A stretch of 64,000 bases of DNA from Combretum micranthum (taxonomy: Eukaryota; Streptophyta; Magnoliopsida; Myrtales; Combretaceae). The stretch is from positions 744,001 through 808,000 of the forward strand of contig JAMXBD010000394.1 of NCBI GenBank assembly GCA_024138025.1. Reading direction: 5' to 3'. Shown in pieces: positions 1 to 64,000 of the stretch (the first letter of the stretch is position 1; each line of letters begins with the position of its first letter). The notes under the pieces were generated by a model. The model saw only the letters and a list, made by a program, of their open reading frames with translations. It was not told where the DNA came from and did not search any database. The position numbers and the translations under genes are program-made.

Positions 1-1
1 T

Positions 2-217
2 AGTGTTGACACTGGACAATTTGAGGAGAAAAGAAGAGATGATGAGTTGAATCTCAAGAAGGAGGATGAGCTTAAAAAGCACACTAGTGATCAATTTTAT
101 GATCAATTGTTGAGGGCTTTAGATGGAGAGATCACTAGGGTGAATCAAGAGAGGAGTTTATTGGAGATTTTCCCCATGGCTGAAAACGGGGAGACTTTTA
201 TCTTTGAGCCTCCATGA
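2..217 (+). CDS. C-terminal end of an unidentified ORF in an Athila/Tat-like element
   Basis: An open frame enters from the left edge and stops at TGA 215-217, giving 71 visible residues. It is acidic and charged, with lysine/glutamate-rich stretches (KKEDELKK) and the C-terminus FEPP. I do not recognise a domain. About 44 bases downstream lies the GGGAGGCAACCCA motif, which also follows the ORF of the complete non-autonomous element at 16159-22216 at similar spacing, so this is probably the last internal ORF of the element whose 3' LTR is at 1816. The codons look coding (no stop in 71 codons), but the N-terminus is outside the window and function is unknown. Confidence 0.55.
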   Translation, partial: SVDTGQFEEKRRDDELNLKKEDELKKHTSDQFYDQLLRALDGEITRVNQERSLLEIFPMAENGETFIFEPP

Positions 218-1815
218 GATGAGTTGGAATAGTCCAGCTAAGGACTATAAAGAAGCGCTTCATGGGAGGCAACCCATGGTTTTATTAGTTACTAATGTTT
301 TTGCTTTTGTGTGCTTTTGTTTTTCTTTTTTTTGTTTTTGTTTTGCAGTTAGTTTGGTTTTGAAGGAAACATTCTCTCAAGAGCTTTAAAGGACAAGAAC
401 TTCAAAAGAGCTTCAAGTACTAAACCGGGGAAGTATCGTTATTCCTTTATCCTTCATCTTTATTTCCTTACCTATTATGGGCTGAATTAGGAACAGTGAG
501 GACACTGTTCAAAATAAGTGTGGGGGAAGGGATAAGATGATAAGGAGATTTGAGTATTATTGTCTGTTGATGTCGGAATATTTGAATATATTTGCATATT
601 TGAGATATCTGATCTGATTTGTGTACCCACACTTGAATTGTTAAATTGTTTGTTCTTGAGTACTATATGCCTAATGGCAATTTTAGGCAAATTTTTTGCA
701 AAAATTTTTCAAAAATTTTATGAAATCTGGAGATTGTGCTAAATGATTTATATAGCATCTACATAAATATGGAAATGGACTTGCTAAAGTGTCTTACTCA
801 TCCATTGTTGTGATTATAATACTTGGTCAAAATTGAGTAGCAAAATCTTTGAGGAACAAATTTATCTTGTATTTAGCCTTAGAATTGGAAGTTTAAGAGT
901 AGGTCGAGTTCTTAAGTGAAAAATAAACAGGTTTACTTCTAGGAATAAGTTAACATGTATATACTCCTCTTGAATTCTTTTTAAAAGAATTTTTCAACAT
1001 CTAGTAAAAGAGATAAATGACACTTTTTACTTAGTGAACCATGATAAAAAAGTCTTTTATGTGTATTGCATTCAAAGTAAAGAAACAAGCATAGCCACTA
1101 CTCCGCTAACTTAAGCAATTGAGTTATGAGTATCCAAACTTGAATGTTAGAGTGAGAGAGAGTTCTTAGGGGTCCCTTTTAAACCTGGTTACTTGGGTGA
1201 TGAGCCCGGGATGTACCGACTCAATGAACTCACTATAACGATAAGGGAGGAAAGGCGAAAGTTCACTATATGAGCTTTGAAAGAAAAAGAAAATATATAT
1301 AATAAGAGCTGAAAAGAAGCGGGCAAAAACCCGTCCAGAGAACACACTCTGAAGGCTCAATATATGCTTGAATAAATCAAAAGGAATATGAATGCTAAAG
1401 TACCACTGAAATAAGACTTATAATAAATATGGAGAAAATCTAAGGAAAGAGTTGATATCATATGCTTTTACTTTATGTTGTGAGGAGTATATATCTGTTA
1501 AATATCCAATGAAGTCCAAATGGGTGTTTTTCTTTACTGAACTGAGAATTTACTTTTGAATAGAAGAATCTCTTGCTAAACATTTGGATTAAAGTTTGTT
1601 CTGTTTAGATTAGCTTTTGAATTTTGATTGAAGTATTTTAATTACATGTGATCAATTTGGTCAGAGTGGTAGGCACTAAAATTGCATGTCATAAGAACAA
1701 TCAAAGAAAGATGCTTGGAATTCAAAAAGTGAAGTTAGCACTCTCTATGATAGATTTCAATTGTGGTTCTAATGTATTGCTTGAGGACAAGCAATGGTTT
1801 AAGTGTGGGGGAATT
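218..1815 (+). mobile_element. 3' untranslated internal region of Athila/Tat-like element
   Basis: No credible ORF. Landmarks shared with the element at 16159-22216 are a CATGGG/CCCATG hairpin around AGGCAA (261-278), a purine-rich AGTGTGGGGGAAGGG tract near 520, a conserved block at about 1130-1240 (including ACTTGGGTGATGAGCCCGGG), small GC hairpins near 1318-1340 (CGGG/CCCG), a perfect TTGCTTG/CAAGCAA hairpin at 1777-1794, and a polypurine tract (AAGTGTGGGGGAATT) ending at the LTR start. This is the usual layout before a 3' LTR. The element was inserted into the integrase region of the older minus-strand gypsy element. Confidence 0.75.
1801..1815 (+). promoter_or_regulatory. Polypurine tract of Athila/Tat-like element
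   Basis: AAGTGTGGGGGAATT directly precedes the TG that starts the LTR at 1816. The same tract precedes the 3' LTR at 20419. It would be the plus-strand priming site in reverse transcription. Confidence 0.75.
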
Positions 1816-1988
1816 TGTTGAGATATAATTTACTCAATCTATAATGGATAAAACTTGATAAACTTGTTATTAATCTTATAGAAATCATGAGGAATTGATA
1901 CTTAATCAAGTTAATGTTGTGTTTCAGGTTTATAAAGCTAAAGGAAAGATTTAGATGAATAAAGCATGGAGAAAATGACCAGAAGCCT

Positions 1989-2168
1989 GATGGCCGCCAG
2001 CCATGAGAAGATGGCCGCCAGCCATGGAGCCTCTGTGAAATGAAGAAAATCGGCCAGAAGAGTCATGGCCGCCGGCCATGGAGCCGGCCATGGAGCCGGC
2101 CATCAAGACTGCACCATTTGTTTCGCGAATAATAGCTGCCAGCCTTGTTGCGACATGCCTCCAGCCAT
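1989..2168 (+). repeat. GC-rich degenerate repeat (GGCCGCCAGCCATG) in LTR
   Basis: Units of the type TGGCCGCCAGCCATG and GGCCATGGAGCC recur at least seven times in a window that is otherwise about two-thirds A+T. They lie 40-220 bp upstream of the TATA box. GCCGCC is the core of the plant GCC box bound by ERF factors; whether it works as an enhancer here is inference. Confidence 0.6.
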
Positions 2169-2210
2169 CTTTCATGCGAAAAACACTCTTTATATCTGAT
2201 GTTTATCTCA

Positions 2211-2220
2211 TATATATAAA
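2211..2220 (+). promoter_or_regulatory. TATA box of Athila/Tat-like LTR
   Basis: TATATATAAA followed by a purine-rich stretch (AAGGAGGAGAGAGAAAGG). The position fits a U3/R promoter, with transcription expected about 30 bp downstream. Confidence 0.55.
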
Positions 2221-3096
2221 GAAGGAGGAGAGAGAAAGGGATTGATTCATTATTCATTATTGACATTCATTCTTTATACTTTCAAGAACCCTAAAGATTG
2301 CTTTTCTTGAATCATGAACAACTAATCTCTTAATCTAGCCAAGGGATTATTGCAACTCAATTCAAGATGGATTGTGAGACCTAATTGGGTTTGATTTCTA
2401 TTATTCTCATCTTTGCATATTTGTATTTCATCTGATTCTATTGTTATTATTGCTTGATTATCTCTTATAACTTTGGATCCGGTTGTAGGATGATTGAACA
2501 ATAATCAATCAATTAGAACTCATATCCGTAATTGTATGAGTAATCTAATATAGGTGATGAAACAACACGATAGTCATAAAATAGATGGTTATTTGATGTT
2601 GTGATGAAATATAATCTAATTTAAATGATCCATGCTCTATGAGATTGTTGATTAGGGTTAGGTTTCTCTTTTCTTAATGCAATTGATGGATTAAACCTTA
2701 AGAGCGTATTTAGGGTTATCTATTTGATTAGGAATAATCAAAGATCTTATCTTGGTTATTTAATATCTAAGGAGAAATTGAATTTCAATGCTTATTGGAA
2801 TTTATAACTAACCTATTCAAAGTAGGAATAATAATATTTGAGTCTATGATCAATCTGAGAATTGAGTTGTAATGAAACCTAGGCTAGATAATCTTTTGAA
2901 TATATAAATCTCTTTAAATAGAAATAGGTTTATTTTATTTGCTTGATTTCAAAACCCCCCAATTTTATTTTCTTTTTCTCTTCTCAACCCCGATAGAAAC
3001 TTAGGAATTTTTACCAGTCCCTGTGGAGACGATCCTGCTCACCATACAAATCTTAGAGTAGGTTATTTATTTTTGTTGGATTCGACACCCACCAGA

Positions 3097-3660
3097 GATG
3101 TGATCCCATTTCCATTCAGGAATAGGTAATGGCTTCAATAATCCTCTCGGCTTTGGTGTTCAGCTTTAACTCTTGACATACTTCACATTTAGCTACAAAC
3201 TCCGCTACATTCTTTTTCATCCCGTTCCACCAATATGCACTTTTCAACTCCTTATATGCTTCATTTCTCCAGGATGGATAGTATATCCAGAATTATGTGC
3301 CTCCTACATTAACTTCCATTGTAAATTTGATCTATCGGGTACACACAGTCTATTACCCATTCTAAGGATTCCTTCATCATCTACTCGGAAATCTTTAATA
3401 CTTATCTTGTGGTATTTCTTAGATGATCTTTTGAAATTCTAAATCTTCTTTTGATCTTCTTTGATCTATTGAAGTAGGGTAGGCTCCAAATCAGCTTTCC
3501 AAGTTCAGCTTCAAGACCTTACATGGTGAATTCTAAGCTCATTCTTTCAAATTCCTTAATGAGTTCCTTTTGCTCGGTCAACATGAGGCTACTTCTCCAT
3601 AACTCTTCCCACTTAAAGCATCAGCAACAGCATTCACTTTTCCTAGATGATAATTGATTT
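3097..3660 (-). pseudogene. Layer-0 gypsy integrase N-terminus and RNase H tether (decayed)
   Basis: Minus-strand reading gives the tether after RNase H ([31 protein letters not shown]) and then the integrase zinc-binding region (YWWNGMKKNVAEFVAKC, CEVC) and KPLPIPEWKWDHI at the left border. These are standard chromovirus Ty3/gypsy motifs. Several stops and frameshifts lie between them, so the copy is dead. The frame is cut at WDHI by the Athila/Tat-like element to the left. The rest of integrase, any chromodomain and the 3' LTR are outside the window. Confidence 0.85.
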
Positions 3661-4172
3661 CTAAATCATAATCTTTTATTAGCTCCAACCATCGTCGTTG
3701 CCTTCATGTTCAACTCTTTTTGTGTGAATATATACTTCAAACTTTTATGATCAGTATAAATTTCACACCTTTGTCCATATAAATAGTGTTGCCAAATTTT
3801 GAGTGCAAAACATAGCAATTAATTCCAAATCATGAGTAGGGTAATTCATCTCATGGGGTTTCAATTGTCTAGAACTATATGCTATTACTTTTTCATTTTG
3901 CAATAATACGCATCCCAAACTATTTTTGGACGCATCACTGTATATAGCATATGGGTCGTGATCATTGGGTAAGACCAATATTGGTTCTGATATTAATCTC
4001 ATTTTCAATTCCTGAAAACTCATTTCTCGTTCTCATTCCATTCATAATTTTCATTTTTCTTCGTCAATTGCATTAATGGTCTCGTAATCTTTGAGAAATC
4101 TCGTACAAATTTCCTATAATATCCTGTTAATCCTAAGAAACTTCTTATTTCAGTAACTGTCTTAGGTCTTTT
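3661..4172 (-). pseudogene. Layer-0 gypsy RT C-terminus and RNase H (decayed)
   Basis: From 4172 leftwards the minus strand reads [20 protein letters not shown], the connection after RT, then an RNase H domain with [27 protein letters not shown] and [11 protein letters not shown]. The catalytic Asp and Glu positions are present. A frameshift near 3810 breaks the following conserved tryptophan-containing segment. The frame continues across the solo LTR at 4173-7486 into 7487-7887, which confirms that LTR as a later insertion. Confidence 0.9.
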
Positions 4173-4868
4173 TGTAAATCCCCGAAAATTTTGGATTCGA
4201 ATTATAGTTTAAACCCCAATCGGAAGTCAACCGGATTTTCAAGAGTCAACAAAACCCTAGTTTATCGTAACCGCTTAAGTCCGGTATTGCCGTTTTCTTT
4301 AGCCCTAGAAAACGAAGTTGGAATAATTAGCTACAGTAGTTCGTAATAGCTATAGGTTACGTAAAAATATCAGTTTTGCAAAATTCAAGTGTCCTTAGAA
4401 CCCTATAAAATACAGTTCTGGAAAAACGTGTTACGAAGCTTGGAATAGGAAAAATATTCCGAATATATCGTTAGACTCCTAAAAATATAAGATTTCCAAA
4501 AATATCAATTTCGTAATTTTTCGGTAGCTAAAAATATCAGATATCGCATTTATACGCGTATTTTCTTACTACCGACATTTAATTGTCATGTCTACTTTAT
4601 ATTACACTATTTTCTACTATTCTACACTATTCATCTATCTCTATTTTTTCTTACAACCTATTCTTACAACCCATACACCTATTTCTTACACATTTTCATT
4701 TCCAATACAATTTCACATCTTTCATTTCTTACTTTTAATTAACAAAATAACAAAAAAATAAATTTTTCCTCCCCCATTACATCAAAGTAGCGCCGGCCCC
4801 TTCTTTTTCTTTCCCATTTGTTTTGTTTTTCATTTATTTAATTAACACAATTTATCTCCATATTTTCC

Positions 4869-4876
4869 TATAAATA
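4869..4876 (+). promoter_or_regulatory. TATA box of type-B LTR
   Basis: TATAAATA followed by CCCACTC. The same TATAAATACCC context is seen in the type-B LTR at 47166-47173, and a weaker TATAATACCC near 13224, so the promoter position is conserved. Confidence 0.6.
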
Positions 4877-5289
4877 CCCACTCATACCTTCACTTCTTCA
4901 TACAACTTCTTTACTAAAGTTACTCTCTCAAAATCTCTCAAGAATTCTCTCCAAGAAGTCTCTTACAAGAAGTTCCTCTCTTCTTCTTTCTTTTAGGTAA
5001 TATGCCTTCAAGAATTTCCTATGTTCATCTACTTAGTATGAACTTAATATAAGTTTTCTAAAACCATGAAGGTTAAGAAAGCAACAATAGGTTCATACTT
5101 TGTTTTTGTTCATAATCACAATTCCTTTATGTTCCTTTATGTTTCCTTTATGTTCATAACTATCTAAATATCTATATAGCTATATATATATAATATTTAG
5201 AGCATATAAGCTCATTGTCTTGCAATTTATTTACCTTCCATGCAATTTATTTGCTTCATTGCAATTTATTTAATTTCAAGATTGTTCTT

Positions 5290-5400
5290 AAGACTAGTCT
5301 TTCTAGTCTTAGACTTGTCCTCATCAAGTCAAAACTTTTCTTTTCTTTCTTTTCGGGACAGTCTTTTCTTAGTCCCGAGGTACCTTGATGAAGCTAAGGT
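5290..5400 (+). ncRNA. Array of four consecutive hairpins in type-B LTR leader
   Basis: In order: AAGACTAG/CTAGTCTT (5290-5297 with 5303-5310), GACTTG/CAAGTC (5312-5317 with 5325-5330), CGGGAC/GTCCCG (5354-5359 with 5372-5377) and ACCTT/AAGGT (5382-5386 with 5396-5400). Equivalent arrays occur at about 13683-13810, 47665-47830, and on the minus strand at about 59337-59440 and 61620-61745. Function unknown; a structured leader RNA is inferred. Confidence 0.5.
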
Positions 5401-6302
5401 CCCAATACTTGATTTACTTTCTTATTTACTTAATCTTTCAAGTTATTATGTTCCTTTATATTTCTATAGTTTATGATTCATATTCATGCATGAACATAAT
5501 GTTTTGTCTCAACAAAAATAAATGAGGAAGTGTTTTCTTAAACTAAAGGTTCTTTTTAAATAAATGTAGAAAATAGATTTCTTAAAGAACTCATGAACAT
5601 GCTTAGAAATTTTTTTTCTTAAATAAACAAAAAGTTTTATAAAAACTTATTTTTCATCAAGTATTAGAAATTCTTTTGGAATAATTACAAGAAACAAAAA
5701 ATCATTTATTACTTTTAAAAAAGTTGTTGGAATCTAATTTTAGAAAATCAAAACCACTCCTTAGGAATTTAAAAGTAATTACAAGAGATTAAATTTAGAA
5801 AAGGGAACATCCATAACTCAAGATCTTTTCAAAAGTAAAATGAACATTCCAACGAAATCTCAAGTTCAAAGTCTTCTAAAAACTTTACTTTTTCATAAAT
5901 TGAGACAACACTATTTACTTCATACATTTGTTATGAGTCATTACATATTGTATATACCTTTCAAAAAGTTTACAAAATACTTGAAATATTCATCTTTTCA
6001 AATGAGCTTTATTTACAAGAAGGAAAACAAGTTTTTGCAAATTCGTGGCAAATATGGTCGCTGCTTTTTCGGAACCCAAACGACTTAGTTTTATGAAAAT
6101 AAGCTTAGAAATACGTAGATCTTTTCAAGTAGGTAGAAAACGATATATTATATGTGAAATTCCGAGTTAAAATGGGTAAGTTATGGCCATTTTAAGTTGG
6201 AATTTCCTCTTATACGATTTTACTGCGATTTTAAGAAAAGTTTAGAATCTTCAAAAAGAGAAACTTCATGAAATACTCATTTCGGGTATTCTTCTTGATT
6301 AG

Positions 6303-6400
6303 ATAATCTCGAGGAGGATTGTTCGTATCCCGAAGATTACTACGATTAGTGGAAATCCCGAACGACACATCCATTTCAAGAAATGTGTCATCATGGCTGA
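6303..6400 (+). other. Predicted LTR exon E2 with start codon (type B)
   Basis: Bounded by a pyrimidine-rich acceptor (TTCTTCTTGATTAG) and donor GA/GTGAGT. It contains a short open frame ending YPEDYYD-stop, then ATGGCTGA just before the donor. This arrangement is conserved in the other LTRs of the window; see the findings on E2. Confidence 0.55.
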
Positions 6401-7486
6401 GTGAGTTTACTCCCCGTTATTTTTTTCATACTCTTGATTGTGCTTGTAAAATTAGTTGCACTAAAATTTAAGCAAAATCAAAAGGAAGTGTATGATAATA
6501 TGTTGAAAGAATACTAAGTATATCGAAACTCGATTTGTTTGTAATAAAGTTGTATGTGCATTAATATCTTGAAGTGTTTGAAATTAGTTGATCACTTGAA
6601 AGAAGTTAAATATAACTGCTAGACTTTAATTAAGAAATTATTCATGCACTTCATATGTTGAGTCACATTTCATTCACTACTATACAATTGGTGGGACAAG
6701 TGTATAATAGTGGTGGTAGGCAGAATCGGTATATCATGTAAGTGGTAAGTAGGAGCCGGTAAAAACTACAAAAATTGGTGACTAGTAGGAGCCTGTAATA
6801 ACTACAAGTTTTTGATGGCGTATAGGAGCCGGTAAGATCTATAAAAGTATTTTTAAAAGTTGTGGCTGTAATTAGCCTGAATACCTAACCCCGAATGAAG
6901 GGCGTAATTCATTCAACATATGATTCCCGGAAAGTCATATGTCTTGTATGCTCACGTGGTTGTTGCATTCCATATGTTTGAATAATAAACTTGGTTGATA
7001 ATTTACTTTGAGTATGAATTTTGGAATTTACTCACTAAGCCCATAAGCTTACACCCCTATAGGTATTTGTATTCTCAGGAACACCTATTTTTGTGCCCGA
7101 GGCCTCTCCGTATCCGTGTAAGTTTTATATTGAAGCTTTTGGAGGAAATCTACTCGAAGACTTAGATTAGAATTCCTTTGAAATCTTTAATGTAGTATTT
7201 TGGATGTTGTAAAGATTATCACGATCCTTGGGATTAGCGGGGGTATGCCCCTAAGAAATCATGTAATAGACCTTTGGTTATTTATGATATAATATGTTTT
7301 ATTTCTAGATTCTTATATATTCATTTTTACTTGCTTAAACTATGCTTCCCAAAAGCGTCTCCTATTACCGTGCTAGACGCCTTACATGTAATACTAAGGC
7401 TTTCGCATGACTAAGGTAGTCATTCTTAAGTCTTGATATTATATGTGGCGGGCTGCCACGTTTAAGGTACCTTTCGGGGCGTGACA

Positions 7487-7887
7487 CTTTTCGATTCCAC
7501 GATGATTCTGACCTTTGTATGATCCATAGAAATTCCTTCTCCTAATATATTGTGTCCAAGGAGAGATATGCTTTTAAGCCAAAACTCATACTTTGACAAT
7601 TTAGCATATAATTTATTATCCCTTAAAATCTACAACACACTCCTCAAATGCTCTTCGTGTTGTTCCTCTAATGGTAAATATACCAATATATCATCTATGA
7701 AAACAATTACACAAATATCTAATAATGGTCAAAAAATCCGATTCATCAAGTCCATAAATACCGCTAGTGCATTAGTTAATCTGAATGGCATAACCAAAAA
7801 TTGATAATGGCCATAGGGAGTTCGATATGCAATCTTGGGTATATCTTCTGCCTTGATCCCAATTTGATGGTATCCTGATTTGAGACA
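7487..7887 (-). pseudogene. Layer-0 gypsy reverse transcriptase, palm and active site
   Basis: The minus strand gives [49 protein letters not shown] and VIVFIDDILVY. FIDD corresponds to the catalytic YVDD/FIDD box. It then runs LYAKLSKYEFWL and LLGHNILGEGISMD. Stops and substitutions (for example MPFR in place of MPFG) mark decay. The left end joins 4172 across the CTTTT insertion and the right end joins 11363 across the AGACA/AGACC insertion, splitting the usual DLRSGYHQ motif. Confidence 0.92.
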
Positions 7888-10800
7888 TGTAAACCCCAGT
7901 ATTCTTTGTAGTTAAGTAAACCCTGGGAGTTGAAAAACGAAACCCTAATCCAGTCCAGTTTAAGTCTAGTGAGAGAAGCTTAGAAACCCTAAATCGGCTT
8001 TCCTTCGGTTTCATAATAAAATAAGTTTTATAAAGTAAATGAATATGAATGTTTTAAAGTATATTTTAAACCTTAGAAAGTTTTAAATTCGGGAATTTTT
8101 CAATTCCGAGCCTTCCCAAGCTCGATTACGGAAAAACGTGCCCCGGGACCACAAACTCAGAAAAATATTCCGGAATATTCATTAGAACTGAAATTTTATA
8201 AGGATTTCAAAAATATAAATTTTATAATTTTCCAGGCTATAAAAATTTACAGTTATAGCATTTTTCCTGTGTTTTCTTTACAACCGGTAAAGTAGATGTC
8301 TTGTCTACTATTCACAAGTACAACCTACACTACACACTACTCATACCCTATTCTTACATCCTTACAACTACTCATTACAATTTTCTTTTCCAAGAAATTT
8401 TGTTTCCTAATTAATTAATACAATTATTACATTTTATTACATAAAATATAAATTTTATCAAATTTCAACTCTCTCTCTCCCTCCCACACCCCACGGCCGG
8501 CACCCCCTCCCCAATTCCCCCTCCTTTTTGTTTTATTTTTACTATTTTTAATCAATTAAAACCCTAATCTATTCATTATATAAGCTCATTTTTCTCTCTC
8601 TCTCCTCATTTTCACTCTTTCAAATTTTAACAAAAGTTGAAAACCCTCTCCCTCTCCTCTCTAAGTTGCCGTGACACACACACACACATACACACACCTC
8701 CACAAATTTATTTCATCTTCTTTTCTTCTTCAAATCATCCACTAGATGATGATTCCAAGCTTTGTTAGTCCTAAATCTTGTAATGGCAAGGCCATTCTTG
8801 TGTGTTTTCCACTTTTAATCCCAATGAGCATATGCTAGGGACATAAAAACACTAATACAAGAATATCAAGCCATCACAAGAAGTGGATCTAGTGTTTAGA
8901 AGAGTTTTTGTTGGAATATCATCTTGTTCATGCATGTAAAATAGAGATCTAGCATAGAAAGTTATGTTCATGCCATGAAACTCATGATTCATGCACTATA
9001 TGTGGTAGATCTAGTGTTTAGACAATCATACCTTCATCTACATTTATGTTCATATGGTTATTTTGAGCTTTCATGTATTAATGATCATAAAAGCTTAGCC
9101 TTGCATGTGTATAGATGTGTTAGATGATAGATCTTCATGTATATGAGGTAATATACTTGAAAAAAGAAAAGATTTTTGCTAGAAATGTCTTATGAAAATT
9201 CCGATGATTTGGAACCCTATTTTAAAAACCACTAAAACCACTTTGAAACTCATATTTTACATGACAAATGAAGGGATATGTAATAGGTATCTCTAAGGAA
9301 TAAATTTACAAGTTTGAATGAGTTTAGGCAGAGTAATATGTAGAACAAGTAGTGGAGTTAGAATAGAAAATCTTGAGATAGTGATTAGTTTGTTAAATTC
9401 GTAATTTGGAGTAATGCCTACATAAACACCTAGTATTCAAGCTCAAATTGCAAGTTTTATGAGTGAAATGAAGTCCTTAGGCAATAGATATAATAAAGCT
9501 TCAAATTTTGATGCATTAAACAAGTTTTCTCATAGGAAAAATGCAAGAAAAGAAAATTTCCAAAATTCGGATTATTGTGAAAAGCTTGTTTAAAAAACAT
9601 ATTTGCCAAGCGAAAAATGTAGATTTTTATGCATGAATGAAGGTCATGGATAGTATAGATGTTAAGGACTCATTTTCATTTAGATAGTAAATGAATCCTA
9701 AGAATAAGATCTTAAAAACCCTAGGGAATGCAAAGTTGGAAAGAATAGATTTTAGAAATGACCATCATGGAGTTTTATAATAATTAGGAGTTCATAGAGT
9801 TCATCATCAAAAATCATCAAGACCATGCATATATCGAGCTCATTACATGACATTCATATTCCATCTATATATGAACATCAACTAAAACATTTTTACTAAA
9901 TGCGAAACAATTTTTCGAAAAAGGAAAGTTACAGAACAGATCTGATCCCACTGTTCCGTAACCTTAATGTTTTCAAAACTTGAAAATAATATTAGAATTA
10001 GATATATCTTTCGAAATAGATAGAAATCGATATAAAATTTGCGAAATTCCGAGTTAAAATGACCAAGTTATGGTCGTTTTAAGTTGGAACTTCCGCAAAT
10101 AGCGAGAATTCCGATTTTGTCTAGTTTGATGCATAGCTTGAACTAGTTAAGTGATGAGATTCTTATTAGGTTGTTCTTATTTGGTAGGTGATCCCGAGCA
10201 CGATGATACCCTACCACTCGACTACTACTATTAAGAGACTGGCGTACCATGGCGAGTAAGTATACTTCCGATCTCAATATTGCTTGTGATTGTAATGATA
10301 GTGGCATTAGTTGTTTAGGCAAAGATATAAATGATTGTGCATGATGGGGTATATGGAAATTATATACTTGTCTACTGTTGATATGTGAAGTTGAACTTAA
10401 GGAATATCGAAACCGGGTGTTAAGCTGCTACTTGTATAGCAAGGTTATAATTGATTGTCAGCGAATAATTGTTGGTCACCTAAAAAGAATTAGATTAATC
10501 TATTATTGGACCTCAATTATAATTGAACTCATTCATATCACAACGGGGATGGAGCATTAGCATTTGTTGGTTTTCGTGACCCATAAAACGAATATGTTGG
10601 TTAATCGTAATCCATAAAACGAAATTGTTGGTTTTTCGTGACCCATAAAACGAATAAGTTAGTTAATCGTGATCCATAAAATGAAATTGTTGGTTAATTG
10701 TGATCCATAAAACGAATATTGTTCAGTTGATCGTGATTAAACGGTGTCATAACCGCAGGATTCGTTAATCTGCTAACCCGGGATGGAGGGCGCAAGTCCA

Positions 10801-11362
10801 TCCACATATGATTTCCGTCGGCTGGTCATATGTTTTTGAACTCATTTGCTTGATGCATATCATTTGCTTGAGTAACCACTTGCTTGAATAACCACTTGCT
10901 TGAATGATTTGTCTTAATTGTGATATGGAAGTTTTCACTCACTAAGCTAGTTAGCTTATGCCCCAATAATTTTTACTTGTTGCAGTATGAATTCATTTGG
11001 CTTAGGCCAAGGCAGGCTGCAGCTCAGGTATCGGAGCTAGGAGTTTCCCTTAGAAGTTTATTTCGATTTTGTTTAGACTTTCGTTGGAAACTAAAGGACT
11101 CTGGATGACTGTAATGGACTTAATATTATTTTGCGGGGGAATGCCCCTTAGACTTTGTAAATTATATATGTGTTTTGGCTTATTATCTATTGCTAATGAA
11201 TGCCACATTAAACTTCTTAACTCCATTGATTGAGTATTCTATTGTCGTAAAGGGATGCTTTACATCTATACAAGACTCCCAAAGGGCTCGGATAGAATTT
11301 CGAGAGTCTTATATAGTATGTGGTGGGCTGTTACGTTTAGGATACCCCTATGGGGCTTGACA
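7888..11362 (+). mobile_element. Solo LTR, type A (TSD AGACA/AGACC)
   Basis: Starts TGTAAACCCCAG and ends GGGGCTTGACA, 3475 bp, flanked by AGACA (7883-7887) and AGACC (11363-11367), one mismatch. Landmarks are GC-rich CACGGCCGGCACC near 8493, TATA box TATATAAG 8577-8584 followed by a CT-rich patch, CA repeat 8673-8690, long imperfect hairpin about 8780-8890, exon E2 10188-10255 (DPEHDDTLPLDYYY-stop, ATG 10249-10251, donor GTAAGT 10256), tandem repeats 10564-10735, hairpin pair about 10785-10832, exon E3 10986-11027. It lies inside the RT of layer 0. Confidence 0.92.
10564..10735 (+). repeat. Tandem 27-31 bp repeats (GTTGGTTAATCGTGATCC...)
   Basis: About six units of GTTGGTTAATCGTGATCCAT plus AAAACGAA-type ends. 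The same array, with different copy number, lies at the same place in every type-A LTR: 14430-14545 and 27440-27545 (minus), 33254-33350, 44360-44505 (diverged) and 45812-45980. Confidence 0.8.
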
Positions 11363-12039
11363 AGACCAATATGGGAAAATACTTTTGCTCCATGTAGTTA
11401 ATCAAACAAATCATCAATTCTCGGTAATTGATACTTGTTCTTGATGGTTACTTTATTTAATTCCCTACAATCAATACAGAGCCTCAACGAAACCATCTTT
11501 CTTTTTAACAAACAATATCAGGGCTCCCTATGGTGATATGGGGTCTAATGAATCCTTTATCCATCAATTCTTGTAGTTGCACTTTTTAATTCCTTCAATT
11601 CTACAGTACATTCGATACGGAGCTTTTGATACTGGTTTTGTTCCGGGCATCAAATCAATGGAAAATTCACTTCTCTTATGTAGGTAAACCAGGTAGTTCC
11701 TCTAGAAATACATCTAAATTCACATACTTTTCTTATGGTACGGATATCATGTTTTTCTGGTTCTCTCCATCCATAGCTCCTAAAATATTGTTGCTTAACT
11801 TCTCAATTCCATCATCATCAACTTCGATAGTTGTTATTTTGGCTCCACTGTCTCGGAGTATTTCATCTTGGTACTCCTTTCTTTCTCCCTAAGAATTAAT
11901 AAAGTATACTGTTTTAAGATGACAATCGATCTTAGCTTTTGTGGTAGTTAGCCAAGACATTCCCAAAATAACCTCATATTTGTACAGATCTACTACAACT
12001 AGATCAACAATTGATTCTTGATCCCCAATTTGTATCGGG
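11363..12039 (-). pseudogene. Layer-0 gypsy protease C-terminus to RT N-terminus
   Basis: From 12039 leftwards: IVDLVVVDLYKYEVILGMSW, then AKIDCHLKTVYF, which is the end of the retropepsin region (usual form YDVILGMDWL). Next come LQELMDKGFIRP and [19 protein letters not shown], matching the start of RT (usual RPSVSPWGAPV, DYRELNKVT). Multiple stops. It continues to the right at 25782 across the 12040-25781 LTR, with TSD TCGGG. Confidence 0.88.
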
Positions 12040-14429
12040 TGTAAACCCCCGAAAATTTCATAATTCTTAAAAATAATCCTAGAAGTCTAAATTCAAATCC
12101 CGAAAAAATTGATTCAAGATAAAAACCAAATTCTAGACCGAGTCAAAACACTGGAAATGAAACCCTAAAAAATCGAATCAAGTTAAAACTTAATTCCAAA
12201 TAAGATTAAAAAAAACGAGTTTTCTGAATCTTGAGAAAACAAGAACCCTTGAAACAAAATATAAAGTCCAATTACGGTATAATGAACGTCCGTACACCAA
12301 TTAAATCATCTGTCCAATTCCTAAAACGCGAATCAAAACGATAGATCCAAATACTCTTAACAATGAAATGATAAATTCTAAATCCTTCGATAAAGTTTTA
12401 GAATCACAATTTTTAATTTTCACCAAAAGTCAAACTAAGTCAACTCATAACCCTAGACTCGGTTAAACAATCCGAGAACTAAAAATTATTAAATAATAAA
12501 AAATAAAATAAGATAAACCATAGACGTCGAGCTAAAATATAAAACGATCAAAACTAAAAATTATACGGTCTTACGAATAACTCAATAAAATCGGAAGTCA
12601 AAACGGAACCCTAAAAGTCAACAAAGCCTATAACGAACCCTAGTATTTAAGATCCGGCAATCCCGCAATCTCAAACCCTAGAAAACGAAATTGAGCCAAT
12701 AGCTTAAAATAGTTCGTAATAATATAGAGTAACATAAAAATATCATAATCGCGAATTTTGAGTGTCCTTCGGACTCAAACGGGATCAGTACTCGAAAAAG
12801 GTGTCCAGAGCTCGAAATATTAAAAATATTCCGTTTATACCAATAGACTCGTAAAAATATAAGGATTCCAAAAATATCAGTTTTAGAATTTTTCAGTAGC
12901 TAAAAATTACAGATATTGCCTTATTACGTGTATTTTTATTACTGCCGGTACTTTAATTGTCTAGTCTATATTCATAGTTTTCTACTATTAATTACTATTT
13001 CACTATCTATACTTTTTCTTTATACTACTATCTATTTTTTACTTTTTTATTTCCAATACAATTTTTTTCACATCAACTTTACACATTATTTTTTTTACAC
13101 AAAACTAATAATAAAATCAATTTTCCCCCTCACAAGGACCAAAACCGGCGCCTCTTGTTCCCCATTTCATCTAATTTTATTTCTTTTTCAATTTATTAAT
13201 TACATCTATTTTTCACTCCAATTCTATAATACCCCCTTCCTCTTTCATTATTTCACACAATTCATTTCACTACCAAAACTCTTTCAAAATCTCTCCACAA
13301 TCCTCTCTTCAAGAATTCTCTCTACCAAAACTCTCTCAACCAATTTCCTCACAAAATCATCCTCATACATAATATCTCACTATCACTACTCAAATACCAT
13401 TCCATCTACCATCTTCATACCACCTACACACTTTAGGTAAATATTTCTTCCAATATTATTCACTCATGTCATGTAACTTAACATGACTATGGTGTTGTTT
13501 TGAGACTCATATAAGTAGTAAAGCAACAACGTATTCATGTTTTGTTCTTGTACATAAGCTTCTATTTATTTTGTTATTATTATTATTGTTATTATTTGTT
13601 ATAAATATTATTATATTATGTACATATATTTATTTAAAGCATATAAGCTCATTTTTTATTTGTGTATTTCATGCTTTTCTTTAAGACTAGTTTTTCTAGT
13701 CTTAGACTTGTCCATATCAAGTCAAAACAATCTTTTATTGATTTTCTTTAATCTTTCGGGACTAGTCCATTCTTAGTCTCGGGATGCCTTGAAAGCTAAG
13801 GTTCCTGTCACGCCCGTAGGGTATTCTAAATGTAACAGCCCGCCACATACTATGTAAGACTCTCGAGTTCCCTACCCGGGGCCTTCGAGAAGTCTTAAGT
13901 AGATGTAAAGCGTTCCTTTACGATAATAGAATACTTCGACAAATGGAGTTAAACAGTTTAACGAGGCATTCATTAGCTATAGATAATAAATCAAAACGCA
14001 TAATGTTAAAGTTTACAAGATCTAAGGGGCATTCCCCCGTAAAAGAATAACAGTCTATTACAGTCATCCAGAGTCCTTAGTTTCTAATGGAAGTCTATAC
14101 AAAAAGGAATGAATTAAACTTATACGGGAAACTCCTATCTCCGGTACCTGTGTTGTGGCTTGTCTCGGCCTAAGCCATATAAAATCATGCTGCAAAAGAT
14201 AGAAACTATGGGGGCGTAAGCTAACTAGCTTAGTGAGCAATACTTCCATAACGCAATTAAACATACTTCAGTCAAACAAGTAATTATTCAGGTAAGTGTA
14301 TGCATCAACCAAATGTGATCATCAAAGATATGACCGTCCGGGAATCATATGTGGATGGACTTGCGCCCTCCATCCCAGGTTAGCAGATTAACGAATCCTG
14401 CGGTACGACGCCGTTTAAGCTCATGGTTA

Positions 14430-14545
14430 ACGAATAATAATTCGTTTTATGGATCACGATTAACCAACAAGTCGTTTTATGGATCACGATTAACCAACAA
14501 GTCGTTTTATGGATCACGATTAACCAACAATGCAAATGCTCCAAC
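14430..14545 (-). repeat. Tandem 30-bp repeat in type-A LTR
   Basis: Three near-perfect units with exact 30-bp period, opposite orientation to 10564-10735. The period is a multiple of three, so a spurious frame SFYGSRLTNK repeats through it. I treat this as repeat DNA, not a gene. Confidence 0.8.
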
Positions 14546-16729
14546 CCCATCGTGACATGAATGAATTCAATTTATAGTCGGAGTCGAATAGTCATTAATT
14601 CAATTCTTTTAAGTGACCAACAAGTATTCGCAGACATTCATCATAAGATTCTAGTAAAGCAGTCAATATCTTAACACCCGGTTCCGATATACCTTAAGCT
14701 CCATTTCACATATCAACAATCAACAACATAAATAATTCCCATATACCCCAGCATGCTTATACAATTTCTTTTATCTTTGCCTATAACACTAGTGCCACTA
14801 CATTACAATCACATGCATTAATTGAGAATGGAAGTAAACTCACGGCCATTGGACGCCAAACTTCTTAATAATAATAATCGGGAGGTAGAGTGTCGTCCTG
14901 CTTGGGATCACCTACCAATCGAGAATAATCCTAATGAGATTCTCATCATGTAACTAAATCAAACTATACATCTAGACTAGTTGAATTCGGATTTCTCGCT
15001 ATTTGCGGAAGTTCTGACTTAAAACGGCCATAACTTGGTCATTTTAACTCGGAATTTCGCAAATTTTATATCGATCTCTATCTACTTCAAAAGATCTATC
15101 TATTTCAAGTATTAAATCCAAGTTTTGAAAATAATAGGGTCACGGAACAGTGGGATCAGTTCTGTTCCGCGATTGATCCAATTTCGAAAATGTGCTTCGC
15201 TTTTGATAAGAAATGTTCCTAGTTGGTGATTCATGCATGAATGATTTAGGAATGAACTACTAATGTGTATGCCATGTAATGAACTCAATATGTGCATGGT
15301 CATGATAATTTTTGTAGTAATAAACCCTTATGAACTCCTAAGTGTTGGGGAAATTCTCATAAAGACTAATTCTAAGAAGCTATTTTTCCACATTATACTC
15401 CTTAGGGTTTCTTTGGTTTTTAATCTTGTAATCTACTTATTATTTAACTAAAAATAGGTTCTCAAAGTCTATATTAACCATGGCCTCCATTCATGCATAA
15501 AAATTTCATTTTTCATTTGGTAAACATGCCTTTGAACTAGCTTTTTGTAAAAATCCGAATTTTCTAAATTTCATTTTCTTGCATTTTTTAAGGGAAATCT
15601 TGTCTAATGCATTAAAAATCGGAGCTTCAATGTATACATTATCTAAGGACTTCATTTAGCTTATAAAACATCCATTTTAGACTTAAATACTAAGTGTTTA
15701 TTTAGGCATTACCCAAAATTACGAATTTGACTACACATCTAAAGTCAACATTTTTCCTTCTAACTTCACCTCTTGTTTTCCTTATTTTTATTATGCCTAA
15801 ACTCATCTAAACTCATGAAAATAATTCCTTTAACATGTCTATTACACATACCCTCCATTTTTCTTATGAAATATGAGTTTAAAGTTGATTTTGGGGGCCT
15901 TTAAGGTAGGGTTTCCATTTCATCCGAATTTTCAACTTTTCATATTTAACAAAGCCCTTCCTTTTTCAATGTTCTTGCCTTCTATATGTGGAGATATACT
16001 ATCTAACATCTCTATACATGAACAAGACTTCATTCTTATGATCATCAAAGCATATAAAACAAAATGAACCTATGATCATGCATGTACATGAAGTTGTGAA
16101 TGTCTAAACCTTAGATCTACTACATATGATATATAAAGCATGGATCTCATGGCATGAATGATGAACCAAAATTATTCCTATTTTATGAGTGCTAAAACAT
16201 ATATTTGATGGTCATTTTTATTGGGAATTTCGCACTTGAATTAATGGAGTTAAGCTTTCAGGTCTTTAAAGGAGATATTTTTCAAAGATTGCAAAGACTG
16301 GTCAAAAATGTAAAGTTTGAATCAAGAAGAACTCAACATGACAAGAATAAGCCATGTCCTTCAACCATTACAAGAAAGAAGCAAAATTAAGGGCTAAATA
16401 TCAAGCTTTTGGAAGACATTTATGAGACACGACCTGTCCCAAACCGTGTCAATCTGGAAAATTAACTTTGCAAGGGACATTTCTAGGAAAAGCCGTGTCC
16501 CAAGTCGTGTCAGTGAAGAAAAAAGACCACAGTAAAGGACACGACTCTGAGACAAGCCGTGTCCCCAGTCATGTCGATTTCCATAGTGAAGAAAACAGCC
16601 AGACATTCAAGTGACATGACCTGTCCCCAAACCTGTCGATTTGACAGTTCTTTACTTTTTGAGAAACGACTTTTTTAATGAATAGTAACCCTATTTATTA
16701 AAGAAACGTCTATTGGACATTAAAGGGGT

Positions 16730-16970
16730 GTTACTTTGAAAAGCCAAAAGACCCGTAACTCCCGTAACTTCTCATTTCCTCCATAATGAGCATTCAATTC
16801 CATTTATGTGTTACTTTGAAAAGCTAAAAGACCCGTAACTCCCGTAACTTCCCATTTCCTCCATGATGAGCATTCAATTCCATTTATGTGTTACTTTGGA
16901 AAGCCAAAAGATCCATAACTCCTATAACTTCCCATTTCCTCCACCAATGAGCATTCAATTCCATTTATGC
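16730..16970 (+). repeat. Three 80-bp tandem repeats in LTR U3
   Basis: Units start at 16730, 16810 and 16890, each beginning GTTACTTTG and ending CCATTTATG. The third is more diverged. They sit just upstream of the TATA box at 16980, a typical place for duplicated enhancers. The 3' LTR has the same three units at about 20988-21229. Confidence 0.9.
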
Positions 16971-16979
16971 AAAGATCAT

Positions 16980-16985
16980 TATAAA
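16980..16985 (+). promoter_or_regulatory. TATA box of non-autonomous element LTR
   Basis: TATAAA in CATTATAAAATGAAG, about 10 bp after the enhancer-like repeats; the same in the 3' LTR at 21237-21242. Confidence 0.55.
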
Positions 16986-17961
16986 ATGAAGATGAGGGAA
17001 GAATCAAAGGGAGAAGAACAAAAAAGGAGAGACAAAGACAAGAAAAAACACACTTTTACGTATTTTCACAGCAGCATTTGTGCTTGAGTGTATCAATTTA
17101 TCAAGGAACATCGTTTGTATTGCTAATATTTTAGATCCTTTCTATTTCTCCTTGTTATTGATTTATATTGTTTTATCTATGGAGAGGTAGTTTAATATTG
17201 CTTGGGTATCCTTGATTGATTTCATGTGATTCTTTTGTTCTTAATTTCAAAACGTGTTGATTTTATTGTATTCAATAGCTTGTGCCTAAAGAATTAGTCT
17301 AATTGGATGGTGCATCCCATTGGATTCATGTTTGATTTTTGTTAAAAATAGACTGAGAGGTTGATTTAATGAATAGATCTAAAGCTATTGATGAGATTGC
17401 TCATAATCACCTAGAGATAAGGATGGTGAAATCTTCTGTCACTCGTTTTGAAATTCATCACTTTGGTTTTAAAATGAAGGATTCTTGTTCTTTATGCAAA
17501 TTTAAGTTGCTAATAGTCAGGAACACATTCCGATAGTTTGGCTTAAGTTTAGGTGCTTTTGACTTTGAGAGAAGCATTAGCATAATTTAGTGAATCCGAT
17601 GGTTCAATAATCAATATAACTTTTTGAGAAAATTCTTGAGTCACATGAATAGATCTTAGGTGAAGCATGACCCAAGCAACCTTGTGAATTGATTTATCCT
17701 TTTGTATGCTTGCTGCGAAATCTATGAATATTAGACTTAGTTTAGTTTCTATGTACATAAAACCAAATCTGATTTTTTTTGGCTTGATGATAGGAATTGA
17801 GTGAGTAGAATTACTCATCAACGTTCCCTAGGAATATGACCTAGATCATTTCTTTATGCTACATCTGATGGGTGCGCTTGCCCTGTAAGACCATAGTTGA
17901 AAAGAAAACGATTTAGAAAATTTATAAATTTAAAACTTGGTCTTTTGAACCTATCAAGTTT

Positions 17962-17980
17962 TTGCGCCGTTGCCGGGGAT
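17962..17980 (+). promoter_or_regulatory. Primer binding site, tRNA-Asp type
   Basis: TTGCGCCGTTGCCGGGGAT, starting 5 bp after the LTR, matches the complement of the plant tRNA-Asp(GTC) 3' end except near its first bases (expected TGGCGCC). This primer is characteristic of Athila/Tat-like gypsy elements. Confidence 0.85.
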
Positions 17981-18102
17981 TGATTGGTGATATTTTGAAA
18001 GCTTAATACTATTACTCTAGCCATTTTTCTTTTCTTTTTTTTTTTTGGGTTTGAATCTGTGGTAAGTTTACCTCTTTGTGCTTAACCTAATAAAGCATTA
18101 TA

Positions 18103-18516
18103 ATGGATTTTGGTTGGTGGAATCATAAAGATCAATATTATAATGTCCTTTATAATCCTCAAAATGAACCTGAAATTAAAACAAATATTGTGTGCTGGTA
18201 CTGTGGTGAGATAGTATATTACTGTTTATGTGCTAATCCCTGTTTTTATGATGCTCCTGCATGCATTCAATTACCTCCATTGTTTTGTAATGAAGAAATT
18301 GTTGATGAAAACTCAAAAACTTTAGCTTATGAAAATTCTGTTTTAGATACATCATCATCACAGGCGCTTTTCAATGAATTAGATACTTTGCATGATTCTG
18401 ACCATGTTGAGTGTGATAAGATGATGAAGAATGTTTGTGAATTTGATTTTGAAACAAAAATTTCTAAAAATTCTAATGACAAAGTGAAGTTCTGGAGGAA
18501 GGTTCGTTTGAGTTGA
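18103..18516 (+). CDS. Unknown cysteine-containing ORF, first part
   Basis: 137 residues starting MDFGWWNHKDQYYN, the first ATG after the PBS (about 120 bp leader). Residues 31-47 hold a tight cysteine cluster CWYCGEIVYYCLCANPC, followed by an acidic, Asn/Ser-rich region (residues 60-120). The spacing CxxC...CxC...C suggests metal binding but is not the CCHC knuckle of gag. No transmembrane segment. It stops at TGA 18514-18516, but the +1 frame is open from about 18490 (EVLEEGSFELINEKIHV) and continues into 18513-18830, so one base has probably been gained and the original protein was about 240 residues. I do not recognise the family. Confidence 0.55.
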   Translation: MDFGWWNHKDQYYNVLYNPQNEPEIKTNIVCWYCGEIVYYCLCANPCFYDAPACIQLPPLFCNEEIVDENSKTLAYENSVLDTSSSQALFNELDTLHDSDHVECDKMMKNVCEFDFETKISKNSNDKVKFWRKVRLS

Positions 18517-18830
18517 TAAATGAGAAAATTCATGTTACCACAGAAGAAATGAAGGATGGAGAGGTCGAGCTGAAACAAGAAAATGTAGAAATCGTCTGTT
18601 CTACATTTGATGAAAAATCTAAAAGTAGGGAAGATCATGAGCCTATTGGATATATCATTGATTTTGTGATAGAACCAATTTTCCAATACCCCTCCCCCCA
18701 TGAAAAATTTCTAAAATTTTTGCTGAATCTTGTTGTGCTTAAAAAGAAAACTAGGATGAGAAGTAAATTTCTACTAATTTTGATAAAAACTTGTGTCTGG
18801 GACACATTTGTTTGGGATCCTGGTGGGTGA
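18513..18830 (+). CDS. Unknown ORF, second part (probable frameshift continuation)
   Basis: 105 residues from ATG 18513, overlapping the stop of the previous ORF by 4 bases. The frame is open upstream of this ATG, which supports a frameshift over a separate gene. It is Glu/Lys-rich at the start (MKDGEVELKQENVEIV), then hydrophobic with basic patches (KKKTRMRSK), ending DTFVWDPGG. It is followed after about 55 bp by the GGGAGGCAACCCATG hairpin, as in the partial element at 2-217. Function unknown. Confidence 0.5.
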   Translation: MINEKIHVTTEEMKDGEVELKQENVEIVCSTFDEKSKSREDHEPIGYIIDFVIEPIFQYPSPHEKFLKFLLNLVVLKKKTRMRSKFLLILIKTCVWDTFVWDPGG

Positions 18831-20418
18831 GAGTATCATTTTTGTTAATAAGTCGAGCCAACGACGTTAAAAAAAGTGCGCTTCTTGGGAGGCAACCCAT
18901 GTCTAACTTTCCTTTTTTTTATCTTTTTCTTTTTCTTTTTAGACTTATGATCTTATCATTTTCTGCTATTGGTTGATGGTTAAGTGTTGTTCTTAATGGT
19001 AGGATGGAAATTCAAGAGGAAACAAAGCAAACTCCAGCCCAGATGCAGTTTGTTATGACTTGCTCTCACAGCTGCTCTATTTTGATGAAGAATATGACTA
19101 TCTTGTAGCTGGATGTTGATTCTTAAACAGGGAAGTTCATTTTCTTTTTCCTTTCCTCACTTATTGCATATATTTTGACATTGGGGACAATGTCCCAATT
19201 AAGTGTGAGGGAGGGATACTCTTGAGAAGGGAAATAGTTGGTTTTTCTTGCTTGTTTTGAATGGTGAAAAAAAAAAAACCCACTTTACACTTTGCTATTG
19301 TACTTGAAAATATACTCAGAAAAATGTTTAGAAATAGCATTCAAAAAAAAAAAAAAAAAAGAGACTTCTAGTACCTTACTCATCTATTTTGTGATTAGTA
19401 TACTTAGTTGAAATTGTAGGATGAAATCTAGGTGTGGTAAACTTACTTACTAATTAGGGATGGAATCTAGAGTCTAAAAGTGGATCGAAGTCCTTAGTTG
19501 AAAGTTAAATGGTTGTAGTTCTAAGCTTGTTGATTTATATATTTTCTTTTCAATAGTCTGAAAGCCATCCTAATCTTTGGTGAAAAAACATATGAAGTTC
19601 ATCACTTGGTGATCCTTTTTGGAATAAATCTCTTTGGAAATAATCAATTGTTGTGCTAGATTACAAATAGCATGACTCTTATATACAATTGATGAAAACC
19701 TATACTCCAATGACTCAAGCATTTGAGTTATGAGTATCCTAACTTGAAGGTTAGAGTGAGTAGAGAGTTCGATAGGGTCCCTTTAAAACCTGGTCACTTG
19801 GGTGATAAGCCCGGGATGTGCCGACTCGATGAACTCACTATAACGAGAAGGGCGGAAAGGCAAAAGTTCATTAGATGAACTTGAAAAAGAAAGCTGAAAA
19901 GATGCAGGCTACACCCTGTCCAGAGGAAAAGGAAAAGAAGCGGGCAAAACCCGTCCCTCTGAAGGCTAACAAAAAAAAAATTTGAAGAGATTTTTAAATA
20001 AAGGGAGAAAATCCAGGGGAAGAACAGATGCAATTACTTTCACTTTAGATTGTTGTGCTTAGAAAAGTAGTTGAAGAGTTTATATATTTGTTAATAAGTG
20101 GTGAAGTATAACTAGGTCTCTTTTGCTATTGTTTGACTTCGTGTTTATTTTGTGACTTTGGAAGCTATTTTTAATTGGTGAAGGTAAAGTTTAACTTACC
20201 TGGATTAGCCTTAGAATTTCGATTTTGGTATGCTAGTTACATATAAACGATAGATTTGAGCAAAAGGTACAAAAGCAAGTTGTTATGATCTAAAATGATT
20301 TATGAATGCTATGTAAATTTTCACTTGTGAAAAATTCTAAGCATATTTGATGATGGTTTTTTCTTTCTTCTTAAATTGTTTGCTTGAGGACAAGCAAGTG
20401 TTTAAGTGTGGGGGAATT
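18831..20418 (+). mobile_element. 3' non-coding internal region of non-autonomous element
   Basis: No ORF of note. It holds TTGGGAGGCAACCCATG (18885-18901), a GACATTGGGGACAATGTC inverted repeat and purine tract near 19178-19217, A-runs near 19268 and 19346, the block conserved with the left-edge element (about 19735-19860), two CAGG/CCTG- and CGGG/CCCG-type hairpins (about 19906-19952), the perfect TTGCTTG/CAAGCAA hairpin (20380-20397) and the polypurine tract (20401-20418). Confidence 0.8.
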
Positions 20419-22216
20419 TGATGAACCAAAATTATTCCTATTTTATGAGTGCTAAAACATATATTTGATGGTCATTTTTATTGGGAATTTAGCACTTGAA
20501 TTAATGGAGTTAAGCTTTCAGGTCTTTAAAGGAGATATTTTTCAAAGATTGCAAAGACTGGTCAAAAATGTAAAGTTTGAATCAAGAAGAACTCAACATG
20601 ACAAGAAAAGCCATGTCCTTCAACCATTACAAGAAAGAACAAATTAAGGGCTAAATATCAAGCTTTTGGAAGACATTTATGAGACACGACCTGTCCCAAA
20701 CCGTGTCAATCTGGAAAATTAACTTTGCAAGGGACATTTCTAGGAAAAGCCGTGTCCCAAGTCGTGTCAGTGAAGAAAAAAGACCACAGTAAAGGACACG
20801 ACTCTGAACAAGCCGTGTCCCCAGTCATGTCGATTTCCATAGTGAAGAAAACAGCCAGACATTCAAGTGACATGACCTGTCCCCAAACCTGTCGATTTGA
20901 CAGTTCTTTACTTTTTGAGAAACGACTTTTTTAATGAATAGTAACCCCTATTTATTAAAGAAACGTCTATTGGACATTAAAGGGGTGTTACTTTGAAAAG
21001 CCAAAAGACCCGTAACTCCCGTAACTTCTCATTTCCTCCATAATGAGCATTCAATTCCATTTATGTGTTACTTTGAAAAGCTAAAAGACCCGTAACTCCC
21101 GTAACTTCCCATTTCCTCCATGATGAGCATTCAATTCCATTTATGTGTTACTTTGGAAAGCCAAAAGATCCATAACTCCTATAACTTCCCATTTCCTCCA
21201 CCAATGAGCATTCAATTCCATTTATGCAAAGATCATTATAAAATGAAGATGGAGGGAAGAATCAAAGGGAGAAGAACAAAAAAAGGAGAGACAAAGACAA
21301 GAAAAAACACACTTTTACGTATTTTCACAGCAGCATTTGTGCTTGAGTGTATCAATTTATCAAGGAACATCGTTTGTATTGCTAATATAATTTTAGATCC
21401 TTTCTATTTCTCCTTGTTATTGATTTATATTGTTTTATCTATGGAGAGGTAGTTTAATATTGCTTGGGTATCCTTGATTGATTTCATGTGATTCTTTTGT
21501 TCTTAATTTCAAAACGTGTTGATTTTATTGTATTCAATAGCTTGTGCCTAAAGAATTAGTCTAATTGGATGGTGCATCCCATTGGATTCATGTTTGATTT
21601 TTGTTAAAAATAGACTGAGAGGTTGATTTAATGAATAGATCTAAAGCTATTGATGAGATTGCTCATAATCACCTAGAGATAAGGATGGTGAAATCTTCTG
21701 TCACTCGTTTTGAAATTCATCACTTTGGTTTTAAAATGAAGGATTCTTGTTCTTTATGCAAATTTAAGTTGCTAATAGTCAGGAACACATTCCGATAGTT
21801 TGGCTTAAGTTTAGGTGCTTTTGACTTTGAGAGAAGCATTAGCATAATTTAGTGAATCCGATGGTTCAATAATCAATCAACTTTTTGAGAAATTCTTGAG
21901 TCACATGAATAGATCTTAGGTGAAGCATGACCCAAGCAACCTTTTGAATTGATTTATCCTTTTGTATGCTTGCTGCGAAATCTGTGAATATTAGACTTAG
22001 TTTAGTTTCTATGTACATAAAACCAAATCTGATTTTTTTTTGGCTTGATGATAGGAAAAGAGTGAGTAGAATTACTCATCAAGTTCCCTAGGAATATGAC
22101 CTAGATCATTTCTTTATGCTACATCTGATGGGTGCGCTTGCCCTGTAAGACCATAGTTGAAAAGAAAACGATTTAGAAAATTTATAAATTTAAAACTTGG
22201 TCTTTTGAACCTATCA
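20419..22216 (+). repeat. 3' LTR of non-autonomous element
   Basis: Near-identical copy of 16159-17956, same length. Differences include C/A at the 'aatttcgcac' site, small deletions near 20607 and 20637, and a 3-bp insertion near 21385. It is followed by TSD ATGAA. Confidence 0.95.
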
Positions 22217-25200
22217 ATGAACAACAATATATGTGCAAGATCACTACTTTACAGCATGAACAAGATGAGATCTTAACAAAAACGCATCTAAACATTAGAT
22301 CCATGTCTTGTGATTGCTTGACATTCTTGTTCATGTGTTCCATGCCCTAGCATTAGCTCATTGGGATTTAGTGAGGAAATACACAAGATATGGTCTTGCC
22401 ATTACAAGAACTAGGAAGAACAAGGCTTGAATCAACATACCAAAGGAGGATCTAAGGTAGAAATGGAGGAGTTTTGAGTTGAAAGTGCAAGAGGGAGGGG
22501 AGGGGGGTGCTCGGCACAAAGGGAAAGAAAAGAAGAGAGGTTTTCTCTTTTTCAATTTTGAAACAAGAAGAAAATGAAGAGAGAGAGAAAATTATGTATA
22601 TATATGGAGTGCATTAGGGTTTAGATAATTAAAAAGGAGTAAAATAAATAAATTTGAGAGGGAAATTGGGGGGGGGGGGGGTGGGGGCGGCTCTCTTTGG
22701 GTGTGTGTGTGTTTGAAATTTCAATATTTGTAATTAGTTAATTAAAATGTAATAAATGTGATAATTGTTTAAGAGACAAAATTCATTGGAAAGAAAATTG
22801 AAATGAGTAGTTATAAGGATGTAAGAATAGGGTATGTAGTGTGTAGTGTAGGTTGTACTTGTGAATAGTGACAAGACATCTACTTTACCGGTTGTTCGAA
22901 ACATAGGAAAAGCTATAACTGTAATTTTTATAGCTTGGAAAATTATGAAATTGTATTTTTGGAATCCTTATAAAATTACGGTTCTAATGATATTCCGGAA
23001 CATTTTTCTGAATCCGTGGCTGGGGCACGCTTTTCCGTAATTGGGCTCGGGAAGGCCAGGAATTGAAAAATTCCCGAATTTAAAACTTTCAAAGGTTTGA
23101 AATGTACTTTGGAACAACAATTCAAATTCATTTACTTTCATAATATTTATTTTACTATGAAACCGAAGGAAAGCCGGATTTAGGGTTCCTAGGCTTCATT
23201 CACTAAACTCAACCTGATTGGATTAGGGTTTCGCTTCCAATTCTCGGGGTTTTCTAGCTACTGAGAATTACCGGGGTTTACAGTTCCCAATACTTGATAT
23301 TTTATTTTTCTTGCTTATTATTTATTTCTAGTATTTTCTTATGTTCTTATTACTTTATTTGCTCATGATACTGGCATTTACATAATGTTAATGTCTCAAC
23401 TAATCTAAAAGTAGAATTTCATTTTTATTTAAAGGAACTCAAAACTAGATTTTCGATTATGTAATTCTTCATAAAGATCATGAGTTATTATCAACCACAC
23501 ATAAATAGAGTTTTTCTCAAACGTTTCCTTAAATAACAAAGATGTTTTTACCAAGAAAACTTAAGAAATAGATATTTTCATTATATTATGTTAACCTAAG
23601 TTTTAGTAAAATAATTTGTTAGTTTTCAAAGTTTTCACAAAAAGCTTAAGAATAAACTCTTTTTAACTCCATAACAAAACTAAGAAACAAACTAGTTTTT
23701 AAAAGTTAAGATGAATTCAACCAATAAAATTACAAACCCACTTAGGAAAAATAATGATTTTCAAATTTCTAAAAAGAAGGAACTCATTTTCAAAAGAATA
23801 TAAATAAAAAGTAAGATTAACAATAATGGATTTTACCAATAAAGATTATTCTTTTCGGAAGAAATAAAAAGAACAAATTTTAGAAAACAAAACTTATATT
23901 TTAAATAATAAAGACAAGACTCAAGGACCATTCTAACATACAAATTCATAAAGAGATTTTTCAACAACTTAATATACTTTTAATAAATTTGAATTTAAGT
24001 AAAACTTATAAAATACTAAGGTTAAAGGAAAATTTACTTGTTTTGGAAAAAGGAATGAAGGAAATAAAATAGGAATATACTCATTTATAATGAAAATATA
24101 AAGTTTCTTCCAAATACTTGAAAAGGAATTTATCAAGATAAGTTTTAACACTTTAAAAAGAATTGTTTTATGAAATAAATTGTTGAGACACTACCATTAG
24201 AAATTTTGCATATAAAATGAGTTTATCTATATGCTCAAAGTATTTATCAAATATATGTTCATAATTATATTATATATATATATATTGTTACAAAAGGATT
24301 CTTTTTAAAATGAAGTTGAGTTAGAAATGGATTTGCCAAAGTTTAGAAATAATTCATTTTAAATCTGTACCTGACATTTTCGGAACCCAAATGACCTTAT
24401 ATGACAAAGATAACCTTAGAAATGGATAAATCTTTTCGAATAGGTAGAAAACGGTATATTATATGCGAAATTCTGAGTTAAAATGAGTAAGTTATGGCCA
24501 TTTTAAGTTGAAATTTCCTCTTATACGATTTTACCGCTATTTTAAGAGAAGTTTAGAATCTCTAAGAATAGAAATTCATGAAAGACTTATCCCGGGTATT
24601 TCTTTTGTCTAGGTGACGAAAGATACAAGATTACCCTACCCGAGGATTACTACGACTAAGAAGATCGCAAAATGGACGAGTGAGTTATTCCTCCTAATTT
24701 CATTACCTTGCTTGTGCTTGTAAAGTAGCGGCATTAGTATACTAAGAAAAGATAAAAATAGATATATTTGGGGAATTTGGGATTATGTATGTGTGATTCT
24801 ATGTTTATGTATGAAATGAGAATTAAGAATAATGCAACTTCGAACCGCTTGTTTAATAATTTTGTTTACTTACTTGTATAACTATTTATTGTTTGCTAAA
24901 TTAATTGATCGCCCCTAATAAACCTTAATAAGCATTGGCTTAAGAAAAATAAAACGTTCACGCATAGCATCCATCGAATCACATCTATTTCGGAAGGCTG
25001 CTACTCCTACGCGTAGAGTTGGATTGGTTGTGATCGTGTGGTGCCACAGGCCATGTTCCTTCCTGGAGAATCCAAATCGCTCGGGGAAAGCGACTCTAGG
25101 TTCAGAGCCGAGCCAACCGAACGCTGTGGATGAGGACCTGAGGACTAGCAGTAGAAGGTCGAGGACCTTCAACCCCGATTCCCTAACCTTTGATACGGAG

Positions 25201-25781
25201 GGGTAAATCCGTTCTATATATGGTTTCCGAATAACTATATATAATTGTGTAATCATGTGATTGTTGCATTGTATGCATAGCATATGTGTGATTAAATAAA
25301 TAAACTTGTTTGAAAATATGGTGCGAATGAAAAGGAATATCTCACTAAGCTAGTTGTACCTTATACCCCTATAGATTTTATTGCAACAGGTATACCTGTG
25401 GCTTAAATTGAGGATCATGACATTAAGGAAGTCATGGATGGATAGTTAAGCTTCTATGAAGGAAATGGGATCATAAGATGAAGTAATGTTGTAAGGATCT
25501 TTATATGAAATGCCTATATGGTAAGTGATGTATATTTATTTGAAGTGGGATATGCCCCTAAGAATTGGAGTGCAATATGTATGTTTTATGATAAGTATTT
25601 TCTTTGCCTTGTTACTTATTTATTATCGATGTAAATTGCGCTACTCCAATGCGTTCCCTTGGTTGTGATGTACGCCTTGTACATGATATGAAAGCCTTTG
25701 CGTGACGAAGGTAGTCATTCCTAGGCTTTAGTATTATGTACGGTGGACTGCCACGTTTAAGGTACCCCTCGGGGCGTGACA

Positions 25782-25967
25782 TCGGGCATTCTTTCATTAC
25801 CTCCTGAGTTACAACCCTGCCTCCTGTGGGTGTATAGATCCCTAATCTTTTATTCATTGCTTCATGTGTTAGGCCTAGTCTTTTGGCTAATGTAGCGTCT
25901 ATAAATGAATGTGTCGCGTCGATGTCAAATAGGGCATACACTGATTGGTCTTTCACTTGTATTGTTC
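25782..25967 (-). pseudogene. Layer-0 gypsy aspartic protease N-terminus
   Basis: The minus strand reads GTIQVKDQSVYALFDIDATH, then SFIDATLAKRLGL. This is the retropepsin active-site region: the usual ALFDSGATHSFI has become DIDA, keeping the catalytic Asp but losing the Gly, so the enzyme would be inactive. The first codon is completed by splicing from 26074 (see the intron). The frame runs leftwards into the LTR inserted at 25781 and resumes at 12039. Confidence 0.88.
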
Positions 25968-26073
25968 CTATTTATCAATTATGCATTACATGTTATTTAT
26001 GACTCATAAAAGTATTTATTGTGAATCTAAAGTGTTCGTGTCTCATACTATAGCTTTAAATATAATAACATAC
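25968..26073 (-). other. Predicted 106-nt spliceosomal intron between gag and protease
   Basis: On the minus strand the sequence is GCAG/GTATGTT at 26073 and GATAAATAG/GAACAAT at 25968. The interior is AT-rich and holds an in-frame TAG. Removing it joins LIAG to GTIQVKDQ (phase 1), restoring the continuous gag-protease sequence expected for this family (xxxGTIxVNxxPxYALFD). Confidence 0.75.
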
Positions 26074-26782
26074 CTGCAATGAGTCTGGTATCATCCAAGT
26101 CAGCTCCATCCCAAATGTTTTCAGCATCTTCCTCATCTATCTCTTCCTCATCAGCTGGAGTTCCATGCATAGCATAAATCCTAGCTACTCCCATAGTTTT
26201 GCTGGTACTGACATTGCCCTCTTTCTGATCCTTTACTTCAACAACCCCTTTAGATTGTGATGATCCAGCCGCTATAGTACTCCTTTGGGGACAATAGGAT
26301 GATATGTGACCGTCTTTCTTATAGATAAAGCAAGTCGCACCAGCTAGCATTACTTCTCCTAGCATGACGACTTTTTACATTTCCAACTGTCTTTAAGAAC
26401 CTTCCTTTCTTATGAGTAACACTCATTCCACATTTTCATGAATTCTTTTTCCAAGTGTTTGTCCTCGTTTTTATACCTTTTTACTTCATATTTTCTAGCA
26501 CGTTCTATCACTCGTGCTTTCTCTACCATAGCAGCAAAGTCAATGAAAAGTTTGCCTTTTCTATTCATTTCTATCTTTTTATGCATCTGGGTTAAACTAT
26601 AGTAGTCGATTGAACTCATGTTCATACTCATCAACGTTTTGCTCCCCTAGGTCAAATTCATTGAATCAGTATTGTACTTTGCTTTCAAGCTGTCCGAAAA
26701 ATATTCCTTTAGAAATTCCTATCTAAAAACTCTCCACGTCATGGGATGTGGCAATCCTCTTTACTTTGAATCCCACCATATT
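26074..26782 (-). pseudogene. Layer-0 gypsy gag C-terminal half with zinc knuckle
   Basis: From 26782: WWDSK, PMTWRVF, EFLKEYFSDSLKAKYN, then FIDFAAMVEKARVIERARKY, and a CCHC-type knuckle CFIYKKDGHISSYC, whose second Cys is now Tyr. An acidic linker follows (DEEEIDEEDAENIWDGADLD). Order and motifs are those of chromovirus gag. Stops near 26767 and 26717 and frameshifts mark decay. It joins 34523 across the 26783-34522 LTR with TSD ATATT/ATATC (RIWWDS at the junction). Confidence 0.88.
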
Positions 26783-27219
26783 TGTCACACCCCAAAGTAT
26801 GCCCTACACGTGACAGTCCGCACACTCAATATTTAAACTCAAGTAAGACAATCTTAGTCTTCCCATGAGTTTGAACATCGAGTGTAAGGCTCACTCTCAA
26901 CATTCAGAGACCATACTTTGGTTCGTAGTAGCTTAAGGAGACATACATAGCAACAAGAATGTAAATCATGACCGTCTCATAGAAAACTATTCTATTACAT
27001 GAACTAGGGGGCATACCCCCAATAACACTGCTAAGAATTCACAGGCTCACAAATTTCCTTGTATTATCCTTCAGGCACTGGTTCAGGGAACAGGATTAGA
27101 AGTCCATTTCTACTTTTAGGTCCCGGCCTTAACAAAGCTCCTTAACATCTAAGAGCTGTACCTGATGTCCATGGGTCCTCGGAGATAGCCAAAGGTATTC
27201 ATACTGCAATAGAAAACTA

Positions 27220-30200
27220 TTGGGGTATAAGCTATACTAGCTTAGTGAGTGAAAACTTCCATATCACAATTAAGACAAATCATTCAAGCAAGTGATTATT
27301 CAAGCAAGTGAAATGCATCAAACAAATGGGTTCAACAAACATATGACCATCCGGAAATCATATGTGGATGGACTTGTGCCCTCCATCCCGGGTTAGCAGA
27401 TTAACGAATCCTGCGATACAACGCCGTCTAAGCTCACGGTCAACTGAACAATATTTCGTTTTGTGGATCACGATCAACCAACAATTCGTTTTATGGATCA
27501 CGATTAACCAACAATTCATTTTATGGATCATGATAAACCAACAATTGCTAATGCTCCATCCCCATCGTGATATGAATGGGTTCAATTATATTTGAAGTCC
27601 AATAATCGGTTAACCAGATTCTTTTAGGTGACCAAGCAATATTCGCAGACAATCATTTCTAACTCATCTCTGCACAAGCAATAACTTATCACCCGGCTTC
27701 GATATTCTTTACTTTCAGCTCACACATCAACAGCAAACAATTATAATATCTAACTAACCCCATCATGCATAATCATTCTCTTTTTATCTTTGCTTAGCAA
27801 CTAGTGCAACTATTATTACAATCACAAGCAATAATTGAAATCGGAAGAGATACTCACTCGGCCATGGTACGCCGGTCTCTTAATAACGGTAGTCAGGTGA
27901 TAGGGTATCGTCGTGCTCGGGATCACCTACCAAATAAGAATAGCCTAATCAGAATCTCATCACTTCACTAATTCAAGCTAGGCATCTAAACTACTCAAAA
28001 TCGTGACTCTCGCTATTTGCGGAAGTTCCAACTTAAAACGGCCATAACTTGGTCATTTTAACTTGGAATTTCGCAAATTTTATATCGATTTCTATCTACT
28101 TCGAAAGATCTATCTATTTCTAATATTATTTTCAAGTTTTGAAGACATTAAGGTCACGGAACAGAGGGATCAGATCTGTTCTGTAACGTTTCTATTTCCG
28201 AAAAATTGTTTCGCATTTAGTAAAAATGTTTTTAGTTGATGACTCATGTATAGATGGTATATGAATGAATTCCTAGTATGAATGTCACGTGATGAGCTCA
28301 ATATATGCATGGTCTTGATGATTCTTGATGATGAACTCTTATGAACTCCTAATTATTATAAAACTCCATGATGGTCATTTCAAAAAAATATTCTTTCCAA
28401 CTTTGCATTCCCTAGGGTTTTTAGGATTCTATTCTTGGAATTTACTTGTTATCTAAATAAAAATGAGTCCTTAAAACCTATACTATCCATGACCTTCATT
28501 TATGCATAAAAATCCACATTTTTCACTTGGCAAATATGTTTTCAAACAAGCTTTTTACAAAAATCCGAATTTTGGAAATTTTCTTTTCTTGCATTTTTCC
28601 TATGAGAAAACTTGTTTAATGCACCAAAATTTAAAGCTTTATTATATCTATTATCTAAGGACTTCACTTAACTTATAAAACTTGTAATTTGAGCTTGAAT
28701 ACTAGGTGTTTATGTAGGCATTACTCTAAATTACGAATTTAACAATTTGATCACTAACTCAAGATTTTCCATTCTAACTCCACTACTTGATTTTCATATT
28801 ACTCATGCCTAAACTCATCTAAACTTGTAAAACTCATTCCTTAAAGATACCTATTACATAAACCTTTCATTTTTCATGAAAAATATGAGTTTTAAAGTGG
28901 TTTCAAGAGTTTTTAAAATAGGTCTAAAAAATTATACGAATTTTCCTTTGAACTTTGCTAACAAAAATCATTTCTTTTCAAGTTCTTTGCCTTATTTTCA
29001 TAAATATCTACCAACTAACATGTTTATATATACACAAGGCCAGGCTTTTATGAACATCAATGCATAAAACACAAAATATGCATGTGAACATGAATGAAGA
29101 AAACATGAGTCTCTAAACACTAGATCTACAAACTTATAGTGCATGAACATGAGCTTAATGATACGAACATTAACTTTCCAAGCAAGATCTCTACTTTACA
29201 TGCATGAACATAATATTATTTCAACAATAACTCTTTTAAATACAAGATCTACTTTTTGTGATGGCTTGATATTCTTGTATTAGTATTTTCTTGTCCCTAG
29301 CATATGCTCATTAGGATTTAAAGTGGAAAACACACAAGAAAAGTCTTGCCATTACAAGATTTAGTAGTAATAAACTTAAAAATCATCACCTAAGGAAGGA
29401 TTTAATGAAGAAATGAAGAAGAAAAGAGCTTGTTGTGTGTGTGTAGAATGGGGAGGAGGCTCACGTACAAAGAGGGAGTAGAGAGAGGGTTTTGTGATTT
29501 TTTGACAAATGGAAATGAAATGGAGAGAGAAAGTTAAAGATTATTTATATTAGTGAATTTAGGGTTTGCTTGGAATAGTAAAAGAGATAAAATAATTCAA
29601 TTTGGGGCATAATTGGGGGGTTAATGGCGCCGGCCATATGGGGTGGAAGAGGGAGAGAGAACAAATTTTATTTGAAATTGATATTGTGTAATAAAATGTA
29701 ATAAAAGTGATAATTTAATAGGAGACAAAAATTTCTTGGAAAAGAAAATTTAATTGAGTAGTTGTAAGGATGTAAGAATAGGGTATGGGTAGTGTGTAGT
29801 ATAGGTTGTACTTGTAAATAGTAGACAAGACATCTACTTTACCGGTTGTAAGAAAAACACGAGAAAAAGGCTATAAGTGTAATTTTTATAGCCCGAAAAA
29901 TTATAAAATTGATATTTTTGAAATCCTCACAAAATTACGGTTCTAATGAATATTTCGGAATATTTTTCTGAGTTTGTGGTCCCAGGGCACGTTTTTCCAT
30001 AATTAAGCCCGGGAAGGTCCGGAATTGAAAAATTCCCGAATTTAAAACTTTCTAAGGTTTAAAATACACCTTAAAATAGTAATTCGTATTTATTTACTTT
30101 ATAAAACTTCTTTTATTATGAAACCGAAGGAAAGCCGGATCTAGGGTTTTTAAGCTCCTCTCACTAAGCTTGAACTAAACCGATATAGGGTTTCGTTCTC

Positions 30201-30245
30201 TGGTTTCCGAAGTTCATTCGATTATTAGAAAAACTAGGGTATACA
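27220..30245 (-). mobile_element. Type-A LTR segment lacking its own 3' end
   Basis: It contains the type-A signature in reverse: E3 region about 27168-27215, tandem repeat 27440-27545, E2 27858-27926 (DPEHDDTLSPDYRY-stop, ATG 27865-27863, donor GTGAGT), long hairpin about 29255-29360, donor GTGATG near 29395 and GGCGCCGGCC near 29627. The right end TATACA at 30245 is followed by TTATA, which does not match any left flank. Confidence 0.75.
27440..27545 (-). repeat. Tandem about 30-bp repeats in type-A LTR
   Basis: Three to four units of the same family as 10564-10735, reverse orientation. Confidence 0.75.
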
Positions 30246-31436
30246 TTATAAGAATAATAAATAAAATTGTGTAATGAATAATAATAAATCGTACTGAAAG
30301 ACTCACAATTACCGGTAGTAATGAAATACAAACAAAATCGCCAAATCAGGAAATTCTAGTTATCGACGATTCATAAAACTAATATTTTAGAGATCCTTAT
30401 AAAAATTTAAGTCTAACGGCACTAATAACATATTTTTAATATTCCAAGTCTCGGGGTACGCTTTTCGAAGTCGGTACCCGACCGGGTTGGAAATAGATTG
30501 AAAGTTTGTCAATCTCATCTTTTAAAGCATCCTAGTCTTAATACGGACCAACTACACCCTGTAAACCCCGGTATTCCCAGTAGCTAGGAAACCCCGGGAA
30601 TTGGAAGCAAAACCCTAATCCGATCAGGTTGAGTTTAGTGAATGAAGCCTAGGAACCCTAAATCCAGCTTTCATTCGGTTTCATGGTAAAATAAATATTA
30701 TAAAGTGAATGAATTCAAATTATTGTTCCAAGGTACATTTCAAACCTTTGAAAGTTTTAAATTCGGGAATTTTTCAATTCCGGGCCTTCCCGAGCCCAAT
30801 TACGGAAAAGCGTGCCCCAGGCCACGGATTCAGAAAAATGTTCCGAATATTCATTAGAACCCTAATTTTATAAGGATTCCAAAAATATCAATTTCATAAT
30901 TTTCCGAGCTATAAAAATTACAGTTATAGCTTTTCCCGTGTTTTCGGAACAACCGGTAAAGTAGATGTCTTGTCTACTATTCACAAGTACAACCTACACT
31001 ACACACTACCCATACCCTATTCTTACATCCTTACAACTACTCATTTCAATTTTCTTTTCCAAGAAATTTTGTCTTTTAAATAATTATTACATTTATTACA
31101 ATTTCATTTACTAAATTACAAAAATCAAATTTTTAAACACACACATGCATCATGGTCGGCGCCCCCCCCGCCCCCCTTGTTTTTCCTCTTCATTTAATTA
31201 ATTTTATTCCATTTTGTAAAGCTAAACCCTAAGTTACTTCATATATACATATTATACTCTCTCTCTTCTCATTTTCTCCTCATTTTAACTTTTGAAAAGA
31301 GAAAAACTCTCTCCTTTTACCCTCTTGTTGCCGTGAGCTTGCCCCCTCCCCATCCTCACATTTCCAACTTTGTTTCTTCTCTATTTCACTTCAAGACTCC
31401 ATTGGTATGTGTATTTAAGCTTTGTTTCTTCCTACT

Positions 31437-31540
31437 CTTGTAATGGCAAAGCTATATCTTGTGTGTTTTCTCATTTAATCCCAATGAGCTCATGCTAGGG
31501 ACATGAAAACACATGAACAAGAATAACAAGCCACCACAAG
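31437..31540 (+). ncRNA. Long imperfect hairpin in type-A LTR leader
   Basis: Outer stem CTTGTAATGGC (31437-31447) with GCCACCACAAG (31530-31540). Inner stem GTGTTTTC (31463-31470) with GAAAACAC (31505-31512), plus CTTGT (31458-31462) with ACAAG (31517-31521). Tip TCCC/GGGA (31479-31482 with 31498-31501). Equivalents with compensating changes are at about 8780-8890, 40510-40620, 42553-42656 and, in reverse, 22300-22420 and 29255-29360. Confidence 0.55.
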
Positions 31541-33253
31541 ACATGGATCTAGTGTTTAGATGAGCTTATGTTAAGATCTCACCTTGTTCATGCATGTAAA
31601 GTAGTGATCTTGCATATATATTGTTATTCATGCCATGAGATCCATGATTTATGCATCATACTTAGTAGATCTAAAGTTTAGATACCCACATTGTCATTTA
31701 CATGTATGATCATAGAGTTATTTTCATTTTCATGCATTGATGACCACAAAAATGTAGTCTTGATTATGTATAGAGAAGTTAGATGGTGGATATTCATAAT
31801 AGAAGGCAAAAACATTGAAAAAGGAAGGATTTTGTCAAAATGAAATATTGAAAATTCGGATGAAATGGAAACCCTACCTTGAAAACTACCAAAATCACTT
31901 TCAAACTCATATTTCATAAGAAAAATGGAGGTATGTGTAATAGACATGTTGAAGGAATTATTTTCATGAGTTTAGATGAGTTTAGGCATAATAAAAATAA
32001 GGAAAACAAGAGGCGAAGTTAGAAGGAAAAATGTTGACTTTGGATGTGTAGTCAAATTCGTAATTTTGGGTAATACCTAAATAAACACTTAGTATTTAAG
32101 TCTAAAATGGATGTTTTATAAGATAAATGAAGTCCTTGGATAAAGTATACATTGGAGCTTCACTTTTTAATACATTAGACAAGATTTTCCTTAAGAAAAA
32201 TGCAAGAAAATGGAATTTGGAAAATTCGGATTTTTACAAGTAGCTTATTCGAAAACATGTTTACCAAAGGAAAAATGTAAATTTTTATGCATGAATGGAG
32301 GCCATGACTATTATAGACTTTGGGAACTTATTTTTAGATAGAAAACAAGTGGACTACAAGACTAAAGGCCAAAGAAACCCTAAGGAGTATAATGTGGAAA
32401 AATAGTCTACTAGAAATAACCTTTGGAAGATTTTCTAACACTTAGGAGTTCATAAGGGTTTATTACCACAAAAATTATCATGACCATACACATATTGAGT
32501 TCACTACATGGCATACACATTAGTAGTTCATTCCTATATCATTCATGCATGAATCACCAACTAGGAACATTTCTTATTAAAAGCAAAGCACATTTTCGAA
32601 ATTGGATCAACTGCGGAACAGAACTGATCCCACTGTTCCGTGACCTTACTATTTTCAAAACTTAAATTTAATATTAGAACTAGATAGATCTTTCGAAGTA
32701 GATGAAGATCGATATAAAATTTGCGAAATTCCGAGTTAAAATGACCAAGTTATGGCCGTTTTAAGTCGGGACTTCCGCAAATAGCGAGAAATCCGAATTC
32801 AACTAGTCTAGATATATAGTTTGATTTAATTACATGATGAGAATCTCATTAGGACTATTCTTGCTTGGTAGGTGATCCCGAGCAGGACGACACTCTACCT
32901 CCCGACTATATTATTAGGAAGTTGGCGTCCAATGGCCAAGTGAGTTTACTTCCATTCTCAATTAATGCATGTGATTGTAATGTAGTGGCACTAGTGATGT
33001 AGGCAAAGATAAAAGAAATTGTATAAGCATGCTGGGGTATATGGGAATTATTTATGTTGTTGATTGTTGATATGTGAAATGGAGATTAAGGTATATCGAA
33101 ACCGGGTGTTAAGATATTGACTGCTTTACTAGAATCTTATGATGAATGTCTGCGAATACTTGTTGGTCACTTAAAAGAATTGAATTAATGACTATTCGAC
33201 TCCGACTATAAATTGAATTCATTCATGTCACGATGGGGTTGGAGCATTCGCAT

Positions 33254-33350
33254 TGTTGGTTAATCGTGATCCATAAAACGACTTGTTGGTTAATCGTGAT
33301 CCATAAAACGACTTGTTGGTTAATCGTGATCCATAAAACGAATTATTATT
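33254..33350 (+). repeat. Tandem 30-bp repeats in type-A LTR
   Basis: Three units of GTTGGTTAATCGTGATCCAT with the AAAACGACTT end, exact 30-bp period. Confidence 0.8.
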
Positions 33351-33407
33351 AGTTGACCGTGAGCTTAAACGGCGTCGTACCGCAGGATTCGTTAATCTGC
33401 TAACCCG

Positions 33408-33456
33408 GGATGGAGGGCGCAAGTCCATCCACATATGATTTCCGGACGGTCATATG
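33408..33456 (+). ncRNA. Conserved hairpin pair in LTR (GGATGGA/TCCATCC and CATATG/CATATG)
   Basis: First stem GGATGGA (33408-33414) with TCCATCC (33424-33430), loop GGGCGCAAG. Second stem CATATG (33432-33437) with CATATG (33450-33455). Found at the same place in all LTR types of the window with compensating stem changes; see findings. Confidence 0.6.
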
Positions 33457-34522
33457 TTTGATGATCACATTTGTTTGATGCATACACTTGCCTGAATAAT
33501 TACTTGTTTGACTGAATTATGTTTAATTGCGTTATGGAAGTATTGCTCACTAAGCTAGTTAGCTTACGCCCCCATAGTTTCTATCTTTTGCAGCATGATT
33601 TTAATGGCTTAGGCGAGACAAGCCACAGCGCAGGTACCGGAGATAGGAGTTTCCCATAGAAGTTTAATTCATTCCTTTTTGTATAGACTTCCATTGGAAA
33701 CTAAGGACTCTGGATGACTGTAATAGACTGTTATTCTTTTGCGGGGAATGCCCCTTAGATCTTGTAAACTTTAAAATTATGCGTTTTGATTTATTATCTA
33801 TGGCTAATGAATGCCTCATTAAACTGTTTAACTCCATTTGTTGAAGTATTCTATTGTCGTAAAGGAACGCTTTACATCTACTTAAGACTCCCGAAGGCCC
33901 CGGGTAGGGAACTCGAGAGTCTTACTTAGTATGTGGCGGGCTGTTACATTTAGAATACCCTACGGGACGTGACACACCCTTTTTCTCTTATTTCATCTCC
34001 TTAGCTTAGGAATACAGGACTGCCGGATCTAAGATACGGGGTTTCTTGGGAGTTTCGTGGACTTAGGTTTTCCGGTTGACTTTCCGGTTTATACCTTTGC
34101 CAATTTGGTACTTGATATTTTATGTGTATAAAACATATCTGATTTGAGATATTTATTTTAAATTTGATTTTTATAAGTGTTTAGTATCTCTCAACGTTTT
34201 TGGAATTCTTTGGGTTGGGTTTTATTTCCGAAGGTTAGTCACTATTTACTTCTTAACAATTTGTTTTAGGGCTCTATTTTACCTGAATTTATAAGTTGGA
34301 GTTAGATATAAAATTTGTCGTACGTAGAGGTTTTAGGTTGGAAGTATATTAAGTTACTATTTTATTTCTGAGGACTCCTATTTTTCTCACGATTTAGAAA
34401 TTTCTGGATCCGTTCGGGATTTGGGACTTATCGAAGTTTGGTTTTAATTCGGAGTGATTTTTAGGGTTTTATTTTCAAAGTTCATCTTTAGAATTATTTA
34501 CTGAAATTTTCCAGGGCTTACA

Positions 34523-35051
34523 ATATCCTTGCCCTTATTCATAGCAAGTAGGATCCATATGGTACCTTTAGAGCTTCAGGTATCTAAAAAACATCAAGAG
34601 ACCGTTCAATTTGAGACAACCAATCTTCTGCTTCTTCTTGCTTTCTCGACATCCCCTCGAAGTATCAGCTTGATAAATTCAGGTAACATGTTCCTTTGTG
34701 GCCTCAAAGGTAGTGGAGGTGACAACTCACGATCATATCGAGGTAGTCCTTGCACTTTAGCTACTGATTCAACACATTGTTCTTGATTTCTTGGTTCTTC
34801 CATGGGTGGTTGAACCGATGCAACATGTTCCTCGTTTCTTCTAGCTAATGCTTAAGGCATAGGTGGTGCCTCAACAAGTGGTGCTACAAGAGGCACTTGT
34901 CTACCTTGCAACGCTTGTAAGATTAATGTATTCTGTTGTTAAATTGCTTGTAAAATAGTCTCTAAGCGATTAGGTTGTGGGCGGTTCAATATTAGGTGTA
35001 TTCATTTGCACTCTTGCAGGTCTTCCCCTTCTACCTCTCGTTCCCGGCACT
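34523..35051 (-). pseudogene. Layer-0 gypsy gag N-terminal half
   Basis: From 35051 the minus strand reads RVPGTRGRRGRPARVQ, then QNTLILQALQGRQVPLVAPL, EEPRNQEQCVESV and LSPPLPLRPQRNMLPEFIKL. The basic RGRRGRP start and following layout fit Tekay-type chromovirus gag. There is no upstream in-frame ATG before a stop (TAA about 20 codons before), so the start is probably supplied by splicing from the LTR exon at 37769-37762, giving M-S-R-V-P-G. Stops and frameshifts are present downstream. Confidence 0.8.
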
Positions 35052-35442
35052 CTACCATAAATTACATCATAAACAAGGTAAGTCTCATTCGTTGTAGCAA
35101 TCTCTTATTCAAGTTAATTATGCTCAATGTCATGCATGTGTAAATTCATCATAACTTAAAAATACACATAATACTATTCATAACATGAGCATCCTTTATT
35201 TACTAACTTCACTTATATTTACATACACACATGATAACATAGACATATGTACATCAAAACATACTAGTGTTCCATGTTAGTGCCATATGTAAAAAATCAA
35301 AATTGCACTAACTATTACATCTAGCTACGAGTCTATCAAAAAAAAAGATGACCATCATAAGATCATACATCATCAGTCCATCAAAACAAAACATATAGCA
35401 TCACTTCCTCATCAAGTCCCTCTAAGGACTAGGATAAAGAGT

Positions 35443-36230
35443 TCATTTGCCCTTGTCTTGGGCATCTAATTGAGGGTACACATCTGCTTTACTCGAGTCA
35501 TTATCACTCAGCTCCTGTACCATAGTATGCTGTCCAAGCAGGGCAAGACTAAGGTCTGAACCATGAATATGTACTCCCCGTATGGTAGGAACACGCCTAT
35601 CCTCATGCACTAGTACAGCCTCCTCACCACATAAACATCCTCCATGTGACATACCTTTTTAAGTACATACTGGCTAAATGTACACTGTGTATGATCTACA
35701 CCTCTTGCTCCTTGTGGTGCCTGTATAGTATTCCCACTCTTCACTTTCTTCACTTTCTTAGTAATATGCCCCAATTTATCACTGGTAGCATCTCTCTTAG
35801 TTAGTCTCTTTTCCTGCCCTCCAAGTGATATCACTATATCTTGTGTGTGTTTATGTGAAAGTGTATCATAAATGGGTGAACTCACAAGATCTGGCTCCAC
35901 CATAAGTATGATGGTAGGTCGTGCCAACAATACATCTCTTGGAAAATTGCAACTACTGAGGTGGCTCATCATCCATTCATCAATATAAGGATCTGTACTT
36001 CACACTCCGACATGATCTTCTCTAAAATCATGTGCATAGATCCTACCTTGACCAATATCTTCCCATATTCTAAAATCTAGAGGAGCTGGTCTCCTCGAAT
36101 TAGATGATACTATAAATGCTATATTATCAATCTCTAAACCCCCTCCATTCCTTCCAACAAATCTCTCAAATCTATAAATAAACCCATTAGCTGTACCTAG
36201 ATCAGGGTGAGCTCTCTCCATAAAGAACAA
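35443..36230 (-). pseudogene. Unidentified ORF remnants in the layer-0 leader
   Basis: Two long segments in one minus frame (36230-36000, 76 codons; 35972-35610, 120 codons) are separated by a single TGA. A third (35652-35443, 69 codons) is frame-shifted and overlaps the second. Segments read, for example, GLEIDNIAFIVSSNSRRPAP and HITKKVKKVKSGNTIQ. Residue use is protein-like and not low-complexity, and the frame extends further upstream with a few stops (LIDYRRRLRVLVEDLSLAG). I do not recognise it. It lies between PBS and gag, inside the predicted intron, and could be a captured host fragment or an extra retroelement ORF. Confidence 0.4.
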
Positions 36231-36582
36231 CCAGACTTAAAAAGTGGATTCAAGCCCTCTCCATTTACTAAGGATCTACTCCAATGTCTTGGTAATGCCA
36301 GCTAAAGACAGATCTTCAACTAAAACTCTCAATCTTCTTCTGTAATCTATCAATGTCTCTGAATAAACCATGTCAACTACTATCCATTTGATGTGACATG
36401 CAGCTGGGTTGGTCAAAAACACAAATAAAATTTGCATGATCAATAATAATCATACAGATTTTAATGTAGGTTCTTAATTCTACCAAAATCTACCCCTACT
36501 ACTCTTAAATGGGCTCTACAACTACTATTATCTATACCACTTGTATTATTACTCAAATTCATCCTTCTTATACTTGCAACCG

Positions 36583-36595
36583 AGCTTTGATACCA
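36583..36595 (-). promoter_or_regulatory. Primer binding site of layer-0 element, tRNA-Met type
   Basis: The minus strand reads TGGTATCAAAGCT, 8 nt after the LTR end TGACA. The canonical plant initiator-Met PBS is TGGTATCAGAGC, so there is one mismatch. This fixes the 5' end of the element and its orientation. Confidence 0.85.
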
Positions 36596-36603
36596 ACTAA
36601 AAC

Positions 36604-38077
36604 TGTCACGCCCCAAGGGTACCCTAGTAGTAACACATATATTATGATACAATCTAATGACCAGATAGTATCACATACACATGTTATTATTAGATTTACC
36701 TTGGAAAATGACATAAGTTTAACAAAACAAGATCTTTCGGTTGCTTGATAGGAATGATGAATACGAATAACAATACATCACCATAAATACATCTTTCTAA
36801 CTGTTGTCTGAATAATAAAATATTACATACCGTAATATATAATTAAAGTTCCTAAATATTAGAAAAAACATTCTAATATCATCTATTACATATAACTAAG
36901 CAATACTATCCCGACAATTCTTCCAACTTTAGAACCTTATTGGTTTTAAGCTCTTGGAAGCAACAAACCAAGGTGAAATAGTCAACTTGTAAGGATTGTA
37001 GGAGTATGAGCATAAATCATGGGCTTAGTGAATAACTAGAACATATCACATAACAAGCAAGTTATTATCAAACATATGTAATGCATCATTCAAGCATATG
37101 ACAATTATAAGCTTGGACAATCCGGAATCCAAACAGGATGGAGATTTACGCCCTCTTATCGGGGTTGAAGAAAAACCAATCTATGAATCACCTACCTAGG
37201 AAAAACTAAGTACACAGGAAAGCCACAATCCTTATAGCAGTTTTCTCTTTATGTTACTTTAGTCTTAAGCACTTATTTTTTGTTTTAAGCCTTAGAAACT
37301 CCATTAAGTGTTAAACATTTCACAGGATACCATAGGTGGCGTCCTTCATTACCAGTTAGTTCCTATGGAACTAACAGAATAAAGGTAATCTTGTATAGAA
37401 CTAATAGCCTCTTGCCTAGAAAAACCAAGCATTACTAAAGAACTGAAATTCTAACATGTAGTACGCTATCACATAATTATAATGCAATTTATGCAATTGA
37501 TGTTCATTTATTTATGATTCCAATAATTTTTAGTTAGGTTTAAGGTGCTTAAACTTCATTCAGACAATCAACATGCCATACATACAGCAAATTCACAAGT
37601 ATTTCATTATCACTTTTATTTAGTATTGTTTAGCAACCAAGTAATTTAAACAGCAAGCAATGCCCTTAACCCCAAATACAATACGAGTTCATTATTATTA
37701 TTTTTGTTATATAATGCAGCTAAACTACACACAAAAAATGTAATAAGTCTAAGTTACTCACCTGCTCATATTGTTCAATCATAGTAATCGATCAGAAAGT
37801 CCTCAATAGTGTCAAAATTACCCATTGAGATGAAAATATTCATCAATAATACTTATAAATAGAATATTGAATTACTATGAGTGCCCAAATGTCCTATTTT
37901 AATATTTGATATAATTCCTATTGTTTGTATTGGTTTCCTAAGGTGTTGGTTCTATAGAAAAAGGATATTTATTATTTAATATTTAGTTTCATCTAATTTC
38001 TTTTGATTTAAATTATCATTCATTCTTATATCTAAGATAAGCTAAATTAAATTTTTCTATTAGTTTTCTAATCAAGT
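36604..38077 (-). mobile_element. 5' LTR of layer-0 gypsy element (3' portion)
   Basis: Begins, on the plus strand, TGTCACGCCCCAAGGG directly next to the PBS. Visible landmarks in reverse are the E3-like acceptor near 36985, hairpin GATAAGA/TCTCCATC near 37138-37165 with GGGCGTAAA loop, and E2 with a short frame MGNFDTIEDFLIDYYD-stop (about 37822-37775) and ATG 37769-37767 before donor GTGAGT. It is cut at 38077 by the LTR starting at 38078; the rest is beyond the window. Confidence 0.8.
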
Positions 38078-39289
38078 TGTCATGCCCCGAAGGGTATCCT
38101 AAACGTGGTAATCCGCCACATATAATATCAAGACTTAAGAATGACTACCTTAGTCATGCGAAAGTCACGGTATTATATATAAGACGTCTAACACGGTAAT
38201 AGGAAACACTTTGGGAAGTGTGGTCTAAGCAAGTAATAACGAACATACAAGAATCTAAAAATAAAATAGATCATACTATTAACAATTAAAGGTCTAGTAC
38301 ATGATTCTTAGAGGTATACCCCTGCTAAATTCTAAGGATCAAAATAACTAATAGTCTTTACAAAATTTAAATACTACATCAAAAGATTTTGAAGGAATTA
38401 TAGTTTAACCATTTAAGTAGATTTCCTTCAGAAGCTTCCAAAAGAAAACTTACGTGGATAAGTGGAGACCTCGGGTACAAAAACAGGTGTTCTTGTGAAT
38501 GTAAATATCTATAGGGGCGTAAGCTTATAGGCTTAGTGAGTATAATCCTAGTATTTATACTTGAAACAAAATATCAAGCAAGTTTATTAAACAAGCAAAT
38601 GGGATGCAATAAGCACGTGAGCATACAAGACATGATTTTTCGGGAATCATATGTTGAATGAATTACGCCCTTCATTCGAGATTAGGTACTCCAGCCCATT
38701 ACAGCCACTATTTTTTTTAAAACCATTTTTATAGATCTTACCGAATTTTATTCGTCATAAAAAAACATGCAGTTATTATCGGCTTCTACTAGCCATCAAT
38801 TTATGTAGTTTTTACCGGCTCCTACTAGCCATCAATTTATGTAGTTTTTACCGGCTCCTACTCGCCTCATACATAATATATCGGTTATACCTACCACCAC
38901 TATCATATACTTGTCCCACCGATTGTGTAATAGCGAATGCAATGTAACTCAACATATGAAGTGCATGTATCAACTTTTATTTGAGAGCCTAGTCATTATA
39001 TTTCAATTTCTTACAAGTGATCAACCAATTTCAAACACTTCAACGTACTAATAAACATATAATTTATCATAAGCATTTCGTGCCTCGATATACTTAACGT
39101 TCTTTCAACATGTTATCAACACACACATCTTCAATTTTATCTTTCCTTAAGTCTAGTGCAACTAAATTTACAAGCACAAACATAAGCATGAAAAATAAGG
39201 GAAGTAGACTCACTCGGCCATCACGATACTCCCTCAGTCGAAGTAGTCCTCGGGGTAATATACATCCTCCTCCTTGGTTCCTAAACAAA
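38078..39289 (-). mobile_element. Type-B LTR, minus strand, left part (also 58102-59432 and 62933-64000)
   Basis: The left end TGTCATGCCCCGAAGGG abuts the layer-0 LTR; preceding CAAGT (38073-38077) would be the TSD, right copy off-window. In reverse it shows E3 near 38465-38505 (donor GTAAGTTTTC), the hairpin TTGAATGAA/TTCATTC region near 38655-38680, and E2 39214-39280 (EEDVYYPEDYFD-stop, ATG 39221-39219, donor GTGAGT). It is interrupted at 39290-39294 by the 39295-58096 insertion and resumes at 58102 (AAATACC alignment matches other type-B LTRs). Confidence 0.85.
38750..38875 (-). repeat. Short tandem repeats (CCGGCTCCTACTAGCC) in type-B LTR
   Basis: Three units of the type TTATGTAGTTTTTACCGGCT plus CCTACT. 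The same family occurs forward at 6720-6850 in the type-B LTR at 4173-7486. Confidence 0.7.
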
Positions 39290-41623
39290 GGAAATGTAAA
39301 CCACCAAATTTTTTTAGAATAGTTTTGGAATATTGAATCGAAACCCTAAAGACTGACCCCAGTTGAAATCGAACCTTAAGCAATTTCGATCATGGGATTT
39401 CATAAAGCGAATCTCCAAAAAAATAGAAAATTCAATAAATGTTGATTCAAAAATCCGAGCATGAGAAGGTCCATCTATCCGATCCATAATATAAAACCCT
39501 CAATTTCTAGGTTAAAGTTAGATTAAATTCTAACTCTAGTCAAACCAGAGTTCAAAAGTCAAACAAAGATTAAGACAATCCAACAGTTTCAACTCCAACA
39601 AACCCACGCTCTCAAACCCTAGAAAACGGAATTGAGTTTGTAAACCCCGGTATTCTCAGTAGTTAAGAAAACCCCGGGAGTTGAAAAGCGAAACCCTAAT
39701 CCTCCAATTTAATCTAGTGAAGAAGCTTAGGAACCCTAAATCCGGCTTTCCTTCGGTTTCATAATAAAAGAAGTTTTATAAAGTAAATGAATATGAATTA
39801 TTGTTCTAAAGTATATTTTAGACCTTTGAAAGTTTTAAATTCGGGAATTTTTCAATTCCGGGCCTTCCCGAGCTCAATTACGGAAAAGCGTGCCCCAGGA
39901 CCACGAACTCAGAAAAATGTTCCGGAATATTCATTAGAACCATAATTTTATAAGGATTTCAAAAAATCAATATTATAATTTTCTGGATTATAAAAATTAC
40001 AGTTATAGCCTTTTTCCTATGTTTTCGTTACAACCGGTAAAGTAGATGTCTTGTCTACTATTCACAAGTACAACCTACACTACACACTACCCATACCCTA
40101 TTCTTACATTCTTACAACTACTCATTACAATTTTCTTTTCCAAGAAATTTTGTTTCCTAAATAATTATTACATTTTAATTACATAAATTACAAATTTATC
40201 AAAAATTCAAATCCTCCCTCTCTCACATCTCTCTTGGTCGATGCCCCCTCCCCCTTTTCCCCTCTCATTTGTTTTATTTTTGATATTTTTATTCAATTAA
40301 AAACCCTAATCTATTCATATATAAGCTCCTTTTTCTCTCTCTCTCCTCATTTTCACTCTTACAAAAAAATTACAAAGGTTGAAACCCTCTCCTCCTCCTC
40401 TAGCCTTGTCGTGACACACACACACACATGCACACTTTCACAAGTTTGTTTCATCTTCTTTTCTTCTTTAAATCTCCATTAAAGTGATGATTCTAAGCTT
40501 TGTTCTTCCTAAATCTTGTAATGGCAAAGCTATTTTTGTGTGTTTTCCACATTTAATCCCAATGATCATATGCTAGGGACATGAAAACACTTATACAAGA
40601 ATATCAAGCCATCACAAGAAGTGGATCTAGAGTTTAAAAGAGTTTTTGATGAGATAATGTGATGTTCATGCATGTAAAGTAGGAATCTTGCATAGATATT
40701 TATGTTCATGCCATGAAACTCATGATTCATGCATTATATTTGGTAGATCTAGTGTTTAGACATTCATATCTTCATCTACATTTATGTTCATATGGTTATT
40801 TTGATTTTCATGCATTGATGATCATAAAAATGTAGCCTTGCCTATGTATAGATATGTTAGATGGTAGATCTTCATGTATAGAAGACAAGAAATTTGAAAA
40901 AGAAAATATTTTGTTAGAAATGCTTAGTTGGAAATTCGGATGATTTTGGAACCCTACTTTAAAAACTCCCTAAACCACTTTAAAACTCATATTTTTCATA
41001 AAAAAATGGAAGGTGTATGTAATAGATGCCCTTAAGGAATGATTTTCATAAGTTTAGATGAGTTTAGGCATGAGAAAAATGTAAAACAAGTAGTGGAGTT
41101 AGAATGAAAAATATTAATATAGTGATTAGTAGTCAAATTTGTATTTTAGGATGATGCCTACATAAACACTTAGTATCCAAGCTTAGATGGCATGTTTTAT
41201 GAGTCAAATGGAATCCTTAGACAATAATATAATGAAGCTTCAATTTTTTATGCATTAAACAAGTTTTCTCATAAAGAAAATGCAAGAAAAGGGAAATTTC
41301 CAAAATTCGGATTTTTGTGAAAAGCTTGTTTGAAAACATATTTGTCAAATGAAAAATGTGAATTTCTATGCATAAATGAAGTTCATGACTAGTATAGATA
41401 TTGAGAACTCATTTTTATTTAGATAACAAGTAAATTCCAAGAATAAAATCATAAAAACCCTAAGGAATGTAAAGTTGGAAAGAATAGCTTTTAGGAGTGA
41501 CCATCATGGAGTTCTTAATAATTAGAAGTTCATAAGAGTTCATAATCAAAGATCATCAAAACCATGCATATATTGAGCTCATTACATGATATTCATATTA
41601 GGAATTCATTCATATACCATCTA

Positions 41624-44600
41624 TGTAAACCCCGGCTTTTCAAGTAGCCAAGATAACCCTAGAACCGGAAACTAAAACCCTAAACCGGAATAGCTCAAGT
41701 CTAGAGTGAGAACTAGGAATCCTAATTCCGGCTTTTCCTCGGTTTCCAATTAAGAAAATTTTATAAGAAAATTTAATTTTGAATATAGTTCTTGATTATA
41801 TTTCAAACCAAGAAAATATCAGATTTTTAGAAAATTTCAATTCCGGTCATCCCGAGACCCATTATAGAAAAACGTGCCCCGGAACTAGAATTTCAAAAAT
41901 TTACTTATGAGTACTCATTTGAATCGAAATAAAATAAGGATTTAAAAATATTTTTCATAATTTTCCGGCTTATGAAAAATACAGTTATAGCCTTTTTATT
42001 CGTATTTCCTTACTACCGGAAATTAAATTGTCTTGTCTACTATTCCTCACTATTCACAAATACCACCTATACTACCTATTTGTACACTCTATATTTCAAC
42101 TCTTACCATCACTCAATCATCTCCCTTCTAAATAACTTTTTGTCTCTTAAAAATCAAGACAATTTATGACAAATGGTACACAATTAAAATAAAAGGCAAA
42201 TCCCCACCCCCCCCCCCCTTGATGAATAGTGGCCGGCGTGATGGCTCCCCTCACAAGCTCCAATTTGCAATTTTTTTAAAGTTATTTTATCCCATTTTAA
42301 CCTAATTCCATTTTATATAAAGCTACTTTTCTCTCTCTCTCTCTCTTCATTCTTTTACTTTTCAAGTTTTACAAAGTGAAAAGCTCTCAAAATCCTTCCC
42401 CATTTCCCTCCTTTGCTGTGAGCTAAAGTTCCCACCCCCCCCCCCCCCCCCCCCCTTATACACACACACACAAACACACACTTTCCATTTCCTCTTTTCA
42501 TCTTCTATTTTTCTTCAAGTAAGTGAACTTTTACTCCTTCCACTCATAGATCTTTGTTATGGCTAAGTGATTCTTGAATATTTCCAACCAAAGGACCCCA
42601 TGAGCTCTTGCTAGGGACAAGGAAATATCACAACAAGAATACCGAACCATTACAAAGTAGATCTAACTTTTAAAGGAGCTTTCATGCCAAAAGCTTTATG
42701 TTTCTCCATCAAAAAGTGTTTTGAACAAAAGACCTTTTATAAAATGTAGTTTTTATGTTTTCAAAACTCATTTAAGCATTTGATATAGTAGATCTATCAT
42801 TTTACTACTCATATTCATGTAGGCATTTAAGATCTCATCATTATTTTGTGTTTATGTGCATTAATAGCCTTTAATGCTTTTGTCCTTAGTAAATAACCTT
42901 CCTAGTATATAGATCTATAGGTAAATGAGTCCATAAAGTCAAAAAGGAAAGCACTTTGCAAGAAGTGAACTTATGTAAATTCGCATGACTTTAGAACCCT
43001 AGGTTAAAAACACTTTTATCAACTTCTAAACATATATTTTACAAGAGAAATGGAGCCTATAGGTAATAGATAATGTTTGGTAATATCTTTTATGAGTCTA
43101 AATGAGTTTTACTAAAAAAAAAATTGAAAACAAGAGATGAAGTCTAACAAAAGTTTGGAGTTAAAAGTCTTAAAAACCAAATTCGTAATAATGGATAGAT
43201 GGCTAGAAAACACTATTTTTCCAACTTCAAAAATGGTATTTTCTTAAATAAATAAAGTCCTTAAGGTATAGGTAAAATAAATACTCAAAGTTCTAAGTAT
43301 AAAATGCATTTTTCTTAAAAGAATCAACTTGGAAAATGAAGTTTTCTAAATTCGGATTTTTGGGACTACCCTAGTATAAGACCCACTTAAAAGTTTACAA
43401 ATGAATGTTTTATTAAAGAAATAAAGGCCTTAGGATATAACTAATATAAGGGTCAAAATTTCTTTAAACAAAATGAAGTTTTTCTAAAGAAAATCCTTAT
43501 AACAAGTAAGTATGACCAAGTGTAGTAAACTTACTTGTCAAACAAGAGTATGAAATGATTTTCTAGGAAAAAGTTTAGTTAAATTCCTTAAGTCTAAAAA
43601 TCTATAAGACCTTAGATACCCAAGAGTTCATATCATGACATTCATAATAGGGAAACTCATTTCCATGGCATTTAGTTTCATTTTGCACTTAGGAATCTCA
43701 AGTGCATTCATGAAAACCGCATTTTCGGAATCAATATAGCCGTTGTACAGATCTGATCCCTCAATTCCGAGGCTTAGATATTTTCAAAACTTGATTTAAA
43801 CTTCATATTTAGAAAGCTCTTCCGAAGTAGATAGAAATCGATATAAAATTTGCGAAATTCCGACTTAAAACGACCAAGTTATGGCCATTTTAAATCGGGA
43901 CTTCGAAAATGACGCGATTTCGATTTCACTAAGTTTTCTTAGAGTTTTAGTTTCCTAAGATGGTAGAATACTTATTAGGGTATTTCTTATTGAATAGGTG
44001 AACCCGTGGACGTTGACTCTTTGCCTCCGAATTATTATTACTAGAAGAAAGGCGAACCAATGGCGGAATGAGTTTTTCTTCCCGATTCATTTATTGTATG
44101 TGCTTGTAAAGTAGTGCACTAGAATGTAGGCCAAATGAATGGAATATGAATGATGGGGAATAATGGGAAATTATATGTTGATGATGATGTGAGAACTCAA
44201 ATTAAGAATATCGAAACTGGTGATAAATTTTGGTTGTGTACTTAGCTACGATGGATTGTTTGAGAAATTGTTTGATCGCCTAAGTAAAATGGCTTGATCA
44301 ACTACTCGAACTAATGCCAAATTTGACATATGCATATCACAAGGGGAGGAGCATTAGCATTTGTAGGTTAATCGTGATCCATAAACGATATCAAAATCGT
44401 AGGTTAATCGTGATCCACAAATGATATCGAATAATCGTAGGTTAATCGTGATCCACAAATGATATCGAATAATCGTAAGTTAACCATGAACCAAAAACGG
44501 CATATTGATAGTACTGCAGTAGTCGTTAATCTGCTAACCCGGGATGGAGGGTGCAATTCCATCCACATATGATTTCCAGTTGGTCATATGTATGTTGAAC

Positions 44601-45107
44601 TCACGTGTTTGATGCATACACTTGCTTGATTAATAACTTGCTTGAATTGTTGTGACATGAATGTTATTGTGGAAGGTTACACTCACTAAGCTAGTTAGCT
44701 TACGTCCCTATAGTCCATTCCTTTTGCAGCTATCCCATTTATGGCTTAGGCGACGTGACCCGGCTGAACAGGTACAGAAGCTAGGAGTTTTCCCTAGAAG
44801 TTGGAATTTATGTATTAGACTTCCATAAGGAACTTCTAAGACTTGGATGACTGTATAAGACCGTTAATTATTCTTTTGCGGGGGAATGCCCCTTAGAATT
44901 TGTAATATTTATTTATGTTTCATGAATTATATCCTACTGCTAATGCATGCCAAATTAAGCTTTTATCTCCATTTAGACTTGTACTCTATTGTTGTAAAGG
45001 TACGCCTTACATCTATATAAGGCTCTCGAAAGACTAAGGCGGTGATTCGGAATCTTATATGGTATGTGGCAGACTGTTACATTTAGGGTACCCTATGAGG
45101 CGTGACA
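41624..45107 (+). mobile_element. Solo LTR, diverged type A (TSD ATCTA)
   Basis: TGTAAACCCCGGCTTTTC (41624) to TATGAGGCGTGACA (45107), 3484 bp, with ATCTA at 41619-41623 and 45108-45112. It has a C-run at about 42207-42219 and another near 42434-42456, TATATAAAG 42314-42322, donor CAA/GTAAGTG near 42520, a long hairpin 42553-42656, E2 43998-44067 (ATG 44060-44062; donor position is AT, not GT), diverged tandem repeats 44360-44505, and E3 44730-44771. It is the innermost layer of the deepest nest. Confidence 0.95.
44360..44505 (+). repeat. Diverged tandem repeats in type-A LTR
   Basis: Four units of GTAGGTTAATCGTGATCCA with ACGATATC-type ends, period about 35 bp; a sub-family of the array at 45812-45980. 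Confidence 0.7.
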
Positions 45108-45811
45108 ATCTATACATGAATCATCAACTAGGAACATTTTTATCAAATGCGAAACAATTTTTCGGAATCGGAAAAGTTACAGAACAGATCTGATCCCACT
45201 GTTTGTGACCTTAATATTTTCAAAACTTGAAAATAATACTAGAAATAGATAGATCTTTCGAAGTAGATAGAGATCGATATAAAATTTGCGAAATTCCGAG
45301 TTAAAATGACCAAGTTATGGCCGTTTTAAGTTGGAGCTTTCGCAAATAGGGAGAATTTCGATTTTGTGTAGCTTAGATACATAGCTTGAATTAGTTTAGT
45401 GATGAGATTCTTATTAGGTTGTTCTTAATTGGTAGGTGATCCCGAGCAAGACGATACATTACCACCCTACTACTATTACTAAAAGACCGGCGAACCATGG
45501 CCGAGTGAGTACTACTTCCACTCTCAATTGTTGCTTGTGATTGTATTGATAGTGGCATTAGTTGTTTAGGCAAAGATAAAACTTGATATGCATGATGGGG
45601 TATATGGGAATTATATACTTGTCTGCTATTGATATGTGAAGTTGAACTTAAGGAATATCGAAACTGGGTGTTAAGCTGCTGCTTGTTTAGTTAGAGTTTA
45701 CATTGATTGTCTGTGACTAATTGTTGGACACCTAAAAGAATTGGAATAATCCATATTTGACCTTAATTATAATTGGACTCATGCATATCACAATAGGATG
45801 GAGCATTAGCA

Positions 45812-45980
45812 TTTTTGGTTTTTCGTGACCCATAAAACGAATATGTTGGTTAATCGTGATCCATAAAACGAATATGTTGGTTAATCGTGATCCATAAAAC
45901 GAATATGTTGGTTAATCGTGATCCATAAAATGAAATTGTTGGTTAATCGTGATCCATAAAACGAATTATTATTCAGTTGA
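45812..45980 (+). repeat. Tandem about 31-bp repeats in type-A LTR
   Basis: Five units of GTTGGTTAATCGTGATCCAT plus AAAACGAATAT-type ends, the first slightly diverged (TTTTTGG). Confidence 0.8.
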
Positions 45981-48900
45981 CCGTGAGCTTAAACGGCATC
46001 GTACCGCAGGATTCGTTAATTTGCTAACCCGGGTGGGAGGGCGCAAGTCCATCCACATATGATTTTCGGCTGTCATATGTTTGTTGAACTCATTTGTCTG
46101 ATGCATACCATTTGCTTGAATAATCACTTGTTTGAATGAATTGTCTTAATTGTGATATGGAAGCTCTTACTCACTAAGCTAGTTAGCTTACGCCCCCATA
46201 GTTTTTATTTGTTGCAGCACGAGTTCATTTGGCTTAGGCCGAGGCAAGCCACAGCTCAGGTACCGAAGATAGGAGTTTCCCTTAGAAGTTTACTTCGATT
46301 TTGTTTAGACTTCCGTTGGAAACTAAAAGACTATGGATGACTGTAATGGACTTGATATTATTTTGCGGGGGAATACCCCTTAGACTTTTGTAATGTATAT
46401 ATATATATATATATATGTGTTTTTGTTTATTATCTATGGCTAGTGAATGCCACATTAAACTTCTTAACTCCATTGATTGAGTATTCTATTGTCGTAAAGG
46501 GACGCTTTACATCTATACAAGACTCCCGAAGGGCTCGGATAGGGATTTCAAGAGTCTTATATAGTATGTGGCGGGTGTTACGTTTAGGATATCCTATGGG
46601 GCGTGACAGAGTTAATGGCTTGTAAGAGTTCGTAATAATATAAGGAAGTGTAAAAATCATATTCGTAATTTTCTAAAGTCTTTCGGATCCGAACGAGATC
46701 AGTTTTCAAAAACCGTACCCCGTGTACCGATAGTGAAAATATTCCAACAATACTATTAGACTCGTAAAAATATAAGAATTTTAAAAATATCAGTTTCACA
46801 ATTTTTCGCTAACTAAAAATATCAAATATAGCTCATTTATGCGTATTTTTATTACTACTAGTATTTTATTTATCTAGTTTACTATTCATAGTACTATTCC
46901 TACTATTCATTACTATTTCATTATCTCTACTTTTTCTTACACCTATTTCTTACTATCTATACACCTATTTCTTACACTTTTACATTTTCAACACAACTTT
47001 ATTCACATCAAACCTTATACATTAATACTTTCCTTTACAAAAATTACAAAACAAACAAAATATCCTCTCTCTCTCTTCTTTAATGCTACCAGCCTCCCTC
47101 TCTCTTTCTCAATATTATTTCTTTTTCAATTTATTTTATTACATCTAATTTCCACTCCAAAATTCTATAAATACCCCTTCCCTCCTTAATTCTTTCACAC
47201 ATTCATTTTACATAATAAAACTCTACCAAAATTCTCTCTCAAAACCTCTCTCCAACAATCCCCTCTCAAAAACTCTCTACCATTTACTACTCTTCAAGAA
47301 AAATAATAAACACACTACCCATTCATCTCTTTTCAAATCATTCATTAAACCTTAGGTAAAATCCTACCTATATCTCTTTATCATGTTCATACAACTTAGC
47401 ATGAACTTAGCGTTTGTTTCTTAGACTCATGTGAGTTAAAGAAGCAATAATATGTTCATGTTTTGTTTTTTTTTCATGTTCATATTTTACATTATGTTAT
47501 TATATTGTTGTTAATATTGTTATTATTATTTTTGCTCTAATCTAACTTCTATATAGTATTATGTATATTATGTTTGTATATTTCTTTAGAGCATATAAGC
47601 TCACTTGTTATTTATTTATTTTTATGCTTTGCAATTTATTTATTTAATTCATGCTATTATTCAGACTAATCTTCTAGTCTTAGACTTGTCTATATCAAGT
47701 CAAAACGATTTTCTTTCTTTTCTTTTCTTTTGGGACTAGTCTATTCTTAGTCTTAGGTTGCCTTGATGAAGCTAAGGCTCCCAATACATGATAGGGATAC
47801 CTGATGAAGCTAAGGTTCCCAATGTTTGACCATTTATTACGTTTATTTGCTTATGAGTATTTCTTTCCATCTTATTATGTATTATTCTTACTTTTTCACT
47901 GCTACATTATCATATTTATGTATGATTAGAATGTTGTTGCCTTAAATAAAAATAAAAAATGTGTTCTTTCTTAAACAAAGAGAAGTAAACTAGATTTCTT
48001 AATAAAAGGAATTTTCAACAAAAGATCTAAGTTTTGTTTTTAATAAAATCTTTTCAAAAGATAAGCTAATCATAAATTCTAGAAGAAGTAGTAATGAAGA
48101 TTTCTTCAAAATAATAAAAGGAACTCATTTGTTTTATAAATCAAAACTAAATACTCCATAAAGATAGAATTTTTAGCATTGAACTTAAGATTTTAACTTA
48201 ACCATATCTTTTATAAAACTTAAATAGGTTCACTATAGTGTTCGAAAATCACATACTAAGAAAGTTTCTTCAAAACTTAATTTTTATATGTTGTTATTCT
48301 CTTTTCAAAATTAAAATGAAATTTTGCTAAGATCTAATATTGACAATTATTTATAAGAAAGCTTTTCTTATAAACTTATCTAAAAGAATTATTCCACACT
48401 TGATAAATATTAAGAATAAAACAAGTTTTTAAATCAAGGTAAAATCAAACTCACTATTTTAGAAACCAACTTAGAAAAATAAAATTTGCCAAGAAAGTAA
48501 AGTTTTTAAGGTAAACTTATTTTCTAAAGAAGAAAAAGAATATGAAAATGAGAGAAAAACATACATTTAACACAAATATTTGACCACACCAAAAACTTAA
48601 GAAATATTTTGAAAAGCTTATTTTTCAAAAACTCGAAATAAAGTTGGTAGATTACTTAAAGTACCAAATTTTTTGGGAATTAATTTACTTTTGAAAAGTG
48701 AGAAAATGAAGTCATAATAGGAAAACACTTACTCATAACAACCCAAGTATATTTTAATTTTCCTTCTAGTAATTCAAAAAGGAGAAATTTTCAAAAGTTT
48801 TATCTTTTAAAACTCTTAAAGACAAATTATTTGTCAAATATCAATATTGAGACAACACTACAAAAATCATACATACAATATGAGTGTATATATATGTTCA

Positions 48901-49295
48901 AAGGATTTTTCAATTATATAAATATCCATATATTTTTCTTAAAGATTTTTGAGTAATGAGAAGTTTGGAAAATCATATTTTGAGGACTATGAAATTCGTA
49001 ACTATTCTTGACTGTAGTAATTTGCAACCCAAATGACTTTTTATGACAAAAATAACCTTAGAAATGGTTAAATCTTTTCGAATAGATAAAAATGGTATAT
49101 TATATGGGGAATTCCGAGTTAAAATGAGCTAGTTATGGCCATTTTAAGTTGAAATTTCCTCTTATCCGAATTTTGACGCAAATGCTAGAATAGAATTAGA
49201 AAGTTCAAGAAGAGATTCCACGAAATACTCATTTTTGGTATTTCTTTCATTTAGGTAACGAAGTTTGTGAGGATTAATATTCAGAGGATCATTAC

Positions 49296-52200
49296 TGTAA
49301 GTTCTGGAAAATTTCATAAATATTCCAAGATGAACTTCAAAAATAAACCCTAAAAATCACTCCAAATTAAAACCAAACTTCAACTAGTCCAAAAATACGA
49401 GCAAATCCAGAAATTTCCGAATCTTGAGAAAAATAAGAATTCTTAAAAACAAAGTAAGAACTCAACATACTTCAATTCCAAAACCACTACATACGATGAA
49501 TTCCATACGTAACTCGACTTATAAAGACCGGGTAATATAAAGTCCAAAAAAAAATTATTAGAAAGTAAATAATGATTAACCTTTGGAAATAAAACTCAAT
49601 TCAAGAATTCTGAAAACATTAAAAGATATTAAATACTTACAAAAATAAAATTTAAGATAAATTTCTCAAATCAAATATGTTGTATAAATATAAAATATCA
49701 GTTTCCAAAGTGGCAAAGATCTAAACCGGAAAAATCACCTGGAAACCCTAACCGGAATACAATAGCTTAAGTCCGGCAATCTAGCGCCCTTAACCCTAGA
49801 GGTCGAGGTATAGTTTAAATATGTAGAATAGCTCGTAGTAATATAAGTTTGTTTAAAAATATCAAATTGGTAAATTTTTGACCTATTTAGAACCCGTTCG
49901 AATACAGATTTCGAAAAGCATGTCCCGGGGCTCGAGATATCAAAAATATACCAATAGTACCATTAGACTCGTAATTTCATAATATTTCCAAATATATCGG
50001 TTATATAATTTTTCGGGTTATAAAAGTTACAGTTATAACCTTTTTATCCGTATTTCATTACTACCGGTAATTAATTAGTCTTTTCACTATTCACTTTTAT
50101 TTCATTACACTATTTTATTATTCTTATAAAGCCTTATATTTTTAGATAAATATTTTATATATTATAGAAAATTTTGTTTTTCTAAAATTTAGTTAGTTCG
50201 GGCTTTTACGGGATCAAATTCTGTTTAAGACCCGATACTAAAAATAATAAATTAATTTAATAATTGGAAAATATTTTAAAAATATTTTTATTTTCATAAA
50301 ATAATTTTTTAGAATTTTTCGGGTTATAAAAATATCATTTATAGCCCATATTCACGCATTTCGATCATACCGGTAACATATTTGTTAAAATACTAAAATA
50401 ATTCAAATAATTATTTAATTTTAATTATGAAAAATCTGCTACAAATAGTTGGAATAAATTTTCTAATTTTATTTTATTAAGAAAGTACTCTTACAACCCA
50501 TACTTTCAACTACACCTTACACATATCACTTCCTTTTCACTTCAATCTTTCTACACTTTGTCCCACACTTCATGGCAGATTTTTCCCTCCTTTATGGCTG
50601 CCATTGTCCTTTAATTTAATCCATTTTGACTAAATTAATTATATTCCACTCCTTCTTAAAGAAGCAACATTATACATTTATTACACAATTCAATTTCAAG
50701 TCAAAATTCAACAAAATTCCTCTCTCTCTCTCTCCTATCATTCATGTGCAGCATGCCCCAATATTGGCTGCCCTTGTTTTATTTTTTTCCTTCTTTCATT
50801 CATTAATACACTCATTTTCTCTCTCTCTTTTATTTACTCCTTCTTTCCTTTTTCATTCCTTAGCTTTTTCTCTCTCTTTTTCCTCTCTTTTCTTCTTCAT
50901 ATTGTTCTTGTTTCTTCAAGAACACAAGTTGCCCCCTTCTTCTTCCATGAGCTCCCACACATATTTTTGAAGATTTTCAAGTAAATCTTCCTCTCAAAAC
51001 TTCCATAAGTGATATAGGTAAAGTGTAATGAAAGTTTCATGCATCAAATGACCTTCCATAAGCTTAAAAGCTTAGGATGATGATGCCAAAAAAATGAAAC
51101 ACTCCTTTTCTCTAAAGTTAATCTCTTGTATCACTATTATTTTCTTGTTTAAAGTTGTTATATTTTGTAGATCTAACTTTTTGTAACTTTGATTTTTTTT
51201 TATGCCTTAGATCTTGTTATTGGAAGTTATTATTTTTGTTATTGCTTATGATTTATGCGTATATTCCTCATTCACATGTGTTCATACATTCAAAACTAGT
51301 GTAGTAAACTAGATCTAGTGTTTTGAGTTCATAAAATGCATTAGACTTTGTTTTATGTTCATGGATAACTTGTAGTAGCATGATGATAGTAGGAATGTGT
51401 TAGAAAACTCAAGATCTATTTTATTTTCAACAAAAATATCTTTTGAAAATTCGGATGAAAATGGAACCATATTTAGAAAAGTTGTTTTTCAACTTCAAAA
51501 TGCGTATTTTTCATTTAAAATAAATGGCTTAGGGTATAGATAACATAAATGAAAGATTTTGATGAGTAAAGTTTAGATCTATGGTTTATAGTTTACTACC
51601 ATGGGTTTCTTTTAGATCTATGTTCATATTAAGAGTAGATCTTGGTTTTGAACTTAAACAAAAATTGTGAAATCATATTTTGGCAAGACCCCTATTTAAA
51701 AACCACTTTCCAAGTGTCAAAATGAAATTTTTACTTAAGATAATGAAGGCTTAATATATGTATATCATCAAAGCTTCTTTTTACAAGAATCAAAGGTGAT
51801 TTTCAAAAGTTATTTTCAATATAAAAATCCCATTTTCGGATTTTGGCCAAGGCATATTTTAAAAACATGTTTTTCAACTCAAAAACGAAGTTTTTATTTA
51901 AGAAATGAAAGCTCTTAAGATAAGATATGTGAGGGATGGATTTTCATGAGTTTAGATAGATTTTATCAACAGGAATGGCCAAGAATAAATTTTGTAAATT
52001 TGGATCTCAACCAAGACCAATTTTTAGAACCCATTTATCAACTCCAAAACTCATGTTTTATGTGAAAAATGAAGTATATAGGTAACAGGTATTATTAAGT
52101 GGTGATTTTTACAAGTTGAAAGGAGTTTTGATGAGATTAATGTGTAAAACAAGAAGTGGAATCAAGATAGAAAATTTGGAGTTAGTAGTCAACTTGTAAA

Positions 52201-55200
52201 ATTCGTGACTTTGGATGATGCTCATGAAAACACCTATTATCCAAGTTCAAAATAAAAGTTTTATGTGTTAAATGAAGTCCTTAGGTAGTGGATATAGTAA
52301 AGCCTTAAATTTTTATGCATTGAACAAGTTTTTCTAAAAGGAATCATTCAAAAAGTGGATTTTCTAAAATTCGGATTTTTGAGTAAATCCTATTTGAAAA
52401 CATATTTGCAAAGTGTAAAATACAAATTTTTGTATAAAAAAGAAGTCCTTAGTGGTTATGTATGAATGAGCCTTAATTTTCTAAGTATCAAATGATTTTT
52501 ACTTAAAGGAATCATTCAAAAACTAATTTTTGTAAAATTCGGATTTTGGAATCAACCCTACTTGAAAACATGTTTATAAAGTGTAAAATGGAAATTTTTA
52601 TGTAGAAATGAAGGTCATAAGTAATATATATAATGAAGACTCAATTTTAACAAAAATAATTATATTTTCTTAAGTAATAAATCCAAAACAAATGGAAATG
52701 ATCAAAGTTAGAAAAATAGATTTTTCATAAGTAGTTGTTATTATGGTCTTGCAAAATAAAAAGTTATAAAATTTCCTTTTAGCAAAAATCATAAGGTCAT
52801 GCATACATTAAGCTCATCTCATGTCATTCGTGTTAGGAAATCACTCATATTGCATGTATAGCTAATCTATATAGTAGGAACATTTCAAACATTTACAAAA
52901 CTATTTTTCGAAATTGGAAATTGCTATTGATCATAACTGATCGGACCTTTTCGAAGCTTCAAATTTTTCAAAACTTAAATATAATATTAGAAATAGATAG
53001 ATATTTCTAAGTAGATAGAAATCGATATATAATTTGCGAGATTCCGAGTTAAAATGACCAAGTTATAGCCGTTTTAAGTTGGAATTCCCGCCTAGGACGA
53101 GAATTACGAATTTAATAGTTAGTATAAAATCGTTTGGATTAGTTTGAGTTGAAATACTTATTAGAGTATTTCTTCCTTTTTAGGTGATCCCAAAATCGAC
53201 GATTCCCTACCACCGGATTACTTTTACTAAGAGACTAGTGATCCAATGGCCGAGTGAGTTTTCTCCTTATTTTGTTACCTTGTTTATGCTTGTAGCTAGT
53301 CGCATTAGAAGTAGGAACAAGATAAAAAAATCGATATGAATGGGGATGGGATATATGATGAGGTTGTGATGAATGTATGCCAAAGAATACTTAAGCATAT
53401 CAAAACCACAATTTGATTGGATAACTGCACTATTCATATTATTTCTGCTATATGTATGATATTGGTTGATCACTCTAAAGAATGTATGAATATTTTGATC
53501 TAAGCAAAAATTAAATTGGTCATGCATTGCATCGGACATATTGCATGTAATGCCCTAACTATTGGCATTACAACGCCACGTGTTCTCTCTTAATAGAACA
53601 CGCTAAGACTATAATTTCCACAAACAACATGAATATCACCTGTATAACTCACAAGGTATATATAAAAATGTAGTCCTCAATAAAATAAATCATATGATAA
53701 GAATATAATCCCCATAATCAACAAACTAGACATTGTTGACATAACTGCAGGTCAACAAGTCAAATCATGCCCTAAAACTGTCACCACCTGAAAAACTCCA
53801 AGTACAACTTAAAATTTCAATGAACAGAATATAAATCAGACATAAAAGTCTTCTTTGATTCATCCTATATCATCTATGACTATACAACTAGTCATCAGCA
53901 GGGTAGTCAGGACTCCTAACGCCATCCCATCCTTATAGATGATATCAAAACCGAAAGATCATAAATCACATTATCATCCTGCAACCTGAAATATAACAGA
54001 ATGAGCACGCGAAGCCCAGTACGATAATATCCAATCCAGTTCAAGCAAAGTTATGCACAAACAACATATATATGAATAAATGCAACTAAACTAAATGCAT
54101 ACAATAGTTTATTATATATTTTAGTCCAGCAAAACAACACAGTTCATAATCTAGTATACATAAATCCTGAACTCAGAGTAACTCAGACTCTGCTATAAAA
54201 ACATCCAACTGATTTGAAAATAGGTAATATATATACATATATGGATGAGTGGGTACTCCCAAACATCCCAATTCCTAAACACCTAAAATTCTACCGGAAA
54301 TCATTTCTTAGCACGAGTCCACTCGGGACAACCTCACACTAAGATCATCAAGGTGCCTCACCAGTATCACTGTTTCCAGGTCTCTATTGTCAAAGCCAAC
54401 CACAACTAGACAGACAATTATTAAGCTAAATATTTATTAAGTTCATTATGCAATTCTATTCCTACATCCATTCACAAAAAAATTCTAATTTACAAGCACA
54501 TACATCAAACAATGGATTGGTCGTACCTTTCTAAATTTTAAGAATCCAAATCAAATCCTTAGAATTTGATACCAACAACACAAAGTCAACCCAAACTCCA
54601 CCAATTCCTATATCCACATCAACAACAGTTTCACAATTCCAAATGTCTGTTACAATATATATTATATATATATATATATCAATAGACATTATCGCAATAT
54701 CTTAACATAAAACAACCTGTCTAAACTAACCTGATATAGAACTTCTCAAACTCGACCTATACTGATCAATAACCCCAAGCACTTCCGATAATATCAAAGA
54801 ACGAGATTTCAAATCCTTAAATCAGAATCTTCACCAAAACCCTATAAAACATATCATATGATCAATATCGTAATATCAAGGCTGCCCAATTTCGTATAAA
54901 AAGGATTCAAAACTTATATTACTGATATGGAATGTATAATACTTGTTTCTTCTCTTCCTATTCTGATCAAAACACAAGCTAGGGTTTATTCTTCAAAATC
55001 CTTCATGAAATATTCATCCAAACCCTAAGAGACTTATACAAATTTATATATATCCAAATGAGATGGTTAAGATCACTTACTTTTAATTAATAATCCCCTC
55101 CGAATGATTCCCAGACTCATATCTCCAAAAATGCTTCAAAACTCTCTTATACGAAGGAGAAATGACAATAAAAAAAAAATCTATCGAAAATGATTTTCGC

Positions 55201-56501
55201 GTCTCGTATTTATAGAAATTTGGTTATACGCTAGCTTACACCATATGTGGCCAGATCTACACGAACACCGGCAACGTCCGTTGAGGCTTTGATTCCCAGA
55301 ATTCAAATCGTCCCTTCATATGCCGGCAAATCTTGGACCTACGCGGCGCTTTGATGCCGATGTTGAGAAGAAACCCTATGAACGTTGGCAACTTTCCTCC
55401 CAACGTTAAGAAAAACGCTACTGTTCCCATCCTACGCCGTCTGTACGCCGGCGGCGTAGATTCTCCAGGAGACGGCGTACAGTCTATTACAGAGTAAGCT
55501 GACAATTTAAGTCCTGGCCGGCGGCGTTCTTCACCAGAGATGCCGGCCTTTATTGCAGAAATTAAGAAAATTGATCCAATTGATGCCAATCTTGTTCTAA
55601 CACGAAATTGATCAAACTTAACCTTATTTTTAACATCAACATAAAGGAATATTGGAATCTAGTAGCTTGTGTACACTTATCACTTAAAATTATTTTGTAT
55701 TATACATTGCATTTGGCAGCATGCTACTCCTGCGCAGGTCGATCGGTATGGTCCGTTGAAGACTCGTTTAGACAATGAGACCGGTGCCAAAGCTCATTCA
55801 TGGGAACTAAGGCGCATCGGGGATGCATTCCATGTGTGAGCCTAGCCGAGTCGAGTGCTATGAGCCGAGGGCTTGGGGACTAGCAGCGGTCGTGTAGACT
55901 TCAATACTATCCCTAACCTAAGATACGGAGGGCGTAAATCCATTCTGTGTGTGGGTTTCGGACACCCATACATAATTGTTTGCTCATGTGTTTGTTCATG
56001 CATAACATATGGTTGATTATAACTTGTTTGCTGTGGTACGGAATTAAGGGAATTCTCACTAAGTTAGTGTAGCTTATACCCCAATAGTTGTTTAAATGAG
56101 CAGGTTATCTCAAGAATGCTAAGTGGGGACCGAGATGGTTGGAGCCGAGAATGACTTTGGGATTCCGGCAAGAAATGAGAATGCTTAAAGTTATCAGCTA
56201 GGTTTTTATGTTTTGCCTTGTAATAGTATATGTAGAGAAGTCTATGGATGAATGTAATTGAAGTTTAATGATTTATATTTTAAAGCATAGTGAGTTGTAT
56301 CTGAAGTATAGTAAATTGTATTTCCTTTACATTGTTACCAAGTGTATCAATATAAAATATATCTCTCCAATGTGTCTCCTCTATGTGTTAGACGCCTTGT
56401 GCATAGTATGGAAGCCTTCGCATGACTGAGGCGGTCATTCTTAGGCTTTAATATTGTGTACGATGGATTGCCACGTTTAGGGTACCCTTCGAGGCGTAAC
56501 A
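49296..56501 (+). mobile_element. 5' LTR of a type-C gypsy element, interrupted by 53546-55706
   Basis: Starts TGTAAGTTCTGGAAAATTTC and ends CGAGGCGTAACA at 56501, followed by a PBS. Net length is about 5.04 kb, longer than types A and B, partly from a duplicated TTTTCGGGTTATAAAA segment (about 50015-50060 and 50315-50360). It has donor TATAG/GTAAAG near 51018, E2 53184-53253 (DPKIDDSLPPDYFY-stop, ATG 53246-53248, donor GTGAGTTT 53254), a hairpin ACGGA/TCCAT near 55925-55943, and an acceptor GAGCAG near 56102. The flank before it is ATTAC; no right TSD remains because the 3' half of the element is deleted. Confidence 0.82.
53546..55706 (-). mobile_element. Solo LTR of a separate family (TSD TTGCA)
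   Basis: Plus-strand ends TGTAATGCCC and ATTATACA, 2161 bp, with TTGCA at 53541-53545 and 55707-55711. A TATA box on the minus strand (TATAAATACG, about 55214-55205) and the ...GGGCATTACA end give minus orientation. Its U3 (55255-55570) is GC-rich with strong palindromes: AACGTTGG/CCAACGTT (55381-55407) and CTGTACGCCG/CGGCGTACAG (55441-55482). A GTAAGT donor in reverse near 55078 and acceptor TATATTTCAG near 53985 suggest that it too has a spliced leader. The 110-codon minus ORF at 55257-55589 follows the GC-rich U3 and is probably not a gene. Confidence 0.85.
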
Positions 56502-56508
56502 GTTTAGT

Positions 56509-56520
56509 TGGTATCAGAGC
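56509..56520 (+). promoter_or_regulatory. Primer binding site of type-C gypsy element, tRNA-Met type
   Basis: TGGTATCAGAGC, 7 nt after the LTR end. Exact match to the usual plant initiator tRNA-Met primer site. Confidence 0.93.
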
Positions 56521-57281
56521 GACAAGGTTTTGGGAATTAGGTGGGAAGACTTTAAGAGAATAGAATGTTAAGATACGATCTTAGGAATAGATAGGTAAGT
56601 GTTAGATGACCCTTAGGTAAAGAAGAACTAGATTTAGCTCAATGACCTTTAAGGTATGACTTTTGATTGTTAAGGATTCAAATTTATCTTGGAGACTTCT
56701 GGAGAACATAGAAATAGATACATAAGGAAGGAAGATTGAAAATATTTGATGGGACGATCGGATCTATTCTAGCAACTGAAAAATATAGGGATAAGTGACC
56801 TTACCCGACTTTGGTTTAAGCCAATAATAGAAATGATAGATGCCCCCAAAAGATTTAGCAAATGGATATTGTTTTTGTTTGGAAGAAGCCAATCTCCTAG
56901 AAATAGCAATAGATCTTTCGTTAAGCATTAGGGACAAATAACTTTTGAGTAAAAAGAACAAAGATGTTTTGAAAATGTAAACCGATGTTGTGGTTTATCA
57001 TCTAGTTCATGAATTAATTCCAATGTATGTTTTGCATCATTTCTTTGAACTTTTGTAATGGAAGACTTACATCTTCTCTTGATTTCATGTATTTCGTATT
57101 GGATATTATGAAGTTCCTCTTATTGATTTTTATTTCAGTGGAATTTCAATATTTCTTATATATGATTTTATTTGCGTATTTCCGTGTTCTGTATTTTCGA
57201 TAAGCTTCTTAAAGTCACTTTTAACGCCTTAAGACGTAATAAAAGATTTAGAGTTTTCACCTGAGTTTAATAAAATTGTAG
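56521..57281 (+). mobile_element. Leader of type-C gypsy element (no gene seen)
   Basis: AT-rich leader between PBS and gag. It has no ORF of note and ends in a plausible acceptor TTTAATAAAATTGTAG at 57281. It is the downstream part of the predicted intron starting at 53254. Confidence 0.6.
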
Positions 57282-57540
57282 GAGACATACCCAACCACAA
57301 CAAGAACCCATCATGACTCCTTTAGGACTCGAGAACCAAGCGATACCTAAACCACCTAACCAAGGGGAAATGCTTCAATAGAGATTGAATGGCTTACTAG
57401 TCAGATAAGAAGCTATATACAACAGACTCAAGCCAGTTCAACGTCTACACCTGTAACATATGTGCAAGAAACGACGCAAGATGAGCCACCATCACCTCAA
57501 TACCACCAAAGCCTCTTACCATGCTTCATAAAGTGTAACC
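57282..57540 (+). pseudogene. Gag N-terminus of type-C gypsy element, truncated
   Basis: From 57282 (after acceptor GTAG) the frame reads RHTQPQQEPIMTPLGLENQA, IPKPPNQG, then after a 1-nt frameshift ASIEIEWLTSQIRSYIQQTQ and EPPSPQ. Gln/Pro-rich starts followed by such a segment are usual for chromovirus gag. An in-frame TAA lies 9 nt before, with no ATG between, so either the internal ATG 57310 is used or the start comes from LTR exon E2 (M-A-E-R-H-T-Q). Around 57510-57545 it passes into the 3' part of a type-B LTR, so the rest is deleted. Confidence 0.65.
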
Positions 57541-58101
57541 AGTATTGCTTGTTCACTTGCTTGATGCATTCATATGCTGGTTTAATAACTTGTTTGAAAT
57601 TATTGATATAAGTGCGTTGATTTAGGAATACTCTCACTAAGCTATTATGCTTATACTCCGATAGACTTTTGTTGTAACAGGACAATATCTGTTATGCCTG
57701 AAGACTTCATATACTCGAGTGGGATTATGTTTTGGGGAGCTTCTGGAAATCTTTTGAAGATCTTAGATTAAATATCCTTTAATATCTTTTGGTGTTAATA
57801 TTGTTTCGTTGTGTGAAAGACTAAAATGATATTATGATTGTTTGGAGATTTATAGGGGAAAGCCCTTAAGATGATGTAAGGATTATATTCTTATAATGTT
57901 GAAATTAGATGGTTATCTAGATTTCTTGTATGTTGTATTTACTATCCCAAACTACACATCCCATAGTGTCTCCTATTGTTGTGATGACATCTTACATATG
58001 GTGTTGAAGCTTTCGCATAACTTCGGGAAGTTATTCTTAAGTTTTAATACCTTGTATGGCGGACTGTCATATCTAGGGTACCCTTCGGGTGTGACAAGAA
58101 A

Positions 58102-59432
58102 TACCCAAAATAATTATTCTATAGAACTTCTAGTCAAAACTTCCAACTCTATTCTCTTGTTGCGGTAAAATTTGTATAGGTGGAAATTCCAACTTAAAAG
58201 CCATAAGTTGCTCATTTAAACTCGGAATTTTGCATATAATATACCGTTTTCTACCTACTCGGAAAGACCTATCCATTTCTAAGGTTATTCTTATCATAAA
58301 AAAATCATTTGGGTGCTGAAACTGTAGGGTACGTATTCATCACTAAATTTCTTGTTTGCAAAACTTAATCTTGTAAACTTTTCTTTATCTAAAAAATACT
58401 TGTACCAAAAAATAGATATTATTATGGTTGAAAAAAAACTTTAAAATGTGTATATATATATATATATAGACTCATATCATATGCATGAATTTAATGAAGT
58501 TGTTTCAACCATGAATTTTTGTAAAAGCAAAGTTTTCTAGAAATTTGGAAAAGCAAAACTTTGAAAATTTCTACTTAGCTTGTTAGAAAATTTCTTAAGT
58601 TATTTTAAGTGAGTCGTTTCTCCTTCTTAATTCCATTTTCTTAGTCTTTTAAATTTCAAATGAATGATTTTGTTTTTCTAAGTTTCTTATAGCTTAATTT
58701 CTAGGATTGAGAGGGTAGTTTCTAAATACTTTTGAGAATAGTTTAAAATCTATTAAACTTTATACTTTCTTAAACTTTCCTAAAGTTTATTTTATTTAAT
58801 TAAAAATGATTTCCTAAGTTGTTTATAAATTTTATTCCTTAAGATCATTCTATTCTTATGAAAGAAATTTTCTTGGTGTTTTGTCAAACTAGTCTATTCC
58901 TTCATATTTTAGAGTATTGGTGGAAAAAAAATGAAGTTTCGTAAAATTTTTGTTAAACAAGAATTTAAAATTTTAATTTATAAAGAAAACTTTTCTATTT
59001 TATGGTTTCGTAAAGTGTATGTACGTATTACCTAAAAATTCCTATGTTCTTTGGTTACTAAAAACTTGTGATGAATTCCTCTAGATTTTTTAAAATGATT
59101 TGCTAAGATAGATTCCAAAGTCTTTATGAAAAATCATTTCTTTCATGAAAAAAATTATTTTAGAAAAGAACTTCTATCTTTTTATTTAAGAAAACCTTTC
59201 CTTCTTTATCTTGTTGAGACAAAAATCATATGTTCATGCATGATCATAAATAAGAAATCATGAATTATGAAAACACAAGAAAGACATAATAAGTAATATA
59301 ATAAGCAAGCTAATAGAAATATCAAGTATTGGAACCTTAGCTTCATCAAGGTATCTCGGGACTAAGAATAGACTAGTCCCAAAAAGAATAAAGAAAAAAA
59401 GAAAAGGTTGTTTTGACTTGATGAGGACAAGT
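58102..59432 (-). mobile_element. Type-B LTR, minus strand, middle part
   Basis: Continuation of the LTR starting at 38078 after the 39295-58096 insertion. It includes the conserved block with CCATAAGTTGCTCATTTAAA near 58200, and the hairpin array (about 59337-59432) where the next LTR inserted. No gene; AT-rich. Confidence 0.8.
58448..58467. repeat. TA microsatellite
   Basis: A run of about ten TA units. Similar short TA runs occur near 24268-24286, 46398-46416, 54658-54681 and 61849-61861. They are indel-prone and not otherwise informative. Confidence 0.85.
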
Positions 59433-59437
59433 CTAAG

Positions 59438-62400
59438 TGTCATGCCCCAAAGAGTACCCTAAACGTAATAATCTGCCATACTCAATATTAAAGCTTAAGT
59501 ATGACAACCTTAGTCATTCCTAGAAGCTTTGGTATTAAGTGTAAGGCGTACTCTCACAACTTTAGAGGACCATTCATGAATTATGAAGTTTAAGAAGATA
59601 CATTAATAAATTAAGAAAAGAGGATTCATAACATTCATTTCATTCATAACAATCGTCTTACAAATCTTAGTGGCGTTCCCCTACCAAAATAACTATAATC
59701 TATTACAAGGAATTTTCTATGAAGGCCTCATCTTAACTAACACTAAACTTCATCTAAAGAAATTCCTTAACCAAAATGGATAATACATGGCTGTAGGGTC
59801 CATGTGGCCTCAACCACAAATAGGTAAACTACAAAAGATATCTATAGGTGTATAAGCTAATAAGCTTAGTGAGAATTATTTCCATAAGTAAAATCTTGTA
59901 TAGTAGAAATTTCAAACAAGTTATTTAGGCAATCAAGTGGAATGCAACATACACATGAGCAAACAAGGCATATAGTTTTCCAAAAACTATATGTTGAATG
60001 GATTTATGCCCTCCATTCAGGGTTTGATGATGTATAATCTCAAAATGAGTAGTTTTAGTTAAGTTATGCTTTCGATCATTACCGCCAAGCATATAAAGTC
60101 TACTCGGGTTGAGCCATGCTTCCGGATTTCCTCCAAGCATTGGTTTGATTCTATGTCGCGAAGCAATTGCTTTCGATCGTAACCGCCAAGTGTTGCTTTC
60201 GACCATGCTACTATCCTTTTCACCAAAGGATAATAACCCCATGCAATGTGACTCACTCGTGGTATGCATGAATCAATTTATTTAAGATATCATAGCATTA
60301 TTACTATCAAATTTAACGTGATCATAGAATTTCATACATATCAAATGCTATACTAAAACAAACATTTATTTACAATCAATTCCGGCCTTGATATTCTTTG
60401 AATTCTTTCAACAATTTTTCACATACATATCAATTTGTCTTTTCTTAATTCTAATGCGACTAAACTACAAGCACAACCAAGTACAGCTTTTTAAGGAAAT
60501 AAACTCACGATGCCATATCAATACTTTTTCTAAAAGGATGAGTCGCTCAAACAATCCACTTAGTCGAAATAATCATCGGGATATGGGTATTTTTCCTTGG
60601 AATCACCCAATCAAGAAAAATTCCTAAAATGAGATTTCTTGGTAACTTTCTTGAGTTTTGACAAAACTATCATAAGAACGTCAAAGTTTGCATAAAAGAT
60701 GATTCCAAATTAAAATGCCATAACTTGATCGTTTTAAACTCGAAATTGCGCATAAATATACCGATTCCTATTTATTTGAAAAGATCTATCTATTTCTAAA
60801 ACTATTTTCATCAAACTAAATCATTTAGGCCCTTAAACAATGGTGATCATATTCACCACGAATTTTCCCTTCCCAAAAGTAATTTGTTTCAAACATTAAT
60901 TCATCCAAAATTGCTTTGATAAATACTTAGTTATCTATATAGTTGAAAAATTCCTTTTCCATAGATAGATAGCTCATATTTTATCATATACTCAAGTGTT
61001 TGTTGTCCATTAAAATTTCTTAAGTAAAACAATGTTAATTAAAAGTTTAGAAAACTACAGTTTAGAAGAAATCCATTTTTGTAACTTCTTAAAATGAATA
61101 TTTTGATTCTTTTTCAAAGAATTATTTCATGTTTATCTTACTATTATTCTTAAATGACTTTTGATAAGAATAAATTTCTCTTTTCGAAATTTTTCAATAT
61201 TAGTGTCACTTTTCCTATTTGTCTCTATACAAATTTTCTTTGACCATTTATTTGGAAAGATCTTAATTTGAAAACTCTCATTCCTTTTTCATAGGGTTTC
61301 CTTTATATTATGTTATTATAAAAATCATTTAGTATCAAAATCATCTTCTTTTTTGGAAAACAATGTACTATATAAATGATTAAAAAGCTTTTCAAACAAG
61401 AATAGCTTTTAAAATTATAGTGAGTTCTTCCTAGAGTTTGGAAAAGAACAAATTTACTTTTGTTAAACCTGCATTTCCTATAAAACTATTCTTAGGTGAT
61501 AAAATCTCCTTTTTGTCAAAATTTATTGGAGCTTTAAAGATTTGGACAACAATCTTTATGGGCATGATTATGAGAAATAATAACAAGCAAAAATAACATA
61601 AATAATAAATAAAATAAAGTATTGGGAGTCTTAGCTTCTTCAAGGCTCTTGGGACTAAGAAATACACTAGTCCAAAAGAAGGAAAATAAAAGAAAGAAAA
61701 TTGTTTTAACTTGATGATGACAGGTCTAAGACTAGAGACTAGTCTTATAACATCATGAAATAAGTAAATTGCAAGGAAAGAAATAAATAAATTACTTTGC
61801 ATGAAAGTAAATAAATTGCAAGTGAGCTTATATGCTCTAAAGAATATATATATATATATCTATGTAGATACATAATTATACTTAGCTAGATATAATAACA
61901 ATAATAATATGAACAAGGTAAAGTAACAATATAAATAGATATTCATTGAACAAGAACAATACATGAACATAGTGTAGCTTCCATAACATGTAGTCTTTAG
62001 AAACTCACACCATGGTCATGTAAAGTTACATGACATGAGAAGAAGAATTTGGTAAAGAAAATTTACCTAAAGAGAGTTTTGAGATATTATGTGTGAATGG
62101 GTTTTATGTATGTAGAAGGTGGTTTGAGAGTGTTTTTGAGAGAGTTTTGAGAGTGTATATAGAGAGTGTTGAGAGGAAAAATTTAAAGAGATTTGGTAAA
62201 GAATTTGTGGAAAGTAATTGTGTAAAGAAGTGAAAGAGAAGGGGTATTTACAGGATTTGAGGAGTGAATTTTGTGCAATTTAAATAAAGAAAAATTGAAA
62301 CAAAATTGAGGGAGAGAGAGAAGGGGGCCGCCGCCACTGTTAGAGAGAGGGAGAGAGAGTTTTAATTTTATATTTTTGTTGATTAAATGTAATAATAAGT

Positions 62401-62927
62401 AAAGTAGATGTGAAATAAAGTTATGGAAATATAAAAAGTAAAGATAATAGGTGTATGATGTTGTAAGAGTAGGTGTTAGAAATAATATAGATAAATGAAT
62501 AGTGTAATGTAAAATAGATATGACTAATAAGTACTAGTAGTAAGAAAATACGGGTATAATTGCGATATCTGTTATTTTACTTATCGAAAAATTATAAAAC
62601 TAATATTTTGAAAGCTTATATTTTACGAGTCTAACGGTATATTTGGAATATTTTTACTATTCCAAGCTCCGATCACGTTTTTCAAGAATTGTATCCATTC
62701 GGGTTCAAAACGATTTGCGGTTTTACTAATATGATCTTTTTAAGCTTTCTTATGTTATTACGAACTATTCTACATATTAATCTCTTACTTACTTTCTAGG
62801 GTTGCGAACACGGGGTTGCCGGACTTAAACTGTTTTCGTCTAACTAGGGTTTTATTGACTTTAGGGTTTGGGTTGACCTTTCGATTAGGGTTTAAGCTAA
62901 ACCGATCACAAAACTTTAGGGTTTACA
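59438..62927 (-). mobile_element. Solo LTR, type B, minus strand (TSD CTAAG)
   Basis: Plus-strand ends TGTCATGCCCCAAAGAG (59438) and TTAGGGTTTACA (62927), 3490 bp, with CTAAG at 59433-59437 and 62928-62932. In reverse it has donor TTAG/GTAAAT at 62066, hairpin array about 61620-61745, E2 about 60509-60590 (KEKYPYPDDYFD-stop, ATG 60516-60514, donor GTGAGT 60508), stem TGAATGGA/TCCATTCA with a second stem of TATAGTTTT/AAAACTATA (59975-60024), and GGGGGCCGCCGCC upstream of the promoter (near 62324). Confidence 0.94.
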
Positions 62928-62932
62928 CTAAG

Positions 62933-64000
62933 ACTAGAGACTACTCTTAAAACAAAATGAAATAAATAAATAAATAAATGCATAACTTGGAAGTAAATAA
63001 ATAACAAATGAGCTTCTATACTCTAAAGGTTATATATAAGTATATAATTATATTTAGTTAAATATATATATAAGAATTAACATAATATCAACAATAATAT
63101 GAGCAAAGTAAAATCACAACATAAAAATATATAAAACATATTCATAAAACAAGAACAACACACGAACATAGTGTAGCTTCTATAATATTAAGTTTAGGAA
63201 ACTCACACCATGGTCATGTAAAGTTACATAACATGGTAAGAGAGATTTGAGAGAATTTCTTACTTAAAGTAAGAATGGTAGTAGTGTTTGTATGAGTAGA
63301 AAACAGTTTTGAGAATAAATTTTAGGAGAGTTTTGGGAGAGCATTTGAAAGAAAATTTAGAGAGAATTTTGGAGAGTAATTTTGGATAGTAGATGTATGA
63401 ATGAAGAAACGAGGAGGGGATATTTATACGAAAATGAGAAGTGAATTTTGAATGTTTCAAATAAAAAAATTGAAAAAAAATAAGAAAGAGGGTAAGGGGG
63501 AGGGGTGCTGGCCATTAGAGGAAGAGAGGGGGAGAGATGATATATATTTTTTTTTTTTTTTTTGTATTTTTGTGTATCAAAAGTATAATATGTAAGGTAA
63601 ATGTGATATAAAGTTATGAGAAAGATAAAAAATGTAAAGATAATAGGTGTATAGAGTGTAAGAGTATGTGTTAGAAAAAGTAGAGATATATGAATAGTGT
63701 AGAATAGTAATGGATAGTTAATGTAAAATAGATGTGACTAGTAACATACGGTAGTAAGAAAATACGCATATAATTATGATATCTATTATTTTTAGTTATC
63801 GAAAAACTATGAAACTGATAATTTTTAAATTTGTATTAAATTGTTTAAACGGTCTTAACGGTGTTATTGGAATATTTTTTACTATTCTGAGCTTCGAAAC
63901 ATGCTTCTCGAAACTGTTCCTGTTTGAGTCCGAAGGACACTCGAAATTCGCGAATATGATATTTTTACGTTTCCTTATATTATTATGAAATTGTCACTAA
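62933..64000 (-). mobile_element. Type-B LTR, minus strand, right part, to window edge
   Basis: Continuation of the LTR that begins at 38078. It has a donor-like TTTAA/GTAAGA near 63266 and a T-run 63549-63563, and the sequence at the edge aligns with about position 700 of other type-B LTRs, so its 5' end and TSD lie beyond the window. No gene. Confidence 0.8.

Follow-up and report, generated by a model that had tools for sequence, protein, structure and literature searches.

Where does translation of gag begin in an LTR retrotransposon whose gag frame has no ATG upstream? The question is raised by a minus-strand element, here called element A, in the window, by which we mean the whole 64-kb stretch of DNA that was analysed. 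Its gag frame is closed by a stop 18 codons before the junction codon with no ATG between, much as the earlier note on this DNA had described it. That note proposed that ATGAGCAG, in the 5' LTR and directly before a donor at 37761, is joined in frame to gag by an acceptor at 35052, and these coordinates proved exact; the acceptor context is ...GGTAG/A at 35053/35052, and the join to ATGAGCAG is in frame (Table 1).

We consider it likely, judging from the genomic sequence, that LTR retrotransposons of this kind express Gag from a spliced RNA in which an LTR exon is joined in frame to gag. Transcription would start in the LTR, and the first coding exon would end with the ATG and five further bases, followed by the donor. 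On splicing, this exon end (ATGNNNNN) would be joined to gag, the intron taking out the rest of the LTR, the primer binding site (PBS) and the leader, so that the ATG comes to stand in frame with the gag exon; the acceptor AG would correspond to codon positions 1 and 2 of the junction codon. The gag mRNA is probably spliced from the LTR exon in this way and would lose the PBS, and the translated and the genomic RNA would therefore differ, the unspliced RNA retaining the PBS and serving as genome. Because the donor contains a stop, unspliced RNA would read ATG NNN NNG TGA from the LTR start, that is three codons and then the TGA inside GTGAGT, and no Gag would arise from that start. The transcription start, the splicing itself, the use of the LTR ATG and the division of roles between the RNAs are what we infer from the arrangement of the DNA.

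Table 1. Features of the window and acceptors of the element families; a slash marks a putative splice junction
Feature	Position	Strand	Remark
Element A, LTR exon end ATGAGCAG with proposed gag start codon 37769-37767	37762..37769	-	last exon base 37762
Element A, candidate splice donor GTGAGT	37756..37761	-	GT = 37761-37760
Element A, candidate splice acceptor AG (...AATTTATGGTAG)	35052..35053	-	next base A = 35051
Element A, proposed intron	35052..37761	-	2710 nt, 97 ATG triplets, crosses PBS
Element A, 5' LTR part with start codon and donor, end ...GGGGCGTGACA	36604..38077	-	LTR end adjoins PBS
Element A, PBS TGGTATCAAAGC	36584..36595	-	within proposed intron
Element A, gag start, decayed	34523..35051	-	up to nested insertion
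Element A, in-frame internal ATG, rival start	35003..35005	-	codon 16 after junction codon
Element A, first part of protease	25782..25971	-	RVP_2 profile 24-86; truncated at 25781 through a + strand LTR
Remains of extra leader ORF between PBS and gag	35446-36236	-	inside proposed intron; also delimited as 35613..36236; longer open in L017
Homologous LTR site ATGGCTGA/GTGAGT	6393..6406	+	
Homologous LTR site ATGGCGA/GTAAGT	10249..10261	+	7-nt exon end, phase broken
Homologous LTR site ATGGCC/GTGAGT	14838..14849	-	6-nt exon end, phase broken
Homologous LTR site ATGGACGA/GTGAGT	24672..24685	+	
Homologous LTR site ATGGCCGA/GTGAGT	27852..27865	-	
Homologous LTR site ATGGCCAA/GTGAGT	32932..32945	+	
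Homologous LTR site ATGGCCGA/GTGAGT	39208..39221	-	
Homologous LTR site ATGGCGGA/ATGAGT	44060..44073	+	donor G lost
Homologous LTR site ATGGCCGA/GTGAGT	45497..45510	+	
Homologous LTR site ATGGCATC/GTGAGT	60503..60516	-	
El.2, LTR exon end ATGGCCGA, then GTGAGT	53246..53253	+	
El.2, PBS TGGTATCAGAGC	56509..56520	+	El.2 LTR end at 56501
El.2, candidate acceptor AG (...AAAATTGTAG)	57280..57281	+	gag exon from 57282, phase matches
Insertion inside El.2 LTR, TGTA...TACA	53546..55706	.	2161 bp, 5-bp duplication TTGCA
GTTTAAG family, acceptor ...AARCAG/ACG			five copies (L059-L063)
GTTTAG family, acceptor ...TTGTAG/GAG			seven copies (L065-L071), one TTTTAG
GATTTAAG family, acceptor ...ACTAG/AATG			four copies (L073-L076)
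Acceptor ...AAACAG/CCG			one copy (L057)

Element A is decayed. Its gag piece carries stops and frame changes and is interrupted by a nested insertion at about 34522-26783 (flanks GATAT/AATAT), and its protease is split again; a match to RVP_2 84-131 at 12086-11892 on the minus strand may be the continuation of this protease. An RT_RNaseH_2 match at 4032-3766, also on the minus strand, presumably belongs to the same element. The features of an LTR retrotransposon that were found comprise paired LTRs (one pair compared), a PBS next to the 5' LTR, and coding pieces, namely RVP_2 in element A, RT_RNaseH_2 and relatives of Gag; the type would be Ty3/gypsy rather than another kind of LTR element. 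The RNase H piece of the window has matches in records of Tanacetum, Mikania, Apium and Punica (among the best 120 of 612), which suggest a flowering plant as host, and a search of viral contigs and prokaryote genomes returned no similar element, eight candidate contigs having proved on inspection to be without one. The leader of element A holds the remains of an extra open reading frame, which in a further copy of the family (L017, 1425-2464) is open over 221 and 188 amino acids in two overlapping frames; a Pfam search with this frame gave no match. In a separate Rfam search nothing reached the gathering threshold. The PBS found in these elements, TGGTATCAGAGC, is one that may match the initiator Met-tRNA. 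It is separated from the LTR end by a short spacer that varies by family (GTTTAAG, GTTTAG, GATTTAAG, GAATTAAG, GTTTTGGATT) and could be used to sort the families.

The upstream side of the 5' LTR of element A is truncated by another LTR ending at 38078. As its 3' LTR lies outside the window, the question whether position 37761 belongs to an LTR was taken to the rest of the genome. A 23-mer from the element A ATG has 310 exact copies in its own genome (1.865 Gb, 5442 contigs), and the reversed control has none in the same genome. Among 100 places listed, six same-strand pairs of the 23-mer are 9.6-10.8 kb apart. For one of these pairs, on contig C8, the two stretches (L012 and L013) are 97.6% identical over 2684 nt with the site included; the end of L012 adjoins a PBS and that of L013 other DNA, so that a PBS follows L012 only. 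The site is therefore present in both LTRs of one copy of this family, which bears out that the proposed start codon lies inside the LTR. A PBS follows 8 of the 40 stretches chosen by the exact 23-mer, and these 40 stretches were left out of the counts of donor conservation given below.

Within the window, 12 LTR positions were defined by BLAST and a MAFFT alignment. BLAST linked the element A site with none of the other LTRs, and its placement rests on the MAFFT alignment and on the distance to the LTR end; this distance ranges over 1043-1166 nt across eight LTRs measured and amounts to 1166 nt in element A. The ATG is present at all 12 sites, the donor GT at 11, and both at 8-nt spacing at nine. 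The pattern ATG-N5-GTGAGT occurs nine times in the 64 kb on both strands, always among the 12 LTR sites and at one LTR position, vs a mean of 0.33 and a maximum of 2 in 100 dinucleotide shuffles. At the 10 full-length sites the ATG and TGAGT are invariant and the five bases after the ATG variable. In conservation, the segment that spans ATG and donor comes second of 409 when all 12 rows are used, sixth of 376 when nine are used, and fourth of 441 for the five rows that diverge most. This result is tempered by a block shortly behind the donor (+35 to +58, counted from the ATG), whose conservation in the 12 LTR sites equals that of the site itself; it is perhaps a poly(A) or splicing signal.

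The second element of the window with a candidate acceptor, El.2, belongs to the GTTTAG family by its leader and gag, and its acceptor site is also found in L065-L071. As its donor, ATGAGCAGGTTATC at 56096 was dropped, because the homologous site is found at 53246 once the 2161-bp insertion in its LTR is accounted for; the main part of this insertion (query 53358-55640) has no copy elsewhere in the window. Elsewhere in the window, at 16159-22217, direct repeats of 1.8 kb that are 98.8% identical surround about 2.5 kb; this appears to be a young element inserted into an older LTR.

For the rest of the genome, the combination of LTR end and PBS was found 1954 times, with no occurrence in the control. 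From 100 listed places of this kind, 40 5' LTRs were chosen by spacer type with the donor region unseen, 20 as long stretches and 20 as short slices of which 301 nt were read; copies of one family among them are not independent. Thirty-two of the 40 have ATG-N5-GTRAG, and two more (L095 and L096) have ATGGA/GTGAGT, in which the exon end is 3 nt shorter and the phase unchanged. The strict site is present in 18 of the long stretches, at -1032 to -1150, and in 14 of the short slices. Six LTRs lack the pair of ATG and donor in the part read: L072 has kept the donor and lost the ATG, L058 is without the site, and L078, L088, L089 and L091 have none within the 301 nt read. Sorted by spacer, 10 of 13 types have the strict site and two more the shorter one, and the type GTTTAAAGTGG has no site in 2 copies. 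The exon ends found are ATGGCCGA, ATGGCTGA, ATGGCCAA, ATGGTCGA, ATGGGCAG, ATGGCCAG, ATGAGCAG, ATGGACAG, ATGGGAAG and ATGGA; their codons vary among LTRs and the phase is constant.

The other half of the arrangement is the gag acceptor. In 17 of the 20 long stretches an acceptor AG occupies codon positions 1-2 and so matches the phase of the LTR exon, and none was found in the remaining three (L058, L064 and L072); the acceptors were chosen per family with the frame in view, not blind, and other AGs of the right phase lie nearby in element A and El.2. Agreement of phase is seen five times, in element A and in four groups (GTTTAAG, GTTTAG, GATTTAAG and L057). In the family of element A the acceptor is intact in element A and in six of eight other fetched copies, and L017 and L037 have small deletions there. 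The putative introns of the 17 stretches are 2216-2908 nt long and contain 51-86 ATGs; given these numbers, and the 97 of element A, it is improbable that scanning ribosomes would arrive at gag on unspliced RNA. The recurrence of the ATG, its spacing, the donor, the phase and the acceptors is a property of the DNA itself. The proposal of the earlier note, a spliced gag mRNA, gains support, the splicing itself being deduced: the LTR-encoded ATG, the donor and a gag acceptor of matching phase recur in several families, so that the case does not depend on a single decayed copy. Every count was taken from genomic copies, of which many are decayed, and shows features that the active ancestors of the various families shared.

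The protein database contains seven relatives of Gag, five of which reach the junction, four of these five coming from contigs of 607-1677 bases, with no contig given for the fifth. All five have an Arg just before the conserved part. Joining AG/N would yield that Arg, and three of the five have no Met there (the junction was placed by eye). A search with the decayed Gag piece of the window gave no match.

It could also be that splicing does join the LTR donor with the gag region while Gag starts at an internal ATG, in which case the intron would merely shorten the leader and the LTR ATG would be incidental. In-frame ATGs are indeed found behind the junction codon: at codon 1 in all four GATTTAAG copies (L073-L076), at codon 11 in all seven GTTTAG copies (L065-L071), at codon 9 in L057, where it lies behind a stop at 6, and at codon 16 in element A. 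In the family of element A, seven of nine aligned rows have an ATG triplet four codons after the junction codon, which in L018, L020 and L040 is in frame behind an undamaged acceptor. In addition, the 185 nt before the LTR ATG contain ATGs in 11 of the 12 window LTRs (32 in total, three in element A), so that the LTR ATG often has others ahead of it. It likewise speaks against the LTR start that the gag part ahead of the internal Met differs between families. Against such a start it must be held that the position of the internal ATG differs by family, and hence that none is common to all families. Over the 80 codons that follow the junction codon, the five GTTTAAG copies (L059-L063) have no ATG in common: the first in-frame ATG is codon 96 in L059, beyond a stop at 82, codon 22 in L062 and codon 82 in L063, and L060 and L061 have none. 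Moreover, the LTR ATG and the phase are kept in L095 and L096 despite the 3-nt change in exon length. A conserved internal gag ATG, which the earlier note had named as an observation that would speak against it, is therefore found within some families and in no form common to all; an internal gag start is possible in some families, and as a general explanation we regard it as unlikely.

Two further proposals leave gag out of the splicing. The donor might mainly recruit U1 snRNP to block the use of the poly(A) site in the 5' LTR, or boost expression, without being joined to gag. The major splice donor of foamy viruses, which lies in R and precedes the poly(A) signal, is described as acting in the former way (PMC3694450), and the conserved block at +35 to +58 would suit such a role; the proposal predicts neither a conserved ATG, nor its spacing, nor gag acceptors of matching phase, and we think that it is quite improbable. 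The motif might also be no donor at all, being instead a mini upstream ORF (ATG NNN NNG TGA) that controls translation, as GTGAGT always yields an in-frame TGA with an exon end of 8 or 5 nt. The GT that follows this TGA is unchanged at all 10 full-length sites of the window and is not needed by an upstream ORF, the acceptors are left unexplained, and the rice tungro virus RTBV illustrates that both roles can coexist (PMC5902531), so that an upstream ORF in place of a donor appears very improbable. That the whole arrangement is due to chance or to an artefact of one decayed copy, which the decay of element A might suggest, was rejected on the basis of the shuffles and of the sample of other LTRs; with nine sites vs 0.33, 310 exact copies of the 23-mer and 32 of 40 other LTRs, its probability is negligible.

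Returning to the proposed spliced gag mRNA with its start in the LTR, some further signals in and around the LTR can be added. A TATA-like motif near -218 is present in 7 of 11 LTRs and not in element A. Nine of 12 LTRs, element A again not among them, have an acceptor-like TAGG behind a T-rich stretch at -62 to -65, counted from the ATG; a further intron inside the LTR that uses it is possible, and a scan of 11 LTRs gave no upstream donor common to them. A genomic search that covered three families gave no spliced LTR-gag junction, although for the GTTTAAG family, one of the three, the genome contains 255 copies of the unspliced acceptor. Missing spliced retrocopies fit an RNA that lacks the PBS and cannot be copied, and would fit an absence of splicing as well.

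In yeast Ty1 the start of Gag lies inside the LTR and no intron is known, and in the Drosophila elements ZAM and Beagle gag is read from unspliced RNA. The env mRNA of ZAM and Beagle resembles the arrangement proposed here in that a short peptide-coding exon upstream of gag starts the spliced ORF, and differs from it in that the spliced product is Env (PMC12992720). The closest mode known from the accounts consulted is that of P4 of RTBV (Tungrovirus), in which a leader mini-ORF with a splice donor is fused to a distant ORF by splicing and the unspliced RNA is the template of reverse transcription (PMC5902531). A putative leader exon with start codon and donor, and an in-frame candidate acceptor at an ORF, is likewise found in the DNA of the elements studied here; RTBV, however, is a pararetrovirus, the fused ORF is ORF IV and not gag, and its unspliced RNA is also the messenger for the coat protein and the reverse transcriptase (PMC5902531). 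Foamy viruses likewise have a strong donor inside the LTR, in R, but the passages on this donor mention no start codon at it, pol expression relies on a spliced RNA, and poly(A) use is under the control of the donor (PMC3694450).

Splicing as such is not foreign to LTR elements. BARE1, copia, CRR, Ogre and EVADE are described as tuning Gag or Pol by splicing (PMC3735527, PMC12786077, PMC6317226, PMC7730604), with the splicing of BARE1 treated in PMC3735527, where Ogre and CRR are mentioned, and the sunflower elements Tyran and Varan yield short gag isoforms by splicing (PMC7730604), in a study whose expressed set contained no Tekay elements. In contrast to the intron proposed here, those described for BARE1, EVADE, Ogre and CRR are placed inside coding domains or between them and do not lead from the LTR to gag. 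According to a 2025 review, introns are generally missing from plant LTR elements; Ogre and EVADE are singled out as notable exceptions, and BARE1 is also named (PMC12786077). Diaspora comes near in its predicted LTR donors, its acceptors around the gag start and its long leader, but these are prediction only, and in 2005 its authors wrote that an intron upstream of gag was unreported in any LTR retroelement (PMC1142308). No earlier report of a gag start in the LTR that is joined by splicing was found among the open-licence papers listed, which agrees with the earlier note, whose author did not know the arrangement from Tekay-type chromoviruses.

How one transcript is divided between translation and packaging in LTR elements is an open question, and a gag mRNA from which the PBS is removed would, if true, offer a simple answer to it. 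It is somewhat more probable than the opposite that a group of abundant families makes Gag only from spliced RNA whose intron crosses the PBS, so that each transcript would be either messenger or genome, with the TGA of the donor silencing the start in the unspliced form and an extra ORF lying within the intron of the family of element A. Such an arrangement, if true, would also explain why gag annotations may be missing their starts, and it would account for the long leaders of these elements.
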